This document shows positions 1-54,341 of a stretch of 54,341 nt of DNA, piece by piece. The DNA is from Endomicrobiaceae bacterium. GTDB taxonomy: Bacteria; Elusimicrobiota; Endomicrobiia; Endomicrobiales; Endomicrobiaceae. Made by a program: the position numbers and the translations under genes. The stretch covers positions 58,340 through 112,680 of the forward strand of contig JAQTSO010000001.1 of the NCBI GenBank assembly GCA_028711215.1, given 5' to 3'. Numbering within the stretch: position 1 is the first letter of the stretch; the number at the start of each line of letters is the position of its first letter. The notes beneath the pieces were generated by a model, which had not been told where the DNA came from, searched no databases, and saw nothing but the letters and a program-made list of their open reading frames with translations.

Positions 1-3
1 CCA

Positions 4-35
4 AGCTTCTAAGCTGCCCAGCTGCTCAGCTTCTA
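4..35. repeat. Four tandem 8-bp units (AGCTNCYN)
   Basis: Four adjacent 8-bp units read AGCTTCTA, AGCTGCCC, AGCTGCTC, AGCTTCTA. The last unit contains the stop codon of the minus-strand sugar transferase. The stretch is GC-richer than its surroundings and can fold through AAGCTG/CAGCTT arms. It sits at the window edge, so the array may continue to the left. Confidence 0.6.
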
Positions 36-1427
36 GTAAGAACCGCGTGGGAACAAAACCACCCAAACAGTCTTAAACAATATCTTTAGATCCAGTCCGA
101 AACTCCAATGCTCTACATAAAAAACATCTAAATCTATTCTCTTTTCATCGCTTAATAATGATCTGCCTGAAACCTGCCAAAGTCCTGTTATTCCCGGCAG
201 TACTCGGAGTCTTTTTTTTGATTTACTGTAAAATGCTTCTTCTACCTGTCTAGCTTCCCATAATACCAAAGGTCTTGGTCCGACTAAACTCATATCCCCT
301 TTTAAAACATTAAATAACTGCGGAATTTCATCAATACTGTATTTTCTGATAAATGCACCCACTTTAGTTATTCTCGGGTCATTTTCTACTTTAAAAAATA
401 TTTCATCTTTTGATGTAAAATCTGATTTTACGTCATCTAATTTTTCATCAGCATTACAGACCATAGATCTGAATTTATAAAATTTGAAAGGTTTACCCCT
501 GTAACCTTGTCTTATCTGCGTGTAAATAATATTGCCTTTGCTTTCTAATTTGATAATAATAAATAACAACAGCAAAAAAGGAGACAACAATATCAATGCC
601 GATAATGAAATTATAATATCAAGTAATCTTTTAAAAAAATATTCTATCCCCGTTAAGGAATTTGAAATAAATTGAAAAACAGGAATTCCTAATGCGGAAT
701 CTACTAAAATTTCTCCTCTGCAAATTTGAATTTCGCTAGGTAAAACTTTAAAAATAACGTCATTGTATTCAGCCCAATCATAAAAAGATAAAATATCGGT
801 ATCAGACATAGCATGATCAACAATTATTAACTGTTTTATTTGTTTTCTTAATATTAAAGATTCTACTTTTTCCAAATCAGTTAATTTTAATATGAACGGG
901 AAATAAAAAACTTTATTTATAGGATTATTTTTAAATATATCTCTGTATTTTTTTACATTTTTGCCTATCATTAAAATATGATTTCTTTTATTGAGTAATT
1001 TAAAAACATATCCTATTGCTGTTTGAAATAATTGCCTTGAAAAAAACATAAAAACAATTAAATTAATCCATATGAAAACGAAAATAGATCTTGAGTAATT
1101 TCCTTTTACAAGGAATGAAAATACTATACAGCATAAAATAAATATTGAAACAACTTTAATCGTTCTTGCAAATTCATCCATCGGGGTGGCAGAGAAATGC
1201 TTGTAGTTTTTAGAAACATTAATGATTATTAGCCACAGAGGAATCATAAATTTCAAAGTAGATATATATTTATATGTAAACAGACTGTCTATAGGCTGAT
1301 AAATAAATAAACTTTCAAAAATAAAAAATCTCAGATAAAACGCAAACAGACACGACAACAGCAACATCATCGTATCTGAAACCAACAACAAAAAAAATAA
1401 AGAAACTTTCTTCTTGGAAATTCTCAT
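33..1427 (-). CDS. Polyprenyl-phosphate sugar-phosphate transferase (priming glycosyltransferase)
   Basis: Likely transfers a sugar phosphate from a nucleotide sugar to undecaprenyl phosphate at the inner membrane, the first step of exopolysaccharide or O-antigen synthesis. The 464-residue protein has about four N-terminal membrane segments (residues 10-130), a central soluble region, another hydrophobic segment near 270-295, and a C-terminal bacterial sugar transferase domain with the family motifs KFRSM, DEIPQLFNVLKGDMSLVGPRP and GITGLWQVSGRS. Size and order match WbaP/WcaJ-like enzymes. It is the last gene of the minus-strand operon that begins at 7499; the upstream GT2 ends 23 bp before its start. 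A TATAAT-like -10 (1437-1442, minus strand) lies 9 nt before the ATG, so an internal promoter is possible. The sugar specificity cannot be read. Confidence 0.9.
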   Translation of the reverse strand: MRISKKKVSLFFLLLVSDTMMLLLSCLFAFYLRFFIFESLFIYQPIDSLFTYKYISTLKFMIPLWLIIINVSKNYKHFSATPMDEFARTIKVVSIFILCCIVFSFLVKGNYSRSIFVFIWINLIVFMFFSRQLFQTAIGYVFKLLNKRNHILMIGKNVKKYRDIFKNNPINKVFYFPFILKLTDLEKVESLILRKQIKQLIIVDHAMSDTDILSFYDWAEYNDVIFKVLPSEIQICRGEILVDSALGIPVFQFISNSLTGIEYFFKRLLDIIISLSALILLSPFLLLLFIIIKLESKGNIIYTQIRQGYRGKPFKFYKFRSMVCNADEKLDDVKSDFTSKDEIFFKVENDPRITKVGAFIRKYSIDEIPQLFNVLKGDMSLVGPRPLVLWEARQVEEAFYSKSKKRLRVLPGITGLWQVSGRSLLSDEKRIDLDVFYVEHWSFGLDLKILFKTVWVVLFPRGSY

Positions 1428-1450
1428 AACTTTTATATTATAGCAATAAA

Positions 1451-2320
1451 TTACTTTTTAATTTTCAAATACACAAAGATATGCACAAAAGGCCGCACCA
1501 TTTTATAGTACCAGATATTATTATAATGTTTATCATAGTAGAGAATAAAGGAATTGTAAAAATGATTTGATATGTTTTTCTTGGTGTTTTTATCGGCACT
1601 TGATAATCCTGACTTGTATTTATGGTGAATAATTTCTATTTCGGGGTAAAATATGATTTTATATCCTTTTTCTCTGAACCGTCTGCATAAATCCATATCT
1701 TCCGAGTACATGAAAAAACGTTCGTCAAAATAACCGATTTTTTTTAGAACTTCAGTTTTCATTATCATGCATGCGCCTGTTATGGCATCAACTTCATGTA
1801 TGGTTAAAAAATCTTTATATAGCATATGGTATTTTGTAAAAAATTTAACTTTAGGAAACAATTTTTCAAAACCTGCAAAATAGAAAAAAACATCCATTAA
1901 ACCGGGCTCTCCTCTGTGACATGCCATATCAAGTTTGCCGTCAGAAAGCAAAAGCTTAGGAGTTGTCATGCCCGCATTCTGATTTGATTCCAAATACTCA
2001 ATTAGTACATCAATATTTTTTGATTTTTCAGTCAGTTCCATATCGGAATTCAATAACATTATATAATCAGCATTTGATTTTTTAAGTGCTAAATTGTTTC
2101 CTGCGGAAAAACCAAGATTTATATCGGATTTAATTAAATTAATTGAGGGGTGTTCTGTTTCTAAAAAATTGACGGTATCATCCGTACTTGCGTTGTCTAC
2201 AACAGTGATAATGATATTATATTTTGAATAGGGTAAATAAAACTGGTTTAAAGAATTCAATGTTTTCTTTAACCATACCAGCGAATTATAACTGACAATT
2301 ATTATTTCAAGCGTTTTCAT
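1451..2320 (-). CDS. Glycosyltransferase family 2 (rhamnosyltransferase-like)
   Basis: A 289-residue GT-A fold enzyme that probably adds one sugar to the lipid-linked repeat unit on the cytoplasmic face. It begins with IIIVSYNSLVWLKKTL, the nucleotide-binding start of GT2. It has VVDNASTD near residue 40, LLNSDMEL as the DxD-type metal site near 90-95, and the acceptor-side pattern ITGACMIMKTEVLKKIGYFDERFFMYSEDMD, common in WbbL-like rhamnosyltransferases. Its start overlaps the end of the upstream polymerase-like gene by 14 bp, which indicates translational coupling within the operon. Acceptor and donor are unknown. Confidence 0.88.
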   Translation of the reverse strand: MKTLEIIIVSYNSLVWLKKTLNSLNQFYLPYSKYNIIITVVDNASTDDTVNFLETEHPSINLIKSDINLGFSAGNNLALKKSNADYIMLLNSDMELTEKSKNIDVLIEYLESNQNAGMTTPKLLLSDGKLDMACHRGEPGLMDVFFYFAGFEKLFPKVKFFTKYHMLYKDFLTIHEVDAITGACMIMKTEVLKKIGYFDERFFMYSEDMDLCRRFREKGYKIIFYPEIEIIHHKYKSGLSSADKNTKKNISNHFYNSFILYYDKHYNNIWYYKMVRPFVHIFVYLKIKK

Positions 2321-3620
2321 TTTTATTTTGTTCCAAAAACAGTTTTTTTGAATAATAATACATAAAAATAAATATCCATAATCCGTCTGAATAATAAGAC
2401 CCGTTTCTTAACAGCCTTAACATTATATATATTAAACAGGCATTGTTGATAATCATAAAATAATTTGTTTTATTTCTGAATGAAATATTGAATATATAAT
2501 TTGAAAATAAAAATATAAAAAGAATAATGATGCCGAATAATCCGAATTCTGATACGATTCTGAAAAATATGTTGGCAACATCCTCGCTTGAAACATGAAA
2601 AAATTTCTTGTAATGAAATTTTTTGTAGACTTCATCGGCACGTTCGGGATATGTGTAAGAACCCAGTCCGGTGCCGAAAAGAGTGTTGTGTTTGAAATCG
2701 TCAAATGCTCTTTTTGCATGGAGTGCCAGATAATAAGAAGACATATTTACGTATTCTTTGTTTTCTTTGGCAGCATGATTTACAGAATGTGTCAGTTGTT
2801 TGTATGTGTAAAAAATTCTTTCGGATACGGCACTTTTACCTAAAGAGAATAAAAATATGCCTGTAATTATGAATAATAAAATTCTGTTAAACTTTATTTG
2901 CCGCAGGTTCCAGAATAATATTGCTGAAAAAGAAAGAAAAATTCCCGCATAACCTACAGCCGAATAAGTTAAAAATGTACATAAAATAATTACCATATTT
3001 TTCCACTGTTTAGCCGGTTTTTGTCCGGCTGTTAAAAATGATGACAATGCAATATGGAAAGCCGGCATTAGGGCATAAATCAAAAATGAGGGCTCGTTTG
3101 TCAGACTTGTTACCCGCATCATAATTCCGGAAAAACTCAGCTGGTTATACAGATGAAGATAATCATAGTAATATCCGTATTTAAAATTTACAAGATATGA
3201 AAATTCCTGAAATAAGCCGATAACGGCAAAAATAAAACATATTTTCATATAAAGGTTTACGATGTATTCAAAATGGGTTCTGTTGTTATAAACAAACATA
3301 AACGATATAAAGGCCGTGCATGAAATAATAACGGCTTGTTTTAAAAATAAAATGACGGTATTGTTGTCAATGAATATGTTGTATATTGAAATTGCCGTAA
3401 TAATTGCTGATAAACCAAGCAAATAAAGGTGATTTTTAATTAAGGTCAAAAGATTAACGGATGTAATAAATTTTTTTATATGTAATAAAAAATAGAATAG
3501 ATATATTATATACGTGAATCTTATATCTGCAAATTTGCAGTCTAAATAAAAAGTAAAATCCAAAAATGGTATTAAAAGAAATAAAAAGTCCGCAGATTTA
3601 AATATGTGCTGTTTGTTCAT
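2307..3620 (-). CDS. O-antigen polymerase/ligase-like polytopic membrane protein
   Basis: A 437-residue protein made almost entirely of hydrophobic segments, about ten or eleven membrane passes. A longer hydrophilic loop lies at roughly residues 265-340 and contains GTGLGSYTYPERA. This layout, with a large periplasmic loop carrying a G-x-G-x-G-S-Y-like motif, is typical of the Wzy_C/O-antigen ligase superfamily, whose members either polymerise repeat units or ligate glycan to lipid A. The position among glycosyltransferases supports this. It follows the GT2 gene at 3624 by 3 bp and overlaps the next gene by 14 bp. Sequence alone does not separate polymerase from ligase. Confidence 0.78.
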   Translation of the reverse strand: MNKQHIFKSADFLFLLIPFLDFTFYLDCKFADIRFTYIIYLFYFLLHIKKFITSVNLLTLIKNHLYLLGLSAIITAISIYNIFIDNNTVILFLKQAVIISCTAFISFMFVYNNRTHFEYIVNLYMKICFIFAVIGLFQEFSYLVNFKYGYYYDYLHLYNQLSFSGIMMRVTSLTNEPSFLIYALMPAFHIALSSFLTAGQKPAKQWKNMVIILCTFLTYSAVGYAGIFLSFSAILFWNLRQIKFNRILLFIITGIFLFSLGKSAVSERIFYTYKQLTHSVNHAAKENKEYVNMSSYYLALHAKRAFDDFKHNTLFGTGLGSYTYPERADEVYKKFHYKKFFHVSSEDVANIFFRIVSEFGLFGIIILFIFLFSNYIFNISFRNKTNYFMIINNACLIYIMLRLLRNGSYYSDGLWIFIFMYYYSKKLFLEQNKNENA

Positions 3621-3623
3621 TTT

Positions 3624-4505
3624 TTAGTAACGTTTTAATAATCCGTCAATTAATCCCTTATATATGTTTTTAATTTTGATTAGTTTTTGTTTTTCAAAAA
3701 ATAATATTTTTAAAGGTGCAAACAAAAGAGAACTTCTCAGTAACATAAGTGACGTATTAAACGGGGCATAGAAAAAATATGTTCTAATCATATATACCGC
3801 ATTTTTTGAACTGTAATATCTTCTTTCCGGCGACAAATTTGCGATTTTAAAAAATAATTTATATACGGGGTTGCCGAGTTTATGAAGAAAATTAATGTTT
3901 GTTGCAATTATGCATTTATATCCTTTTTTTCTTAATTTAAAACAAAAGTCAACATCTACTTTGTCTATAAATAATTTTTCTTCAAAAAAATCTATTGAGT
4001 CAAAAATTTCAGTTTTCATTAAACCGCCGGATGTTATAATAAAGGGTTTATTTTTCCAAATAATATTTTCAACAGCCGGAAATGAATTTTTTTCTACATT
4101 TGTCTTAAATCCAGAATGGTCAATTTTCTCTTTATATTGGGGAGCAATTAACATTATTTTATTTTTATCCGGTAATCTTTCATATGCGGATAAAAGTAAT
4201 TGGTATGTTCCTTCAATAAATTCACTGTCTTGGTCCAATGTCAAAAGCCATTTGTATTTATTAGCTATTGCGTATTTTGCACCCTGATTCAATGCTTTTG
4301 CAATTCCATAATTTTTGTCATTATAAATAATTTTAACTTCTTCAGGTAAACCTTGCAGGATTTTTTTTGATTTTTCGCAACTGCTGGCATTGTCTATAAT
4401 AATAACTTCATCAACCTGATTTTTTATTGACTCATATAATCTGATGATTGATTCATCAGGTTCGTAACTTACTATAACAGCACATATAAGTTTGTCAGAT
4501 GTCAT
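3624..4505 (-). CDS. Glycosyltransferase family 2 (rhamnosyltransferase-like), paralogue 1
   Basis: A 293-residue GT2 enzyme for polysaccharide assembly. It shows ICAVIVSYEPDESIIRLYES at the nucleotide-binding start, IIIDNASS near residue 40, LLTLDQDSEF (metal-binding Asp pair) near residue 90, and FIDKVDVDFCFKLRKKGYKC in the acceptor region. The C-terminal part is hydrophobic or amphipathic, as in RfbF/WbbL-type rhamnosyltransferases. It is a close paralogue of the gene at 5605-6474: long stretches are identical, for instance around YNDKNYGIAKALNQGA. Only a GT9 gene separates the two. The gaps to its neighbours are 3 bp and 10 bp. Confidence 0.88.
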   Translation of the reverse strand: MTSDKLICAVIVSYEPDESIIRLYESIKNQVDEVIIIDNASSCEKSKKILQGLPEEVKIIYNDKNYGIAKALNQGAKYAIANKYKWLLTLDQDSEFIEGTYQLLLSAYERLPDKNKIMLIAPQYKEKIDHSGFKTNVEKNSFPAVENIIWKNKPFIITSGGLMKTEIFDSIDFFEEKLFIDKVDVDFCFKLRKKGYKCIIATNINFLHKLGNPVYKLFFKIANLSPERRYYSSKNAVYMIRTYFFYAPFNTSLMLLRSSLLFAPLKILFFEKQKLIKIKNIYKGLIDGLLKRY

Positions 4506-4515
4506 ATTACATCCC

Positions 4516-5598
4516 TTATTTTAATATTTTTCGTACTTCAGCTAAAACATGTTCCGGAGTAATATCGTACATGCATTTTATATTATTACAAATTTTGCCG
4601 GTAAGTGCTATTTTATCGTTGCATGGAGAACAATTTCTATACGAACATAAAGCAACAGCTTTATGACTCATGGGTCTTGACTGTTCAGGCAAGGTTGTTC
4701 CATGCAATGAAATGACCGGTATTTTTGCTGAACTTGCAATATGTACACATCCCGTATCAACAGATATCAGTAAATCAGTTAATTTAAAAAATTCATGTAG
4801 TTCCAACAAAGATATTTTGCCGCAAATATTTCTGATATCTGCATTTAATATGCCGGTTTTAAGATTATCGGCTTCTTTTATTTGTTTCTGTCCGTTTCCC
4901 ACAATAAAAAATGTAGCATTTATTGTGCGGTCTAATGTTTTAATAACTTCCTTAAAATAATTTAAATCCCAATATCTCCATTTTACGGACCCGCTCAAAC
5001 AAAAAACTATCTTATATTTTTTAGTTTTGCCGATAATATTTTTTATTTTATCAACCAGATACGATGTGTCGGGAAATATAGGCATTGACAGGTTAGATGT
5101 TTTAAATAACGCTCTGATAAGGATATGATATCGTGCTGAGATATGGACCCTGTCTGAATCGGCGGGCATTGATATTATTTTTGTGTAATATTTTGCACTT
5201 GGATTTTTAATATTATTTCCAAACCACGTAAGGTCAGGCCCGATAATGTTTTTTATTCTGTAAAAATATTTTATGACAAAAGTAAACCATGAAAGCTGAT
5301 CCAGAAATAATATGTTTTCATACTTATAAAATTTTCTGTAATTGACAATACAGAAAAGAATTTTGTATGCGTATCTTATAAAAATATTTTTTGAAGAATA
5401 ATATTTTTTATTGATTAAAATAAATTCATCTATTGCTAATTTTTTATCGGTTAATTGTAGATTTGAATCAAAAGTAATAAGTAAAACTTTTGTTTCATTA
5501 CTGATATCTTTTATAAGAAATAGTGCAGATGTTGCACATAAAAAATCACCTATGCCGGCAGATGCAAAAATCATGATATTTTTAAAATTATTACTCAT
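4516..5598 (-). CDS. Glycosyltransferase family 9 (heptosyltransferase-like)
   Basis: A 360-residue GT-B fold protein. The N-terminal half starts IMIFASAGIGDFLCATSALFLI, the glycine-rich loop that opens ADP-heptose:LPS heptosyltransferases. The C-terminal half has VFCLSGSVKWRYW, a FFIVGNGQKQ strand and the nucleotide-sugar site VDTGCVHIASSAKIPVISLHGTTLPEQSRP. GT9 members add heptose or related sugars to the lipid A core, so this gene favours a lipid-anchored surface glycan. The many cysteines near the C-terminus (SYRNCSPCND, GKICNNIKCMYD) are unusual and may bind a metal or form disulfides. It lies between two near-identical GT2 paralogues, with gaps of 10 and 6 bp. Confidence 0.85.
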   Translation of the reverse strand: MSNNFKNIMIFASAGIGDFLCATSALFLIKDISNETKVLLITFDSNLQLTDKKLAIDEFILINKKYYSSKNIFIRYAYKILFCIVNYRKFYKYENILFLDQLSWFTFVIKYFYRIKNIIGPDLTWFGNNIKNPSAKYYTKIISMPADSDRVHISARYHILIRALFKTSNLSMPIFPDTSYLVDKIKNIIGKTKKYKIVFCLSGSVKWRYWDLNYFKEVIKTLDRTINATFFIVGNGQKQIKEADNLKTGILNADIRNICGKISLLELHEFFKLTDLLISVDTGCVHIASSAKIPVISLHGTTLPEQSRPMSHKAVALCSYRNCSPCNDKIALTGKICNNIKCMYDITPEHVLAEVRKILK

Positions 5599-5604
5599 TT
5601 TTAA

Positions 5605-6474
5605 TTAATATTTATTTAATATCCCGTCAATAAATCCTTTATAAGTATTTTTAATTTTTACAAGTTTATCTTTTTCAAACAGTAATATTTTGACAGATGC
5701 AAAAAATATGCCGCTGCGCAGAAGAGTCAGGGACATGTGAAAAGGAGAATAAAAGAAATATTTTTTAAATAAAAACACTGAGTTTCTTGCTATATAATAC
5801 CTTCTCACCGGCGGATAATTAAAAGATTTAATGCCGGATTTTATTACCGGTTTTGATAATTGGTGAGAGAAATAAACATTGGATGCGATGAGACATGTGA
5901 ACCCTTTTTGTGTCAGTTTAAAACAAAAATCAAAATCCACTTTGTCTATAAACAGTTTTTCTTCAAAAAATCCTGCTGATTTGAAAACTTCGGTTTTTAT
6001 AAGGCTTCCGGAGGTTATGATAAAATTTTGTTTTTTCCATATTATATTTTTTATTCCTGAAATTAAAATATTATTTGCCGGTTTAAGATATATTTTTTCT
6101 TTGTACTGGGGAGCAATTAACATTGTTTTTTCTTTATTCGGAAGGATTTTATAAGATTGCAGAAGCAGATTGTAAGTGCCCTGTAAAAATTCGCTGTCAT
6201 GATCAAGAGTTAAAAGCCATTTGTAATTGTTTTCAATAGCATACCTTGCTCCCTGATTCAATGCTTTTGCAATTCCGTAATTTTTGTCATTATAAATAAT
6301 TTTAACTTCTCCAGGTAAATCTTGCAGGATTTTTTTTGATTTTTTACAACCGCTGGCATTGTCTATAACGAGAACTTCATCAACCTGGTTCTTAATTGAT
6401 TCATATAATCGGATTAGTGCCTCATCCGGTTCATAACTGACAATAACCGCACATATTGATGTTTTACTTCTCAT
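5605..6474 (-). CDS. Glycosyltransferase family 2 (rhamnosyltransferase-like), paralogue 2
   Basis: A 289-residue GT2 enzyme with ICAVIVSYEPDEALIRLYES, VLVIDNASG, LLTLDHDSEF and LFIDKVDFDFCFKLTQKGFTC. It aligns from end to end with the gene at 3624-4505 and is clearly a duplicate. Divergence is greatest at residues 120-150 and in the C-terminal third, as expected if acceptor specificity has shifted. It is translated in series with the GT9 gene (6-bp gap) and follows the GT2 at 6492 by 17 bp. Donor and acceptor are unknown. Confidence 0.88.
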   Translation of the reverse strand: MRSKTSICAVIVSYEPDEALIRLYESIKNQVDEVLVIDNASGCKKSKKILQDLPGEVKIIYNDKNYGIAKALNQGARYAIENNYKWLLTLDHDSEFLQGTYNLLLQSYKILPNKEKTMLIAPQYKEKIYLKPANNILISGIKNIIWKKQNFIITSGSLIKTEVFKSAGFFEEKLFIDKVDFDFCFKLTQKGFTCLIASNVYFSHQLSKPVIKSGIKSFNYPPVRRYYIARNSVFLFKKYFFYSPFHMSLTLLRSGIFFASVKILLFEKDKLVKIKNTYKGFIDGILNKY

Positions 6475-6491
6475 TTTATTGTTAAGTATCC

Positions 6492-7499
6492 TTATTTGTA
6501 GATTATTCTTAAAAGTTTTCCCAGATGAAAAAATTTACATATTTTTATAATTTTTACATAATTAATATTATATTTCAAACAAAAATATAATAAATATAAT
6601 CTTGCTGATAAATGAAAATTATTTTCTTTATAAAATTTTACATCTTTATTATTAAAAAATTCATTTTTTAGATTATAAAAAATATCTGTTAATTGTTTAT
6701 ACGGTAATCCGGAACTTTCAAATGAATGAGCAATTCCGGTCATGGCAAATAAGAAAAACGGCTGTTCATAAAATTTATATGCATTTTTATTTATTAAAAT
6801 TTTTTTAATTTCCCTTAATCCCTCAATATAAGCACTTGCATAATTTGATGTTGTTAAAGAATTATTTCTGTTTGCCCTATAATAATATATAGTTTCGTCT
6901 ATAAACATAAAATTATCGGAAGAAAGTGCTATTTCCCACAAAAATAATGAATCCTCTAATTTATTTAATTTGAAATAAATATTGTTTTTTTTCAAGAAAT
7001 CTTTGTTATATATTCGTATCCATATATAGTTATTGTTCAACAATAAGAAATATCGTTTTTTTTCTAAAGAATTAAAATTTGTGTTATATAAATCTTTTGA
7101 ATTTTCAGCCTGTTGGATATATCCTGTTTTATTATCATAAATATAAAAATTCGCGGATATCATATCACAATTATATTTTTCAATATTGTTATATAGAACT
7201 TCAATATAATCCGGTGTAACCCAGTCATCCGAATCTATAAAAACTATATACTTGCCGGTTGCAATTTTTAATCCTTCATTTCTTGCACTGCCGGCACCGG
7301 CATTTTTTTTCAAATGTATGCTTATAATTCTATTGTCTGTTTTTTTATATGTTTCTATTATTTGGGAACTATTGTCGGTAGAATAATCATTTATAATAAT
7401 AATTTCAATATTTTTGAATGTTTGAGATATTACACTGTCTAAACATTGTTTTAAGTAGGGCTCTGCATTATATACAGGAATGATTATTGAAATATCCAT
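6492..7499 (-). CDS. Glycosyltransferase family 2 (EpsJ/WaaE-like), operon leader
   Basis: A 335-residue GT2 protein beginning MDISIIIPVYNAEPYLKQCL, with IIINDYSTDNS and the metal site IVFIDSDDWVTPDYIEVLYN (residues about 85-105). The remaining ~200 residues are lysine- and asparagine-rich and less conserved, as in EpsJ-type capsule glycosyltransferases. Related copies occur at 10611 and 11618. It is the first gene of the minus-strand operon ending at 33. A possible ribosome site AAAGGT precedes the ATG and a TATAAT-like -10 lies at 7549-7554 (minus strand). Confidence 0.88.
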   Translation of the reverse strand: MDISIIIPVYNAEPYLKQCLDSVISQTFKNIEIIIINDYSTDNSSQIIETYKKTDNRIISIHLKKNAGAGSARNEGLKIATGKYIVFIDSDDWVTPDYIEVLYNNIEKYNCDMISANFYIYDNKTGYIQQAENSKDLYNTNFNSLEKKRYFLLLNNNYIWIRIYNKDFLKKNNIYFKLNKLEDSLFLWEIALSSDNFMFIDETIYYYRANRNNSLTTSNYASAYIEGLREIKKILINKNAYKFYEQPFFLFAMTGIAHSFESSGLPYKQLTDIFYNLKNEFFNNKDVKFYKENNFHLSARLYLLYFCLKYNINYVKIIKICKFFHLGKLLRIIYK

Positions 7500-7735
7500 A
7501 TTTTTTTACCTTTAATAACTTTATCCTGATTTTTAAAAGTTTAGGATTATTATACTGTCTAATACAGCACTTGCTGTTGTAAACAGAAATTTTTGGCAGA
7601 TTCAGGATTGCTTCATGAGGTATTGTACCAAATAAAAGTTATTTATGCTTGCGTGATAGTTGATAACAAGCTTGATATTCTTTATCTGATTTTCATATTT
7701 AGTATAATGAACAAAATTAATTAAAGAGAGTTTTT
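7500..7735. promoter_or_regulatory. Divergent intergenic region with two -10 elements and a palindrome
   Basis: This 236-bp gap separates the minus-strand polysaccharide operon from the plus-strand GT8 gene. On the minus strand a TATAAT lies at 7549-7554. Just upstream, at 7564-7577, is a perfect inverted repeat ACAGCA-CT-TGCTGT, placed where an operator could block or assist RNA polymerase. On the plus strand a TATAAT lies at 7703-7708, followed by AGAGAG ahead of the ATG at 7736. No good -35 is visible on either strand. No small gene was seen. Confidence 0.45.
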
Positions 7736-8722
7736 ATGGATATAAAAATATGTTTTGCTTCTGATGACAATTATGCTGTGCATATGGCTGTTACAATCAC
7801 CTCAATTCTTAAAAATGCCGAAGCCGATGATAATTTGTTTTTTTATGTTTTAGATGGTGGCATATCGCATAAAAATAAAGATAAGATATCCGGGTTAAAA
7901 AAAATAAAAGATTTTTTCATTGAATATATTAACTGTCAGAAATACCGTTCGCAGAATTTTCCTCTGCTCCTTTCTCATTTTTCGCCTGCTATTTATTTAA
8001 GGATCAGAATAGCGGATTTGTTGCCGAATATTGATAAAATAATATACCTAGATAGCGATATTATTGTTTGTTCAAGTTTAAAAGAACTTTTTGAAGAAGA
8101 TACCGAAGATTGTTTTGTTTCTGCTGTTGAAGATATAGGACTCTATTGGGCACATAAGACATTTGGGAGAAAAAAAGAAAAATTTTATGTTAATACCGGC
8201 GTGATGGTTCTTAATTTGCAATTATGGCGGGAATATTCAATAGGTGAACAGATGTATTCATTTGTCGGAAAAACAAAAGAAAAATTGAATTTTGGTGACC
8301 AAGATGTCATAAACAGTTTGCTAAAAAATAAAATAAAACCTTTAAATCTTGCATGGAATGTTCAGAGTTCGTTTTTTGAGTTTTATAATGTTCTTCATCA
8401 TCCGCTGAAAAAAGAAATCAAAATAGCAAAAAAACATCCTAAAATAATTCACTATATCACAGAAAAAAAACCATGGAATTCATATGCTCCTAAGAGCAGT
8501 TTATATTTTTATTATCTCGCTTTTTCAGGATTTAAATCAGGACTGGTTTTAAAAGATAAAATAAAGATTTTCGGTCAGGCTATGATATATAAGTTAACAA
8601 CTTCAGTATATTTTATAAGATTTATTATTTCTCCTTTTATAAGAGGATACAGAACTGACGATAAAAAAATAAAAATTAGAATATTACATTTTATGGAATT
8701 TACGCTTTGTAAAACAAAATAA
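7736..8722 (+). CDS. Glycosyltransferase family 8 (LgtC/galactosyltransferase-like), paralogue 1
   Basis: A 328-residue retaining glycosyltransferase of the GT8 family, which uses UDP-galactose or UDP-glucose in LPS core or capsule synthesis. It starts ICFASDDNYAVHMAVTITSIL, then has YLDSDIIVCSSLKELF with the DxD metal site near residue 105, NTGVMVLNLQLWR, FGDQDVIN and IIHYITEKKPWN, all standard GT8 blocks. A C-terminal tail of about 60 residues is basic and hydrophobic, which suggests membrane association as in WaaJ-like enzymes. It has its own promoter region and faces the radical SAM gene tail to tail with a 7-bp gap. It is a paralogue of the gene at 9642. Confidence 0.88.
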   Translation: MDIKICFASDDNYAVHMAVTITSILKNAEADDNLFFYVLDGGISHKNKDKISGLKKIKDFFIEYINCQKYRSQNFPLLLSHFSPAIYLRIRIADLLPNIDKIIYLDSDIIVCSSLKELFEEDTEDCFVSAVEDIGLYWAHKTFGRKKEKFYVNTGVMVLNLQLWREYSIGEQMYSFVGKTKEKLNFGDQDVINSLLKNKIKPLNLAWNVQSSFFEFYNVLHHPLKKEIKIAKKHPKIIHYITEKKPWNSYAPKSSLYFYYLAFSGFKSGLVLKDKIKIFGQAMIYKLTTSVYFIRFIISPFIRGYRTDDKKIKIRILHFMEFTLCKTK

Positions 8723-8729
8723 TGAATTT

Positions 8730-9572
8730 TTATATTTTGCCCGACCAGTCACAGGGTTTTGGATTTTTAGATGTTTCCCATTTAAAATAATTAAAATCGT
8801 TCGTGCAATACCTGCATGTTTCTTCAGGTTTTTTTAGATATTTAAGTATTTCTTTCGGAGTGTGGTTGAAAATGTTTATGCCTTTGCCTTCTGATATAAC
8901 AGTGTTGAATTTCTTATTAAAATATCCGATATAAGCGGCTATTGCACACATATATATGTTATCATCTTTTAGAATTGAGCAGAATTTTCCTGTGCAATTT
9001 AAAAAAGTTTCGTGCTTCGGAGATGTTCCGGTAGGATTTAACACTCCGCAGAAAGAAAAAGTTTTGTTTGATAAAGTATATTTAACACTTAAAGAATCTA
9101 ATTTTTTTGTTATTTTTTCAAGATAATTGAACAATGGAGGATATACCGTAATTTCAATAATTATATTGTTTTCTATGCATGTTTTAAAAAAATAGTCCGG
9201 CATAGTTTGGAGCAAAATCCCGTTGGTTATAACCATTATATCGGCAAAGGGGACGGTTTTTCTTGTTATTTTTAAAATCTCAGAAATTTCAGGATGAAGA
9301 AGAGGTTCTCCACCGAGAATTTTAATTTTTCGTATTTTACCAAAAATTTTGTTGAGGTGAGCAAGTCTTTTTTGTATAAGAAGACAGTCCGTAAATTTCT
9401 CATCAGCTATGTTGGAAAAATGGGTGCAACCTTTACAGTTTAAATTGCAGTGTTCAGTTACATGAAATTCAAGATGATCAAGGATATGTCCGCAAATGAG
9501 TTTTTCAAAAAAAGGTTTTACTTCTGCCAGTATCGGGATTTTATTTTTTAAAAGAGTTTTAAGTTTTTTCAT
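8730..9572 (-). CDS. Radical SAM protein of the polysaccharide locus
   Basis: A 280-residue protein with the radical SAM iron-sulfur motif CxxxCxxC at C42, C46 and C49 (HCNLNCKGC), followed by the glycine-rich SAM contact ILGGEPLLHPEI near residues 85-97 and VITNGILLQ. Several further cysteines lie in the C-terminal half, with CRYC near residue 257, as in SPASM/twitch-type auxiliary cluster regions. Radical SAM proteins of this type occur within surface glycan loci, but the substrate here is not known. It could modify a sugar, a lipid carrier or a peptide. It is divergent from the GT8 gene at 9642 and convergent with that at 7736. Confidence 0.8.
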   Translation of the reverse strand: MKKLKTLLKNKIPILAEVKPFFEKLICGHILDHLEFHVTEHCNLNCKGCTHFSNIADEKFTDCLLIQKRLAHLNKIFGKIRKIKILGGEPLLHPEISEILKITRKTVPFADIMVITNGILLQTMPDYFFKTCIENNIIIEITVYPPLFNYLEKITKKLDSLSVKYTLSNKTFSFCGVLNPTGTSPKHETFLNCTGKFCSILKDDNIYMCAIAAYIGYFNKKFNTVISEGKGINIFNHTPKEILKYLKKPEETCRYCTNDFNYFKWETSKNPKPCDWSGKI

Positions 9573-9605
9573 GTTTTTGTCGAGTTATTATATCAAATAA
9601 TTTTA

Positions 9606-9636
9606 TATAATAGAAAAACAGATTTAAAAAGGACAA
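9606..9636 (+). promoter_or_regulatory. -10 element and ribosome site of the second GT8 gene
   Basis: TATAAT lies at 9606-9611, within TTTTATATAATAGAAAAA. Nearly the same string (TATATAATAGAAAAAA) precedes the malic enzyme gene at 44279-44294. AAAAAGGA follows before the ATG at 9642. No convincing -35 was found. Confidence 0.5.
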
Positions 9637-9641
9637 ATCAA

Positions 9642-10622
9642 ATGAATATTAATGTATGTTTTACGCCTTCGGACAACTATGCCGTACATATGGCTGTTAC
9701 GATTACTTCAATTTTAAAAAATGCCGGCATTGATGATGAATTTTCTTTTTATGTTCTTGACAGCGGTATATCAGATTTCAATAAAAATAAAATTGCCGAA
9801 CTGAAAAAAATTAAGGATTTTAACATTCAATATGTAAAACTCGACACATCCGTTTTGGATAAGCTCCCTATAGTCCTTTCTCATTTTACCACGGCTATAT
9901 ATTACAGATTTATGATGGCTGATTTACTGCCTGATATTGAAAAAGTTATTTATCTTGATTGTGATATTGTTGTATGTTCAAGCATTAAAAAACTTTTTGA
10001 AGAGGATATTTCAGGTTATTATATTGCGGCAATTGAAGACATAGGTTCATATTACAATCATCTTGTTTTAAAACCGGAGTTTGAAAAATTACAAATAAAT
10101 TCAGGGGTGATGGTTGTTAATTTAGGATTGTGGCGTAAGGATGGATTAGGAGCTAAATTAATTAAATTTGCCATTGAAACAAAAGAAGAACTTCCTTTTG
10201 GTGATCAGGATGTTATTAACAAAAATCTTAAATGTAAAAGGCTTGATTTTAAATGGAATGTGCAGTCTTTTCCTGCATTTCATGTTTACAATAATATTGT
10301 TTTTCACCCTCTTAAAGATGAGATTATAGAAGCTGTGATAAATCCGTTAATAATTCATTATATTACAAAATGTAAGCCTTGGAACTGCGATGTTCCTTTC
10401 GGACATTTGTATATAAAATATAAACAGATGACTCCTTTCAGAGATAAGAGTTCAAAAGTAATTTTCAAACAGTTAAAATATTTTATTCTTAGATGCAGAG
10501 AGGCTTTCAAATTTGTGGTTTTTCCGGCATTTATAATATATCGTTCTAACGGATGGCTTAAAATTTCTTTATTCAATATTATAGAACTGAAGATTTTTCC
10601 GTCTAAAAAATCAATGAAATAG
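9642..10622 (+). CDS. Glycosyltransferase family 8 (LgtC/galactosyltransferase-like), paralogue 2
   Basis: A 326-residue GT8 enzyme colinear with the one at 7736: VCFTPSDNYAVHMAVTITSIL at the start, YLDCDIVVCSSIKKLF with the DxD site, NSGVMVVNLGLWR, FGDQDVIN and IIHYITKCKPWN. The two copies agree best in the first 110 residues and differ in the tail, so they probably use a similar donor but different acceptors. It has its own -10 element and ribosome site. Its 3' end overlaps the end of the convergent GT2 gene at 10611 by 12 bp. Confidence 0.88.
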   Translation: MNINVCFTPSDNYAVHMAVTITSILKNAGIDDEFSFYVLDSGISDFNKNKIAELKKIKDFNIQYVKLDTSVLDKLPIVLSHFTTAIYYRFMMADLLPDIEKVIYLDCDIVVCSSIKKLFEEDISGYYIAAIEDIGSYYNHLVLKPEFEKLQINSGVMVVNLGLWRKDGLGAKLIKFAIETKEELPFGDQDVINKNLKCKRLDFKWNVQSFPAFHVYNNIVFHPLKDEIIEAVINPLIIHYITKCKPWNCDVPFGHLYIKYKQMTPFRDKSSKVIFKQLKYFILRCREAFKFVVFPAFIIYRSNGWLKISLFNIIELKIFPSKKSMK

Positions 10623-11621
10623 ATTATAGAATTTTCTCAATATTCTGCCTAATATGGCATAGTTTATGCCATATTTCAAACAGGAATAAAAACAAAAAAG
10701 TCTTATTTTATATATACATTTATCATATGTTTTATAGAACGGTATTTTCATGTCTTCAAAAAATACATGTTTTAAAACTTCTGATATTTTTTTTAATTCT
10801 GCCAAATAGAGATTTGAAACTTCCAATTCTGCAGCGAACATCAGGGCAAGATACGGATAAAATGATTTACTGTATATTTCAAAAACATTATTTGATACGA
10901 GAAGTTTTTTTATCATTGCTGCAATCTCAATACAATCATAAATTCGGTCTGTTCTGTTATCCATTATTGAATTTTTCCTGTTAATTCTGTAATAATAAAT
11001 TGCATTCTTTATAAGTATGATTTTTGAAGCTTTTAATATTACATTGTAGATAAAGAGATTGTCTTCCATTCTGTTAGTTTTAAAAGAGATGTTATTTGCC
11101 GTAAGAAAATCTCTTTTGTATATTTTATTCCAGACAGACCATATCATTCGAAGAGTTATAAGTTTTTGTTTTTTTGCAATAGAGTCCACTTCATTTTTAT
11201 AGAAAAATTCTTTTTGTTTAAATGATTTTAATTTTTTTGTTGAGTTGTCGTAAGTATAGTGTGTGGCGATTACAAAATCGCAATTATTTTTTTCAATACT
11301 GTTGCAGAGTGTTTCAATATAGTTTTTTTCCACCCAGTCATCAGAATCTATAAAAACGATATATTTGCCGGTTGAGTGTTTTAATCCGGTATTTCTTGTA
11401 TTGCCGAGTCCCGTGTTTTTTTCAAGGTTTATTGTTATTATTCTTTTGTCTTTTTCTTGATATTCTTGTATTATTTGATAACTGTTGTCAGTCGAACAAT
11501 CATTAATAATAATAATTTCTATATTTTCAAATGTTTGTGAAATTATGCTGCCAAGACACTGCCTCAGATAAGGATCTACATTATAAACAGGGATAATAAT
11601 TGATACTTTTGGGTTAATCAT
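10611..11621 (-). CDS. Glycosyltransferase family 2 (EpsJ-like)
   Basis: A 336-residue GT2 protein starting MINPKVSIIIPVYNVDPYLR, with IIINDCSTDNS and VFIDSDDWVEKNYIETL carrying the metal-binding aspartates. It is related along its length to the genes at 6492 and 11618. Its start overlaps the stop of the upstream GT2 gene by 4 bp (ATGA), so the pair is translationally coupled. The 3' end runs 12 bp into the convergent GT8 gene. The sugar specificity is unknown. Confidence 0.88.
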   Translation of the reverse strand: MINPKVSIIIPVYNVDPYLRQCLGSIISQTFENIEIIIINDCSTDNSYQIIQEYQEKDKRIITINLEKNTGLGNTRNTGLKHSTGKYIVFIDSDDWVEKNYIETLCNSIEKNNCDFVIATHYTYDNSTKKLKSFKQKEFFYKNEVDSIAKKQKLITLRMIWSVWNKIYKRDFLTANNISFKTNRMEDNLFIYNVILKASKIILIKNAIYYYRINRKNSIMDNRTDRIYDCIEIAAMIKKLLVSNNVFEIYSKSFYPYLALMFAAELEVSNLYLAELKKISEVLKHVFFEDMKIPFYKTYDKCIYKIRLFCFYSCLKYGINYAILGRILRKFYNLFH

Positions 11622-12628
11622 CTAATTTTATGTAATAAAAAATATGTTTTCTTCAATGTTTTTCCTGTAACGGCATAACTTATATTATATTTTAAACAAA
11701 TTTCAAACAATAAAATTCTTGCTCTGTAAAAAATATTGTCTGCATATAATAGTTCCGGATTTTCACTGAAAAATTCATTTTTTATGTTTAAAAATATCTT
11801 TTTGAGGGTTTTTAAAGGGAGTTTTGATTCTTCCAGTTCGAATGCAAAACATTTTGCGGCATGTGACAGAAAAGCTTTTTTAAACTTTCTATAACGATTT
11901 TTTTCTATAAGTCTTTGTTTCAAGCATCTGAAACAGTTAAGAACTGAATAAATTCTTTCCGGGCAATTGTATGTTGCAGAACCTTCAATATTTTTTCTAT
12001 AAAAATAAACAGTGTCCGGGATAAACATTATTGAACAGTCTGAGGTAAAAATATCATAAATGAAAACTATGTCTTCCATCGGACATTTTTGAAAATATAT
12101 AGATTTTGATTTTAAAAAATCTTTTTTATATATTTTGCCCCAGCACGGACAGATATCAAGTACTGTCATGATTTTTTGTTTAATGTCCTCAGATATTATC
12201 GGGTATCCGTAAAATTTTTCGGGAAGTTTTTTTACATGTGTTTTTTTTGTTTTTTCATTGTAAAAAAAAGCCTCGGCTGTTACAACGTCGCAATCGTATT
12301 TTTCAATTGTGTCATATAAAACTTTTATATGGTTTTCAGCTATCCAGTCATCAGGATCTACAAAAATTATGTGGTTTCCGGAAGCTATTTTTAGCCCTGC
12401 ATTTCTGGCTTCTGAAACCCCGGTGTTTTGCTGTGATATTATTTTAAATCTGGGATCTTTTTTAGAATAATCTTCCAAAATGCTTTGTGAAGAGTCAGTT
12501 GAGCCGTCGTTAATACATATGCATTCAAAGTCCGCAAATGTTTGATCTATTATGCTGTCTAGACATTGTTTCAAATAAAGTGCGACATTATATACAGGTA
12601 TTATTATTGATATTTTGATTTGATTCAC
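11618..12628 (-). CDS. Glycosyltransferase family 2 (EpsJ-like), GTG start
   Basis: A GT2 enzyme with KISIIIPVYNVALYLKQCL, CINDGSTDSS and IIFVDPDDWIAENHI as donor and metal-binding blocks. The open frame reaches a TTG at 12673, but that adds a hydrophobic 15-residue leader that the paralogues lack. I chose the GTG at 12628, which gives 336 residues, the same length as the neighbour at 10611, and starts two residues before the conserved strand. A TATAAT-like -10 on the minus strand inside the longer frame (about 12648-12655) fits transcription starting after the TTG. No Shine-Dalgarno is visible for either start. It is the first gene of a two-gene unit. Confidence 0.82.
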   Translation of the reverse strand: MNQIKISIIIPVYNVALYLKQCLDSIIDQTFADFECICINDGSTDSSQSILEDYSKKDPRFKIISQQNTGVSEARNAGLKIASGNHIIFVDPDDWIAENHIKVLYDTIEKYDCDVVTAEAFFYNEKTKKTHVKKLPEKFYGYPIISEDIKQKIMTVLDICPCWGKIYKKDFLKSKSIYFQKCPMEDIVFIYDIFTSDCSIMFIPDTVYFYRKNIEGSATYNCPERIYSVLNCFRCLKQRLIEKNRYRKFKKAFLSHAAKCFAFELEESKLPLKTLKKIFLNIKNEFFSENPELLYADNIFYRARILLFEICLKYNISYAVTGKTLKKTYFLLHKIR

Positions 12629-12685
12629 AGCGAGTATTTTAGCAAATAAAATTATAAGTGCATAGCAGAACAAATAAATAAGGTG

Positions 12686-12720
12686 AATTGATTTATTAAA
12701 ATAATCAATTTTAGTATAAT
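12686..12720 (+). promoter_or_regulatory. Promoter region of lgt with short leader and inverted repeat
   Basis: An inverted repeat AATTGATT-N9-AATCAATT spans 12686-12710. A perfect TATAAT follows at 12715-12720. Only six bases separate the -10 from the lgt ATG at 12727, so the transcript would start at or next to the start codon (a leaderless mRNA), and no Shine-Dalgarno is present. The -35 is poor. The inverted repeat overlaps the -35 region and could be an operator. Confidence 0.5.
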
Positions 12721-12726
12721 AAACCT

Positions 12727-13458
12727 ATGTATCCGGAATTATTTAGTGTTGGTGGAATTACAATTTATACTTATGGTGTGTGTGTTGCCGTTGGTTTTTT
12801 TGTCGCCATGCAGTATGTAATCAAATATTCAATTAATACAGGCATCACAAAAAATCAGTTGTACGATTTTCTGTTTTATGTAATTATTTCCGGTATTATG
12901 GGGGCAAGGTTATTATATGTAATAATAAACTTGGATTATTTTTTATCTAAACCGCTGGAAGTTGTTCAATTATGGAAAGGCGGACTTGTTTATTATGGTG
13001 GTTTTATTGGTGCTGTTGTGGTTGCATTCACATATTTAAGGTCTAAAAAAATATCAATGCCCAAGATAGTAGATGTATTTGCACCGGCACTTGCACTTGG
13101 ACATTTTTTCGGAAGAATAGGATGTTTTTTCTCAGGTTGCTGTTATGGCAAAGAATGTGATTCATTTTTTGCAATACATAACAAATATCCGACACAAATA
13201 TTTGAAGCATTTTGTAATTTAATAATATTTTTTGTGCTTCATCAGGTTAATAAAAAAGAGCATAAGCCGGGATTAACTTTTCTTTTGTATCTTATTATAT
13301 ATCCTATAATAAGATTTATAATTGAGTTTTTTAGAGGTGATGACAGAGGTAGATTTATTCTTGGATTGTCAGTAGGACAAGCAATATCAATAGGAATAAT
13401 GATAATATCAATATTGATATTAATTTTTATGTATAAAGAGAAATATGAAAAAAAATAA
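12727..13458 (+). CDS. lgt: Prolipoprotein diacylglyceryl transferase
   Basis: Lgt attaches diacylglycerol from phosphatidylglycerol to the lipobox cysteine of prolipoproteins in the inner membrane; the lipoproteins at 40667 and 45689 would be substrates. The 243-residue polytopic protein shows the family's order: YTYGVCVAVGFF at the N-terminus, GARLLYVI, WKGGLVYYGGFIG, the signature GHFFGRIGCFFSGCCYG near residues 122-140, YPTQIFEAF, and IEFFRGDDRGRF toward the C-terminus. The length is typical. The leader is extremely short, as described for the promoter. It overlaps rluD by 14 bp, so the two are co-translated. Confidence 0.95.
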   Translation: MYPELFSVGGITIYTYGVCVAVGFFVAMQYVIKYSINTGITKNQLYDFLFYVIISGIMGARLLYVIINLDYFLSKPLEVVQLWKGGLVYYGGFIGAVVVAFTYLRSKKISMPKIVDVFAPALALGHFFGRIGCFFSGCCYGKECDSFFAIHNKYPTQIFEAFCNLIIFFVLHQVNKKEHKPGLTFLLYLIIYPIIRFIIEFFRGDDRGRFILGLSVGQAISIGIMIISILILIFMYKEKYEKK

Positions 13459-14344
13459 ATTGATTTATGATGTTGATCTGCCGGAAAGAGTTGATTATTT
13501 TCTTAATGAAAAAATTTTGGATTATTCAAGAACATACTTTCAAAAACTTATAAAAAATGGGCATGTGCTTGTAAATGATAAGCAGGTTTTGCCAAGTCAT
13601 AAGTTAAAAAAAGGAGATGAAATTGTTTATTCATTTGAAGAGCAGGAAACTTCAATTTCTCTCAAACCTGAAAAAATTCCTTTGAAAGTTATATACGAAG
13701 ATGACGATATTATATTGATCAACAAACAGTCGGATATTGTTGTTCATCAGTCATTTGGACACGAATCAGGAACTTTATTGAATGCATTATTGTGGCATTT
13801 TAAGGGTAAAACAAAACCTTTTATGGTCCACAGATTAGATAAAGACACAACAGGAGCAATAATTTTTGCAAAAAACGAGAAAGCAAAAGTATCGTTGTCA
13901 AGGCAATTTCAAAAAAGAGCTGTAAATAAAACGTATATAACAGCTGTTAGTGGCATTATTAATGAGGATCAAGGGAGAATAGAAGCACCACTTGGCAGAT
14001 CCAGAACAGACAGAAAAATAATAGAAGTCGGTCCGTTTGCGAAAAGAATGGCAATTACTGAATTTAAAGTGTTGTCAAGAACAAAACAATTTACTCTTTT
14101 AGAAGTAAGAATTATAACAGGCAGAACTCATCAAATCAGAAGTCATATGAAATATATAGGTCATCCCGTTTTAGGTGATGTTGCATACGGGGGTTGCACA
14201 AGTTTAAATAATGTTGAATTTAAAAGACAGATGCTTCACTCATATAAAATAAGATTTTCTCATCCCGGAAAAGGCAAAATGGTTGAATTTATTGCAGATA
14301 TCCCCAAAGATATGGCAGGCTTATTTAAAAATATCAAAATATAA
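13445..14344 (+). CDS. rluD: RluA-family 23S rRNA pseudouridine synthase (RluD-like)
   Basis: Converts specific uridines of large-subunit rRNA to pseudouridine. The 299-residue protein has an N-terminal S4 RNA-binding domain (residues about 12-75, YFQKLIKNGHVLVNDKQV) and a catalytic domain with the family motif HRLDKDTTGAII, whose Asp is the nucleophile, near residue 140. It ends with the conserved block GRTHQIRSHMKYIGHPVLGDVAYGG. The presence of S4 and the length favour RluD/RluC over RluA; the exact target uridines are not readable. It overlaps the end of lgt by 14 bp. A tRNA-Phe gene on the opposite strand lies 25 bp downstream. Confidence 0.9.
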   Translation: MKKNKLIYDVDLPERVDYFLNEKILDYSRTYFQKLIKNGHVLVNDKQVLPSHKLKKGDEIVYSFEEQETSISLKPEKIPLKVIYEDDDIILINKQSDIVVHQSFGHESGTLLNALLWHFKGKTKPFMVHRLDKDTTGAIIFAKNEKAKVSLSRQFQKRAVNKTYITAVSGIINEDQGRIEAPLGRSRTDRKIIEVGPFAKRMAITEFKVLSRTKQFTLLEVRIITGRTHQIRSHMKYIGHPVLGDVAYGGCTSLNNVEFKRQMLHSYKIRFSHPGKGKMVEFIADIPKDMAGLFKNIKI

Positions 14345-14368
14345 AATTATAAAAAACAAAATAAAAAG

Positions 14369-14441
14369 TGCTAGGGGGCGGAATTGAACCGCCGACACAA
14401 GGTTTTTCAGACCTTTGCTCTACCGACTGAGCTACCCCAGC
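14369..14441 (-). tRNA. tRNA-Phe (anticodon GAA)
   Basis: A 73-nt cloverleaf on the minus strand. Acceptor GCTGGGG pairs with CCCTAGC (one G-U pair), discriminator A follows, and CCA is not encoded. The D arm is GCTC/GAGC, the anticodon stem AAGGT/ACCTT with loop CTGAAAA gives GAA, and the T arm is GGCGG-TTCAATT-CCGCC. A T-rich run follows the 3' end. Confidence 0.96.
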
Positions 14442-14463
14442 ACTTCACTTCAATATTTATTGA

Positions 14464-14769
14464 TTATTTCTCTTTGGAACCGAAATATTCAGTTTTTTTC
14501 TTTTCAATAACATTGGCTACTTTTGTTTTGCCTTCTTCTACAAAACTCTTGCCATCTTCAATAATGTCTTTTACTTTTGTTTTACCTTCTTCCACAAAAC
14601 TCTTGCCATCTTCAATAATGTCTTTGCTTTTTTCTTTCAGGTCAAGTCCCAGTTTTTTTAAATCTTCTCTGGTTTCTTTGCCGGATTTAGGAGCAAACAA
14701 AATGCCTACTGCAGCACCAATAATTACACCGGTCAAAAGTGCAAAAAAAGAATCTTTATTATCACTCAT
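14464..14769 (-). CDS. YtxH-like small membrane-anchored protein
   Basis: A 101-residue protein with one N-terminal membrane segment (FFALLTGVIIGAAVGILFAP, residues about 7-26) followed by PKSGKETREDL, the hallmark of the YtxH/gas-vesicle-protein-like family, and then a charged helical tail. I chose the ATG at 14769 because AAGGAGTC precedes it and the family begins there; the longer frame lies inside the upstream gene. Residues about 48-83 are two almost identical 18-residue repeats (KDIIEDGKSFVEEGKTKV), encoded by a 54-bp tandem duplication at 14519-14626. Its start overlaps the end of the DUF948-like gene by 8 bp. Family members are linked to envelope stress, but no function is assigned. 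Confidence 0.82.
   Translation of the reverse strand: MSDNKDSFFALLTGVIIGAAVGILFAPKSGKETREDLKKLGLDLKEKSKDIIEDGKSFVEEGKTKVKDIIEDGKSFVEEGKTKVANVIEKKKTEYFGSKEK
14519..14626. repeat. 54-bp tandem duplication inside the YtxH-like gene
   Basis: Units 14519-14572 and 14573-14626 differ at only about three positions and encode two copies of an 18-residue helical repeat. The reading frame is kept. Confidence 0.85.
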
Positions 14770-15052
14770 GATTTGACTCCTTACATTTTTTATTTTTAAA
14801 AAACACAGATACAATTTTCGGTATAAAAGATGCTATAATTTTAACACCTGCATTAGCCACAACATTGTTAAAGTTAGAAACATAACCTAAAATATTTCTG
14901 ACCGACTTCATGTCAGAATCAAGCTGTGTAATAGCATCATCTAACTTTCGGACCGTTTTGCCTAGTTGTACCAGAGTGACTACAAAATAGACTGTAGCAA
15001 CAACTATTGCAACTGTCACAACGATAATACATATAAAAATTACTGTATTCAT
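14762..15052 (-). CDS. DUF948-like small membrane protein
   Basis: A 96-residue protein with an N-terminal membrane segment (VIFICIIVVTVAIVVATVYFVV), a short heptad-like helical stretch (KTVRKLDDAITQLDSDMKSV), a second weakly hydrophobic region and a basic tail. Size, topology and position directly upstream of ytxH match the DUF948 family, which is often paired with YtxH in other bacteria. I chose the ATG at 15052 rather than the GTG two codons upstream, because a TTGCAA-17-TATAAT promoter ends 8 nt before this ATG and the GTG would fall before the transcript start. The transcript is nearly leaderless. Function is unknown. Confidence 0.75.
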   Translation of the reverse strand: MNTVIFICIIVVTVAIVVATVYFVVTLVQLGKTVRKLDDAITQLDSDMKSVRNILGYVSNFNNVVANAGVKIIASFIPKIVSVFFKNKKCKESNHE

Positions 15053-15060
15053 ATCCACAT

Positions 15061-15089
15061 ATTATACAACATAAGATTATTTTTTGCAA
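15061..15089 (-). promoter_or_regulatory. Sigma70-type promoter of the DUF948/ytxH pair
   Basis: On the minus strand TTGCAA (15084-15089) is followed after exactly 17 bp by TATAAT (15061-15066). Only eight bases lie between the -10 and the ATG at 15052, leaving no room for a Shine-Dalgarno. Confidence 0.65.
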
Positions 15090-15106
15090 ACTATAGATGT
15101 AAGAAG

Positions 15107-17440
15107 TTATAAATCCTTCTTAATTTTCCTGAACATATATACCAAAAAATATGATACAGAAAAACCAATTATTGCTCCCGAGAAAACATCCGACGGGAAA
15201 TGACAGCCTGCATATATTCTTTCAAAAGCGGTTGCAAAAGCGAAAATGACGTATATATACCAGTATTTGCGTACAATCAGTATCATGGCAGTACCCAATG
15301 TAAAAGCAAATTGGGTGTGTCCTGACGGGAATGATCTGGCATAAAGTTTTTCCCAAAAAATATTTATATTGCCGTTGCCAAGGAATTCAAGAGGTCTTGC
15401 TCTTTCAAAAATATCCTTTAAAAAAGAATTAATAATAGTTGAGGTTATAATAATACACAACATTAATGCCAAAAGTATCCAAAAATTCTTTTTTTCATAT
15501 TTGAACATAATTAATATAGATAAAATAGACATAAAAATCAGAGGAACATTAATCCCTTTAGCATCAAAATAAGAAATTTTTGAAATTATAGAGTCAAAAA
15601 ATCTGTTCTTCATTTTAGAATTTACAAAGTTAAATATACTATGATCTATATCCAGTAACCCCTGATATATTGTTCGTTTATTGCCAACAATACTTGTATT
15701 GAATTCTACCGTTAGATTATTAGGATTAAAATTTTTACAAACAGTTAACCAGAATTTTTTTACAGTTTTATTATTTCTGTAAATTCCGATTTCAATCGGT
15801 TTTTCAAAAGTTTCAAAAGGATATGTATATTCATAATTAAAAAAATCAAAGATATTGCTTGTTACAAAAATAGCATCTCTGTTTTTTAAATTAGAGATAT
15901 CAGTTTGCCATAAATCATAAGCATCAATTTTTCCGCTGAAACAATAAACACGTATATCAGGTATAGAAAAGTATATTTGGCTTGCCAAAAAACTTTTATG
16001 AGTAAATACAAATGGTTTTTTTTCAGCCGGATAAGAATCGTAAATTTCATGTATTGAATCTGCAAGGTCTGACCATCCGTATAAATCATTTGTAGGATCA
16101 ACGATTTCTGCTGTAGGTATTCCAAAGTTAGTTATATTTCTTAAACAGCAACTGCGAATATCCGGAATATAAAAATAAGGTTTAGTTCCCCAATAACTTA
16201 CATGAGCAAAATTTACAGACCTTGTTTCAACGGGGCACATGTCGTACATTTCGTGTGCTATGCTTGCAAATCCCGGAAATCCGTATAAATCATTTGTAGG
16301 ATTAATAAACTTTGTTATTGGGATGCATATTTCAATTTTAAAAGGCTCTTTTTCCGGTACGAATTTTTCAATTGGAACAATTTTGTACATTGCCTGCAGA
16401 GGAACAAGTATATTCATTGCCATTGCTAAAGAACAGGCAACTATTATGTAATTTCTGACCCATTTTCTTTCCCAAAATTTTAATATTAAGTGTGCTACAT
16501 AGATTGTTGCAACCAAATATCCCATAGCAGGCCAATGCGGGAGTATTTCATTAAAAGTAGCTATTGATGTGAAAAATAATAAAACCGGCAGTGAAAATGA
16601 AGCTACAAATAAAGCATACTTGTCTTTTTTTACAAAACCTTCTTTTGCACAAACATATAATGCGTAAAAGTAAAATCCAAATAATAAAGGGGAAACAAAG
16701 CCGGCTTGTGCACCGATTGACCTAAAAAACAATGTTGGTGAGATTTGAGGTAATGTTTTTCCGAACCCGTGTTGTAATTGAAATCCGAAACTTGCCCAGT
16801 TGTTTTGGATATTCCACAAAATTACGGGGATAAAACATGCAAATGAGATCAGAATAGAGATATAAAGCTCTTTTCTTGCAAACCAGAATCTGTGATTTTT
16901 TGAAAACAATAAGAATATAATGATTGAAGGAAATAACATTACTGCAGTATATTTTGAAAGCAGAGCAAATCCTACCGAAAACCCTAAAAAATACCAATAT
17001 CTTTTTTGAGAAGTTTCTATTAATCTTATAAATAAATAAAAAGTAAGTATCCAAAACAGTGAAAGCGGGGAATCCGGTATGGTAATTACTGCTCCCAAAA
17101 ATGAAAAAACAGGAAGAATATTTAATAATATTACTGCAACAAAAGCAGTTTTTTCACTAAATAATTTTCTGGCCGAAATAAAAAATATCCAGGAAGTTAA
17201 AATGAATATAATTACGGAAGAAAATCTGACGCCAAAAGTATTTACACCGAATATTTCAGTAAATAATTTCACAATATAACCTATCATAGGGGGATGATCA
17301 TAATATGAAAGGTCTAAAAATTTAGAATATACCCAATAATGAGCCTCATCAACAGTTATTCCGACTTTACCTATAATTAAAAATCTGACTAAACTGGTTA
17401 ATGATGTCAATAACCAAAACAATTTATGATAATAAGTCAT
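15107..17440 (-). CDS. GT39/ArnT-like membrane glycosyltransferase fused to a PAP2 phosphatase
   Basis: A 777-residue fusion. Residues 1-350 form a polytopic dolichyl/undecaprenyl-phosphate-sugar transferase of the GT39 (PMT/ArnT) type, with VDEAHYWVYSKFLDLSYYDHPPMIGY near residues 25-50, where the acidic residue of the first loop is catalytic in the family. Residues 350-590 are an exported soluble region that contains a 68-residue tandem repeat (NPTNDLYG at about 380, DPTNDLYG at about 448). Residues 600-777 are a PAP2 domain with ERARP near 683, PSGH with H708, and HFPSD with H747. PAP2 enzymes dephosphorylate polyprenyl or lipid phosphates. The fusion may couple glycosyl transfer from a lipid carrier with carrier recycling; that is inference. 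The ATG at 17440 is preceded by AAGGGA; a longer frame to 17536 lacks support. Confidence 0.85.
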   Translation of the reverse strand: MTYYHKLFWLLTSLTSLVRFLIIGKVGITVDEAHYWVYSKFLDLSYYDHPPMIGYIVKLFTEIFGVNTFGVRFSSVIIFILTSWIFFISARKLFSEKTAFVAVILLNILPVFSFLGAVITIPDSPLSLFWILTFYLFIRLIETSQKRYWYFLGFSVGFALLSKYTAVMLFPSIIIFLLFSKNHRFWFARKELYISILISFACFIPVILWNIQNNWASFGFQLQHGFGKTLPQISPTLFFRSIGAQAGFVSPLLFGFYFYALYVCAKEGFVKKDKYALFVASFSLPVLLFFTSIATFNEILPHWPAMGYLVATIYVAHLILKFWERKWVRNYIIVACSLAMAMNILVPLQAMYKIVPIEKFVPEKEPFKIEICIPITKFINPTNDLYGFPGFASIAHEMYDMCPVETRSVNFAHVSYWGTKPYFYIPDIRSCCLRNITNFGIPTAEIVDPTNDLYGWSDLADSIHEIYDSYPAEKKPFVFTHKSFLASQIYFSIPDIRVYCFSGKIDAYDLWQTDISNLKNRDAIFVTSNIFDFFNYEYTYPFETFEKPIEIGIYRNNKTVKKFWLTVCKNFNPNNLTVEFNTSIVGNKRTIYQGLLDIDHSIFNFVNSKMKNRFFDSIISKISYFDAKGINVPLIFMSILSILIMFKYEKKNFWILLALMLCIIITSTIINSFLKDIFERARPLEFLGNGNINIFWEKLYARSFPSGHTQFAFTLGTAMILIVRKYWYIYVIFAFATAFERIYAGCHFPSDVFSGAIIGFSVSYFLVYMFRKIKKDL

Positions 17441-17533
17441 AAAATCCCTTGTAACAATTTTACATAAAGTATCAAATTTATTGATATTGTTCAAACAAAA
17501 AATAAAAAAGCAAAAAAGTGTCTTTTGAGTTTT

Positions 17534-17595
17534 CACAAATTTTTCACAAATTTTTATAAAAAACCATTGAAATAATAATGAGTTTATACTAAAAT
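17534..17595 (+). promoter_or_regulatory. Promoter of the giant-protein block with 11-bp tandem repeat
   Basis: TTGAAA at 17567-17572 and TAAAAT at 17590-17595 are separated by exactly 17 bp. Immediately upstream, CACAAATTTTT is repeated twice in tandem (17534-17544 and 17545-17555), a possible activator or UP-element site. The predicted start is near 17602; AGAGG at 17609-17613 serves the ATG at 17620. The rest of the 17441-17619 gap shows nothing else. Confidence 0.6.
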
Positions 17596-17619
17596 AACAA
17601 TAACAAAAAGAGGCATCTT

Positions 17620-18120
17620 ATGCTAGTCAAGAAAATTTGGGTAATGACTATTGTTTTTTTCATGCTGATATCTAATGTATCTGTATCATTGATATCGGCT
17701 TTTTCCTTTGCGTTTGAAAATACAAATATGCAATTGGAAGGAATAAATATAAGTTCTCAATACAAATTCGTTAAGAATGCCCCAAAAGATTTTATAAATT
17801 TGTGTGTAAATATCAGCAAAGATACAAGTTTGTTTAATATAATATCAGCAAAGTTTGCAAATATTGTTGACGATAAAAAGTTTAAAGACCTTTCAGATGG
17901 CTCCATATTAATGGTCTCAGGATTTAAATTCAAATCCGTTAAGATAATTGAAAGAGTTTTTCTAAACAGCAATAGCGGTATTTCGCAAGGGACAAATATA
18001 TTTTATTTGTTTATGGTGATTTTAATTTTTTACCTGATAGGATATATAGGACTACTCAGGGTGTTTAATGATTCATTTTGTATTAATAAAAATATTTGGA
18101 CAGTAAAGCTCTGCCTTTAG
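17620..18120 (+). CDS. Small exported or membrane protein upstream of the giant gene
   Basis: I do not recognise this 166-residue protein. It has a hydrophobic N-terminus that could be a signal peptide or anchor (residues 5-31), a 90-residue hydrophilic middle rich in Ser, Lys and Asn, and one strong membrane segment near residues 127-147 (NIFYLFMVILIFYLIGYIGLL), then a short tail ending CL. It has a good promoter and ribosome site. Its stop codon lies inside the loop of the terminator hairpin at 18109-18143, so ribosomes finishing this gene would cover the hairpin. It is therefore a candidate leader gene controlling read-through into the 4488-residue polyprotein. Confidence 0.7.
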   Translation: MLVKKIWVMTIVFFMLISNVSVSLISAFSFAFENTNMQLEGINISSQYKFVKNAPKDFINLCVNISKDTSLFNIISAKFANIVDDKKFKDLSDGSILMVSGFKFKSVKIIERVFLNSNSGISQGTNIFYLFMVILIFYLIGYIGLLRVFNDSFCINKNIWTVKLCL

Positions 18121-18143
18121 TGTTTTTAAGGCAGAGTTTTATT
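18109..18143 (+). terminator. Intrinsic terminator or attenuator before the giant gene
   Basis: CTCTGCCTT (18109-18117) pairs with AAGGCAGAG (18128-18136) as a perfect 9-bp stem with a 10-nt loop, followed by TTTTATTTT. The upstream gene's TAG stop is the first three bases of the loop. Only 11 bases separate the end of the T-run from the giant gene's ATG and no promoter fits between. The giant gene must therefore be read through this structure, or be transcribed from a promoter inside the upstream gene. Confidence 0.75.
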
Positions 18144-18154
18144 TTGGGGTTAGA

Positions 18155-21100
18155 ATGAAAAGCAGAGTTGTTAAAATTCCATTTTTAAAAATTTGTTCGG
18201 TTGTTACTGCCATTTGTTTTTTGGTATCAACAATTGGAAATAATTTATATGCCTCTGTAATAACTGCGGATGTTTCTCAATGTAATAATATATTTGAAAG
18301 CATGAGTGTTATCAAACAGGAATATGGAAAGGTAACTGCTATACAAGACAGTTCAAGTGATGTTACTGTAGTAAATATACAGGACTTACATTGTCATGAA
18401 CAAACACAGAGAAATATAAGCGAAATTATAAAAACATTGGATAAAAATTATTCTCTAAAATCTATTTTTATAGAAGGCGGATACGGACAAATAGATGTAT
18501 CATGGGTAAATAAAGTAAAAGATGAAAAAATAAAAAATTTAATAACTGAAAAAATGCTTCAGGATGGTTATTTAACCGGTGCGGAATATTATGTAATTCA
18601 AAATTCCAAACACAATCTCTTGAAGGGAATAGAAGAACGGGATATCCATCAGTCAAATTTAGACAGACTCTCAAAAATAATGAGGAAACAGCCGGAATAT
18701 AATTCTGTTATGTCAAGAGTAAACAAAGAAATCGAAGTGTTGAGCAATATTTATTTAAATGAAAAAAACAAAAGATTTTCCAGAAAAATCAATGAGTACA
18801 GAAACGGAAAAACAGACACATTAAAGTTTTACAGACTATTAGAAAAATATGTAAAAAAAATACAGTCATCTCCGGATAAATACAATAATATCGTTTCAAT
18901 AAATTTAGAAGATTATCCTAATATTTCTAAATATCTTGATATTTCCGGCCAATCAAGAGATGCAAATCCGAGACAAGTCAGTATAGAAATGCAAACGCTG
19001 GTAAATGTTATTAAAAATAAAATACCTTACGTTTCATATAGAAAGCTTTTAGATGTAACAAATAATTTTAACGATACAGAAAAATTGGTGGAGTTTCTGG
19101 CAAAATTTTGCGACCAGTATAATATAGACTTGTCAAAAGATTTCAAAGAATTAAATAAATTTTTTACTGCAAACAGATTAAATCAGAGATTAAATCCGAT
19201 TGAACTGGTAAACGAAGAAAGAAAATTAATAGAACAAATCAGAATGGCATTGTCATATGATAATACCGAATATGAAATTTCCTATATAAATGACTTTGCA
19301 AAATATTTTGATGATTATCTGACTTATTCACTAACATCATCTGACTGGAAATATGTTAAACAGGATTTTGAAAAATTTAGATTATTTTACACAAAATATG
19401 CAGTTGTTGACAGGATTAATGAAATATCTTCAGACATAGATTTTATAAATAAATATTATGATACTAACGATATCAGAAATGATATTTTTATTTCCAATGT
19501 GTTAAATAATGAAAATCCTCAACAGAATTTGAATCCTTTAAGGACATCAGAGGAAATATTAAAACAATCAAAGGAAGTTGTAGTTGTAATTACAGGCGGT
19601 TATCACAGTGAAGATTTAAAATCAATGTTTGCCGACAGAAAAGTTAATGATATTGTTATAACTCCAAATGTAGTCGGTGATATAAAGAATGCCAATAAAA
19701 GATACGACAGTATTATAAGAAAACAAACATCAATACAATCAAATGCATTGGCATTCAGGATTGCCTCATGTCTGTCAGATGAAAATCAAAAAAATTTAAT
19801 GGTTAAAGTTGCAGTTGAGATTTTAGGCAAAGATAATATCGTACAAATACAACAGTTATTAGGCAAAGATATTGATATTTCCAAAATTGAAGATATTGAA
19901 ATTGATGAACAAAAGAAATCAGATGTTCAAAATTTAATACAAACAACAGTTAATTCTTTAGTTGATGCCTTGCCACAAAAAGCAGGGCAGAATATATTCA
20001 ATCCAGATATTGACAATATTTTAACAGAAATGAGTCTTAAACTTTACGATATGGGATTTTATTTTGAAAATGGGGCTGTGTATGAAATAGATTCATCCGA
20101 ATACAAAGATAAGGATTTGTTCGGTATTCCGGTAGAAGTATATTCAAGAATGTTTGCAAGTCTGCAAAAAGCAATGCTTAAGACAGAACAAATAAGGGAT
20201 GGCATATCATCCAAACTCCCAACAGATAAAAATATAAAAATTCAATGGAGCAGTTTTCCTGACAAAGCATTTGTTTTAATTCAGGAAATTTTATTTAGGG
20301 CATTTCCGGCATTAATTTTTATTTTTAATCCGGTTATAGGTATTCCTCTTTTTGTTATATCGCAAATGGTTTCTTTAAGCTTGGAAATTTTTATACAGTG
20401 GAAAGCATATCAAAAATTAGACGTTAAAAATCCTGATTTTTTTAAAAAATACGTAAATAAACTGCCTTTGATAACAATTTTATTAACCGCTCCTTATGCC
20501 GTCGCACTTGCAACCAATATTTTATATCTGCCTATAGCACTTGTTTTAACAATCGTTATACATTATCTTTTTGTGAAAAAGTTTTCAGTAAATAAAACAT
20601 TTAATAATAAAAGTGTTTCCCCGTTCTTGTTAGCCCCGTCTATGGGTATTTTCTGGAGGGCTACAGGAACTATAGAACGTTATAGAACTGCATTAAAGAA
20701 TAGAAACGATAAGAAAGCCGGTTCTGAAAAATATAAATTAAAAAAAGACGTCAGCTACGAAACCATATTGAGAGATCAGAACAACAGCACTGCTCTTGAA
20801 ACTATAATCAAAAATGAACAACTGGATGTTAAATACAGGCTGTTTGCTTTAATGTATCTAAAGACAAACAATCTTGATATTTATAAGGGAATTACAGAAA
20901 ACGTCATTGATAAGGAAATTACAGAAAAGATTAAGAAAGATTTTAAAAATTCTCTGCAAAAAAATAAAATTAAAAATAATTTTGATTTGCAGGCTAATCT
21001 TACCGGAATATTTCTTATTTTAGATGATATTTTGCACGAACAGCTTCATGGTAATTCATACAGGATTTATGAAGAAATACAAGATGCCGTAATTGTAAGA

Positions 21101-24100
21101 TACGGCATGGCGAGTGCGGTTGCCAATGATGATTTTATTTTCGGAGCGGTAGATTATGAAACATTGGCTCACGAACTTGGACATAGAATTCTTAAATATT
21201 CTTCAATGGAAGGTGATTTAACTTTAGGAGAATTATTTGCGGAAACAGTTTCAAATCTTATAGCGCGGGAGTTTAACATCATTCCTTCCAAAAATAGTGC
21301 GCAACTGTACGGATTATTTGATCCTAATGTTAATTACATCCGCGTTTTTCAGGAAGAGCATGAAGCAGCAGACGGGTTTTTAAATTTAATAAAGCAATCA
21401 ACAGAAAAAAATCCAAATTGGTTAGTGCTTATAGATACTATCATAAATTATGGCTATTATAGAGAAGGGGTTAAACGTCCGTCCGCACAGGGAGCGATTT
21501 TAAAGGATATATTGGTTGGATACGAAGAAAGATTAAAACAAACAGATGAATCCGATATAGTTGATTTTGCAAAGAAAAAAACGGCTAAAACCGGCATAGT
21601 AATGGATATTCTTAAAGATATCAAAGAAAAAAATCCTTATCAATACGATAATATTTTGAAAAAAATCAGGTCAAAGGCAAAGATTCAAAAATCTTATCAG
21701 CAAGAAAATATTGATAAGACTAAATTTTGGCAAAGCAAATCAAAAGTTGAAGAACTGTTCAATATTATTGAGGCAATATTTTCTTCAGAAAAACTTTATG
21801 ATTTTGAAATTATAGCGGCAATATTCAGCAGTCCTGATAATATAGATTCTGTTTTAAATGATATGTTTGACGTAATTTTTAAAGATACAGATTATTCTAT
21901 GTATGATTTTGAAAATTTATACAAAATAAAATCGCTGATGGCACATGACAGAACGTATACGTCCAAAGAAGAGTTAGAACAATATCTTAAACCTATTATA
22001 GATTTGATTACGTCTTCAAGGCGGACAGAACCAACGAAAGATGATTTTATTAATTTGAAAAAAAACAAAAGATATACGTTGAAAAAGAATTTCCGTTTAA
22101 TGATAGTTGAAAATTTTAATAAACTCGGTCTGCCTGAATTAGTAGATACGCTTTTTCCGCAGAAAACGTATGATACAAATAAAACTGGTTCTAAATTATC
22201 AATATTTGATGCATTGAAAAGCAAAAATTCAATATTTGCTTTTTTGGCAAAAACAGCGCCGGTTTGGGAGGAGATAGTATTCAGGGCGATCCCTTCGCTC
22301 ATTACAATATTTAATCCGTTTGTTGGGATACCGTTATTTGCAGTATCACAGATAGCATTTTTATTTTCGCATACAATAGTTAAATGGTTGACTTACAGGG
22401 ATTCGGCAGGCAACAGATTAAATTTTGCAAGTATTTTGAAAAATGATTTGAAAAATCTTTCGCTTCCCGCACTTACAGTATCAATCCCTTATATAATTTC
22501 AATGATTGTCGGTTCGGTGTTACCGATTGCAGTAATAACGTCTATAGCCATACATTATTTGCACAATAAAATAAATCCTCAAAATCCTATGGAATTATTT
22601 TCTTCGGATAATATGACTCCTGACAATATAGAGCAGATTATGCAGCGTTATGCAAAGATGCTCGGGTCTGACAGATATGTCAAAGAAAAAATAAAAATAA
22701 TTGATAAAAATTTAGTTTACCGTTTGGTTCAAACATCGTCGGATTCGCATCAAACGCTGGTAAATATAATAACTAAAATGCAGTATGTGGATCCAATGCT
22801 CATAAACCATATGGAATCTTATGAATATGTTTCTGATATTTTTGAAGCAAGCGATGCTTTGTTGCAATATATAGGAGGCATGGGTTTTGATTCCTATAAT
22901 TTCAATCTTTTCTTTAAGTTAAGAAAAAGTGCAGGAATCAAGAATGAAGAATTTTCAAATATTTGGTTAGCAAATATTATACGTGATGATATCAAAATGC
23001 AGTATTTAGACAGTGTTACGTTAATGGGATTGGAAACAATTTTAAAAATATTCGGCCCCGAAAGAAATCTTGATACAATCCAATATTTGTTTAACAAACT
23101 GTGTTATGCAGACAGTTTTGATTTTAATAAATTTTTTAAGTTAGTAAAAGAAAATGATTTAACAAAAAATCAGAATAAACTCAAATTATTACAAACAAGT
23201 TTTGATAACGGCTTTGAGGACAACGCTGATGAAATACTCGGTTTTTCCGATGTTGAAACAGCGGCTGTAATTGAAGTGTTGGATGACAATGATAATAAAA
23301 CAGCATTGCTGAATTTCAGATTATTTTCCGAATTAAAAGAAATGCTGGGCGTGCAACCGGATGATAAGAATAATATACGTTTCTTGGCAAAATACTGTTT
23401 CAATAAAGGAAATATTGTTGAAACCGGAAAACTTACGAATAAGTTGGACGAAAATATTTTTGTGCAAAATTTAAAAATAATATTAAAAAATGAAAATAAG
23501 GAATATATTTTGACATCTCTTCTGGCAGACTTGACTGTTGCCAATATCTATTTAAGTGACAGTCAGGCGGAACAGATTATGCGGTTGTTGGAAGAAATGA
23601 CTAAGATGGATATTAAAAATCTTGCCGTAAGCAATGAAAATCTGGCACTTAAAGTATTTCTAAGTCCCGCTTTTGTCACTGTTTTTAACAGTCAGGTTTC
23701 TAAAGAAAATTTCAAGAATATTGACAATATGATTCAAAGGTACAGAAGGGCAATAGCCGTCGGCATATTTATGAACCAACTTTTGAACGGCAGAGAGGAA
23801 CTTTTAACCCCGGAAAATTTTGATAAAATTGTAAAGATATCAACGGATGCATATTTTTCAATACTTGAACAATGGTTTAATAAAAAACTTGCAGACAAAG
23901 ATTCTGTTGTAACTGCAATATTTCATGATGAAAGCGCCGATATAGTTTTTAAAGATATACAGGGAGACAGATTTAATCCTGAAATTTTAAAGAAATTTTT
24001 AAATAAAATCGGAATTGATACAGATACTAATGAAAATGTAAAAATTTTGCAGAGATCAAAAGATCCCGGCGTAAAGTTTAAAATACTTGACAGCATAATA

Positions 24101-27100
24101 AATTCTCCAAAAAACGGTAAAAAGAGCTTGTTCTGGTTTGACGGACACGGGTCAAAAAACGGTTTTTCAATAACCGCAAGCGAACATATATATTTTGAAG
24201 AAATTGCCGATGCGTTGCGTGTTGCGTATACAAACGGTGTAGATTTAAAAAACCTTACACTCGTGTTTAATTCATGCCATTCAGGTGATTTCAAAGATAA
24301 AATTCTTACTATGCTTGAAGAAAGAAGCGTTAAAGATTCTCCGGTAATAATTACCATAGCCGGTCATGAAACCGAATTGGGGTATACCGACATTGTAGAA
24401 CATGATGGCGATAAACTGTTGGTGTCAAACCTTGAATTCAGTATTTTTAATTTATTTGAAAGTTCTTCAAACGCAGATTCAGAAAATAATAATTTATTGT
24501 TAGGCGATTTTATATTGGCACAAAGCGATGTTAATTATTCAAATCCTACAATATCAATACCTCTTACGGAGGATGTAAGAAAAATTATTGAAAAGACTCT
24601 GTCTCAAATAGACAACGTCAACAAACAAGAGACGGATAAGTCCGAAGAATCATCGCTTTTGGTAAGAACCGGAATAGGAATGTCTATAGAAGCTTCTGAA
24701 TCAGTACAGGCAACAATAAAAATGCCTTCAGCTTCTTTGGAATTATCAATATTTGGTGCTTTAAAGAATAAATCAAAAGTATTTTCATTTTTGGCAAAGA
24801 CGGCACCTGTCTGGGAAGAGATATTATTCAGAACCATTCCTTCGGCGGTTACAATATTTAATCCGGTTGTGGGTATATCATTATTTGTTGTGTCACAGAT
24901 AGTATTTTTATTTTCCCATACAATAGTAAAATGGCTGGTTTACAAAGATACGGCAGGCAATAGATTGAATTTTGCAAGTATTTTGAAAGATGATTTTAAA
25001 AATCTGTCACTTCCTACTCTTGCAGTATCAATCCCATATGTTTTAACAATGATAATCAATCCTGTATTTTGGCCGATGGCAGCCGTATCCTCTATAATAA
25101 TACATTCCCTGTTCAATGATAAATTATCCATATTAGGTTATTTTAAAAATATAAAATTAAAAGACAATTTTGATCTTAAGCTTCCGATACAAGCATTAAA
25201 TATAAAAGCAGGAGCCGAAATATTTGTAACGTATCTTGCAAACGACAAACTTATTATTTCAAGAAATAAAGCCGAACTTGATAAATTTTGCGAAGAATAT
25301 ACCGCAAACAAACCGGCACATATTACAAGCAGAATATATGCTAATACGGTAAAAATTATCGTCAAAAATAATGGAACCGTAAACGTAAAACAATTATATA
25401 AAAATAAATTAGAAAGATATCCTCTTACACAGGAACAAAAAAATAATATTACGCTTTTTTACAGTCAGGTTCCGATAAAATCGGAAGAAAAAACCGAAAC
25501 AATTTCTGATAAGCCGGTAAAAGACAACAGTGAAGAAAATATTAAAGATGCATTGATAGATAAAATAGGACCGGTCAATGTAATTGATTTTGATTTTTCT
25601 CAATTTATAACCGGTGAAAAACAAAATGCCGATATTAAAGAAATCCGTGAATATGTGAAATCAATAATTATCGGAAAAGATCTAAGAAATAATTTTATTT
25701 CCGTAACATTTTCTAATTTGACCGATAACGTCGGACTTGATGAAAATAAAATTAAAATTGCCGGCACAATAATATCTGTTTTATCAGATGAATTTAATGA
25801 AATTTTTGCAGATAGCCCGGCAGGTGCTCCGGGAGTTACATATTTTGAAGATATGATAGAAAATGCTTTTGTACACGGCAATAACTTATCATTAAATAAA
25901 AAAATATTTATTTATTTCGGCAATGATAGAGATGTGCTTGTTATTAATTCAAATACTCCTCAGAATAAAACAGTTGAAGCCTTGGCACTTGCATCAAAAT
26001 TGTATTTATACGGATTCGGCTCCGGTATAAAATCCGCAGAAATAGTGAATAATGCCAGGTATGCTATTACTGATTTGATTATGCCCGATAAAACAACAAA
26101 AGAGTTATACATAGCGTATATATCGTTTAAAAAATATCAGAAATTAAAAGCAACATTGCTGGACAGGATATTAAAAAAGATTAATTTGTCCGCCATATGG
26201 CACACAATTGCGACAAGAAATATTGAACGCCAGTATTCTTATACAGTACTTCCGGTTTTAAAAGAAGGAGAATCTGTTATTGCGACAAATTTTGTAAAGG
26301 AAGGTGCGGAATACAGCGATGACTGGATAGAATGCAAGATAAGCAAAAAAGACGGTAAATATATAATAAGTAACATCAATAAAAGAGAAAATAAATTAAA
26401 GTGGGGAATTCCGTTAGAATGGCAGATTCATCTTGATGACAAACTTGAAATAACGGAAGAAAACGGTAAATTTTACGTATGTTCAAACTATAGCGATATA
26501 CGTATTTTGGAACCTCAAAATGAACAAGGTCTTGAAACTGACACTACTGATTATTCAACTCCGCAACAGCCACCTGAATCATTAACTCCTCGTGATATTT
26601 CAACACAACAAGACATTACTCGGAATAACCGTGAATTTGAAAGTCTTTTTAGACTTGTTCACAGAGACAGTATTGCAAAGCCTGTTATAGGAGATTCAGA
26701 GAATTATGGTTACAGATTAAGACTCCAAAAGGCAGGTTTTGAATTGGCAGAAAAGCTGGATTTAAATGAGATGGAAGAATTGTATAAAGACGACGAAGAT
26801 AAATTAAGTTTAATAGGATATTTGAAAATATTAAAGTTAAAAAGAACAGGCGATAATCAAGGTCTAAAATCAATAGTTTATAACGGTCGTTTAAACATTA
26901 AATACAGATTAATGGCATATATGTATTTGAGAGGTAACGGGGTTAACGATTTTAATGATGGAATACTTGGAATAATGAAAGCAAATTTTCTGATAGAATT
27001 ACAGCTTAACAGTTTTAAGATAGATAATAATTTTGATTTAAGCATGCTTGGAGCCGGCATTTTGCTTATTTTAAGCCAATATTTGAGAGACAGTAAATAT

Positions 27101-30100
27101 CTTGATGAACAACAGGAAAGAAATCTTTACGACAATATATCGTATTCTACATTTGTTGAAAAAAACGAGTTTGAAAATACGTCGGCAAATTCAGGAATGT
27201 TTTTTACATCCCCCGACCCGCTGACTATGGCCCATGAAATAGGACATCGTGTATTATTGTTTTATACCGATTCAAGTAAAGGGGTTTCATATTCTACGAT
27301 ACATGAGATATTTGCAAATGTCATATCAGCTGTTTTTGCTGAAAAAGCAGGAATTGGCAGTAAATACTACGAAGATGCATTATATGAATTATTTAATGAA
27401 AAAATGCAATACGATTATGTGCTGCAAGAAGAACACAGAGCATCAAGAGGATTGTTGTATGCTATTACGGAAATTGCAAAACAAATGGGCAAAACTGCAA
27501 AATTTGAAATTTTGGCAGATGCAGTTATCAATTTAGTAAAATCACAAAAAGTTTTGCCAAAGAGACAGTCTGATACAATTAAAGATATTGTATATGAATA
27601 TATGAATATGTTGAGGTTCAAAGATAATTATACCCAGGATGAAATTGCGAAATTTGAAGGATTATTAAAAGAGGAATCTTGGAAGAGTAAAGTCCTTGAA
27701 CTGTTTATGAATTTGAGAAGTTCAAGCGGGACAAGATGGGATTATTACGGGAAAATATACAAAAGAATTATGGATGGAATGAGAGCGTTTGTGGTACAAC
27801 CGGAATCTTACAGATACGGCATGTTGCAAATTGACTACCGTGATGATTTAGTCGTTATAAATAATATTATTATGTCTCAACCCGATAAAATCAATATTGT
27901 TTTACAGATAGTAAAGGATGAATTGAGCCAGGATGATTATTTGTTAAGAACTCAAATTGCAAAATTAATATTTGCCGATCTTATAATATCACTGCCTCAG
28001 ATGAAACAATTAACAAAATATCAATTGGACAGATTGATTCAGGAGATCATAGATAAATTTTTCTCTGATAAAATGGATTATAAAGCATCTGAGATTGATT
28101 ATAATAAAATCAGGATATATGCATTAGGGGAATATTCATTTTTTAAAACAGTTTTGCCGCGTAATTTTGGAGAACGCAACACAACTAAAAAAGATTTATT
28201 CGGAAAGAATTTCTATGAGCAAAAAACATCATATGACGAGAGTTACAAATATGCCGAATCACTTCCTTCATTTGTGCCGTCAATAGATACATTCTTTATG
28301 CTTGCCGGCATTTCCGGGCTTTACAGAAAACTTTTTGATTTTATAGTTAAAAAAATTGCAGGATTAAAACAAAGACCTAAATTCAGCCAAAGTGTTGAAA
28401 ATTACTTAAGTATAGTCAAAAATAATGTGGAAAATAAATTTCTTTTAAAGATCATTTATAATGACAGAGCATCCGTTAAATACAGGTTGTTTGCATTAAT
28501 GAATTTGAGAAACAGGGGATATGACATTAGTGATAAGTCGGTTGTAAATGACATTAAGAGAGAATTTGCCAAAGCAATAAATGCAAACAGTATGCCTGTA
28601 AACAACAATTTTGATTTGAGATCGGTTCTTGCAGGTGTATATCTTTTGTTGGAAAATTTTTCAAGAGAATATGTAGATTCAAAACAAGAAATTGAAATTT
28701 ATAAATCAATATCAAAAGCAGTCGTACTTAGAAGAGGAAAAGAGTCCATAGGTGCCAGAGCAAATATGACTTTTGTATCGCTAAATCCTTTGACTATGGC
28801 ACATGAACTCGGACACAAAATACTTGCTTATACTTCCGAAAGTTCGCTTAAAGATATAACAATTCATGAATTATTTGCAGAGATAACGGCAAATTTATTT
28901 GCAAGAATCACAGGGGTGAAGGAAAAAGAATATAAGGATGTTTTGTACGGATTATTTGATAATTCCGTAAATTATGACGATGTCTTTCAGGATGAACATA
29001 AAGCGTCAACGGGTTTTATAGAACTTTTAAGAATGGTAAGCTCACAAGCGGGTAAAAATCTCAAATGGGATATTTTGGCCAATGCGGTTATTTCATATAC
29101 AAAGAATTCATCCGATCACATTGCAGAAAATAATCAAGGAAAAAATTTAAAAAATATATTTATCGAATATCTTACCCAGCTTGATAAAAATAGGCAGTAT
29201 ACAAGAAGTGATTTGAATTATATGTTTAGTGTTGCACAGAGAGCGACAAAGGGTGAAACAGTTGTAATGGAAATACTTGAAGACATCAAAAAAACAAATG
29301 CTGAACAGTATGAAAATATTTTAAAACGTCTTCAGAGTAAAATAAAATTGCAGAAATCATATATGAAGGGACTTATCCCCAGACTTTTATACAGCAAATC
29401 AAAAATAAAAGAAATTTCGGATATATTTAAGGAATTTTTGGGAATCAAATCTGAATATAAGGATGATGCGGATATTATAACAAAACTGATATTCAGCCAG
29501 CCTAAGAGAATTAAAGATATTTTGAGAATAATTATTAACCAAATTCTAAGTAAAAGAGAATTTTCCAAATATGATTTTGAAAACGTAATCAGAATGGAAT
29601 TTATGTTAAATACAGACAAAATATATTCTTCAAAAAAAGAACTGGACAGTGATATACGTGATATTTTAAACAATATTGTAAGAAACGTCAGTAATGATGC
29701 TTTTCACAGAAACTATAATGTTTTTGACCTCAGTGACTATAAGTATGCAAAAAAATATATTGAAAGAAATAAAGCAGGAACATTGCAGACAAAAAAGACA
29801 ATTGAAATTCTTAATCGTTTGGGAAGTAAAATTTACAATCAGAGAAGTCAGGCTGAAAATTTCAAATATAGCATATTCGGTATTGCAACAGGAGTTGTAT
29901 TGGAAACATTTTCATTTTGGATGCCTAGTTTTATTAAACAACACGAAAATCCTACAAAAACAATGATAATCACAACATGGGTAATAAGGATTCTATCAAT
30001 AGGGGTGGCAGTGGCAGGCGGTTTTATGTTTGTTCCTGCAGTAGTTCCGATAGTTTTGATAGCAACAGAATGGATAACACATTTTGTATATAATCTTTTT

Positions 30101-31621
30101 GAAATAAAGAAAATTGATAAAAATATTTCCGTTAAATTTGAGTCTGTAGATACATTTAATTCAATGCAAAATTTAAGTACGGATTCTGCAATATCTGTAT
30201 TATTGGTAAAAGATATAAAGAATATGGATCCGGATAAACTTATAAATACAGGTTTAAAAGTAAATGGTGAAACGATTTGGCAAATAGATAGAGAAGGAGT
30301 TGTTTCTTTTGGAGCATCTAATACTAATATACAGGATTTAGCTATGGTTCTAAACGGAAGCAGAATTTTAGAAAGACAATTAAGAAAAGTATTAAAATTA
30401 AAAAATATGAATTTAAATGTGGAAAGTTCAGCGGTTATTGATGAAAAATCAGAAGAAATGTATTTTCAAAATACAATTGCAGTTGTTAACAATAATAAAT
30501 ATGTGCAATCAATGCTCAAAGCCTTTAAATCAATAGCATTCATGTATTCTCAAAAAACAATGATATCTTTGGAAGGAGTATCAAATAATAAACTATATCA
30601 ATCATTAACAAACGGGAAGGTTAGAAAAATTATAACTCCTGAACAATTTGAATATATAAAAAGTTTAATTGAAAAAGACAATAAAAATGTATCAGAAGAA
30701 ATACTTAATTTGAGACAACAGGGAATAGAAATATATGTAAAAGAAAATGAATTAACCGATAAGTATAAAGAATACGGGATAATCGGATTGTTGCTTAATA
30801 ATGAAATTTATGATTATTATACAGCTGAAAAAACAGAGATAGAAACCGTGGATGCTCGGATAACACTGCAAGAACTGGAAAGAAAGTTAATCAATTCGGA
30901 AAAACCACTGTTGATAGATATAGCTTCATTACAAAATATTTTTAAATCTACAAGAAATATAGTCGGAGCATATAGCGGGTTAGAGGCATTGATCGGCAAT
31001 ATAAAAATTAAATTCGGATTTAAAAATATTCAGGCAAAAGATATGGAAAATTTTGCATATGCTATAGATATGAATGATATTCCGGCCGTATCTGACGAAG
31101 ATATCAATGAAATGGTTGTTGCGGATATTGTTGGGTTTACGGGTGTATTACAATTGGACGACAGCAATATTATCAGTATAATTTTAAGGGATACAGGGAT
31201 CAATGAAAATAACAAGAAATTATTCTTAAATATTATAAAAGAGAAAGTTTTGCTTAAGAATGCTCAACAAAATAAGGAAAGAGAAGTTAATTTGAAATAC
31301 TTGAAATATGGTTTAAAAGATAAAAAATTAGAAATTTTGCTTGGTAAAGCACTTTGGTTAAGAATACAACTTGCCGGTAACCAAAGTATTGATGGGCAAA
31401 AAAATATAGATGATAATTTGAGCAATTTGACTCCTTTAGAAATAATGAAAAAAATTACAGAATTATCCCAACAGGCTTTTGACAGCAGAGATTCTAAGGC
31501 AATAGATACCATTATAGAATTAATTATGACATGTGCTGAAGAATATAAAAATGACGATATGGTACCGGTGGCAACAAATGATTTATTACGTGAATATAAA
31601 AGCATGTTGGCAGCAGCTTAA
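18155..31621 (+). CDS. Giant exported multi-protease polyprotein (4488 residues)
   Basis: The N-terminus has a signal peptide or anchor (residues 1-35). Domains in order follow. (a) An EreA/ChaN/TIKI-like domain, 60-540: IQDLH with H79, E107, GGYH with H484. (b) A CPBP-like membrane module, 690-810, degenerate (Q710-E711...R715; His replaced by E744). (c) Metallopeptidase module 1: H1006-E-x-x-H1010, with E1026 or E1030 as a possible third ligand. (d) CPBP module 2: E1372, E1373, R1377, H1406, H1467. (e) A caspase-like module: H1998 in DGHG and C2041 in NSCHSG. (f) CPBP module 3: E2221, E2222, R2226, H2255, H2317. (g) A GHKL ATP-binding module: E2569-N2570, H2574-G-N, G2620-F-G-S-G. (h) Metallopeptidase modules 2 and 3: H3027...H3031 and H3550...H3554. 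(i) Two or three membrane segments near 3905-3985, and a C-terminal region of unknown fold. The frame is unbroken. The start is preceded by TTTTGGGG. Known: these motifs define protease and ATPase families. Inferred: they act together, perhaps with self-processing. Confidence 0.85.
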   Translation: MKSRVVKIPFLKICSVVTAICFLVSTIGNNLYASVITADVSQCNNIFESMSVIKQEYGKVTAIQDSSSDVTVVNIQDLHCHEQTQRNISEIIKTLDKNYSLKSIFIEGGYGQIDVSWVNKVKDEKIKNLITEKMLQDGYLTGAEYYVIQNSKHNLLKGIEERDIHQSNLDRLSKIMRKQPEYNSVMSRVNKEIEVLSNIYLNEKNKRFSRKINEYRNGKTDTLKFYRLLEKYVKKIQSSPDKYNNIVSINLEDYPNISKYLDISGQSRDANPRQVSIEMQTLVNVIKNKIPYVSYRKLLDVTNNFNDTEKLVEFLAKFCDQYNIDLSKDFKELNKFFTANRLNQRLNPIELVNEERKLIEQIRMALSYDNTEYEISYINDFAKYFDDYLTYSLTSSDWKYVKQDFEKFRLFYTKYAVVDRINEISSDIDFINKYYDTNDIRNDIFISNVLNNENPQQNLNPLRTSEEILKQSKEVVVVITGGYHSEDLKSMFADRKVNDIVITPNVVGDIKNANKRYDSIIRKQTSIQSNALAFRIASCLSDENQKNLMVKVAVEILGKDNIVQIQQLLGKDIDISKIEDIEIDEQKKSDVQNLIQTTVNSLVDALPQKAGQNIFNPDIDNILTEMSLKLYDMGFYFENGAVYEIDSSEYKDKDLFGIPVEVYSRMFASLQKAMLKTEQIRDGISSKLPTDKNIKIQWSSFPDKAFVLIQEILFRAFPALIFIFNPVIGIPLFVISQMVSLSLEIFIQWKAYQKLDVKNPDFFKKYVNKLPLITILLTAPYAVALATNILYLPIALVLTIVIHYLFVKKFSVNKTFNNKSVSPFLLAPSMGIFWRATGTIERYRTALKNRNDKKAGSEKYKLKKDVSYETILRDQNNSTALETIIKNEQLDVKYRLFALMYLKTNNLDIYKGITENVIDKEITEKIKKDFKNSLQKNKIKNNFDLQANLTGIFLILDDILHEQLHGNSYRIYEEIQDAVIVRYGMASAVANDDFIFGAVDYETLAHELGHRILKYSSMEGDLTLGELFAETVSNLIAREFNIIPSKNSAQLYGLFDPNVNYIRVFQEEHEAADGFLNLIKQSTEKNPNWLVLIDTIINYGYYREGVKRPSAQGAILKDILVGYEERLKQTDESDIVDFAKKKTAKTGIVMDILKDIKEKNPYQYDNILKKIRSKAKIQKSYQQENIDKTKFWQSKSKVEELFNIIEAIFSSEKLYDFEIIAAIFSSPDNIDSVLNDMFDVIFKDTDYSMYDFENLYKIKSLMAHDRTYTSKEELEQYLKPIIDLITSSRRTEPTKDDFINLKKNKRYTLKKNFRLMIVENFNKLGLPELVDTLFPQKTYDTNKTGSKLSIFDALKSKNSIFAFLAKTAPVWEEIVFRAIPSLITIFNPFVGIPLFAVSQIAFLFSHTIVKWLTYRDSAGNRLNFASILKNDLKNLSLPALTVSIPYIISMIVGSVLPIAVITSIAIHYLHNKINPQNPMELFSSDNMTPDNIEQIMQRYAKMLGSDRYVKEKIKIIDKNLVYRLVQTSSDSHQTLVNIITKMQYVDPMLINHMESYEYVSDIFEASDALLQYIGGMGFDSYNFNLFFKLRKSAGIKNEEFSNIWLANIIRDDIKMQYLDSVTLMGLETILKIFGPERNLDTIQYLFNKLCYADSFDFNKFFKLVKENDLTKNQNKLKLLQTSFDNGFEDNADEILGFSDVETAAVIEVLDDNDNKTALLNFRLFSELKEMLGVQPDDKNNIRFLAKYCFNKGNIVETGKLTNKLDENIFVQNLKIILKNENKEYILTSLLADLTVANIYLSDSQAEQIMRLLEEMTKMDIKNLAVSNENLALKVFLSPAFVTVFNSQVSKENFKNIDNMIQRYRRAIAVGIFMNQLLNGREELLTPENFDKIVKISTDAYFSILEQWFNKKLADKDSVVTAIFHDESADIVFKDIQGDRFNPEILKKFLNKIGIDTDTNENVKILQRSKDPGVKFKILDSIINSPKNGKKSLFWFDGHGSKNGFSITASEHIYFEEIADALRVAYTNGVDLKNLTLVFNSCHSGDFKDKILTMLEERSVKDSPVIITIAGHETELGYTDIVEHDGDKLLVSNLEFSIFNLFESSSNADSENNNLLLGDFILAQSDVNYSNPTISIPLTEDVRKIIEKTLSQIDNVNKQETDKSEESSLLVRTGIGMSIEASESVQATIKMPSASLELSIFGALKNKSKVFSFLAKTAPVWEEILFRTIPSAVTIFNPVVGISLFVVSQIVFLFSHTIVKWLVYKDTAGNRLNFASILKDDFKNLSLPTLAVSIPYVLTMIINPVFWPMAAVSSIIIHSLFNDKLSILGYFKNIKLKDNFDLKLPIQALNIKAGAEIFVTYLANDKLIISRNKAELDKFCEEYTANKPAHITSRIYANTVKIIVKNNGTVNVKQLYKNKLERYPLTQEQKNNITLFYSQVPIKSEEKTETISDKPVKDNSEENIKDALIDKIGPVNVIDFDFSQFITGEKQNADIKEIREYVKSIIIGKDLRNNFISVTFSNLTDNVGLDENKIKIAGTIISVLSDEFNEIFADSPAGAPGVTYFEDMIENAFVHGNNLSLNKKIFIYFGNDRDVLVINSNTPQNKTVEALALASKLYLYGFGSGIKSAEIVNNARYAITDLIMPDKTTKELYIAYISFKKYQKLKATLLDRILKKINLSAIWHTIATRNIERQYSYTVLPVLKEGESVIATNFVKEGAEYSDDWIECKISKKDGKYIISNINKRENKLKWGIPLEWQIHLDDKLEITEENGKFYVCSNYSDIRILEPQNEQGLETDTTDYSTPQQPPESLTPRDISTQQDITRNNREFESLFRLVHRDSIAKPVIGDSENYGYRLRLQKAGFELAEKLDLNEMEELYKDDEDKLSLIGYLKILKLKRTGDNQGLKSIVYNGRLNIKYRLMAYMYLRGNGVNDFNDGILGIMKANFLIELQLNSFKIDNNFDLSMLGAGILLILSQYLRDSKYLDEQQERNLYDNISYSTFVEKNEFENTSANSGMFFTSPDPLTMAHEIGHRVLLFYTDSSKGVSYSTIHEIFANVISAVFAEKAGIGSKYYEDALYELFNEKMQYDYVLQEEHRASRGLLYAITEIAKQMGKTAKFEILADAVINLVKSQKVLPKRQSDTIKDIVYEYMNMLRFKDNYTQDEIAKFEGLLKEESWKSKVLELFMNLRSSSGTRWDYYGKIYKRIMDGMRAFVVQPESYRYGMLQIDYRDDLVVINNIIMSQPDKINIVLQIVKDELSQDDYLLRTQIAKLIFADLIISLPQMKQLTKYQLDRLIQEIIDKFFSDKMDYKASEIDYNKIRIYALGEYSFFKTVLPRNFGERNTTKKDLFGKNFYEQKTSYDESYKYAESLPSFVPSIDTFFMLAGISGLYRKLFDFIVKKIAGLKQRPKFSQSVENYLSIVKNNVENKFLLKIIYNDRASVKYRLFALMNLRNRGYDISDKSVVNDIKREFAKAINANSMPVNNNFDLRSVLAGVYLLLENFSREYVDSKQEIEIYKSISKAVVLRRGKESIGARANMTFVSLNPLTMAHELGHKILAYTSESSLKDITIHELFAEITANLFARITGVKEKEYKDVLYGLFDNSVNYDDVFQDEHKASTGFIELLRMVSSQAGKNLKWDILANAVISYTKNSSDHIAENNQGKNLKNIFIEYLTQLDKNRQYTRSDLNYMFSVAQRATKGETVVMEILEDIKKTNAEQYENILKRLQSKIKLQKSYMKGLIPRLLYSKSKIKEISDIFKEFLGIKSEYKDDADIITKLIFSQPKRIKDILRIIINQILSKREFSKYDFENVIRMEFMLNTDKIYSSKKELDSDIRDILNNIVRNVSNDAFHRNYNVFDLSDYKYAKKYIERNKAGTLQTKKTIEILNRLGSKIYNQRSQAENFKYSIFGIATGVVLETFSFWMPSFIKQHENPTKTMIITTWVIRILSIGVAVAGGFMFVPAVVPIVLIATEWITHFVYNLFEIKKIDKNISVKFESVDTFNSMQNLSTDSAISVLLVKDIKNMDPDKLINTGLKVNGETIWQIDREGVVSFGASNTNIQDLAMVLNGSRILERQLRKVLKLKNMNLNVESSAVIDEKSEEMYFQNTIAVVNNNKYVQSMLKAFKSIAFMYSQKTMISLEGVSNNKLYQSLTNGKVRKIITPEQFEYIKSLIEKDNKNVSEEILNLRQQGIEIYVKENELTDKYKEYGIIGLLLNNEIYDYYTAEKTEIETVDARITLQELERKLINSEKPLLIDIASLQNIFKSTRNIVGAYSGLEALIGNIKIKFGFKNIQAKDMENFAYAIDMNDIPAVSDEDINEMVVADIVGFTGVLQLDDSNIISIILRDTGINENNKKLFLNIIKEKVLLKNAQQNKEREVNLKYLKYGLKDKKLEILLGKALWLRIQLAGNQSIDGQKNIDDNLSNLTPLEIMKKITELSQQAFDSRDSKAIDTIIELIMTCAEEYKNDDMVPVATNDLLREYKSMLAAA
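20200..20620 (+). repeat. CPBP-like module, copy 1 (degenerate), in the giant gene
   Basis: Encodes residues about 683-822. The sequence around QEILFRAFP, FNPVIGIPLFVISQ and IHYLF aligns with copies 2 and 3. The first Glu of EExxxR is Gln710, the His of FxxxH is Glu744 (and its Phe is Ser740), and the last residue of HxxxN is Val807. Confidence 0.7.
20760..21700 (+). repeat. HExxH metallopeptidase module, copy 1, in the giant gene
   Basis: Encodes residues about 870-1180. The copy shares with the others a VKYRLFALMYL helix, a NNFDLxxxLxGIxLIL block, AHELGH at 1005-1010 and an acidic helix GELFAE after it, then a GLFDPNVNY...EEHEA block. Confidence 0.75.
22199..22570 (+). repeat. CPBP module, copy 2 (intact motifs), in the giant gene
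   Basis: Encodes residues about 1349-1472 with EEIVFR (E1372, E1373, R1377), FLFSH (H1406) and HYLHN (H1467...N1471), the three CPBP motifs EExxxR, FxxxH and HxxxN. It is roughly three-quarters identical to copy 3. Confidence 0.8.
24746..25120 (+). repeat. CPBP module, copy 3 (intact motifs), in the giant gene
   Basis: Encodes residues about 2198-2322 with EEILFR (E2221, E2222, R2226), FLFSH (H2255) and HSLFN (H2317...N2321). The close match to copy 2 indicates a fairly recent duplication inside the gene. Confidence 0.8.
26810..27760 (+). repeat. HExxH metallopeptidase module, copy 2, in the giant gene
   Basis: Encodes residues about 2886-3202. It repeats the order of copy 1: IKYRLMAYMYL helix, NNFDLSMLGAGILLIL, PLTMAHEIGH (H3027, E3028, H3031), IHEIFANV (E3051), then a LFNEKMQYDYVLQEEHRAS block. 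Confidence 0.75.
28400..29380 (+). repeat. HExxH metallopeptidase module, copy 3, in the giant gene
   Basis: Encodes residues about 3416-3742: VKYRLFALMNL, NNFDLRSVLAGVYLLL, PLTMAHELGH (H3550, E3551, H3554), IHELFAEI (E3572) and LFDNSVNYDDVFQDEHKAS. It is closer to copy 2 than to copy 1 around the zinc site. Confidence 0.75.
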
Positions 31622-31635
31622 TTTTAAGAGGATAA

Positions 31636-33480
31636 ATGATAACAATAAATTCATTATCAAAATCATATGGGGCAAGGGTTTTATTTAACAACTTGAGTTT
31701 CAATGTCGGTAAAAATGAAAGAATAGGGTTGGTTGCAAGAAACGGGCACGGAAAAACAACATTATTTAAGATGATAATGGGACAGGCAGAATATGATTCC
31801 GGTGAAATACAAATACCAAAAGATTATAAACTCGGATATCTTGAACAACATATAAATTTTAAATATCCGACAATTATAGAAGAAGTTGTGTCTGTAATGC
31901 CTAAAACCGAACAAGATTCAAAATGGAAAGCTGAAAAAATTTTATTTGGTTTGGGTTTTTCAAAGGAAGATATTTTAAGAGATCCTTTAGAGTTTTCAGG
32001 CGGATATAAAATCAGGATGAATTTGGCGAAGATATTATTGTCTGATTCCAATATGCTTCTGCTTGATGAACCTAATAACTATTTAGACATTGTTGCAATA
32101 AGATGGCTTGTTAAATTTTTAAAGTCTTGGAAGGGTGAATTAATTTTAATAACTCACGACAGGTCATTTATGGACCAAGTTATTACGCATACGGTTGCCA
32201 TACACAGAAATAAAGCTAAGAAAATAGAAGGGAATACTTCTAAATTATATGAACAAATAGACAAGGAAGAAGAAATATATGAAAAAACCAGACTTAACCA
32301 AGAAAAGAAAAAGAAGAAAACAGAGTTATTTATAAGAAGATTCAGAGCAAAAGCAAGACTTGCAGGTATGGTACAATCTCGAATCAAATGTTTGGAGAAA
32401 CAGGACACAATGGAAGAATTGACCGGGATTGAAACTTTGGATTTTACCTTTACAAATTCGCCTTTTCCGGCAAATAAGATGATGGGTATTTATTCTCTGA
32501 AATTTGGGTACGAAGATAATAAAATTTTAATAGATAATTTAGATTTAGAAATACTAAAAAATGAAAGAATTTGTGTAATAGGCAAAAACGGCAAAGGAAA
32601 ATCAACATTATTGAAATTATTATCAGAAAGAATAAAACCTGTAAGCGGGAATATAAAAACCCATCCTGAATTAAAAGTTTCATATTTTGTACAGTCAGAT
32701 GTTTCTGATTTAAATGATTCTCAAACAGTTTATGAAGCAGTACTGTCATCATCGCCGGATTGTCTGCCGCAAAGAGCAAGAAATATATGCGGTTCCATGA
32801 TGTTTACGGGAGATGATTCATTGAAAAAAATAGCTGTCCTGTCCGGAGGCGAAAAGAGCAGAGTTTTGTTGGGCAGAATTTTGGTAAAACCTTCACATTT
32901 GCTTTTACTTGATGAGCCTACGAACCATATGGATATAGAATCAACGGAAGCACTTATAGATGCGATTGATGAATTTAAGGGTTCTGTTATTGTAGTTACC
33001 CATAATGAACAATTATTGCATAGAATAGCACAAAAACTAATAATTTTTGACAGAGATAAAGCTTCATTTTTTCATGGGACTTATGCAGAATTTTTGGATA
33101 TGCGCGGTTGGGAAGATGAAGGCAGTGATATTAAAGCAAAAAATGATAATACAAAAAAAAATTATACAAAAGATGATGTAAAAAAAATAAGAGCAACATT
33201 AATACAGGAGAAATCAAAGGCTTTAAAACCGCTGGAGACAAAAATAAAAGAATTGGAACATGAAATATTAAAAAAAGAACATCAAATAGAAGAGATAAGT
33301 AAATTGTTGTTGAAAGCATATGAAGAGAAAAATATAAATCTATTGGCAGATGCACCAAAGCAAAGCAAACAGATAAAAGAACAACTTGATTTGTTGTATA
33401 AAGAATTACTCGTTCATACCGAAAAATTTGAAGAAAAAGAAAAATATTACAAAGATGAGTTTGAAAATATTAAGAATTAA
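31636..33480 (+). CDS. ABC-F family ATPase (Uup/EttA-like translation factor)
   Basis: A soluble 614-residue protein with two ABC ATPase domains and no membrane segment. ABC-F proteins act on the ribosome, resolving stalled translation or conferring resistance to ribosome-binding drugs. Domain 1 (1-225) has Walker A ending NGHGKTTL near residue 40, signature SGGYKIRM and LLLDEPNNYLD. The interdomain arm lies around 225-290. Domain 2 (300-500) has GKNGKGKSTL, LSGGEKSRVLLGR and LLLDEPTNHMD. A lysine/glutamate-rich coiled coil fills 510-614. In the first Walker A the usual leading glycine is alanine (A34). AGAGGA precedes the ATG. It sits 14 bp after the first giant gene and 37 bp before the second, so it is probably in the same transcript. 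A role in aiding translation of these very long genes is a guess. Confidence 0.9.
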   Translation: MITINSLSKSYGARVLFNNLSFNVGKNERIGLVARNGHGKTTLFKMIMGQAEYDSGEIQIPKDYKLGYLEQHINFKYPTIIEEVVSVMPKTEQDSKWKAEKILFGLGFSKEDILRDPLEFSGGYKIRMNLAKILLSDSNMLLLDEPNNYLDIVAIRWLVKFLKSWKGELILITHDRSFMDQVITHTVAIHRNKAKKIEGNTSKLYEQIDKEEEIYEKTRLNQEKKKKKTELFIRRFRAKARLAGMVQSRIKCLEKQDTMEELTGIETLDFTFTNSPFPANKMMGIYSLKFGYEDNKILIDNLDLEILKNERICVIGKNGKGKSTLLKLLSERIKPVSGNIKTHPELKVSYFVQSDVSDLNDSQTVYEAVLSSSPDCLPQRARNICGSMMFTGDDSLKKIAVLSGGEKSRVLLGRILVKPSHLLLLDEPTNHMDIESTEALIDAIDEFKGSVIVVTHNEQLLHRIAQKLIIFDRDKASFFHGTYAEFLDMRGWEDEGSDIKAKNDNTKKNYTKDDVKKIRATLIQEKSKALKPLETKIKELEHEILKKEHQIEEISKLLLKAYEEKNINLLADAPKQSKQIKEQLDLLYKELLVHTEKFEEKEKYYKDEFENIKN

Positions 33481-33517
33481 AATATTTGCCGGCAGTCTTT
33501 CATTTTGGGGGCGACAT

Positions 33518-36500
33518 ATGAAAAAAATCGTATCTGTTTTAGTATCAGTATTTGTGCTTTATTCATTTGTTGCCGTTGATACGATACAAGCATTTGGTAT
33601 TTCTAATCTCAATATGGCTGACCCGGATGTTTTAAAGATAAACCAATCTCTTGGGAATGTATCAAATAGTTTTATTAGTGAAAAACAAGATAAATTAATA
33701 GTTTATATTCAGGATTTGCATGCTAACCCTTCCGTTCAAAAAAATATAGCAAAAATTATCGATAATCTGGATAAAAATTACGGTGTTGATAAAATACTTG
33801 TGGAAGGTGCTCCTTTTTCAAAATTAGATACCGGCATAATAGATGCAGTAAAGGAATATAACTTATCAAATTTGCTTCTCAATGACGGAATATTATCAGG
33901 AACTGAATACTATTTAGCTAATTACAATAAAAACACACCTGTTTACGGATTAGAAAATTGGGATACTTACCTATCAAATGTTAAAAGAGCCGGAAATATA
34001 TTGGCCGAAAAAGAATATAACCGGAAAGTTTTTGATAAATTTGAAAAAGAAATCCACTCAAAATTAAAAAAATCAAAAAAATTATTACCGTATATTGATT
34101 TTGATGTTTCAAATCCGGTTTTGATTGGTGAATTAAAACAACCGATATTGAAATATGATGCTTTGTATAATTATGTTGAACTTTCTCAACAAATCCTGGA
34201 AATAGATAAAAATAAAGTTCAAAAAGAATTGGAAGAATGTCTCAAAGATTTAAAAAACACCTTGACATTTGAAAGTTATAAAAATTTAATTTCCAAATTA
34301 CAGCAATCCGATTACTATCATTATTATCTGAAGTTAAGTCAGCAAATTGCAGACAATAATGAGCTTGCAATAAAATACCGTAATTTATTCCAGTTCTTGA
34401 GATATTATCTGGCACAAAAGAACATAAATAAATACAGTGTTGTAAATCAAAAAAATCAATATTTCCAAGACTATTTGAATTCCTTAGAAGATGAAAAATC
34501 CAAATATGACGAGTTGTTCGTTTTAAAAATGACACAGTTGTTCAAGGCATTTTTAAATCTGAATATTTCCGAACAAGAATATATATTTTTTGTCAATAAT
34601 TATGACAGGTATATAAATCTCATAGATAAAAAAATACCCGGGATTCAGGCAGAATATGATGAAATTTTTGATACGAATGAAATTTTAAAATATCATAAAG
34701 TAAATATTGACAGGACAAAAATATTTTTTGAAAACATATCCGCTTTATTTGAAAATAAATCAGACAATTCAAAGAAGATAACTGTTGTTGTGTCAGGCGG
34801 ATTCCATAGTTCATTGCTGGAATGTTTAAAGGCTAAAAATATATCCTGTTTAATGATAACTCCGGAAATTTCAGAAAATACAAAAGATAATAATTACGAT
34901 AGAATTCTTTTAAGTACAATAAATAATGATTTTCAAGATCAAGCATTGGCAAATATTCTTTTTATTTTGGTAAAAAGCCCTGTTATTCCGCAACAGACAA
35001 AGTACTTTTTTTCAAAACAATTAGTATCAAATCTTATAAAAATATATAAAACAGATAATCCTGAAAGTATTCGCCAAATGTTGTTTTCTGTTGCTGAAAA
35101 ATATAGTATGCAAATTGATGTTGAATACAATAAATCAGAGTTTATAGTTTTTATTGATAAAAATAAAAATATATTTAAGATAAATGACGGAAAAATAGAC
35201 TTAAAATCATCGACATATGTTAAATCCGCTGACATATCTTTAAAATCTAAAATAATTGCCAAAATAAAACAATTCTTCAGTATAGAACAATCTTTGTTTA
35301 TGGAATTAAATTCCAAATACAGGGGCGTTATTTCAAGAAGATCTGACGGTAATGCTTCATTTAACTGGGCACAAATCAATCATTTTTTAAAGAAAAAAGA
35401 TGAAGTATATAAACATATAGTCGATTTTGGAAATGCTTTGCTGGGAAGCGGAAATGCAAAAAAATATGAAGGCGTAGAAATTAAAAAATTCGACAGCAAA
35501 GGGAAAGTTGAACTTAATGAGGACGGTACTCCAAAAATACTTAAAAAGATAAATGTAATTATTGAAGGTGATTTAAACAAATATATTACAGATGAACTTA
35601 TACAGGATATATTTGATGAAATAATGAAAGATTTTGAAAATGATGAAGTATCAAATATCAGAGATACAATTGTAATAGGAATATTATCTAAATCACAGAC
35701 GCTTTTTTCAGACCATGTAAACAGCGGTTTTGTAGGAGTAAATCATGCTATATTTGATATAACTGATGAAGATGTTTTAAAAGCTTTTCTGTATGCCGGA
35801 CTGACACATGAGTTTACCCATGAATTTTCTCCGAAAAAAGTATCAGAAGAAGAATTATTGTTAAATGATGTTAAGTATATCAGACATTCTGTTGCACAAA
35901 TTCTTGATCCGAATATATCCGAAGAACATTATCCCGAATTTTTCAATGAGCAAATTATTAATAGGATTTTTAATGCAACGTCGGGGATTTTCCCGAAGAA
36001 ATCAAGGTTTTTTAATAAGATAAAAAATTATAAAAACAGCATAGAAGATATTGCAAGTATTTTTAACAGAAATGACAAAGGGTATCTCACCGAAAAAGAT
36101 GGTCTTAGATACGGGCAATGGCAACATGCTTATCAGGAATATCTCAAAAACAAATCTGATAATCAGGAAAAGTTTTTTTCATTGTTAGTCCACAGTGATA
36201 ACAGTAAAAATATAGATATGATGGATTATCTGCGTCAGAAGGAAGAAGGATTAAAGGTTGGAAAAGTTGATTCCAGAATACAAAACATATTGTTTGGTGT
36301 GTCCTCCGATGAGGAGCAATTATCAGAAAATGAAAACGGAGATGTAGTGGAATCGTTGAAACAAATTTTGACATCAGCCGGAATTGATGAAGGAATCCAG
36401 GAAGAAATTATGGATGAATTTAAAAAAAATATATATGAATGTATGGAATTATTGTATAAAAGAATGCCGAGATATGCATTTTACAGATTCTATACAGACC

Positions 36501-39500
36501 AAACCTCCGTGCATGAACACGGATTAGGGCACTGTTTGGATGTATTGGCATATTCAATAAAAATTATAGGAAGAAGCGGAGATGTTAATAAATTAATTTC
36601 TTCTTCTACAGATGATAAAATTTCAATAAAGGAACTTGTTTATTCTGTTTTTATGCATGATTTGTCCTGTGTTTTTTTCAGAGATAATCATGAAAAAAAT
36701 TCTGCAGTTTGGAGCAGGGCTATTTTGGAAGGCGTAGAAGACGAAGAAATGATAAATGCCGTATATAATGATTGTTTGGGACATAAAAAAATCGAAATGG
36801 ATCGTTCGTTAATAGGCTGTATCCTGCATGATGCAGATGCTTTGTCGGCAACTTTAAACATGAAAAGAATTTTAAATATTTGGCTGAACCAAGATAACTA
36901 TTTGATGGATAAAAGATTATCAATCAATGAAAGAATTGCCAAAATAAAAGCAGGAATGTATTTATATCAGGATGGCGGTGACGGGGTCAATGATTTATTG
37001 AGACATTATTTAAGGTCTGACCCTGCAAGGTACAAAACAATAGGCGGAGCATCCATTATAAAAACAAGGTTTGATGATATGTATGTAGTCAGAAATTTTC
37101 TTGAAGCTCAAAGAGAATATATTAAAACAAAAAACAATAAACAAGGTAATAAATTTACAGATAGAGATGTTGATGAAGCAATAGAAGTTGTAAACGAGAT
37201 AATGACAATTGAGTTTGAAGGATATGACAAGCAGGAAGGTAAACCAATTATAGTGCAAAATGAATCTTTGTTTACTTTTAAAATAAAAATGAAAATTTTA
37301 TGGCAGATAATTAAATACAAAATATTTAAACAAGATATGTATTTTAACAGAAATATTGTTTTTTCCGACATACATGGCGGATATACCAGATTTTTGGAAT
37401 TAATGTATCAAATGCTTGCATCCAGCAGAGATTTAAAGATTTCTAATTATTTTGAATTGTTGCATAACGGTAAAGATCAAAATGGATATGAAATATCCGA
37501 TGCTGAAATAAGAAGGATGCAGTCTGAAATAGAAACTGATATTTTAAATAAATGGAATGTAAGGGGCAATAAGAGCACTCTTTATATATTGGGAGATATT
37601 CTTGACAGAGGTCCGAAACAGGTTGAAACTTTTATGTTTGTGAAAAAATTGGCAGAGTCGGGCAGGGTCAAGTATGTTATCGGCAATCATGATTTATTTG
37701 CATCAATGAACTTGTTTGGAATGCATTTGCCGATTACAGACAAATTTAAGGGCATACCAAAAGATTATGTAATACCTGAAGGATATATAAATAAAACAAA
37801 AGTTAATATATATCAGGATTGGTACCATAGAGTTACAAATATAAGAGATGTGACAAGATCCAAAGATATGTCTTATTGGTTACAGGTTTTTGCTCAACGC
37901 ACAAAATATTCAACAAATAGACAAAATGAGGTATGGAATGAGGAATTAGCTAAGATAAGTACAGAGTTTAAAAAGAGTTTTGGTTTTGCCCAGCACAACA
38001 GTGTTAAAAATATTCTCTCAAATACCGATAAAAACATTTTTGGACTTGACGAAAATCAGGCAATGTTGGAATTCAATAAAGCTTTTTTTGGTATAAAATT
38101 TGACACTGAAATTTCAACAGGGATGAGAGATGTTGAACAAATGGCTGTCAATTGGTGGATAAATAAATTGGAAGAAGCAAAAGAGTTAAAAGATCAATAT
38201 CAAGAATATGGAAGTTATTGGGATAATGTTATTGAAGTTATAGAAAAAGTTATAGAAGAACAAAAGAAAAAATATCAATATGAAATAAACAACGGAAATT
38301 GGGGCTGGGCTGTTATTGATGCGATGATGTACAGAACCTATGAAAGTATGGAATGGTACGCTTATGATTATATAAAACATAAGGGATGGGGAGAAGCCTT
38401 ATTGAGTCAGATAAATTCCTATTTGGATTTTAAGAAGGGAAGTGAATTAAATAAAAAGCTTAATGATAAATTTATAAATTTTGCGGTGAATAAAGATGTT
38501 AAAAAAAGCGAAATAATGGATATAATAGTTCAGATGGAACATTTAGGTATATCACAGGCGTATACAAATTATTTAACCAAAAAATTAGATATGGCAGTGA
38601 AAGTGCAAAATCAGGAGGAAATAGACAGAATAACAAATTTAATAGATACAAAAATTTCAAGATATAACAGATTGACAGGTTCCGAAAAGTCTTTTGTGAA
38701 ACGTGAACTTTGTGATCTGGTGATACAACTTGATTCTTTAGGTATGCCTCAAATTACGGTTGAGGATTTATTAAAAAAGATTCTTGAATTGCCGGATAAT
38801 GAACGGGCAGGAAGGCAAAAATTAGTAGATGAAAATATAAAAAATTTACTTCAGGAACTCTTGATTTATTCCAATCTGGATAAAAACAATAGAATGATTG
38901 CTGAAATGAGATTGAACGCAATAATGCAAAAGCTGGAAGAGTTAAATGTATCAAAATCCCTTTTGGATTATTTAAACGGCAAGATTGCGCTTGTAATTTT
39001 TACAGCGGATGAAAAAATTACATTTATAAATCAAACGATAAAAACATATAATGATTTGTCGCAATCGCAAAAAGATTCCGCTAAAGCTATGATGTGGATG
39101 TTGCTTTTGGAATTGGAAAATGAGAGGCTTCCTCAAACAATAACGGAAGAAGTGGCAACCAGAATAAAAGCATTGCCGTTAACCGAATTTGAAAAATCAC
39201 AGAAATCTAAAATGAATATGATAGATGATGTGTCATATTTTAATAATGAAGAAATGAAATCCATAATTGATTTTTTCAAAAACAACTTTGCATTATACAG
39301 AATTGATGAATACGGATTTTATTATATGCATGCTCCGTTACCTTATGATGAATATGGAGATGTATCCATCGGACGTGTTGCAGAAGACGGTAAGTTTGAA
39401 GAATTCGATGCAAAAGGGAAAAGAATAAAAGGATTTTATTATAAAGGAGTGCATTATACAGGGGAAAAAATTTGGGACGGTTTTTCAAAAATAGCAAAAG

Positions 39501-40654
39501 ACATAAAAGAATATGATATAGACAAAGATGATCAAAGTGAAATATTTGAAGCTTTGGCATTAATAAATGCAATTTATGCGGATAATACAACCAGAATAAA
39601 ACCGGAATATATAGCAAAATATAGTATTAATTTTACGATGGAAGAGATGAACAAAAATATAGGGATGGGAACTGTAATTCAGGGGCATAATCCAAAAGAT
39701 AAACTTGCAAAAAACGGCATCACGAGTTTTGCTTTAGATCAGGAGGGTAAACCTGTAGCTATTTTTGTTGACGGCAATATGTCGCCGGCTTATGCAAAAA
39801 CAAGAGGGGCCGGTTCATATGTTGAAATTTCTCCTCAAGGAATTTATTCTGTAGGATTTCCTTCGGGAGAGGCAACGGTTACCGTAGGATTAGAAGATAA
39901 AATAAATGAAGATGATGTGATAAAATCAATAATTTCAAATATTGCCGGATCCTTTAAATCAGTAAACTTTATATTTAATATCTCAATTAAAATTATTAAT
40001 TCGGCTAAAAAATTACATGAATTGTTTAATCCGAAATTAATAAAAACTACAAATACAACTATGTTAAAAGTTGTTGACAAAATAACGAGTGATAAAGATA
40101 TTGTTGAAAGATTAAATTACAACGGTATCAATGCCATAGGTATAGTTTTTAAAGATGATTTTGAAAAAAACATTTTAAATTTAATAGAGCCTGTAGTAAG
40201 AGAAAAATCTGTAAAAGGGACAGAAATAGAAAGGTTAAATATAGACGGTGTTGAAGTAATCATTGAATTTGTTACTATTAAAATTGCAAATAATACATTA
40301 AAAGTATTGTCAATGGATTATGATAAAACAAAACTAACCGAAGAATTGCTCGTGCAATATCTTATTAGACAGATTAGTAAAAAGAAAAACAATAAGTATT
40401 CTCAATATATCGGCAAAAAAAGAAATATTTTGTTAGCGGTTGCATATCAACAAAATCAGAATGAATACAGAATGTATGAAGAAATTAAATCAAAAAACGG
40501 CAGTCTGTTATTTAATAAAGTCATTAATAAATCATTTAATATTATCCCGTTCATTTACGATATAAGAAAAGAAAACCCAATTGGTGAGTTTATTGATGAT
40601 TTTGACAAAAACTTATCATTTGATATAATAGAGAACATGTTGTCGGCCGCATAG
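33518..40654 (+). CDS. Giant exported protein: EreA/ChaN/TIKI-like, HExxH, HD and class III FBPase-like domains
   Basis: 2378 residues, starting at the ATG at 33518 that opens a clear signal peptide (MKKIVSVLVSVFVLYSFVAVDTIQAFG); the frame extends upstream but would overlap the ABC-F gene. Residues 55-450 match the N-terminal domain of the first giant protein: IQDLH with H68, E96, GGFH with H430. An HExxH motif follows (H764-E-F-T-H768). Residues 990-1110 look like an HD domain (H999, H1001, H1005, H1047-D1048, H1104-D1105). Residues 1280-2110 carry metallophosphatase motifs in order: SDIHG (D1284, H1286), GDILDRG (D1360, R1364), GNHD (N1390, H1391), a later YMHAPLP (H1938), QGHNP (H2057), and then DGNMSPAYAKTRGAGSY. 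The last block and the order resemble class III fructose-1,6-bisphosphatase, with a 200-300 residue helical insert. No function is known; substrate is inferred only from resemblance. Confidence 0.82.
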   Translation: MKKIVSVLVSVFVLYSFVAVDTIQAFGISNLNMADPDVLKINQSLGNVSNSFISEKQDKLIVYIQDLHANPSVQKNIAKIIDNLDKNYGVDKILVEGAPFSKLDTGIIDAVKEYNLSNLLLNDGILSGTEYYLANYNKNTPVYGLENWDTYLSNVKRAGNILAEKEYNRKVFDKFEKEIHSKLKKSKKLLPYIDFDVSNPVLIGELKQPILKYDALYNYVELSQQILEIDKNKVQKELEECLKDLKNTLTFESYKNLISKLQQSDYYHYYLKLSQQIADNNELAIKYRNLFQFLRYYLAQKNINKYSVVNQKNQYFQDYLNSLEDEKSKYDELFVLKMTQLFKAFLNLNISEQEYIFFVNNYDRYINLIDKKIPGIQAEYDEIFDTNEILKYHKVNIDRTKIFFENISALFENKSDNSKKITVVVSGGFHSSLLECLKAKNISCLMITPEISENTKDNNYDRILLSTINNDFQDQALANILFILVKSPVIPQQTKYFFSKQLVSNLIKIYKTDNPESIRQMLFSVAEKYSMQIDVEYNKSEFIVFIDKNKNIFKINDGKIDLKSSTYVKSADISLKSKIIAKIKQFFSIEQSLFMELNSKYRGVISRRSDGNASFNWAQINHFLKKKDEVYKHIVDFGNALLGSGNAKKYEGVEIKKFDSKGKVELNEDGTPKILKKINVIIEGDLNKYITDELIQDIFDEIMKDFENDEVSNIRDTIVIGILSKSQTLFSDHVNSGFVGVNHAIFDITDEDVLKAFLYAGLTHEFTHEFSPKKVSEEELLLNDVKYIRHSVAQILDPNISEEHYPEFFNEQIINRIFNATSGIFPKKSRFFNKIKNYKNSIEDIASIFNRNDKGYLTEKDGLRYGQWQHAYQEYLKNKSDNQEKFFSLLVHSDNSKNIDMMDYLRQKEEGLKVGKVDSRIQNILFGVSSDEEQLSENENGDVVESLKQILTSAGIDEGIQEEIMDEFKKNIYECMELLYKRMPRYAFYRFYTDQTSVHEHGLGHCLDVLAYSIKIIGRSGDVNKLISSSTDDKISIKELVYSVFMHDLSCVFFRDNHEKNSAVWSRAILEGVEDEEMINAVYNDCLGHKKIEMDRSLIGCILHDADALSATLNMKRILNIWLNQDNYLMDKRLSINERIAKIKAGMYLYQDGGDGVNDLLRHYLRSDPARYKTIGGASIIKTRFDDMYVVRNFLEAQREYIKTKNNKQGNKFTDRDVDEAIEVVNEIMTIEFEGYDKQEGKPIIVQNESLFTFKIKMKILWQIIKYKIFKQDMYFNRNIVFSDIHGGYTRFLELMYQMLASSRDLKISNYFELLHNGKDQNGYEISDAEIRRMQSEIETDILNKWNVRGNKSTLYILGDILDRGPKQVETFMFVKKLAESGRVKYVIGNHDLFASMNLFGMHLPITDKFKGIPKDYVIPEGYINKTKVNIYQDWYHRVTNIRDVTRSKDMSYWLQVFAQRTKYSTNRQNEVWNEELAKISTEFKKSFGFAQHNSVKNILSNTDKNIFGLDENQAMLEFNKAFFGIKFDTEISTGMRDVEQMAVNWWINKLEEAKELKDQYQEYGSYWDNVIEVIEKVIEEQKKKYQYEINNGNWGWAVIDAMMYRTYESMEWYAYDYIKHKGWGEALLSQINSYLDFKKGSELNKKLNDKFINFAVNKDVKKSEIMDIIVQMEHLGISQAYTNYLTKKLDMAVKVQNQEEIDRITNLIDTKISRYNRLTGSEKSFVKRELCDLVIQLDSLGMPQITVEDLLKKILELPDNERAGRQKLVDENIKNLLQELLIYSNLDKNNRMIAEMRLNAIMQKLEELNVSKSLLDYLNGKIALVIFTADEKITFINQTIKTYNDLSQSQKDSAKAMMWMLLLELENERLPQTITEEVATRIKALPLTEFEKSQKSKMNMIDDVSYFNNEEMKSIIDFFKNNFALYRIDEYGFYYMHAPLPYDEYGDVSIGRVAEDGKFEEFDAKGKRIKGFYYKGVHYTGEKIWDGFSKIAKDIKEYDIDKDDQSEIFEALALINAIYADNTTRIKPEYIAKYSINFTMEEMNKNIGMGTVIQGHNPKDKLAKNGITSFALDQEGKPVAIFVDGNMSPAYAKTRGAGSYVEISPQGIYSVGFPSGEATVTVGLEDKINEDDVIKSIISNIAGSFKSVNFIFNISIKIINSAKKLHELFNPKLIKTTNTTMLKVVDKITSDKDIVERLNYNGINAIGIVFKDDFEKNILNLIEPVVREKSVKGTEIERLNIDGVEVIIEFVTIKIANNTLKVLSMDYDKTKLTEELLVQYLIRQISKKKNNKYSQYIGKKRNILLAVAYQQNQNEYRMYEEIKSKNGSLLFNKVINKSFNIIPFIYDIRKENPIGEFIDDFDKNLSFDIIENMLSAA

Positions 40655-40666
40655 AACGGAGGAGTT

Positions 40667-41677
40667 ATGAAGAGTATAGTTATTGCTTTTGGATTAATGG
40701 CAACTTTGTCTATGGTTGCTTGTGATAAGCTTGACAGTATAATCAATAGTGATGTTAATGTGTCGACGGATACTGTTGTTGCAGTATCAACAGATACTGT
40801 TGATGTAGCTCCCGTTCCGGAAGAAATTAATGTGTCAACAGTGGTTGTAAAAACTGTAAACGTTAAAAAACATTCAAAACCCAGGGTGTCAGTAAAAACA
40901 GCAAAAGATTATTACACAAGCGGCACTTTGAAAGCAAAAAGAGGAAGTCACCTTGATGCAATTTCGGATTATGACAAAGCAATAAAATTAGATCCGTATT
41001 ATGCAGAAGCCTATAATGCCAGAGCACTTACAAAAGACAGTATAAATGATTTTGACGGGGCTGCTGCTGATTATGAAAAAGCGATACAAGTACGTAATAT
41101 TAAAAGCAATAAAACACAAGCAACGGACAATGCTGATATAAAAAATGTAACTTTTCATATGCAACAAGGAAAAATGAAAATAGATTTATATGACTATGAC
41201 GGGGCAGATAAAGATTTCACAAAAGCTATAAACATAATACCTTCATATGGTCCCGCTTACATTGCAAGAGGCGATGCAAGACTTAAATTAGAAAAATATT
41301 ATGATGCTTTGAGCGATTACAACAAAGCAATGAAATTTTGGCCAAAACTAAATTATGATTCATTCCGTAAAATCGGCAATTTGGAAATGCACTTTGAAAA
41401 TTATGACAAAGCGGTTGTCGCCTATAGAAACGTTGTGGATTATGATAAAAATAATATAGATTCACGTTATAAATTGACAGATGCATTGATAATGAGCGGT
41501 AATTTTTCAGAAGCTTTAAATTCAATAAGAGTATTTTATCTGATATCAAAAGACCCGTATGTGTATGCAAGTGATTATCACAGATGGAATATAGCTATTA
41601 ATAAATACAGACAGGATTCTACTGCCAACGAATTGAAGTCAAAAATAAACAAATTAAAAATAATAAAATCAAACTGA
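40667..41677 (+). CDS. TPR-repeat lipoprotein
   Basis: A 336-residue protein with a lipoprotein signal ending at C19 (LSMVAC), followed by a valine/threonine-rich spacer (residues 25-75) and tetratricopeptide repeats. The clearest repeats are at about 82-115 (HLDAISDYDKAIKLDPYYAEAYNARA), 116-140, 165-200, 200-235 and 240-270. TPR lipoproteins usually act as assembly scaffolds in the periplasm or at the outer membrane. It begins 12 bp after the second giant gene with a strong GGAGGAG ribosome site, so it is the last gene of the block and may hold the giant proteins at the envelope. It resembles the lipoprotein at 45689 in design but is not an obvious duplicate. Confidence 0.85.
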   Translation: MKSIVIAFGLMATLSMVACDKLDSIINSDVNVSTDTVVAVSTDTVDVAPVPEEINVSTVVVKTVNVKKHSKPRVSVKTAKDYYTSGTLKAKRGSHLDAISDYDKAIKLDPYYAEAYNARALTKDSINDFDGAAADYEKAIQVRNIKSNKTQATDNADIKNVTFHMQQGKMKIDLYDYDGADKDFTKAINIIPSYGPAYIARGDARLKLEKYYDALSDYNKAMKFWPKLNYDSFRKIGNLEMHFENYDKAVVAYRNVVDYDKNNIDSRYKLTDALIMSGNFSEALNSIRVFYLISKDPYVYASDYHRWNIAINKYRQDSTANELKSKINKLKIIKSN

Positions 41678-41690
41678 TAAATGCTTTTTA

Positions 41691-41735
41691 AAAAAAGACA
41701 GAATCATAAATAAAAATTATGATTCTGTCTTTTTT
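41691..41735. terminator. Strong bidirectional intrinsic terminator
   Basis: A perfect 19-bp stem: AAAAAAGACAGAATCATAA (41691-41709) and its reverse complement (41717-41735) around a 7-nt loop. The A-run and T-run at the ends make it work in both directions, ending the giant-protein block and the convergent ankyrin gene. Confidence 0.9.
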
Positions 41736-41750
41736 GTATTGATAAATATT

Positions 41751-43313
41751 TTATCTTGTTTCGGCATTTTCAAGATATTCTGCGGCATAATTAAAACCGA
41801 TAGAATTTGCAATATCTTTTGCTGTTTTGTTATTAGAATTTTTCATGCTTAAATCTGCTTTTAGCGAAACTAATAATTCAACTGTTGCAATATTTTTTGC
41901 TTCAACCGCATACATCAAAGCCGTATTGCCTTTTTTATCACAAGAATTAACATTTATTTTATTATCTTTTATTAAAGTTTCAACAATTTTATTGTATCCA
42001 TATTCAACAGCATAGATAAGAGCATTTTTTCCGTATTTATCGGTTTGAGATACATCCAATTGCTTTTTTCTAATAATTGAATTTATAATATCAAAATTAC
42101 CTGATTCTATCGCCAGCATCAATCCGGTTTTACCGTCGTTGTTTGATATGTTAATGTTAATTTTATTATTTATGACAAATAATAAAGAGTTGAGATTAGA
42201 ATTCTTAACTGATAATAATAAAGCATTGTCGCCGTCATTTGTAATTTGATCTATATCTGCACCTTTAGACAACAAATAATCTGCGACTTGTATATCGTTT
42301 TCAATAATTGCTATCAATAAAGCAGAAAAACCGTTTTTGTTTGCGACATTAACATCTGCTCCGTTACTTAATAAATATTTAATTACTGATAAATTATCTT
42401 TTTTTCTTTCTTGAATGTATACTAAAATATCTTTTTCATTTGTTGCAAGAGGATCATTTAGCTGACTAATAATTTGCTTTGTTAAATCAAATTGAATAAA
42501 AGAAACAGATGCCATAAGTGCCGTATTGCCGTTATAATCCTGATAATTAACATTAAATCCTATTTCTTCAACTAAATACTGAACAGTTTCAAGATTACCT
42601 ATAGACGCACAAGCAATCAATGCATTTATCCCGTTTAAATTTACTTGTGAAGGATTAGCGCCAACCGATATTAAATATTTAATAGTGTCTATATTGCCTA
42701 TGGATGCCGCTAACAAGAAAGCAGAGTCTTTGTTGAAATTTAATGCGTTAACAGTAGATTTTTTTTCTGTTAAAAGTTTAACTACCGATAAATTATTTTT
42801 TAGAGATGCATACATTAACGCAGTAAAGCCAAATTTATCTTTTAGATTCGGATTGGCACGATTTTGCAATAACAAACTTACAACTTGTTCATTCCCGTTA
42901 GATGAAGCAATCATAAGAGGTGTTAATTTATTATTGTTTGCCAGATTTATAGATGCTCTTTTCTCTATTAAAAGTCGGACAATTTCTAAATTCCCGACAT
43001 TGCAAGCAATAAATAATGAAGAATTACCCGAGGAATTCACACTGTTTATTTTTGTCTTTTTATTGTCCAATAATAATTTTACAGTTTCTATATGTTCATT
43101 GGAAGTTGCCAATGTCAGGGGAGTATTACCCAATGAATCTTTTTTATTAACGTTTTCTCCATTTTTTATTAAATCTGCAACAACATAAGTATATCCGTTA
43201 CTTGCAGCTGAGAGTATATCTTCAGCATCATAAGCGGAATAAACTTTTGAAGTAAAGAACAAAATAACAACAAATGAAAATATCAGTGAAATTTTGCCTG
43301 CGGATAGTTTCAT
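41751..43313 (-). CDS. Exported ankyrin-repeat protein
   Basis: A 520-residue protein with a signal peptide (residues 1-26, ending VYSAY) and about 14 consecutive ankyrin repeats of near 33 residues covering almost the whole chain. Typical units read NSSLFIACNVGNLEIVRLLIEKRASIN and GFSALLIAIIENDIQVADYLLSKGADI. Two units (about 260-310) are longer. Ankyrin repeats bind proteins; exported ones are common in host-associated and predatory bacteria, but a host role is not shown here. AAGGGAGAGG precedes the ATG. The gene is convergent with the TPR lipoprotein and shares its terminator. Confidence 0.9.
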   Translation of the reverse strand: MKLSAGKISLIFSFVVILFFTSKVYSAYDAEDILSAASNGYTYVVADLIKNGENVNKKDSLGNTPLTLATSNEHIETVKLLLDNKKTKINSVNSSGNSSLFIACNVGNLEIVRLLIEKRASINLANNNKLTPLMIASSNGNEQVVSLLLQNRANPNLKDKFGFTALMYASLKNNLSVVKLLTEKKSTVNALNFNKDSAFLLAASIGNIDTIKYLISVGANPSQVNLNGINALIACASIGNLETVQYLVEEIGFNVNYQDYNGNTALMASVSFIQFDLTKQIISQLNDPLATNEKDILVYIQERKKDNLSVIKYLLSNGADVNVANKNGFSALLIAIIENDIQVADYLLSKGADIDQITNDGDNALLLSVKNSNLNSLLFVINNKININISNNDGKTGLMLAIESGNFDIINSIIRKKQLDVSQTDKYGKNALIYAVEYGYNKIVETLIKDNKINVNSCDKKGNTALMYAVEAKNIATVELLVSLKADLSMKNSNNKTAKDIANSIGFNYAAEYLENAETR

Positions 43314-43422
43314 GACCTCTCCCTTATAAAAACAATTTTATTAATGATACCAAAAAAAAACATATAAGTGAACCAGTTTAAATATGAAAAAACTGTTTCG
43401 TTTTAACAAAGATTATAAAATG

Positions 43423-43647
43423 TTAAATAGTAATATATTGAAGTAATCCGTAGACTAAAAATGCAGGCCATACAAGAGCTTTCAATATGCCTAAAACTCC
43501 AATCCAAAAACTCGTTGCACATGATACATAATATATGGAAGCTCCGATAAAACCGAGTCCATAAACAGCATTGCCGGAAAATGATTGGTTTTTTCTGCCT
43601 CGTTTAAAAAGATTTTTTTTAATTTCAGATTGAGTTGATTCGCTCAT
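43423..43647 (-). CDS. Conserved small membrane protein of unknown function
   Basis: A 74-residue protein with a basic N-terminal third (KKNLFKRGRKNQ) and two hydrophobic stretches (AVYGLGFIGASIYYVSCATSF and WIGVLGILKALVWPAFLVYGLL). I recall similar short proteins with the pattern GxxGAxxYxxxxATxFWxGVLGxLKAxxWPAFLVY in many bacteria, without an assigned role. A clear AGAGAGGAT ribosome site precedes the ATG, which supports real translation. It stands alone, 109 bp upstream of the ankyrin gene on the same strand. Confidence 0.75.
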   Translation of the reverse strand: MSESTQSEIKKNLFKRGRKNQSFSGNAVYGLGFIGASIYYVSCATSFWIGVLGILKALVWPAFLVYGLLQYITI

Positions 43648-44105
43648 ATTAATCCTCTCTAAATTTATATCATGACATGTATTCTATAATTTTTAACATA
43701 AACTTTCAAATTATAACTATTTATTCAGATTTATATTGTCAGAGAAAAAGTAGATAAAAAAATTAAATTTACCAAACTTTATGCGGTATTTTGAGTTTAG
43801 ACTAGAAGATAGAATGCGAGTAGTTGGGCGGATTTGCAAAGCAAAACCCGGAGGTACCCGAACCACTGTAACGAAGTGAAAACTTTTAACTTGCAAAATT
43901 TATGCAGTATTTTTGATTTTGGTGAAGCCTGAGCTTGTGAATAGTATTTAGGTTGTTTTTTGCTGTTTGAAACATTAAGATTTTAGGCGAAATGAAGTAT
44001 TTCAAAAGTGCAGTGTACAAAAAGTGAAACGGTACATAAGCTTTTGAAATACAAAATTGTAGCCAAAATATTAATGTTGATTTGTTTCTTTAAAAAAGAA
44101 AGGAA
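43648..44105. other. Repeat-bearing non-coding region
   Basis: This 458-bp stretch has no credible gene. It holds two copies of TTTATGC(A/G)GTATTTT(T)GA(T/G)TTT at 43778-43798 and 43899-43919, about 120 bp apart. Between them is a GC-richer segment with a short imperfect hairpin around TTTGC-AAA-GCAAA (43832-43846), and the region ends with the long inverted repeat listed separately. It looks like remains of intergenic repeats or a mobile element rather than regulatory DNA of the flanking genes. Confidence 0.5.
43971..44078. repeat. Imperfect 37-bp inverted repeat, MITE-like or structured RNA
   Basis: The left arm, 43972-44008, and right arm, 44041-44077, are each 37 nt. The inner 12 bp (GTATTTCAAAAG/CTTTTGAAATAC) pair perfectly, and the outer part pairs with scattered mismatches, again perfectly over the last eight or so bases (ACATTAA...). 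Within the 32-nt spacer a second pair TGTAC/GTACA adds to the stem. No T-run follows, so it is not a classical terminator. Confidence 0.7.
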
Positions 44106-44192
44106 CGGAAGGAGAGGGATTCGAACCCCCGGTAGGGAAACCCTACTCTAGTTTTCAAGACTAGCGCCATAAACCAACTCGGCCATCCTTCC
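44106..44192 (-). tRNA. tRNA-Ser (anticodon TGA)
   Basis: An 87-nt class II tRNA on the minus strand. Acceptor GGAAGGA pairs with TCCTTCC, discriminator G, CCA not encoded. The anticodon stem CTAGT/ACTAG with loop CTTGAAA gives TGA. A long variable arm (GTAGGG/CCCTAC) and the T loop TTCGAAT confirm serine type. Confidence 0.96.
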
Positions 44193-44257
44193 TTTGAAAT
44201 AAATACAACGGAGTGCATTATACTATTTTTTTTATATTCAATCAACAAGTCGGTCAA

Positions 44258-44286
44258 TGTACATTTAAATTAATTTTTTATATAAT
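44258..44286 (+). promoter_or_regulatory. Promoter of the malic enzyme operon
   Basis: TATAAT at 44281-44286 with a weak -35 TGTACA at 44258-44263, spacing 17 bp. The context TATATAATAGAAAAA matches that of the second GT8 gene. Transcription would start near 44293. Confidence 0.45.
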
Positions 44287-44328
44287 AGAAAAAATTGTAC
44301 CGTTATAAAAATAATAGGGAAAGAACTT

Positions 44329-45666
44329 ATGAAAAAATTAAACATTAAAAAGCTTTTAAAGACAGCGGAAAAACCTTCGCAAGAAGCAAGAAGATTACAT
44401 CCTTTTTACAAAGGTAAAATAGAAATTGTTCCTAAATGCAGAGTAAGAGATTTCAATGATTTTGCGATTTGGTATAGCCCCGGTGTCGCTTCTGTCTGCA
44501 TGGATATACATAAAAATCCGGAATTGGTTTATGAGTATACAAATAAATGGAATACGGTTGCTGTTGTAAGTGACGGCAGCAGAGTATTAGGTTTAGGCGA
44601 TATAGGACCGGAAGCTTCTATGCCTGTTATGGAAGGCAAGGCATTGTTATATAAATATCTTGGCGGCGTAGATGCATTTCCTGTATGTCTTGGTACAAAG
44701 GATCAACAGGAAATAATAAATACGGTAAAAATACTTCAGCCGTCTTTTGGCGGAGTAAATCTTGAAGATATTTCCCAGCCTAAATGTTTCCCGATATTGC
44801 ATATTTTAAGAAAGGAATGTCACATTCCTGTTTGGCACGACGATCAACAAGGCACAGCATTAGTTACGTTAGCCGGACTCATAAATGCATTAAAAGTTGT
44901 TAATAAAAAAATCTCTAAAGTTAAAATTGCTCTTGTAGGAGCAGGTTCTGCTAATATATGTATTGCAAGATTGATAATGTTGTATGGAGCAAATCCTGCC
45001 AATATTATTATGACAGATTCAAAAGATACGTTGCATAAAGGCAGAACAGAACTAAAACTATCACATCCGGAAAAGTGGGCTATTTGTGTTGATACAAATG
45101 GTTTGGGTATACAGGGCGGAACAAAAGAAGCTATGGAAAATGCAGATGTAGTTATTGCATTATCTACACCCGGTCCTGATGTTATAAAAAAAGAATGGAT
45201 AAAAGCCATGGCAAAAAATCCTATAGTGTTTGTTTGTGCAAATCCTGTGCCGGAAATATGGCCGTGGGAAGCAAAAGAAGCAGGAGCTGCGGTTGTTGCA
45301 ACCGGTAGAAGTGATTTTGAAAATCAGGTTAATAACTCACTTGGATTTCCGGGAGTATTTAGAGGAACCTTAGATGTCAGAGCAAAAACTATAACTGATA
45401 ATATGTGTATAACTGCAGCATCAGAACTTGCTTCATGCATAGCTGATAATAAAATAAAACCGAATAAAATATTGCCGACAATGGATGACTGGCAATTATA
45501 CCCTAAAGTTGCAGCAGCGGTAGGGGTAAAAGCGATAAAAGAAAAGGTGGCAGGTAAAAAAATGTCTTATGACCGGTTGTATAATCAGGCAATGGCTATG
45601 ATAAAAAGAAGCAGAGCAATTACATCCGATATGATGAAAAAAGGTTTTATAAAAAAAGCAAAGTAA
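44329..45666 (+). CDS. NAD(P)-dependent malic enzyme, short form
   Basis: Oxidatively decarboxylates malate to pyruvate and CO2, making NAD(P)H. The 445-residue length fits the short bacterial type without a phosphotransacetylase domain. Visible blocks are YSPGVASVC near residue 50, [26 protein letters not shown] (substrate and Lys region, 82-108), [14 protein letters not shown] (metal and malate site, about 171-184) and the dinucleotide loop [13 protein letters not shown] near 205-217. Late in the chain [23 protein letters not shown] is the family's C-terminal signature. Cofactor preference cannot be read with confidence. It leads an apparent operon that also encodes fumarase, so malate made from fumarate could feed pyruvate. 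Confidence 0.93.
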
Positions 45667-45688
45667 GATATAGTAAAAAGGAGGTTTC

Positions 45689-46648
45689 ATGAAGAATTTT
45701 TTTGGATTAGCGGTTATTTGTATTATGGTGTTTTTTTTAATGTCATGTGAAAAAACAAGCGAAAATTATTTCGTATCCGATTATGCCAAAAAGTTTCAAA
45801 ATGAGTTTAACAATTACACTAAACAAATTAATGAAAATCCCACGAATTCAAGTGCCTATAGACAAAGATCAGAAATAAGAGAAAGAGTAGGTGATTTTAA
45901 AGGAGCACTTGAAGATATAAAAAAAGCCGTTGAATTTGATAATAAGAATTATCAGTTATATTATACTGAAGCTATGTTGGAAAATACTTTAGTATATTTG
46001 AAAGAGGCAGTAGAAAGTTTTGATAAAGTAATAGAAGTAACTCCTAAAAATTACAGGGCTTATCGTGACAGAGGACGTGTTAAAGAAAGAATGGGCAATT
46101 ATGAAGGTGCTCTTGAAGATTTTGCAAAGGCAATTAGTTTAAATCCGAATGACGATGAATCTTTTGTTTCAAGAGGCAATTTGAAAAATATGATTGGAGA
46201 CAAAAAAGGTGCTCTCGAAGATTTTGCGATAGCAATAAAAATTAATCCGGTAAATATAAATGCATATCAAAGTAAGGGATATTCTATTGATGTAAGATCT
46301 GAAAATTATAAAGAAGCGATAGCATCTTTTGAAAAAATTGTAAAATTAAATCCAAATTCTGCCGATGCTTATGATAATTTAGCTAATGCAAAAAGAAATT
46401 TTGGAGATAAAAAAGGTGCTTTGGCTGCTTATAAAAAAGCTATAGAATTGAACCCGAACCATATGTATGTATATGCAAATATGGCAAGACTTGAAAGAGA
46501 AACAGGTAACAGAAAGGAAGCTATAGCATTGTTACAAAAAGCTTTAGAAATAGATCCTAATAATCAGGGATATAAAAATGATATAGCAACTATTCAAAGA
46601 GAAGAAGAAACAGTGAAAGAAGTAGCTTTATCATTACAAAAAAATTAA
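45689..46648 (+). CDS. TPR-repeat lipoprotein
   Basis: A 319-residue protein with a lipoprotein signal ending at C20 (FLMSC) and about seven tetratricopeptide repeats from residue 45 to 300. Clear units are RVGDFKGALEDIKKAVEFD, MGNYEGALEDFAKAISLNPND, IGDKKGALEDFAIAIKINP, FGDKKGALAAYKKAIELNP and TGNRKEAIALLQKALEIDP. AAAAGGAGG lies before the ATG, 22 bp after the malic enzyme. It is likely tethered to a membrane facing the periplasm and acts by binding partner proteins. Nothing in its sequence links it to the enzymes around it, so its place in a metabolic operon is unexplained. Confidence 0.88.
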   Translation: MKNFFGLAVICIMVFFLMSCEKTSENYFVSDYAKKFQNEFNNYTKQINENPTNSSAYRQRSEIRERVGDFKGALEDIKKAVEFDNKNYQLYYTEAMLENTLVYLKEAVESFDKVIEVTPKNYRAYRDRGRVKERMGNYEGALEDFAKAISLNPNDDESFVSRGNLKNMIGDKKGALEDFAIAIKINPVNINAYQSKGYSIDVRSENYKEAIASFEKIVKLNPNSADAYDNLANAKRNFGDKKGALAAYKKAIELNPNHMYVYANMARLERETGNRKEAIALLQKALEIDPNNQGYKNDIATIQREEETVKEVALSLQKN

Positions 46649-46651
46649 AAG

Positions 46652-47494
46652 ATGAGACAGATTAAAAAAAGTGATATTATATTAAAAATTGAAAATTTGT
46701 GTGCCGATATAAATTATGATTTATCAGACGATGTTTTATGTTCAATACAAAAAAACATAAAAAATGATAATTCTTTTGCAGATACTATTCTAATGGAAAT
46801 TATTGAAAATGCAAAAATAGCTAAATATGAAAAAATTGCACTTTGTCAGGATACAGGAACAGCAAATGTTTTTGTAAAATGCGGTAAAAATGTATGTTTC
46901 AGTGATAATTCCGATATTTATTCAATTATTAATGAAGGCGTTAAGAACGGGTACCAAAAATACCACTTGAGAAAATCCATAGTAGCCGATCCGATTGAAA
47001 GAATGAATACGCAGACAAATACCCCGGCCAATATCTACGTTGATTTTGTTGAAGGAGACAAAATAGAAGTAACAATGCTTGCAAAAGGCGGTGGCAGTGA
47101 AAATGCCAGTGCATTAAAAATGTTAACACCTGCAGACGGTTGGAAAGGTATAAGAAATTTTATTGTAGATACAGTCAAAGAAAAGGGTGCTAATGCGTGT
47201 CCCCCGTTAATAATAGGAGTTGGTATCGGCGGTGATTTTGCTTCCGTAGGGTTAGTTGCGAAAAAAGCATTGTTAAGAGATATCGGTTCAAAAAACACTA
47301 GTGAAAATTATATTGAAAAAGAAAATGAACTTTTGTCGGAAATAAATAAATTAAATATCGGGATTATGGGGCTTGGAGGCAAATGCACTGCTCTTGCAGT
47401 ATTCATTGAAACAAAACCTTGTCATATTGCATCCTTGCCGGTTGCGGTAAATTTGCAGTGCCATTCTCACAGAAAAAAGACAATAATTATATGA
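46652..47494 (+). CDS. Class I fumarate hydratase, alpha subunit
   Basis: The N-terminal half of the iron-sulfur fumarase, which interconverts fumarate and malate. The 280-residue protein has the three cysteines expected to hold the [4Fe-4S] cluster: C65 in ALCQDTGT, C183 in NACPPLIIGVGIGGD, and C245 in GLGGKCTALAV. AKGGGSENAS (145-153) is the conserved substrate loop. Two-subunit forms of this enzyme are common in anaerobes and are oxygen-sensitive. Tartrate dehydratase (TtdA) belongs to the same family and cannot be ruled out by sequence, but the neighbouring malic enzyme favours fumarase. It overlaps the beta-subunit gene by 4 bp. Confidence 0.92.
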   Translation: MRQIKKSDIILKIENLCADINYDLSDDVLCSIQKNIKNDNSFADTILMEIIENAKIAKYEKIALCQDTGTANVFVKCGKNVCFSDNSDIYSIINEGVKNGYQKYHLRKSIVADPIERMNTQTNTPANIYVDFVEGDKIEVTMLAKGGGSENASALKMLTPADGWKGIRNFIVDTVKEKGANACPPLIIGVGIGGDFASVGLVAKKALLRDIGSKNTSENYIEKENELLSEINKLNIGIMGLGGKCTALAVFIETKPCHIASLPVAVNLQCHSHRKKTIII

Positions 47495-48015
47495 AAATCA
47501 CAATAGAACAGTTATTAAAAAATATCGAAAATTATAAAATCGGCACACAATTAGAATTAACCGGAACAATTTATACGGCAAGAGATCAGGCACATAAAAG
47601 ATTGATTGCTTTGATTGCCGATAAAAAAGAGTTGCCGATAAATTTGGAAGGTTCTTGTATATATTATTGCGGACCATGTCCAAACAGTCCGAGTCGGATA
47701 ATCGGGTCATGCGGACCTACAACATCATCAAGAATGGATATTTTTACACCGACTGTTTTAGATAACGGGGTAAAAATATTAATTGGCAAAGGTAACAGAA
47801 GTAAAGAAGTTAAAGAGTCTATAAAAAAAAATAAAGCTATATATTTACTTGCAACAGGCGGAGCAGGGGCATTGATTGCAAAAAAGGTAAAAAGTTCACA
47901 GCTGGTTGCCTTTGAAGATTTGGGACCGGAAGCTGTTCATAAATTATATGTGGAAGATTTTCCTTTAATAGTCGGCATTGATTGTTTTGGTAATAGTATA
48001 TTTGAGAGGGACTAA
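47491..48015 (+). CDS. Class I fumarate hydratase, beta subunit
   Basis: The C-terminal half of the two-subunit fumarase, 174 residues. It carries GTIYTARDQAHKRL near residue 25, CIYYCGPCPNSP (about 54-65), GSCGPTTSSRMD (about 69-80), GKGNRSKEV and VAFEDLGPEAVHKLYVEDFPLIV, the usual landmarks of the Fe-S hydro-lyase beta domain. The ATG at 47491 overlaps the alpha stop as ATGA, the normal arrangement; the frame is open 72 bp further upstream, but only inside the alpha gene. coaX follows with no gap. Confidence 0.93.
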   Translation: MKITIEQLLKNIENYKIGTQLELTGTIYTARDQAHKRLIALIADKKELPINLEGSCIYYCGPCPNSPSRIIGSCGPTTSSRMDIFTPTVLDNGVKILIGKGNRSKEVKESIKKNKAIYLLATGGAGALIAKKVKSSQLVAFEDLGPEAVHKLYVEDFPLIVGIDCFGNSIFERD

Positions 48016-48786
48016 ATGTTTTTAGCAATAGACATAGGAAATACAAATATTACTTTGGGATTATATAATAATGTTCAAAGTGAAATAATAAAAATTTGGA
48101 GAATTGCAACGTCAAAGAAGAAAACAGTTGATGAATATGCAATTACTATTTTAGATATTTTACACTATTCAGGTATAGACGAAAAAAAAATTGAAGATAT
48201 TGCAATTGCCAGTGTAGTTCCTTCCATCGACAGTGTTTTTTCCGAATTAACAGAATCTTATTTCAACAAAAAGGCTTTTTTTGTAACAATTAAAAATGCA
48301 AGTGATTTTAAAATCCCGTATGGCAATCCGGATGATGTCGGTGCCGATAGAATTGCCGATGCGGTGGCCGTATATAAATTATTCGGCGGACCTGCAATAG
48401 TAATAGATTTCGGCACAGCCACAACTTTTGACTGTATAGATTCTGATGGAACATATTTAGGAGGAGCAATAGCTCCGGGACCGGAAATATCAGCACAATC
48501 TCTTGCCCAAAGGACTGCTAAATTGCCACAGGTAAATATTGCATTGCCAAAAAATGTTATCGGAAGATCAACAGTTGAGTGTATTCAATCAGGTTTATAT
48601 TATGGATATATTGGTTTAGTAAAAGAAATTATTTCAAGACTCAAAGAAAATCTCAAACCGAATGCTCATATTATTGCAACCGGCGGACTGGCAACTCTAA
48701 TAGTAAAAGAAATTTCTGAAATCAAACATATTATTCCGGAATTAACGCTGGAAGGAATACGTATAATATACCAAAACAAAAAATAA
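48016..48786 (+). CDS. coaX: Type III pantothenate kinase
   Basis: Phosphorylates pantothenate in the first step of coenzyme A synthesis. This ASKHA-fold type uses a monovalent cation and is not inhibited by CoA. The 256-residue protein has the phosphate loop AIDIGNTNITLGL at the N-terminus with D6, GNPDDVGADRIADAVA near 95-115, and VIDFGTATTFDCIDSDGTYLGGAIAPGPEISAQSLAQRTAKLP near 132-175. ATGGLA near the C-terminus closes the nucleotide site. It starts directly after the fumarase beta stop and has GAGAGGGA as ribosome site, so it is translated in series. Confidence 0.95.
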   Translation: MFLAIDIGNTNITLGLYNNVQSEIIKIWRIATSKKKTVDEYAITILDILHYSGIDEKKIEDIAIASVVPSIDSVFSELTESYFNKKAFFVTIKNASDFKIPYGNPDDVGADRIADAVAVYKLFGGPAIVIDFGTATTFDCIDSDGTYLGGAIAPGPEISAQSLAQRTAKLPQVNIALPKNVIGRSTVECIQSGLYYGYIGLVKEIISRLKENLKPNAHIIATGGLATLIVKEISEIKHIIPELTLEGIRIIYQNKK

Positions 48787-48796
48787 AGGAGTTTTT

Positions 48797-49537
48797 ATGA
48801 GAAAAATTATTATAGTATTAATATTGTTTTTTACAATGTCCGTTGCTTCGTTTGCTTCCTCGTTTGATGCTTTTAATTCATTTCTCCAGGCATCCGTACC
48901 TGATGCTGATGCACAAAGATATTTGGATAATCTTTCTTCCGATATGGGATCGGTGATGCTCGGCGGGAACATAGGAGTATCGGCAAGTTTGGGACTTTCT
49001 AATATAAGATTTAACTTAAAAATATCCGGTACGCAGATGAACAGCGAAATAATGCGAGCAAGCGGCAGCGATATGCTGTATATGCCGATACTGCATGCCG
49101 AATTCGGATTGCCTTATAGAATTGATCTTATAGGAAGATACGGATTCGGATATGATTCAAATATATACGGCATCGGAGCCAGATACGGATTGTATGAGAG
49201 TCAGCTCATAGTGCTCCCTTCCATTTCGGTCCAGGGCCTTTACAGCATGATGACCACGCGTTCAAACGGTAATGATTTTGACGCAAACAATATAAGCCTG
49301 TCAACGGTTGCGACTTTTGACCAGATTCCTTTTGTTATGCCTTATGCGGGACTCGGATGGAGTAAAACGTCGCTTACTCCGAAATCATCAAACAAACAAC
49401 ATTTAACAGGAACAGATTCTACTATGGGATATACTCTTGGGATTGCTGCATCTTTTTTAATGATAAATGCTGATGTTTCTGTGACTTGGTATGATATGAT
49501 ACCGAACTATACTTTAGGCATTAGTGCCGGATTTTAA
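48797..49537 (+). CDS. Exported beta-barrel-like outer-membrane protein
   Basis: A 246-residue protein with a signal peptide (residues 1-20, VASFASS), then alternating hydrophobic and polar residues typical of beta strands (GGNIGVSASLGLSNIRFNLKI, IDLIGRYGFGYDSNIYGIGARYG, GYTLGIAASFLMINADVSV), and a C-terminal phenylalanine as in proteins inserted by BamA. I do not recognise the family. The DNA is visibly richer in G and C than its neighbours, which could reflect strong expression or a different origin. It follows coaX by 10 bp with AAAGGAG before the ATG. Confidence 0.7.
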   Translation: MRKIIIVLILFFTMSVASFASSFDAFNSFLQASVPDADAQRYLDNLSSDMGSVMLGGNIGVSASLGLSNIRFNLKISGTQMNSEIMRASGSDMLYMPILHAEFGLPYRIDLIGRYGFGYDSNIYGIGARYGLYESQLIVLPSISVQGLYSMMTTRSNGNDFDANNISLSTVATFDQIPFVMPYAGLGWSKTSLTPKSSNKQHLTGTDSTMGYTLGIAASFLMINADVSVTWYDMIPNYTLGISAGF

Positions 49538-49545
49538 TATAAAAA

Positions 49546-50130
49546 ATGCTAAATTTTCCGACTGACGAAATAAAAAGAAAAACTTTCCACATATTAACAT
49601 TATTGTATGTTATTGCATATTGGTATTTACCTTTAAATACTGTTTTGTCTGCAATGTTTGCCATAATTTTATTTGTATTTGCGGCAGAAGTTGTAAGAGC
49701 AAAAAATGAGAAATTTAATATTTTTATACTAAAAATATTAGGCGGATCACACAGGGAATCTGAAACTCATAAAATCAGCGGATTGCCTTGGACATTAGCA
49801 GGTGCTTTTTTTGCAATGATATTGTTTCAAGATAAAACAATGGTTTTAACAAGTTTTTTATACCTGGCTTTCGGTGACGCTGTTGCAGCATTAGTCGGTA
49901 AAGCCTGTGGAAAACATAAAATATATGCAGGTAAATCTCTGGAAGGCAGCTTTGCTTGCTTAGTTGTTTGCTTTATTATAGGATTAATTATATTGCCGAC
50001 ATGGCAATTTGCACTTGTCGGAGCTTTATTTGCAACATTTATTGAAACAATACCGTGGCCGTTAAACGATAATTTCTGGATGCAAATAATAAATGCCGGT
50101 ATTCTTACATTTTTATCCGGAATATTATAA
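49546..50130 (+). CDS. CTP-dependent dolichol/phytol/diacylglycerol kinase-like membrane protein
   Basis: A 194-residue polytopic protein with about six membrane segments. It has the family pattern of the SEC59/VTE5/Dgk1 kinases: EIKRKTFHILTLL at the N-terminus, KISGLPWTLAGA, then AFGDAVAALVGKACGKHKI and GKSLEGSFACLVVCF. Such enzymes phosphorylate lipid alcohols with CTP. The substrate is unknown; polyprenol or diacylglycerol are reasonable given the surface-glycan genes in the window. Its stop overlaps the next gene's start by one base, so expression is coupled. Confidence 0.82.
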   Translation: MLNFPTDEIKRKTFHILTLLYVIAYWYLPLNTVLSAMFAIILFVFAAEVVRAKNEKFNIFILKILGGSHRESETHKISGLPWTLAGAFFAMILFQDKTMVLTSFLYLAFGDAVAALVGKACGKHKIYAGKSLEGSFACLVVCFIIGLIILPTWQFALVGALFATFIETIPWPLNDNFWMQIINAGILTFLSGIL

Positions 50131-50810
50131 TGAAAAAAATATTATATTTTTTAATACTGTTTTTTTTGATTTTTACCGAAACTTCATCTTTTTCTGATGT
50201 GTTTTATGCAAATGGCGATGGTAAAAAAAAACAAATTGCTTTAACTTTTGACGACGGCCCAGGCAAAAATACAAAAGAAATTTTAGATATTCTCAAAGAG
50301 AAAAATATAAAAGCTACATTTTTTATTTCCGGCAGTTCTGTTCACGGAAAAAAAGCTACAGTTAAAGCCATATATGACTCAGGCAATGAAATTGCAAACC
50401 ATACATATTCTCATGTCAATTTTTTTAAATATAAAAAACCCGATATTGAGGATAAAATTAAATCAGAAATTTTTAAATGCGAAACTATAATTCATGCTAT
50501 TACGAATTACAAAACAAAATTACTCAGAATCCCGCATGGTTTTTCAAGAGCTCCGTCACAAAAAGTGGCAAAAGAGCTCGGTTATATTATTGTTAATTGG
50601 TCTTTTGGATGCGATTGGAATACAAAACTTACTCAGGAACAAATGTATCAGTTATATAAAAAAAACATAAAGTCCGGTGCAATATTTTTGATGCATGATT
50701 CAAAAAAAAGCAAAAAGGTGGTTAACTTTTTGCCGCAATTAATTGATGATATTAAACAAGAAGGTTACGATATTGTAACCGTAAGTGAACTTCTCAACTT
50801 AAACTTATGA
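50130..50810 (+). CDS. Exported polysaccharide deacetylase (NodB family)
   Basis: A 226-residue carbohydrate esterase 4 protein with a signal peptide (residues 1-22). The catalytic TFDDGP sits at 39-44 (D41, D42) and the metal histidines H91 and H95 are in HTYSH. LRIPHGF near 126-132 and FLMHDS near 191 are the later motifs. Members remove N- or O-acetyl groups from peptidoglycan, chitin-like glycans or capsule. The genes overlap by one base upstream and by four bases downstream, which marks a tight translational unit. Confidence 0.9.
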   Translation: MKKILYFLILFFLIFTETSSFSDVFYANGDGKKKQIALTFDDGPGKNTKEILDILKEKNIKATFFISGSSVHGKKATVKAIYDSGNEIANHTYSHVNFFKYKKPDIEDKIKSEIFKCETIIHAITNYKTKLLRIPHGFSRAPSQKVAKELGYIIVNWSFGCDWNTKLTQEQMYQLYKKNIKSGAIFLMHDSKKSKKVVNFLPQLIDDIKQEGYDIVTVSELLNLNL

Positions 50811-51259
50811 TTATTTCGTCCGTTAAAAATTATAAAAGTGTTACTAAATACTTTCCACAGTTAAATGTTATATTTAATTTTATAAATAGTTTCATGACCA
50901 AAAATATAAAAGAAGGAAAATATGAGTTGGATTTTGGGATATATGCTATTGTTCAAAACTCGCAACCTAAGCCAAGATGCGAACAATTGTTGGAAACACA
51001 TAAAAAATATGTGGATTTGCAATATGTTATTTCCGGCAGAGATAAAATCGGCTGGAAATTTTTGGATAAATCATTTGTTGTTGATACAAAATATAATAAA
51101 AAAAATGATATAACTTTTTTTCAAAACAAACCTGATTTTTTTATTGTATTGAAAAAAGGTGATTTTGCAATGTTTTTTTCAGAAGATGCACATTCGCCTT
51201 TGTGTGGAAAAACATTAGTAAAAAAATGTGTATTTAAGATCCCCCAAAAATTTATATAA
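50807..51259 (+). CDS. YhcH/YjgK/YiaL (EbgC) family protein
   Basis: A 150-residue cupin-like protein. Family landmarks are LETHKKYVDLQYVISGRDKIGW near residues 63-84 (histidine and aspartate for metal or sugar binding), FAMFFSEDAHSPLCG near 122-136 with a second histidine, and VKKCVFKIP at the end. Members occur in sugar-acid, sialic acid and amino-sugar utilisation loci and may act as sugar isomerases or mutarotases; the reaction here is not known. It overlaps the deacetylase gene by four bases (ATGA), which suggests action on a released sugar. It is the last gene of the operon. Confidence 0.85.
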   Translation: MIISSVKNYKSVTKYFPQLNVIFNFINSFMTKNIKEGKYELDFGIYAIVQNSQPKPRCEQLLETHKKYVDLQYVISGRDKIGWKFLDKSFVVDTKYNKKNDITFFQNKPDFFIVLKKGDFAMFFSEDAHSPLCGKTLVKKCVFKIPQKFI

Positions 51260-51301
51260 AACCCAAAACTCTGAATATTAAACTGTTATTTTTAAGTATC
51301 C

Positions 51302-51330
51302 TTGACAAATCAATAGGTATGTTGTACTAT
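51302..51330 (+). promoter_or_regulatory. nrd promoter P1
   Basis: TTGACA at 51302-51307 and TACTAT at 51325-51330, spacing 17 bp. It lies in the first of two near-identical copies of a promoter-operator unit offset by 76 bp. Confidence 0.75.
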
Positions 51331-51338
51331 TTCTCACA

Positions 51339-51354
51339 ATACAATATATTGTGT
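51339..51354 (+). promoter_or_regulatory. NrdR box 1
   Basis: ATACAATATATTGTGT matches the NrdR box consensus ACAC(A/T)ATATAT(A/T)GTGT at all but one base. It lies just downstream of the P1 -10, where repressor binding would block transcription. Confidence 0.75.
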
Positions 51355-51377
51355 TTTTTAAAAACATGAAAGTTTTC

Positions 51378-51406
51378 TTGACAAATCAATAGGTATGTTG
51401 TAATAT
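51378..51406 (+). promoter_or_regulatory. nrd promoter P2
   Basis: TTGACA at 51378-51383 and TAATAT at 51401-51406, spacing 17 bp. The sequence from TTGACA through the spacer is identical to P1. The transcript would have an untranslated leader of nearly 90 bases. Confidence 0.75.
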
Positions 51407-51414
51407 TTCACAAA

Positions 51415-51430
51415 ACACAATATATGGTTG
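51415..51430 (+). promoter_or_regulatory. NrdR box 2
   Basis: ACACAATATATGGTTG keeps 13 of 16 bases of the NrdR box. It is at the same place relative to P2 as box 1 is to P1. The 76-bp spacing between boxes is more than the roughly three helical turns usual for paired NrdR boxes. Confidence 0.65.
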
Positions 51431-51500
51431 TATTTCTGAAGTGTAAATTCTAAATATAAGCAATAATGTTCTTAAATTTTAATTAAAGGGATATCTGTCT

Positions 51501-51977
51501 ATGAAATGTCCATTTTGTGGAAGTTTTGATGATCAGGTTTTAGATTCAAGACCAATAGAACATACATCTGCAATTAAAAGAAGAAGAAAATGCAACAAAT
51601 GTGATAAAAGGTATACAACTTACGAAAGACCGGAAGAAGTTTCTTTGATGGTTATAAAATCAGACAGCAGAAGAGAACATTTTGACAGGAAAAAACTTTG
51701 GGAAGGCATTGCAAGAGCTTGTGAAAAAAGACCGGTATCTTCTGAAACAATAGATAAAATTGTCAGTGAAGTTGAAAGTGAGATAAGTGATTATCTCATG
51801 GAAGTTCAATCGTCGGTTATCGGTGAAAAAATTTTAAAAAAATTATGGGACATTGATGCAGTTGCCTACGTTAGATTTGCGTCTGTATACAGAAAATTTT
51901 CGGATATTGACCATTTTATGCAGGAATTAAAAAGTTTAAAAAAGAAAACAATAAAAAATCAAAATAAAGAGATATAG
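51501..51977 (+). CDS. nrdR: Transcriptional repressor NrdR
   Basis: Represses ribonucleotide reductase genes when dATP is high. The 158-residue protein has the N-terminal zinc ribbon (C3, C6, C31, C34) with the basic run RRRKCNKC, and an ATP-cone from about residue 49 (MVIKSDSRREHFDRKKLWEGIARACEKRPVS) that senses ATP/dATP. Length is standard. It sits directly upstream of nrdJ (21-bp gap) behind two NrdR boxes, so it very likely controls both its own gene and the reductase. AAAGGGA serves the ATG. Confidence 0.96.
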   Translation: MKCPFCGSFDDQVLDSRPIEHTSAIKRRRKCNKCDKRYTTYERPEEVSLMVIKSDSRREHFDRKKLWEGIARACEKRPVSSETIDKIVSEVESEISDYLMEVQSSVIGEKILKKLWDIDAVAYVRFASVYRKFSDIDHFMQELKSLKKKTIKNQNKEI

Positions 51978-51998
51978 ATATATTAGGGGGTACGAAAA

Positions 51999-54314
51999 AT
52001 GACACAATTGAAAGAAGAATTGTTTGAAAAGATTGGCTTGGCAGTATCGGAAAACGGTAAAACCGTTTTAGCAAAAAGATATCTTAAAAAGGATGAAAAT
52101 GGCAATCCTGTAGAAGATGAAAGAGAACTGTTTTGGAGAGTTGCAGAAAATATTGCCCAAGCAGATAAAATATATGATAAAGATGCAAATATAGATGAAA
52201 CAATAAAAGAATTTTATACGGTTATGGCAAATCTTTATTTTTTGCCTAATTCCCCCACATTAATGAATGCAGGAAGACCTCTGCAACAGCTGGCAGCTTG
52301 TTTTGTATTACCGGTTGAAGATTCAATGGAATCAATTTTTGAAACTTTAAAAAATACTGCACTTATACATAAATCAGGCGGCGGGACAGGTTTTTCTTTT
52401 TCAAGATTAAGACCGTCAAATGACAGCGTCAAATCAACAAACGGTGTTTCATCTGGACCTGTTTCTTTTATGCAAGTTTTTAATGCGGCGACCGAAGCCA
52501 TTAAACAGGGTGGTACAAGACGCGGTGCAAACATGGGTATTTTAAGAGTTGACCATCCGGATATAATGAATTTTATAGTATGTAAAGATAAAAGCGACAG
52601 CTTAAATAATTTTAATATTTCCGTTGCAGTAACTAATGAGTTTATGTCGGCAGTTGAAGATGATGAATTCTATAATCTCTACAATCCAAGAACAAAAGAA
52701 ATAGCAGGCGAATTGAAAGCCAGAGAAGTTTATAATAAGATAGTCGAGCAGGCTTGGAAAAACGGGGAACCGGGGATTGTATTTATCGATAAAATGAACC
52801 AATCAAATCCTACGATAGAAATCGGAGAAATTGAATCAACAAATCCATGCGGGGAACAGCCGTTACTTCCTCATGAATCCTGCAATTTAGGTTCTATCAA
52901 TCTTTCCTGTTTTGTTAAAGATGAAGAGGTTGACTTTGAAAAACTGGAAAAAGTTGTTAAAGTTGCAGTTCATTTCTTAGATAATGTTATAGATATGAAT
53001 AATTATCCGATACCTAAAATCGGAGAAATGACAAGATCAAACAGAAAAATAGGTTTGGGTGTTATGGGTTGGGCAGATATGCTTGTCCAGATAGGAATTC
53101 CTTATAATTCTCCGGAAGCTATTATTCTTGCAGAAAAAGTGGCATCATTTATTCAAGTAAAGTCTCATGAATTTTCAGAAGAAATGGCTCTTAAAAGAGG
53201 AACTTTTCCTAATTTTAAATACAGTATTTATAAAAAAGGAAATCCGATAAGAAATGCAACAACGACAACGATTGCACCAACAGGAACAATCGGTATAATT
53301 GCGGATGCATCCGGCGGAATTGAACCTTTTTTTGCATTAGTATATAAAAGGGCAAATTGTTTAGATAATAATGAAATGTTTATGGTTAATCCTTATTTTG
53401 AAAAGATTGCAAAAGATTTAGGTTTTTATTCAAAGGAACTTATGGATAAAATCGCTCAAAAAGGTACAATCCACGGGATGAAAGAAATCCCTGAAAAAAT
53501 AAGAAGAGTATTTGTTACCTCACATGATATCTCTCCGGAAGACCATATAAGAATGCAGGCAGCCTTTCAAAAATTTGTTGATAATGCAGTATCAAAAACT
53601 GTTAATTTTCCTAATTCTGCAACAAAAGAAGATGTGGATAAAGCTTACATGTTGTCTTATAAATTGGGTTGTAAAGGAGTAACGGTTTACAGAGACGGCA
53701 GTCGTTCTATGCAGGTTTTAAATGTTGGTGATAAAAAAGATTCTACTGAAGTTGTACAGGTGCAACCTACGGAAAGAAAACCGAGAAGAAGACCAAGCAC
53801 GGTTAAAGGCTCTACTCGCTTGATACGCACAAGTTGCGGACATATGTATGTTACAATCAATGAAGATGATGAATGTGCATTTGAGGTTTTTGCCCAACTT
53901 GGAAAATCCGGTGGTTGCAAATCGGCACAGGCAGAAGCAATAAGCAGGCTGGTTTCGCTTGCTTTAAGATCAAGGGTTGCAATTCAGGAAGTAATCACAC
54001 AGCTTAAAAGTATAAGATGTGACAGTCCTACTTTCGGAGATGATGGCGCAATTTTATCTTGTCCGGATGCTATTGCTAAAGCATTAGAGGCTTATTTGGC
54101 AGATAAAATAGATCCGGATTTATTTACGGAAAAAAAAACTCTAATAACTGAAAACAACAAATATACAGAACCTGTAGCAAAAAAAACAAGAGAGGTTGAA
54201 TCTTTAAATACTGAAGACGATATGATGAATATGCGTTGTCCTGAGTGTGGTGAAAAGTTGATGTTCAGAGAAGGTTGTTTGAGTTGTGTTTGCGGGTATT
54301 CAAAGTGTTCTTAA
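51999..54314 (+). CDS. nrdJ: Class II (adenosylcobalamin-dependent) ribonucleotide reductase
   Basis: Reduces ribonucleotides to deoxyribonucleotides using adenosylcobalamin, with or without oxygen. The 771-residue protein has the RNR core: LPNSPTLMNAG and QQLAACFVLPVEDS (first active-site cysteine) near 77-105, HKSGGGTGFSFSRLRP, NPCGEQPLLPHESCNLGSINLS (about 281-303, active-site Cys and Glu), and NATTTTIAPTGTIGIIADASGGIEP. The C-terminus has the zinc-ribbon pattern CPECG...EGCLSCVCGYSKC typical of NrdJ. A class I enzyme would need a separate beta subunit; none is seen. The ribosome site is AGGGGG. The organism therefore needs cobalamin by synthesis or uptake. Confidence 0.95.
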   Translation: MTQLKEELFEKIGLAVSENGKTVLAKRYLKKDENGNPVEDERELFWRVAENIAQADKIYDKDANIDETIKEFYTVMANLYFLPNSPTLMNAGRPLQQLAACFVLPVEDSMESIFETLKNTALIHKSGGGTGFSFSRLRPSNDSVKSTNGVSSGPVSFMQVFNAATEAIKQGGTRRGANMGILRVDHPDIMNFIVCKDKSDSLNNFNISVAVTNEFMSAVEDDEFYNLYNPRTKEIAGELKAREVYNKIVEQAWKNGEPGIVFIDKMNQSNPTIEIGEIESTNPCGEQPLLPHESCNLGSINLSCFVKDEEVDFEKLEKVVKVAVHFLDNVIDMNNYPIPKIGEMTRSNRKIGLGVMGWADMLVQIGIPYNSPEAIILAEKVASFIQVKSHEFSEEMALKRGTFPNFKYSIYKKGNPIRNATTTTIAPTGTIGIIADASGGIEPFFALVYKRANCLDNNEMFMVNPYFEKIAKDLGFYSKELMDKIAQKGTIHGMKEIPEKIRRVFVTSHDISPEDHIRMQAAFQKFVDNAVSKTVNFPNSATKEDVDKAYMLSYKLGCKGVTVYRDGSRSMQVLNVGDKKDSTEVVQVQPTERKPRRRPSTVKGSTRLIRTSCGHMYVTINEDDECAFEVFAQLGKSGGCKSAQAEAISRLVSLALRSRVAIQEVITQLKSIRCDSPTFGDDGAILSCPDAIAKALEAYLADKIDPDLFTEKKTLITENNKYTEPVAKKTREVESLNTEDDMMNMRCPECGEKLMFREGCLSCVCGYSKCS

Positions 54315-54341
54315 ATTTATAACGACTTCAAATTTATTGCT

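Follow-up and report, generated by a model that had tools for sequence, protein, structure and literature searches.

Elusimicrobiota have been reported, by counts of protein length, to be rich in huge proteins, to which no function had been assigned (PMC11573180). For the giant open reading frames (ORFs) of Omnitrophota, the themes reported are mostly adhesion and the cell wall (PMC10066038; PMC12057145). In a separate line of work, caspase-like domains, PrsW domains (distantly related to CPBP) and metallopeptidase domains were proposed to act as auto-processing or releasing peptidases in exported toxins (PMC3482391). Here we analyze a 54,341-nucleotide stretch of DNA from an Endomicrobiaceae bacterium (hereafter, the window), in which one ORF encodes a giant protein with several protease-like modules. 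The features of the locus are collected in Table 1.

Table 1 Features of the giant gene and its surroundings, in window coordinates.
Feature	Residues	Coordinates	Strand	Remarks
Small companion ORF, 166 aa		17620..18120	+	Signal-peptide-like start, C-terminal membrane segment
Terminator-like hairpin with a T-rich run behind it, immediately before the start codon		18108..18137	+	MFE -15.4, z -3.2
Giant modular protein, 4488 aa		18155..31621	+	Unbroken ortholog L044:6713-18301; dN/dS 0.17
Signal-peptide-like N-terminus	1-34	18155..18256	+	Hydrophobic segment 4-29
ChaN/EreA-like N-terminal domain	50-540	18302..19774	+	QDLH, EG, GGxH invariant; constant domain of the family
CPBP module 1 (CPBP1), catalytically degenerate	682-815	20198..20599	+	Motif comparison
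Metalloprotease-like module M1	827-1326	20633..22132	+	HELGH at 1006
CPBP module 2 (CPBP2)	1341-1478	22175..22588	+	EEIVFR/FLFSH/HYLHN
Region conserved in L044	1480-1890	22592..23824	+	dN/dS 0.15
Predicted clan-CD cysteine protease module	1891-2153	23825..24613	+	H1998/C2041; Foldseek; Pfam C13
CPBP module 3 (CPBP3), after the Cys-protease	2191-2329	24725..25141	+	EEILFR/FLFSH/HSLFN
GHKL/HATPase-like module	2450-2675	25502..26179	+	ENAFVHGN and GFGSG boxes (~2569-2625)
Metalloprotease-like module M2	2842-3345	26678..28189	+	HEIGH at 3027
Metalloprotease-like module M3	3374-3880	28274..29794	+	HELGH at 3550, E3572, H3615
Membrane module TM4	3897-3992	29843..30130	+	Conserved E, H, HxxxN (E...H...HxxxN pattern)
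C-terminal domain	4015-4488	30197..31618	+	Common to a subset of giants, 22 proteins
C-terminal tail MLAAA-COOH		31604..31618	+	Tail pattern [MILVF]Lx[AS][AS]
Second giant of the family		33518..40654	+	Start ~33518; ends MLSAA

Results

The giant ORF is a real gene under purifying selection

The preliminary description had claimed a single unbroken frame of 4488 codons beginning with a signal peptide. The ORF is indeed one open frame with an ATG start, and a hydrophobic, signal-peptide-like stretch is present; this hydrophobic N-terminus is the one feature that points to export of the protein. The host genome is a 2.21-Mb metagenome-assembled genome (MAG) of 168 contigs with 8.78% estimated contamination, and an assembly chimera had been named as one of the findings that would undo the earlier account. 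An independent MAG of the same genus, Candidatus Proruminimicrobium quisquiliarum, has the same chain, again unbroken (3863 aa, L044:6713-18301), in the same gene order; its neighbors, a divergent transferase-type gene and the giant downstream, also correspond to those in the window. This ortholog is without the CPBP1-M1 block. In the more distant Ca. Praeruminimicrobium purgamenti, a version of 1829 aa consists of the N-terminal domain, a linker, one M module and the C-terminal domain only. The missing Cys-protease/CPBP unit is thus dispensable for the core role of the gene.

Comparison with the closest ortholog gave a dN/dS of 0.17 for the whole protein, and 0.10 for the N-terminal domain, 0.09 for the Cys-protease, 0.12 for CPBP2, 0.11 for CPBP3, 0.11 for M2, 0.20 for M3 and 0.25 for the C-terminal domain, all of them approximate ratios because dS exceeds 1. 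The codon-position pattern is that of a real gene. Together with the unbroken ortholog, these data establish the giant ORF as a real gene under purifying selection, and exclude a chimeric or decayed frame. The chain contains internal repeats: by fragment comparison, the three HExxH modules, each of ~500 aa, are homologous and 31–40% identical over most of their length, and CPBP2 and CPBP3 are repeats with 70% identity.

A clan-CD cysteine protease module is followed by a membrane module

The caspase-like His/Cys module of the preliminary description is the one for which the fold could be assigned. Its motifs place H1998 in DGHGS and C2041 in NSCHSG, and both residues are invariant in 13/13 close copies; some diverged copies have no recognizable C motif. 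An AlphaFold2 (AF2) model of the Cys-protease together with CPBP3 reached a mean pLDDT of 80.8, with values mostly of 75–96 in the Cys-protease module. When this model was submitted to Foldseek, legumain, PIG-K and caspases were recovered with a probability of 1.00 and a best E of 1.5e-4 (legumain). Pfam C13 was matched by six aligned members of the module, the best at 3.9e-5. The predicted structure and these matches confirm a caspase-haemoglobinase (clan CD) fold, in which the His and then the Cys of the dyad stand at strand ends; the module may be proteolytically active. It was found in 27 of 295 sampled Elusimicrobiota genomes.

What follows this module in the chain is also conserved. A CPBP module lies 24–40 residues after the Cys-protease in 13/13 close copies, and a CPBP or TM4 module 40–97 residues after it in 16/21 diverged copies, so that a membrane module directly follows in 29/34 copies altogether. 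These counts are not independent events, because the copies are related, though the giants that surround them differ.

The three CPBP-like modules proposed earlier are not equivalent. CPBP2 and CPBP3 keep all of EExxxR, FxxxH and HxxxN, motifs that are conserved among relatives, whereas three of the four motif positions are gone from CPBP1 (QE in place of EE, SLSLE in place of FxxxH and HxxxV in place of HxxxN). Scores against the Pfam Rce1-like family (PF02517) were weak for the copies in the window (E 0.14–0.17) and better for the best relative (E 0.0011); a sister giant in the same genome lies over the curated PF02517 cut-off where our CPBP profile also matches. In the AF2 model the CPBP3 part is helical and confident, and the Foldseek matches listed were all of clan CD. 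The motifs and the Rce1-like matches in relatives support the CPBP assignment, the first copy being catalytically degenerate. TM4 was considered as a further CPBP homolog, and its similarity was not significant. Another giant (L084:9836-17116, forward strand) carries three TM4 membrane modules, and no Cys-protease was found in it.

Gluzincin-like, GHKL-like and ChaN-like modules

The three HExxH modules that had been claimed are present by motif, at residues 1006, 3027 and 3550. H3550, E3551, H3554 and E3572 (M3 numbering) are invariant in 27/27 M modules, and H3615 is kept in 26/27. This residue set follows the gluzincin pattern, and we refer to the modules as gluzincin-like. In 2000 shuffles of the same composition HExxH occurred with a mean of 0.024 and never three times; an extra HEQLH at residue 961 is a chance occurrence. 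No zincin fold was recovered: M1, modeled within a long AF2 query, had a pLDDT below 50, and the M-module profile found no match among PDB sequences. Searches of PDB sequences with all five module profiles returned nothing useful, and a Foldseek search of a 1200-aa model against viral structures gave no match.

The proposed ATP-binding module fared similarly. Its ENAFVHGN and GxGxG motifs are present and conserved in relatives, and searches of Pfam and PDB gave no match. We therefore call it GHKL-like, an ATP-binding identity suggested by these motifs.

For the N-terminal domain, previously described as EreA/ChaN/TIKI-like, AF2 returned a model with pLDDT above 90 over most of the domain. Direct comparisons were negative: no Pfam or NCBIfam family matched, including the EreA, ChaN and TIKI families, hhalign against ChaN gave a probability of 2.3, and Foldseek placed EreC among the first structure matches at a non-significant level (E 0.83, probability 0.18). 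Giants of sister Elusimicrobiota families, in contrast, match PF04187 (ChaN), the best at 2.4e-7 and over the cut-off, and these matches fall inside the stretch that our N-terminal-domain profile finds at 1e-19 to 1e-43. Through such intermediates a ChaN-like identity is supported, by this transitive route only, and this part of the earlier assignment stands.

The giants share their ends and differ in their middles

The combination of modules, which had been called unusual, is indeed present, but the protein is no one-off. Its N-terminal domain occurs at a minimum of 13 loci in its own genome, nearly all in frames of 1000–4500 codons. A scan of GTDB species genomes identified 224 relatives; the best 80 of these are all labelled as Elusimicrobia/Endomicrobia lineages, and every one has the domain close to the N-terminal end of a long frame. 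Among 295 sampled Elusimicrobiota genomes, 64 contain the domain, in frames of up to 12,027 aa. It is absent from several small-genome relatives, and in one small-genome relative a copy carries five in-frame stops (G109:C20:17159-18601), which suggests that giants may decay in reduced genomes.

The opposite end is shared as well. A C-terminal tail of the form [MILVF]Lx[AS][AS]-COOH terminates 30 of 35 complete giants and 3 of 404 other ORFs; all three of these control ORFs are pieces of giants, and the five giants without the tail either have a broken or truncated frame or belong to other families. An ssrA-like degradation tag was considered as the explanation of the tail and rejected, as the tail has its L at -4, not -3, and the tmRNA tag predicted by ARAGORN, a prediction that is unreliable here, is unlike the tail of the giants.

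Between these ends the content changes from giant to giant. The second giant in the window has the same N-terminal domain (33629-34972), together with a THEFTHE motif, an HD-like stretch and a Metallophos (calcineurin-like phosphoesterase) domain (E 6.8e-6). A sister giant on contig C27 of the same genome (L151:2-11878, forward strand), which ends in ILKAA and has at least 3959 aa, carries complete NUDIX, PGM/PMM, PGI (E 2e-184) and PGK (E 2.5e-145) domains. Standalone PGI and PGK genes are present in the same genome, and the PGI of the giant is 49% identical to the standalone PGI, with the active-site neighborhoods kept. Giants bearing PGI or PGK recur in several Endomicrobiaceae genera beside standalone genes; these too open with the signal-peptide-like stretch and the N-terminal domain, and their last residues are LRAA, LSAA or LKAA. 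The presence of PGI and PGK indicates that entire cellular enzymes are incorporated into members of the family, of which the protein at 18155..31621 is the protease-rich one. A further sister giant (L157:293-8572, forward strand) has a SecA_DEAD domain (E 4.9e-11) and GA modules. By sequence comparison, the giants are an Elusimicrobiota-wide family defined by a constant N-terminal domain and a five-residue tail, [MIV]LxAA in nearly all complete members, with swapped middles.

Gene neighborhood and leader

The giant has an ABC-F ATPase and the second giant as neighbors. In L044, L045 and L058 the ortholog is immediately preceded by a similar-looking ORF of 158–177 aa, in the position of the companion ORF of Table 1. 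A frame of 809 aa at window positions 15107-17536, which is divergent from the giant and also lies near it in two relatives, appears by eye to join a membrane glycosyltransferase-like portion to a C-terminus that resembles PAP2 phosphatases.

A terminator-like hairpin within 40 nt (16–40 nt) before the start codon was found for 40 of 72 giants and for 6 of 262 control ORFs. Across the hairpins of the window and of the giants in L044-L123 the stem sequences differ and the pairing is kept. Control of the giant genes by attenuation or antitermination is possible.

Discussion

Our preferred reading, to which we assign a probability of about 0.5, is that the protein is an exported, probably membrane-anchored modular giant of the envelope, in which the Cys-protease/CPBP unit processes the chain itself or its sister giants. 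Sec would export the chain, and its CPBP and TM4 modules would keep it membrane-bound. Together with the adjoining CPBP, the clan-CD Cys-protease would make up a single processing unit, cleaving this chain or its sisters at places between modules, and the gluzincin-like modules may be working proteases in the envelope. The gene, its module layout, the conserved catalytic residues, purifying selection, the clan-CD fold, the constant ends of the family and the recurring Cys-protease/membrane-module pair are established, and we infer export, membrane anchoring, activity and cleavage, including self-processing. The closest precedent for such a unit is the proposal of releasing peptidases in exported toxins (PMC3482391). 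Against this reading count the 1829-aa ortholog, which is without the Cys-protease/CPBP unit, the degeneracy of CPBP1, the weak Rce1 matches of the CPBP modules, and the negative fold and database searches for the metalloprotease-like and ATPase-like modules.

The modules could instead act in trans on foreign proteins of prey, a host protist or the diet, the uncut chain serving as a digestive or predatory machine on the surface. Giant surface proteins of Omnitrophota were proposed to function in predation, according to the accessible text of PMC10066038 and of PMC12057145, the latter citing a West-Roberts preprint; within Elusimicrobiota, giants are frequently seen in lineages of the rumen, of digesters and of the termite gut, and three homologous metalloprotease-like modules resemble the multiplicity of substrate-degrading proteins. 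Yet scans of the protein at 18155..31621 and of seven giants of its own genome detected no domain of the carbohydrate-binding, adhesin or glycoside hydrolase type, CPBP proteins are intramembrane proteases, which digest no external protein, and sister giants bear glycolytic rather than digestive enzymes. We consider action in trans improbable, at perhaps half the weight of processing.

Slightly less probable again is that giants accrete modules as polyproteins or scaffolds, in which captured enzymes are largely passive cargo and the protease motifs, inherited from such enzymes, have no coordinated function. The assortment of PGI, PGK, PGM/PMM, NUDIX, SecA-like and other domains in sister giants would fit this idea, as would the quick shifts of module content between genera. 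Passive cargo, however, is hard to reconcile with dN/dS values of ~0.1 in the catalytic modules and with catalytic residues that are invariant across paralogs, and the Cys-protease/membrane-module pair recurs too often for random accretion.

A bolder extension of the processing reading, which we regard as unlikely, would make the giants a new exported polyprotein system. Its members would combine a signal peptide and ChaN/EreA-like front with an [MIV]LxAA tail for sorting or processing, under the expression control of the leader hairpin. The protein at 18155..31621 would be the protease giant, whose clan-CD/CPBP sortase-maturase recognizes the tail or the junctions between modules and releases enzymes, the glycolytic ones included, outside the cytoplasm.

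It is very unlikely that the giant is a polymorphic-toxin-like protein with a constant N-terminus, releasing peptidases and a toxic C-terminal domain. Such toxins typically contain releasing peptidases of caspase-like or CPBP-related (PrsW) type (PMC3482391), but the C-terminal domain and tail of the giants are constant while variability lies in the middle, and no RHS repeats, toxin domain or adjoining immunity gene was found; given the constant C-terminus and the lack of an adjoining immunity gene, the giant falls outside this class as defined. Least credible of all is an assembly chimera or a chance long frame with coincidental motifs, to which the contamination and contig number of the MAG might point: the chimera is rejected by the independent ortholog with the same chain, neighbors and modules and by module copies in at least 12 genomes, and chance by the shuffles, the conservation of the motifs, and a codon-position pattern and dN/dS that are those of a genuine gene.

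The accessible portions of the literature searched hold no description of the N-terminal domain, tail or protease unit, and the family is apparently undescribed. It now gains a definition, by its constant N-terminal domain and C-terminal tail, and a protease unit that recurs and whose fold is assigned. If giants are processed or sorted via their shared ends, a polyprotein strategy new to the literature would be in use in a bacterial phylum common in guts and digesters. Complete glycolytic enzymes with intact active sites lie behind a putative signal peptide in some giants.

Among known systems, the giants of Omnitrophota (PMC10066038) and Elusimicrobiota (PMC11573180) are likewise encoded by single ORFs of great length in which few domains are annotated, and are suspected of a surface or envelope role; the ChaN/EreA-like domain, LxAA tail, Cys-protease/CPBP unit and glycolytic enzymes do not appear in the accessible descriptions of those giants. 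With polymorphic toxins (PMC3482391) it has in common caspase-like, PrsW-related and metallopeptidase domains in a large exported protein, if export is accepted, but there the toxic C-terminus varies. The N-terminal domain has the strand-turn QDLH...E and GGxH layout of the ChaN/erythromycin esterase superfamily (PF04187, PF05139), and differs from it in its length of ~490 aa, a long helical insert and the lack of a direct significant match. Thermolysin-like gluzincins share with the M modules HExxH, a Glu located 18 residues further along and a conserved His beyond it, whereas the M modules are without sequence or structure match and their alpha-helical flanks are unmodeled. EExxxR, FxxxH and HxxxN are common to CPBP2, CPBP3 and the CPBP/Rce1-like intramembrane proteases (PF02517), although the CPBP of the giant are short repeated modules inside a chain, with Pfam scores mostly below the cut-off. 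Finally, the Cys-protease module is like the clan-CD families C13 (legumain and the GPI-transamidase PIG-K) and C14 (caspases) in its predicted fold and His/Cys dyad; it is 11–15% identical to known peptidases of these families and, unlike them, sits in a giant chain with a membrane module after it.

Follow-up and report, generated by a model that had tools for sequence, protein, structure and literature searches.

The 54,341-nucleotide stretch of DNA analysed here (the window) encodes a signal peptide-bearing, modular giant protein, within which CPBP modules, to judge from their sequences, are genuine intramembrane glutamic-protease cores. The protein occupies a single open frame of 4,488 amino acids on the + strand (positions 18155–31621; all features given below are on this strand), in a genome from the genus of Ca. 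Proruminimicrobium (Elusimicrobiota), an uncultured digester-type bacterium. A chance or frame artefact was rejected, since an orthologue (3847 amino acids; L033) is present in the independent assembly of a sister species, with 64% identity across the main alignment, and dN/dS is 0.07–0.26 in every block compared. The first 34 residues (18155–18256) form a signal peptide-like segment, recognized by eye from its basic n-region, hydrophobic core and LYAS, and the N-termini of relatives resemble it.

Three CPBP-type four-helix modules are found in this one frame, as the first-pass annotation had proposed, and its residue assignments are all correct. Copy 2 (22193–22591, residues 1347–1479) and copy 3 (24740–25126, residues 2196–2324) possess the complete EExxxR, FxxxH and HxxxN motifs, namely E1372, E1373 and R1377, F1402 and H1406, and H1467 and N1471 for the former, and E2221, E2222 and R2226, F2251 and H2255, and H2317 and N2321 for the latter. 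By these motifs, both are most likely catalytically active, and both are under strong purifying selection (dN/dS of 0.12 and 0.07 respectively, against the sister species). They are 70.6% identical over 126 residues, slightly below the three-quarters over 120 initially estimated, and 78% identical at the DNA level. Orthologues of both are present in the sister species. The two copies are products of an internal duplication, as had been suggested, that predates the split of the genus's two species.

Copy 1 (20210–20593, residues 686–813) retains E711, R715 and H803, but Q710 replaces Glu1 (E1), E744 replaces His2 (H2) and V807 replaces the Asn, and these substitutions identify it as a dead structural remnant. 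Among 46 non-redundant and otherwise divergent modules (mean column identity ∼23%), it alone has lost both E1 and H2, while 43 retain E1, H2 and H3; in some relatives the second glutamate (E2) is a threonine and the Arg is missing. The description of copy 1 as decayed was thus right as to its catalytic residues, but not as to its history: it is only 33–38% identical to the other two copies, has a long branch, and lies in an extra unit of ∼665 residues, comprising copy 1 and the first of three HExxH blocks (20198–22192, residues 682–1346), that is a gap in the alignment with the sister-species orthologue. On this sequence comparison, copy 1 is old, and recent triplication followed by decay of one member is too simple an account of its origin.

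The assignment to CPBP had been staked on a match to PF02517, and single window copies give none: they score 11.6, 12.9 and 13.2 bits against a curated cut-off of 22.4 bits (which marks the limit of detection rather than any biological feature), none of which is significant, and copy 1 is without a match. I therefore employed profile comparisons, which overturn this negative result. PF02517 matches 12 of 27 homologous modules (best E-value 1.1e-10), and G000:C90, a paralogue from this genome, exceeds the cut-off, at 24.3 bits. An HMM built from the PF02517-positive modules of giant proteins detects copy 2 (E-value 2e-9, 24.7 bits) and copy 3 (E-value 7e-10, 26.2 bits), with the best of 80 local shuffles at 4.8 bits, and the module HMM gives copy 1 a score of 102 bits, the best of 300 pattern-preserving shuffles reaching 16.6. 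With hhalign, the window modules align to the PF02517-positive giant modules with a probability of 97% (E-value 6.7e-11), and these in turn to stand-alone CPBPs with a probability of 95%. Because the window copies are connected to stand-alone CPBPs through these intermediates, their homology is secure. The two-step chain alone succeeds: an HMM of stand-alone CPBPs gave a signal no better than shuffles on the window protein, and a search of the PDB with the module profile returned no match up to an E-value of 10.

The predicted structure of copy 2 (pLDDT 80) consists of four helices, spanning residues 35–53, 55–85, 91–119 and 123–140 in model numbering. In the model, E39/E40, H73, H134 and N138 would lie 12–19 residues from the same membrane face, as inferred from the helix ends, so that the expectation that the motif residues meet in the bilayer is borne out for its depth part, within a predicted bundle. 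A fold search with the CPBP model identified unrelated helical membrane proteins only, with Rce1 absent and no match at an E-value below 0.001. In the myxosortase MrtX, the CPBP domain corresponds to TM4–TM7, of which TM4 carries EExxxR and TM7 carries HxxxN (PMC11980579). The four-helix core of the giant probably corresponds to this part of Rce1 and the myxosortase, with the motif residues modelled at similar depth, and the three motifs follow in the same order in copies 2 and 3 as in MmRce1, MrtX and other members of PF02517. It differs in comprising the core only, with no additional transmembrane helices around it, in being internal to a 4.5-kaa chain and in occurring several times per protein. 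Its first hairpin loop is also uncharged, where stand-alone CPBPs have about three basic residues. More generally, the hairpin loops of the giant's modules are uncharged and the loops on the active-site side are charged; by the positive-inside rule, the soluble domains would then be cytoplasmic, which conflicts with the signal peptide.

Copy 3 begins 11 residues past a putative cysteine protease domain of the C13 (legumain/GPI-transamidase-like) type (24026–24709, residues 1958–2185). PF01650 matches five of eight members of this C13 family (best E-value 5.3e-6), the window copy falling under the cut-off of 22.8 bits (18.5 bits, E-value 0.0016), and the family profile identifies GPI transamidase in the PDB (E-value 7.2e-5). 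The joint model of the C13 domain and copy 3 has a mean pLDDT of 49.8, and only the C13 core (∼60–88) is usable; the top Foldseek matches to this model are GPI transamidase and legumain (probability 0.97–1.0 and E-values 0.004–0.045 for the best seven). The GHG, C and GxET columns are invariant across the eight sequences, the His/Cys dyad being H1998 and C2041, and dN/dS for the domain is 0.10 against the sister species. It thus resembles legumain and GPI transamidase (PIG-K/GPI8) in the dyad, within GHG and SC motifs, and in both sequence and fold matches, but is embedded in a bacterial chain directly before a CPBP module. Among 26 C13 matches in related giants, a CPBP module follows closely after 13 by a strict criterion and after 15 by a relaxed one, where ∼3% would be expected at random positions; the remainder, about half, lack a clear CPBP module shortly downstream. 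This recurrent pairing suggests that the giants cut themselves up. A viral or plasmid origin was rejected, as no relative of the C13–CPBP segment was found in the viral contigs and plasmids searched.

The composition of the giant is otherwise protease-rich as well, with the three HExxH blocks at 20633–22024 (residues 827–1290, HELGH at 1006), 26789–28258 (residues 2879–3368, HEIGH at 3027) and 28274–29872 (residues 3374–3906, HELGH at 3550). Block 1 has no Pfam match above cut-off. A shared N-terminal domain (18263–19768, residues 37–538; QDLHCH ... EGG ... GGYH), for which no match was found in Pfam or the PDB, follows the signal peptide, and together these open about 13 giants in the same genome, while the later domains vary. 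Other giants of this family carry non-protease domains (SecA DEAD, MFS, cytidine deaminase, PPDK_N) and unrelated hydrophobic segments.

That CPBP enzymes normally stand alone holds for the phylum at large, where CPBP frames are mostly 200–350 amino acids long, but not for the Endomicrobiales, in which the module is recurrently internal: ∼75 matches were found in 25 of 60 genomes, all in frames of at least 705 amino acids and up to 9162. Its repeated occurrence inside longer chains broadens the range of uses known for CPBP proteases. The searches found no stand-alone CPBP in the host genome or its family, so the built-in copies are not spares for an ordinary enzyme.

The role I tentatively favour, as a possibility close to even, is cis processing of the giant by its own modules. 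The chain would be inserted into the cytoplasmic membrane, and the C13 domain and adjoining CPBP module would cut it within or close to the membrane as well as in neighbouring linkers, freeing soluble segments such as the metallopeptidase-like HExxH blocks. This reading draws on the retention of E1, H2 and H3, the low dN/dS, the C13–CPBP tandem, the lack of a stand-alone CPBP, the protease-rich composition and a precedent, namely the proposed role of PrsW and clan CD (caspase-like) peptidases in freeing toxin domains from large exported polymorphic toxins (PMC3482391). The charged-loop pattern, the C13 domains with no CPBP nearby and the non-protease domains of the family all speak against it, since CPBP might, like the latter, be no more than one further captured gene. 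Indeed, Endomicrobiales giants may incorporate ordinary genes in general (SecA, MFS, PPDK, deaminase, CPBP) with no coherent processing role, as the domain content of paralogous giants in the same genome and CPBP-bearing frames in distant families (e.g., 13760 amino acids in G091) would have it. This is improbable, however, given how frequent CPBP modules are in the order, the conserved C13 tandem and the strong purifying selection.

It is somewhat unlikely, but worth considering, that the giant instead acts in trans, as a membrane-bound multi-enzyme cleaving other proteins, whether sorting tags as for the myxosortase, or partner-cell targets, as has been suggested for Lawsonia's secreted Rce1-like effector. 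The catalytic residues are conserved, characterized CPBPs cleave other proteins (PMC11980579; PMC11796264), and, with no stand-alone CPBP found in the genome, such activity could come only from the giant copies; yet local action better accounts for multiple modules in one giant and for the close C13–CPBP tandem. Copy 1, which has kept its hydrophobic segments without Glu1, His2 and Asn, the relatives with altered E2 and Arg, and the unrelated hydrophobic segments of other giants would also suit a captured four-helix unit that tethers the giant at intervals, as an anchor or spacer, its protease activity being incidental. Pure anchors would not retain E1, H2 and H3 in nearly all of such divergent modules, and this explanation is improbable.

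Cis processing would resemble that proposed for PrsW-dependent polymorphic toxins (Zhang et al. 2012; PMC3482391), in which a related membrane-embedded peptidase is likewise fused to large exported proteins, and the constant N-terminal region and variable later parts are also toxin-like. In the giant, however, the peptidase is of the CPBP type, internal and repeated rather than N-terminal, and next to a domain of the C13 type. No Pfam family was recognized in its last 583 residues, neither a toxin domain at the C-terminus nor an immunity gene was noticed, and I do not class it as a member. An order-wide system of self-processing polyproteins is conceivable, though doubtful: often with at least ten signal-peptide giants per genome, a common start of ∼500 residues and exchangeable modules, it would use paired C13 and CPBP, the latter in the membrane, to dismantle some of the chains into functional parts.

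Giant proteins of several thousand residues, with signal peptides or transmembrane helices and few recognized domains, have been described in the same or sister lineages, Elusimicrobiota and Omnitrophota; the accessible parts of these reports list adhesins and possible polysaccharide-degrading domains for Omnitrophota, and do not mention protease modules of the CPBP or C13 kind (PMC11573180; PMC10066038). Possible cleavage into smaller functional proteins is left as an unsettled question in the accessible part of the survey of such giants (PMC11573180). With conserved C13 and intramembrane CPBP built into one chain, cleavage becomes a prediction that can be put to the test in a family of giants, and this bears on the function of giant bacterial proteins and on whether they remain whole.

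Some further segments of the chain carry hints that I do not claim as assignments. A TIKI/ChaN-like hydrolase for the N-terminal domain and a GHKL-like ATPase around residues 2560–2680 were set aside, because only motifs point to them, with no support from Pfam or the PDB. Residues 3906–3986 (29870–30112; LETFSFWMP ... THFVYN) may be a fourth, degenerate CPBP remnant, the signal on the module HMM being weak (7.7 bits, equalled by 36 of 1000 pattern-preserving shuffles). The C13 domain before copy 3, the three HExxH blocks and the shared N-terminal domain are additions to the content of the first-pass annotation.

The three CPBP modules lie within a 4488-aa open reading frame (window 18155–31621, + strand; hereafter the giant), in which a module-family HMM with the window copies among its seeds matched residues 686–813 (copy 1), 1347–1479 (copy 2, window 22193–22591) and 2196–2324 (copy 3, window 24740–25126) at 93–158 bits. 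The residues named in the first-pass annotation all proved correct in the giant's translation. Searched singly against PF02517, the copies stay below the cut-off (11.6–13.2 bits, cut-off 22.4), but their CPBP assignment stands through profiles of relatives. I regard the CPBP homology as secure, because homologous modules of relatives match PF02517 (best 1.1e-10), a paralogue in the same genome is above the cut-off, and copy 2 (E 2e-9) and copy 3 (E 7e-10) were recovered by a profile that left out the window copies and drew on giant-protein modules positive for PF02517, with shuffles far lower; in addition, hhalign connects the window modules to these PF02517-positive modules (97%), and the latter to the phylum's stand-alone CPBPs (95%). 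A possible fourth, degenerate remnant with HxxxN (THFVYN) is seen at window 29870–30112, its score being reached by 36 of 1000 shuffles.

Copy 2, modelled with AlphaFold from 16 sequences (mean pLDDT 80), forms four long helices, with E1372/E1373, H1406, H1467 and N1471 similarly far from one membrane face, as counted from helix ends. This corresponds to the CPBP domain of myxosortase, TM4–TM7, where TM4 bears EExxxR and TM7 bears HxxxN (PMC11980579). Rce1 was not among the matches in fold searches with the CPBP model.

The window genome and Ca. Proruminimicrobium quisquiliarum (Elusimicrobiota, Endomicrobiales, Endomicrobiaceae) share a genus, which was described from anaerobic digesters (PMC11257099). 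The sister species encodes a 3847-aa orthologue whose two CPBP modules are both intact. In the giant, copies 2 and 3 share 70.6% identity over 126 residues (67% over 136 in a second comparison, 78% for DNA), and copy 1 is 33–38% identical to them. Copy 2 pairs with the sister's first module (73%) and copy 3 with its second (81%), with tree support of 89/84 and 99/96. The proposed internal duplication is borne out, and it predates the species split, since both orthologue identities exceed the 67% between copies. The dS between copies 2 and 3 (0.74) is below that between orthologues (1.2–1.5), which may reflect occasional gene conversion.

Glu1, His2 and His3, the catalytic positions of the three motifs, are retained in 43 of 46 non-redundant modules, an upper estimate as the search may have missed very degenerate ones. 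Copy 1 is the sole module to have lost both Glu1 and His2, in keeping with the decay first proposed, but is part of a unit that the sister species lacks (residues ∼682–1346, copy 1 together with the HExxH block that follows), either gained in the window lineage or lost in the sister. This unit starts at the start of copy 1 and stops at that of copy 2, which suggests exchange at module edges. The three HExxH blocks (residues 827–1290, 2879–3368 and 3374–3906) share HExxH and a downstream E, and a Pfam search gave no convincing family match for them.

A C13-type cysteine protease domain ends 11 residues before copy 3. Its family matches PF01650 (best 5.3e-6), and a PDB search matched GPI transamidase (7.2e-5). 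With a query model that is poor overall (C13 core pLDDT about 60–88), the top eleven Foldseek matches were all GPI transamidase or legumain/asparaginyl endopeptidase. By genome-search coordinates, a CPBP match lies shortly downstream of 13 of 26 C13 matches in relatives (gaps of 46–196 nt in 12, 484 nt in one), and a local HMM placed one within 75 residues of 15 of the 26, against ∼3% expected for positions drawn at random in these giants. CPBP-bearing loci supplied the seeds of the C13 profile, and binomial significance is overstated because related genomes are not independent.

That CPBP enzymes normally stand alone is true of the phylum outside Endomicrobiales (mostly 200–350 aa), but within this order every module found belongs to a frame of 705 aa or more. 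A 13760-aa frame from a distant Elusimicrobiota family (G091:C13, loci L141 and L142) carries two PF02517-positive modules. As these match the stand-alone-type HMM, CPBP may have been fused to giants more than once. I found no paper on CPBP modules within giants or on the C13-CPBP tandem, the giant-gene literature being covered in part; that part already reports giant proteins from Elusimicrobiota and sister phyla.

The best-supported reading, held tentatively, is processing in cis, whereby the putative CPBP and C13 enzymes built into the giant would act on their own chain. It is favoured by the conserved catalytic residues, strong selection (dN/dS against the sister species of 0.12 for copy 2, 0.07 for copy 3 and 0.10 for C13), the C13-CPBP pairing and the lack of stand-alone CPBPs in searches of this genome and its family. 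PrsW is a known case of intramembrane peptidases fused to exported proteins, and polymorphic toxins have been suggested to be processed in cis by their PrsW and caspase-like domains (PMC3482391). Action of the modules in trans appears unlikely, and it is improbable that they serve as anchors or, to a similar degree, that CPBP is an incidentally captured gene. As to orientation, the signal peptide predicts that the soluble parts are exported, but the two CPBP hairpin loops carry almost no basic residues (0.07 and 0.02 per loop), whereas the active-site side is rich in them, and by the positive-inside rule the soluble parts would then be cytoplasmic, contradicting the signal peptide.

The giant belongs to a family sharing an N-terminal domain of ∼500 residues (QDLHCH, EGG and GGYH motifs). 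Of 149 Elusimicrobiota genomes sampled, 45 encode this domain, and most of these are Endomicrobiales. About 13 frames in the window genome possess it, nearly all of 1,000–4,500 aa, including those on contigs C2, C48, C56, C63, C71, C90, C91, C93, C96 and C112 (loci L041 and L144–L152). Giants whose start is complete open with a hydrophobic segment resembling a signal peptide, and the later domains of the family vary (PPDK_N, LMW phosphatase, PEP-utilizer, SecA DEAD, cytidine deaminase, MFS, RamC_N). SecA DEAD, PPDK_N, MFS and deaminase are normally cytoplasmic or membrane housekeeping domains, found here in some giants with a signal peptide. A second member lies inside the window (33518–40654, + strand; 2378 aa from the ATG at 33518, signal peptide, IQDLHANPSVQKN), and possesses an ApaH-like metallophosphatase domain. 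Directly 5' of the giant is a 166-aa gene (window 17620–18120, + strand) with hydrophobic segments at both termini, and the sister species has an equally long gene at the matching position. A 520-aa ankyrin-repeat protein (window 41751–43313, − strand) adjoins the giants.

Follow-up and report, generated by a model that had tools for sequence, protein, structure and literature searches.

The closest described relatives of the peptidase domain reported here are clan CD enzymes, in which the catalytic His and Cys are located at the C-terminal ends of strands 3 and 4 (PMC4357240). They include legumain, or asparaginyl endopeptidase (MEROPS C13), the GPI-anchor transamidase PIG-K/Gpi8 (C13), and the caspases and metacaspases (C14), which are specific for Asp and for Arg/Lys, respectively. 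Human legumain has a zwitterionic S1 pocket for Asn, consisting of Arg44, His45, Ser216, and Asp231 (PMC4357240). Clan CD domains are already known in large secreted bacterial proteins, where internal caspase-like domains have been proposed to be auto-processing peptidases (PMC3482391). A second group to be compared is that of the CPBP, or type II CAAX, proteases (Rce1, myxosortase). FxxxH is one of the motifs of glutamic intramembrane proteases. EExxxR and HxxxN are motifs of the same proteases, and a CPBP protease sorts surface proteins in Myxococcus (PMC11980579). The Elusimicrobiota rank high among bacteria in their wealth of huge proteins, and a published survey assigned no functional category to any of these (PMC11573180). 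The ruminant and anaerobic-digester clade of Endomicrobiaceae in this phylum has been described (PMC11257099).

We analyzed a 54,341-nucleotide stretch of DNA from an Endomicrobiaceae bacterium (hereafter, the window), which lies on contig 96 of a 2.2-Mb assembly. The peptidase domain is contained in a single uninterrupted open reading frame (ORF) of 4488 aa, in DNA with a G+C content of 30%, and the modules of this ORF are summarized in Table 1. Many hydrophobic segments are distributed along the chain, which is probably secreted or exported, judging from its signal-peptide-like start. The closest relative was 'Candidatus Proruminimicrobium quisquiliarum' SV1-B7.2, which belongs to the same genus and is 79% identical across the peptidase domain. 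This relationship places the bacterium in the ruminant and anaerobic-digester clade of Endomicrobiaceae mentioned above. When the same-genus ORF of 3863 aa was compared with the window ORF, 3814 residues were aligned, and the difference in length between these sister ORFs is mainly one 665-aa stretch that is present only in the window ORF. The original prediction had placed a caspase-like module at 24050–24430, between the second and third CPBP copies of this chain. The flanking modules, both with EExxxR, FxxxH, and HxxxN, were found at about 22217–22567 and 24770–25126, which agrees with this arrangement; both catalytic motifs also lie inside the predicted interval, but the domain is larger, at about 23819–24610.

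Table 1. Positions, in the window, of the giant ORF and of the modules recognized along it.
Feature	Position	Strand	Remark
Giant ORF (4488 aa)	18155..31621	+	Signal-peptide-like N-terminal segment (KSRVVKIPFLKICSVVTAICFLVST...); intact same-genus relative of 3863 aa, 67% identical
N-terminal head domain (IQDLHCH...EGGYG...LTGAEYY...GGYHS)	18281..19729	+	Common to many giant paralogues
CPBP-like module 1 (QExxxR, first Glu lost)	20252..20581	+	
AHELGH metalloprotease-like domain 1	20753..21631	+	Inside the 665-aa stretch without counterpart in the sister genome
CPBP-like module 2 (WEEIVFR ... FLFSH ... HYLHN)	22217..22567	+	
Clan CD (legumain/caspase-like) cysteine peptidase domain, residues 1889–2152	23819..24610	+	Fold core, residues 1916–2138
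Predicted catalytic His1998 codon	24146..24148	+	
Predicted catalytic Cys2041 codon	24275..24277	+	
CPBP-like module 3 (WEEILFR ... FLFSH ... HSLFN)	24770..25126	+	Starts 52 residues past the peptidase domain; conserved partner
HATPase-like motif region (MIENAFVHGN), weak	25592..26194	+	
AHEIGH metalloprotease-like domain 2	26810..27724	+	
AHELGH metalloprotease-like domain 3	28400..29296	+	
Degenerate CPBP-like membrane module 4 (no EE; FxxxH and HxxxN kept)	29852..30091	+	
C-terminal domain common to 8 giants	30194..31558	+	Fastest evolving segment measured, dN/dS 0.24

In the translation, His1998 is located in ...KKSLFWFDGHGSKNGF... (WFDGHG) and Cys2041, at a distance of 43 residues, in ...LTLVFNSCHSGDF... 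(FNSCHSGD). These are the motifs that the original prediction had pointed out, and they match the clan CD dyad. The pattern [hydrophobic]xxHG-(39..46)-[SAC]Cx[SG] had a single occurrence in the ORF, and 2000 shuffles that preserved its composition produced no match. His, the next Gly, and Cys were already invariant in the first alignment of 15 rows, with identities of 26–79%, and were kept in all 33 complete copies from the giant ORFs of Elusimicrobiota. A chance motif is ruled out by the shuffles and this invariance, and the loss of either residue in homologues, which the original prediction had named as evidence against itself, was not observed in any of the 33 complete copies. Many of these copies are only 20–35% identical to the window copy.

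An AlphaFold2 model of the peptidase region, built on an alignment of 13 sequences (the window copy and the loci of its relatives), was predicted to have the clan CD fold, with a mean pLDDT of 82.3 and a pTM of 0.83. The strands of the model (residues 34–39, 78–82, 107–112, 150–155, 180–183, and 248–250), with the helices between them, follow the caspase/legumain sheet order. His114 and Cys157 of the model, which correspond to His1998 and Cys2041, are at position +2 after the ends of strand 3 (107–112) and strand 4 (150–155), respectively, so that the structural check proposed with the original prediction placed the predicted dyad at the strand ends expected for a clan CD sheet. The model agrees with the caspase/hemoglobinase fold, which has a six-stranded sheet with five main helices, and the PDB matches had Z 14–17 over 184–202 residues. 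The top two kinds of match in Foldseek were caspase-11 (E 1.2e-5) and legumain (E 2.4e-5). The best match in VIA was human legumain (Z 17.0, 197 residues aligned, rmsd 3.4), followed by GPI transamidase PIG-K (Z 16.4), metacaspase (Z 15.3), procaspase-6 (Z 14.1), and Raptor, a non-enzyme with the clan CD fold (Z 14.0). Judging from what is known of the clan, the predicted fold, and the conservation, the domain is likely to be a catalytically competent cysteine peptidase with a His1998–Cys2041 dyad. The match to Raptor is a reminder that non-enzymes also use this fold, and it would be consistent with a catalytically dead domain retained as a structural or binding module; however, the invariance of His, Gly, and Cys among copies as divergent as those described above argues against this explanation, which we regard as quite unlikely.

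The position of the domain within clan CD was also assessed with sequence profiles. Among PDB sequences, the family profile matched the GPI-anchor transamidase best (E 3.2e-5), and the two catalytic residues were in register. Pfam C13 was found in 9 of 15 family members (best E 3.9e-6), and some homologous giants pass its cut-off (e.g., G330:C38 at 25.0 bits), whereas the window copy stays below it (18.3 vs 22.8 bits). The C14 profile, PF00656, had no match either in the genome of the window or in the Pfam scan, and an ordinary C14 metacaspase was rejected on this basis. In hhalign comparisons with PF00656-positive proteins of the same phylum, the probability was 91% (E 9e-7), with the H and C aligned, and that of an unrelated control was 2.4%. 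Because the window copy is sub-threshold for C13 and invisible to C14, we describe it as a legumain-like member of clan CD and file it under neither family. Sub-threshold Pfam matches, such as those to Pertus-S5-tox and DUF4049, were taken as chance. The term "caspase-like" in the original prediction therefore holds at the level of clan CD, but not in the strict C14 sense, since PF00656 is silent and C13 members come closest in both sequence and fold; "legumain/GPI-transamidase-like" is the closer description.

The comparison with these families showed both likenesses and differences. The domain shares with legumain the fold, the order of elements, the His-Cys dyad, and a similar spacing, but the identity in the structural alignment is only 12–13%, and the Asn-pocket residues of legumain were not recognized in the window copy. 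No conserved Arg-His pair was seen at helix 1 in the 13-sequence alignment. Moreover, legumain has a C-terminal prodomain, whereas the window peptidase sits in a giant chain and is followed by a membrane module. With caspases and metacaspases, the domain has in common the clan CD fold, the dyad, and the profile–profile match within the phylum, but their structural scores are lower (15.3 and 14.1), and the C14 proteins of the phylum are small stand-alone proteins or are linked to Ank or WD40 repeats.

Relatives of the peptidase domain were detected in 23 of 340 Elusimicrobiota genomes, with up to 7 copies in each, and were concentrated in the genus of the window and in Ruminimicrobiellum. Most relatives sit in giant ORFs, and the open frames around the strong matches span about 1000–9000 aa. 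The weakest family matches were mainly ordinary C14 proteins, of which some carry ankyrin or WD40 repeats. The genome of the window contains a second peptidase copy, in an ORF of 2992 aa. The head domain, of 480 residues, was present in 21 of the 27 peptidase-carrying ORFs (some of the remaining ORFs end at locus edges) and in 35 of 60 relatives, with up to 25 per genome and 13 in the genome of the window; the second giant in the window (33386–40654) also bears it. The head domain of the window ORF matched no Pfam family over its cut-off, and the motif-based idea that it is ChaN- or haem-binding-like was rejected at an hhalign probability of 0.3%. Based on these sequence comparisons, the peptidase domain appears to form a lineage-specific family of Endomicrobiaceae and allied Elusimicrobiota, carried within giants that bear the head domain. 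No peptidase-domain relatives were found in phage, viral, and plasmid collections at the sensitivities used, and an origin from such elements was rejected.

The distribution and context of the domain also bear on the suggestion in the original prediction that a death-like response might be triggered. A weak alignment to the PADLOC "caspase" model (E 2.5e-4) would fit a caspase-type cytoplasmic regulator of bacterial cell death, but the chain appears to be exported, with its signal-peptide-like start and many hydrophobic segments; no death-fold domain and no STAND, TIR, CHAT, or effector partner was seen around it; and the phage and plasmid collections gave no match and the C14 profile was silent on the genome. 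We consider such a regulator highly improbable, and the suggestion of a death-like response found no support. An anti-phage caspase system was also rejected, for which there was this single weak PADLOC alignment and no supporting context.

We also analyzed the relationship between the peptidase domain and the CPBP-like modules. Such a module starts 37–92 residues downstream of the peptidase domain in 25 of 32 distinct copies, whereas in 2000 random placements a mean of 1.4 and a maximum of 7 copies had one within ≤ 100 residues downstream. EExxxR, FxxxH, and HxxxN were present in at least 90% of 14 aligned EE-type copies and in module 3, in hydrophobic segments, as in CPBP proteases; unlike these proteases, the partner module is shorter and fused behind a cysteine peptidase, and several copies are degenerate. 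Several partner modules lack the EE and retain only the later motifs, and these are probably inactive as proteases. The CPBP-like modules scored far under the cut-off of PF02517 (Rce1-like), at best 13.5 vs 22.4 bits, and their putative CPBP assignment is based on the three motifs and their position. In the comparison with the sister species, the peptidase and CPBP module 3 had the lowest dN/dS among the segments measured (0.083 and 0.075, respectively, against 0.173 for the whole ORF), values that are relative only because dS is near saturation (about 1.0–1.7). The corresponding amino-acid identities were 84%, 83%, and 67%. Taken together, the peptidase domain and the downstream CPBP-like module appear to travel and duplicate as a cassette.

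The proximity to membrane segments and the C13 affinity suggest another activity, in which the domain, like GPI transamidase, cuts beside a hydrophobic segment and then links the newly formed end to an acceptor in the envelope, with the CPBP module as a sorting partner. GPI transamidase is the best profile match and has a VIA Z of 16.4, its dyad is in register, both PIG-K and the window domain adjoin membrane segments, and the sorting activity of the Myxococcus CPBP protease (PMC11980579) offers a precedent. However, PIG-K acts on a lipid acceptor as part of a eukaryotic multi-subunit complex, and neither was seen for the window peptidase; an acceptor, a sorting tag, and a substrate family were all not identified; and C13 similarity by itself cannot tell ligases from hydrolases. 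We consider a transpeptidase or sorting enzyme unlikely.

We favor, with a probability of about 50%, the interpretation that the domain is an active membrane-tethered legumain-like peptidase whose substrates are its own chain or partners, and that the CPBP module serves as a second cutter. In this mechanism, the chain would be exported via its signal peptide, and the CPBP hairpins would thread it through the inner membrane. The legumain-like domain, held beside the membrane, would then cleave linkers in its own chain or in sister chains and free soluble modules, and the adjacent CPBP module might subsequently cut within the membrane, so that the two would act as a built-in site-1/site-2 pair. 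A precedent is given by the caspase-like domains proposed to auto-process large secreted bacterial proteins and polymorphic toxins (PMC3482391), which are likewise internal clan CD domains of very large, probably exported proteins, but the relationship to C80 is limited to one match at E 0.12. Self-processing of the chain ("polyprotein processing") is plausible. Polymorphic toxins combine a constant N-terminus with a variable C-terminal toxin tip and an adjacent immunity gene; the giants share an N-terminal head, but 8 of them end in a common C-terminal domain. The narrower proposal of a self-contained two-step proteolysis cassette, in which the legumain-like peptidase is covalently joined to an intramembrane glutamic protease and the pair would mature giant secreted proteins of a whole class or free parts of them, is tentative, and we would hold it doubtful at present.

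The peptidase might instead be active against foreign or host proteins, such as those of rumen ciliates, neighboring bacteria, or dietary or surface protein, and the giants would then be secreted machines for predation, attachment, or digestion. The further protease-like domains in the same chain, the number of copies (up to 7 per genome), and the fast turnover of modules between sister genomes, including the window-only 665-aa stretch, are consistent with this explanation. Furthermore, an association with ciliates is suspected for Ruminimicrobiellum (PMC11257099), and giant ORFs elsewhere have been proposed to be attachment or predation factors (PMC10066038). In contrast, the peptidase domain mostly occupies an internal position and is coupled to a membrane-protease-like module, and it hardly varies between sister species, which would not be typical of an arms-race effector. 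We regard foreign targets as a possibility to be taken seriously, although not the probable one.

In the open-access literature searched, we found no description of a legumain-like branch that is coupled to a CPBP-like module in a head-domain family of giants. This branch largely escapes Pfam or is detected by it only weakly, and our results would add to clan CD a lineage-specific legumain-like branch whose window copy is not recognized by Pfam. The question raised is whether the giant chains cleave themselves at the membrane or instead act on other proteins. If the proposed two-step cassette is real, it would make the giant chains genuine bacterial polyproteins. The invariant active site within about thirty giants, together with the recurring fusion to a membrane-protease-like module, provides a concrete handle on the unexplained giant proteins of these bacteria.

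The giant proteins that share the head domain are a large family. This 480-residue domain, which has no Pfam family, is N-terminal in both giants of the window, and the genomes of related Elusimicrobiota contain up to 25 ORFs each that start with it, ranging in size from about 500 to 12000 aa. Giants in other families of the phylum may have a different common domain: the PF04187 (ChaN/haem-binding) profile, mainly by its later part, matched giant ORFs of about 900–5400 aa in five genomes (G066, G067, G218, G221, and G224).

Features of the giant ORFs and a neighbouring ORF in the window
Feature	Position	Strand	Remarks
Putative glycosyltransferase-phosphatase ORF	15107-17536	-	by eye
Head domain, first giant	18281-19729	+	motif series of the family: IQDLHCH/IQDLHAN ... 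EGG ... G-LTGAEYY ... GGFHS
Metalloprotease-like domain 1	20753-21631		AHELGH ... HE(L/I)FAE type
Metalloprotease-like domain 2	26810-27724		same type
Metalloprotease-like domain 3	28400-29296		same type
ATPase-like region, first giant	25592-26194		contains MIENAFVHGN
Second giant ORF, 2422 aa	33386-40654		head as in first giant, HD-like stretch, phosphoesterase
Head domain, second giant	about 33611-34909		same motif series

In the second giant, the HD-like stretch reads HEHGLGHCLDV, and the phosphoesterase is of the calcineurin-like type (PF00149, E 6.8e-6 in Pfam). The neighbouring minus-strand ORF looks like a PMT/ArnT-type membrane glycosyltransferase fused with a PAP2-type phosphatase (KDIFERARP ... 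SFPSGH ... CHFPSDVFSG).

The three metalloprotease-like domains of the first giant are related to one another and were not recognized by Pfam; their profile matched fragilysin and bacillolysin weakly, at the HExxH site. The MIENAFVHGN motif resembles histidine-kinase-type ATPases; a weak Pfam match (E 0.04) occurred in only one homologue.

A 665-residue stretch of the first giant (20198-22192; ORF residues 682-1346), comprising CPBP 1 and metalloprotease 1, has no counterpart in the sister genome of the same genus, and looks like a recent module gain, duplication, or loss. Among the fetched loci, L091 (18000-36266 of contig G329:C97) has a single open frame, roughly 8000 aa long, with three copies of the clan CD peptidase domain, and L036, L085, and L095 have two copies each; therefore, the cassette of peptidase domain and CPBP-like module duplicates inside a chain.

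What the first reader, a model, noticed from the sequence alone, without database searches (positions are those of the whole stretch)
33518..40654. Second giant exported protein with HD and class III FBPase-like phosphatase domains
SDIHG, GDILDRG, GNHD, MHAPLP, QGHNP and DGNMSPAYAKTRGAGSY occur in the order of class III fructose-1,6-bisphosphatase, a PPP-type enzyme that is normally cytoplasmic. Here the region is split by a helical insert and lies behind a signal peptide, an EreA/ChaN/TIKI-like domain, an HExxH motif and an HD domain. A secreted FBPase-like domain suggests another substrate, such as a sugar phosphate on the surface glycan or a phosphoprotein.
Basis: partly seen in the sequence, partly recalled or inferred. 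Interest (0 to 1): 0.8.

Follow-up and report, generated by a model that had tools for sequence, protein, structure and literature searches.

The report
Exported giant protein with phosphatase module
A gut bacterium appears to export a 2,378-residue multi-enzyme protein carrying a phosphatase distantly related to a sugar-metabolism enzyme, and it belongs to a large family of giant proteins that share the same front end and, in its order, a short tail tag, which suggests a common export or delivery system.

Summary
ORF 33518-40654 encodes 2,378 aa with a signal-peptide-like start, a TIKI-type domain, HExxHE, HD, and all five PPP metal-site motifs in class III FBPase order. The FBPase link holds for the half after GNHD: profile-profile E 2.8e-9 against nine real class III FBPases, versus 0.087 at best for 30 column-shuffled controls. 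It is not itself a class III FBPase: it stays below the Pfam cut-off, and six class-specific motifs present in 9 of 9 references occur in 0 of 15 family members. It is a sister PPP subfamily with its own helical subdomain, also found in Omnitrophota giant ORFs.

The larger result: the signal peptide plus TIKI-type domain (H68, E96, H430) heads giant ORFs in 46 of 99 relatives and 105 of 193 Omnitrophota-phylum genomes. Endomicrobial giants also end in a tag, [IM]L[SA]AA-COOH. A blind DNA pattern for it ends a long ORF in 30 of 41 matches in five head-bearing genomes and 0 of 28 in head-lacking ones. Substrate, destination and reader of the tag are unknown.

The parts
33518..40654 (+). CDS, 2,378 aa giant multi-domain protein (P0001)
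   Evidence: orthologs
33518..33595 (+). signal-peptide-like N-terminus (residues 1-26)
   Evidence: sequence read by eye; a hydrophobic N-terminal stretch is also seen in the ortholog ORFs with an intact 5' end
33602..34957 (+). shared head domain, TIKI/EreA/ChaN-type signature (D66, H68, E96, R399, GGxH 427-430)
   Evidence: spacing compared with PMC6254334
35342..35860 (+). HExxHE metallopeptidase-like region (HEFTHE at 35807-35824)
   Evidence: nearly invariant in A4; M1 aminopeptidase-like alignment Z 8.6, 114 residues
36416..37186 (+). HD-superfamily hydrolase domain
   Evidence: conserved His/Asp in A4; 2pq7 Z 10.9, 168 residues
37346..37777 (+). PPP phosphatase, first half (SDIHGG, GDILDRG, GNHD)
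   Evidence: PF00149 1280-1415; alignment; model
37778..38395 (+). conserved helical subdomain inserted in the PPP domain (QMAVNWW here, KMSINWW in most relatives)
   Evidence: alignments A1 and A3
38396..39202 (+). second helical insert, full-length only in this genus
39203..39892 (+). PPP phosphatase, second half (MHAPLP, QGHNP, DGNMSPAY), class III FBPase-like
40637..40651 (+). C-terminal tag MLSAA-COOH
18155..31621 (+). paralogous giant protein P0002 (4,488 aa): same head domain, tail MLAAA-COOH

Best explanation
The gene encodes a Sec-exported multi-enzyme protein. Its phosphatase is a two-metal PPP phosphomonoesterase that shares ancestry with class III FBPase but lacks the FBPase-specific motifs and carries its own helical subdomain, so it most likely acts on another phosphoester (a phosphoprotein or small phosphometabolite) outside the producing cytoplasm. 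The protein is one of a family of giant proteins built to one plan: signal peptide, TIKI-type hydrolase head, interchangeable enzyme cargo and, in Endomicrobiales, a C-terminal [IM]L[SA]AA tag. Several paralogs carry domains that normally need cytosolic substrates or ATP (PPDK, SecA DEAD, RamC-like, cytidine deaminase, LMW-PTP), so I infer that the cargo works in another cell after delivery, with the tail as a second sorting or processing signal read after export. Shown here: domain order, homology, conservation of the metal-site motifs, the shared head, the tail statistics. Inferred: export itself, catalysis, substrate, delivery, function of the tail.
For: Profile match to nine class III FBPases with controls. 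Model pLDDT 82.1, pTM 0.71 aligned to PPP enzymes, including 9a7j_A over 332 residues. Motifs in the Elusimicrobiota set: GNHD 15/15, GD..DRG 15/15, GH.P 14/15. Head domain in 46 of 99 relatives and 105 of 193 genomes of the Omnitrophota phylum. Cargo domains of paralogs. Tail: 30 of 41 against 0 of 28, Fisher p 1e-10. Endomicrobiaceae are said to lack Fbp generally (PMC11257099, passage), and an exported domain cannot fill that gap in the cytoplasm.
Against: Foldseek gave no match at E <= 0.001 for either model. Class III FBPase is not the best structural match (Shewanella PTP Z 21.9 against 20.8). No experiment shows export, activity or delivery. Two family members are stand-alone and lack an evident signal peptide (L123, L132). 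The tail is not seen in the Omnitrophota ORFs examined. No secretion machinery for the family was looked for or identified.
Confidence: 0.55

Rival explanations
1. Periplasmic or surface phosphatase of the producer, acting on its own envelope (glycan sugar phosphates, phosphoproteins) or on scavenged phosphoesters; no delivery to another cell.
For: Signal-peptide-like N-terminus and no identified injection machinery. PPP enzymes need no ATP (established knowledge). Head, HExxHE and HD domains could also work in a periplasm.
Against: Paralogs with the same head carry domains that normally use cytosolic ATP or substrates. No envelope-glycan domain is fused to this protein.
Confidence: 0.3
2. A true class III fructose-1,6-bisphosphatase serving gluconeogenesis.
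For: Motif order and profile match; the family is said to lack another Fbp (PMC11257099).
Against: Signal-peptide-like start; six class-specific motifs absent in 15 of 15 against present in 9 of 9 references; below the PF06874 cut-off.
Confidence: 0.04
3. An inactive PPP fold kept as a structural or binding module.
For: Some Omnitrophota and stand-alone relatives lack a motif by regular expression (GD..DRG in 11 of 14, GH.P in 10 of 14).
Against: In the Elusimicrobiota set the metal-site motifs are kept almost without exception at 28-41% identity to the window outside its genus.
Confidence: 0.08

Closest known systems
Class III fructose-1,6-bisphosphatase (PF06874, Bacillus-type Fbp)
   Same: Order of the five PPP motifs; a helical insert between GNHD and the HGG-equivalent; a C-terminal D-G-x-x-S-x-x-Y element; profile E 2.8e-9 for the second half
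   Different: 15.7-17.8% identity over 472-503 aligned positions; lacks YTRSK, [KR][GP]TExF, QWGNHD, TFER, DGG[FY][SC]xxY and TGI[AG]GYT; signal-peptide-like start and fusion to other enzymes
Shewanella cold-active protein-tyrosine phosphatase, a PPP enzyme (1v73)
   Same: PPP core; best structural Z, 21.9 over 266 residues
   Different: Chain of 331 residues in that alignment, so without the helical subdomain and inserts; 14% identity
TIKI superfamily (Bcr135/Ere, ChaN, RRSP)
   Same: His to Glu spacing of 28 residues (68 to 96 here; Bcr135 85 to 113; RRSP 3902 to 3930, PMC6254334) and a later His (GGxH)
   Different: Asp instead of Glu in the D/E-x-H position; no Pfam, NCBIfam or PDB profile hit
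Giant ORFs of Omnitrophota and huge proteins of Elusimicrobiota
   Same: Size and phyla (PMC10066038, PMC11573180; passages)
   Different: Described there as poorly conserved with few annotated domains; a shared head domain and a tail tag were not mentioned in the passages seen

Membership tests
Class III FBPase (PF06874) | score above the curated Pfam cut-off | tested here: not met
   No match in the own genome at E 1e-3; best 14 bits against a cut-off of 27
Class III FBPase (PF06874) | class-specific motifs invariant in nine references (YTRSK, QWGNHD, TFER and others) | tested here: not met
   0 of 15 family members, 9 of 9 references
Class III FBPase (PF06874) | homology of the region after GNHD | tested here: met
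   E 1.9e-9 and 2.8e-9; controls 0.07 to 0.19
Class III FBPase (PF06874) | hydrolysis of fructose-1,6-bisphosphate | not testable with these tools
   needs an assay
PPP phosphatase superfamily | five metal-site motifs in order | tested here: met
PPP phosphatase superfamily | PPP fold | tested here: met
   Z 17 to 22 against PP1, PP2A, calcineurin, ApaH and others; Foldseek itself gave no E <= 0.001
PPP phosphatase superfamily | two-metal geometry in the model | not testable with these tools
TIKI/EreA/ChaN superfamily (head domain) | 2His/2Glu catalytic set with His-x27-Glu | tested here: inconclusive
   H68 and E96 in 28 of 28, H430 in 27 of 28, but Asp at position 66
TIKI/EreA/ChaN superfamily (head domain) | profile or fold match | tested here: inconclusive
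   no sequence hit; the fold search was filled by HD and peptidase matches
HD superfamily | HD fold with conserved His and Asp | tested here: met
   2pq7 Z 10.9 over 168 residues; conserved residues; no Pfam hit

The most novel reading that the evidence does not exclude
The giant proteins of Endomicrobiales and Omnitrophota form one system: a Sec leader and a TIKI-type hydrolase head shared across two phyla, interchangeable enzyme cargo including this FBPase-related phosphatase, and lineage-specific short C-terminal tags read by dedicated machinery that releases or delivers the cargo to another cell.
Probability: 0.3. Interest if true: 0.9.

Novelty: new variant of a known kind. Interest (0 to 1): 0.72.

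Why it matters
Giant bacterial proteins of these phyla have been described as poorly conserved and of unknown function. A common head domain across two phyla and a countable tail signal turn them into one tractable family, give a handle for finding members, and make the question of how and where they act testable. The phosphatase shows how a fold known from central metabolism can be recruited into an apparently exported multi-enzyme protein.

Tried and rejected
Housekeeping FBPase: rejected. Generic ApaH/PrpE: NCBIfam matches only about 54 residues, and a set of 11 short PPP proteins of the phylum matches the first half (E 1.9e-13) but not the second (E 0.07). Relatives in viral contigs: 50 stretches matched a pattern, none confirmed. 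Plasmid tblastn with the first half: ApaH-like and other short pieces, at most 23% coverage among the 15 of 22 records listed. ssrA-like degron as the meaning of the tail: the ARAGORN tag of the own tmRNA does not resemble it, though that tag looks doubtful. A structure-library reading of the head domain: not obtained; rows were filled by HD and peptidase domains or unrelated long proteins. In the own genome the strict tail pattern gave 5 matches, of which 2 end chance ORFs of 8-9 aa. Metal-ligand geometry could not be measured because model coordinates are not in the Python box.

Full report
What is there. The window contains an intact ORF, 33518-40654, of 2,378 aa. The N-terminus has a basic start, a hydrophobic stretch and a plausible cleavage site, judged by eye. 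The own genome is that of an Endomicrobiaceae (Elusimicrobiota): the closest named relative, 72% identical over the phosphatase region, is Candidatus Proruminimicrobium quisquiliarum (L115), and the genome search places a contig with the same match and length (G001) in the same genus.

The phosphatase. By single-sequence search it is only a generic PPP enzyme: PF00149 over residues 1280-1415, E 6.5e-6, and ApaH/PrpE models over about 54 residues. PF06874 does not ring in the own genome at E 1e-3 and reaches only E 0.00983, 14 bits against a cut-off of 27, over 38 profile positions at a looser limit. Fourteen family members (of 15 cut out; one was dropped because of a run of N) were aligned and compared with these nine. 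The match lies in the half after GNHD: 198 columns, E 1.9e-9, probability 96.3. With the 18-row alignment A3 (one row too short was left out, 17 used) the second half gives E 2.8e-9, the first half E 6.9e-6; a control set of 11 short PPP proteins of the phylum gives 0.07 for the second half; 30 column-shuffled FBPase alignments give 0.087 at best; the reversed alignment 0.19. So the relationship is real and specific. But six motifs present in 9 of 9 class III references are absent in 15 of 15 family members; one of them (TFER) occurs in 1 of 14 Omnitrophota and stand-alone relatives. Identity to the references is 15.7-17.8%. I therefore call it a sister subfamily, not a class III FBPase.

Structure. 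AlphaFold2 on A3 gave mean pLDDT 82.1 and pTM 0.71. Foldseek found nothing at E <= 0.001. VIA-align put the Shewanella cold-active protein-tyrosine phosphatase first (1v73, Z 21.9, 266 residues, 3.5 A), the F16PC chain of 9a7j fourth (Z 20.8, 332 residues, 5.0 A, the longest alignment among the rows listed), then many PPP enzymes at 17-19. I read F16PC as the Bacillus class III enzyme; that reading is recalled, not from a call. The second model (residues 58-1257) had pLDDT 76.4 and pTM 0.48; HD matches reach Z 10.9 (2pq7), M1-peptidase-like matches to the HExxH region 8.6. Both are modest.

Spread of the phosphatase. In 99 relatives 20 have a match at E <= 1e-3; 17 of these are in long frames with both or one of the two conserved halves, two are short PPP proteins (G084, G088) and one matches only the insert region (G041). 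In 285 genomes of the phylum of L131 (record title: Omnitrophota) 44 match, 12 of them below E 1e-50, in open frames up to 5,049 aa for those 12 and up to 26,531 aa for weaker, partly generic matches. In 294 genomes of the order of L132 (Saccharibacteria by title) 5 match, but only L132's own genome strongly. L132 and L123 (Coriobacteriales by title) are stand-alone and show no evident signal peptide; mis-binning is possible. One ortholog (G004, L093) has the head fused straight to the phosphatase, without the HExxH and HD parts, so the modules are separable.

The head. The N-terminal domain recurs in the own genome (15 rows, 13). In 99 relatives 46 carry it: 36 of 59 in the family, 7 of 7 in other families of the order, 2 of 12 in the rest of the class, 1 of 21 in the rest of the phylum; copies per genome are lower bounds because only the best candidates are scored. 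In 193 genomes of the Omnitrophota phylum 105 carry it, in frames up to 35,113 aa, and also as stand-alone proteins of about 520-550 aa. In 28 aligned copies H68, Q74, E96, G97 and R399 are invariant, and D66, E130, E146 and H430 are in 27. The TIKI-family paper (PMC6254334, passages seen) gives E3900/H3902/E3930/H4030 for RRSP and H85/E113 for Bcr135; the spacing of 28 between the first His and the Glu is the same here. No profile library recognises the domain, so membership stays inconclusive.

The cargo. Paralogs with the same head in this genome carry SecA DEAD-like and GA modules, an HD domain (HD_5), MFS, cytidine deaminase, PPDK with PEP-utilizer and LMW-PTP, and weak CheR and Rce1-like matches; L081, a contig-edge fragment that holds the end of the head domain, carries RamC_N. 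Of the 12 ORFs scanned (11 paralogs and P0001), three (L080, L085, L086) gave no Pfam match at the limit used; L083, a fragment, was not scanned whole. Several of these functions normally need cytosolic ATP or substrates. This is the reason for the delivery hypothesis; it is an inference.

The tail. The C-termini of the giants looked alike: 8 of 10 own-genome ORFs of the family with a stop in view end in [FILMV]Lx[AS]A; L077 and L078 do not. The motif was formed by looking at these and at the orthologs, so I tested it with a DNA pattern that knows nothing of ORFs. All matches were followed in five head-bearing genomes: G009 7 of 7, G018 7 of 7, G011 7 of 13, G004 6 of 9 plus one cut by a contig end (counted as a miss), G000 3 of 5 end an ORF of at least 782 aa, together 30 of 41; five of these 41 are P0001 and its orthologs in G004, G009, G011 and G018. 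In nine head-lacking genomes 28 of 37 matches were followed (G005 5 of 5, G006 5 of 5, G007 3 of 4, G010 2 of 4, G012 2 of 2, G014 2 of 2, G016 3 of 3, G066 3 of 8, G069 3 of 4): none ends an ORF longer than 119 aa. Fisher p 1e-10 (one search counted the cut one as a hit, 31 of 41, and gave 2.8e-11). Matches are not fully independent, since G009 and G018 are of one genus and share orthologs. The other head-bearing genomes were not followed. The pattern read backwards gave 0 in G000, G009 and G018 but 8 in G001, 13 in G002, 14 in G015 and 16 in G068, so raw counts alone are not evidence. In one search, 27 of 33 ORFs with the head end in the motif, but that set includes loci fetched by the pattern; 0 of 91 ordinary ORFs of 400-1,200 aa do. 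Omnitrophota giants examined do not have it, though several end in other short tails such as -RSL or -YSV.

Literature. Mies et al. 2024 (PMC11257099, passages found by term) state that Endomicrobiaceae generally lack fructose 1,6-bisphosphatase; the words giant, secretion and signal peptide do not occur in its main text. Seymour et al. 2023 (PMC10066038, passages) call most Velamenicoccia (Omnitrophota) giant ORFs poorly conserved with few annotated domains. PMC11573180 (passages) reports enrichment of huge proteins in Elusimicrobiota; PMC12057145 (passages) touches on giant genes in these phyla. My searches for a shared head, a tail signal or effectors in these groups showed no such description in the listings; the library lacks most subscription papers and preprints, including the giant-gene preprint cited there.

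Verdict. The more interesting result is the shared head and tail.

Noticed in passing
window 18155-31621: The paralog P0002 holds repeated HExxH-type stretches, CPBP-like membrane segments with EExxxR and a caspase-like HG...SCHSG stretch, read by eye; Pfam finds only sub-threshold matches.
   Followed up: partly
window 40667-41677 and 41751-43313: A TPR protein directly downstream and a 520-aa ankyrin-repeat protein on the other strand.
   Followed up: no
L261, L262, L263, L268, L154 C-termini: Several Omnitrophota giants end in their own short tails (-LMSL, -LRSL, -GRSL, -YSV, -WSV), perhaps a second tag type.
   Followed up: no
L076 (G000:C91) C-terminal end in view: GA modules sit at the end in view of a giant with a SecA DEAD-like domain.
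   Followed up: no
L123, L132: Stand-alone phosphatase relatives without evident signal peptide in MAG contigs titled Coriobacteriales and Saccharibacteria; transfer or mis-binning.
   Followed up: partly
L168 1503-1894: The ARAGORN tmRNA tag of the own genome looks atypical; the prediction may be off.
   Followed up: no
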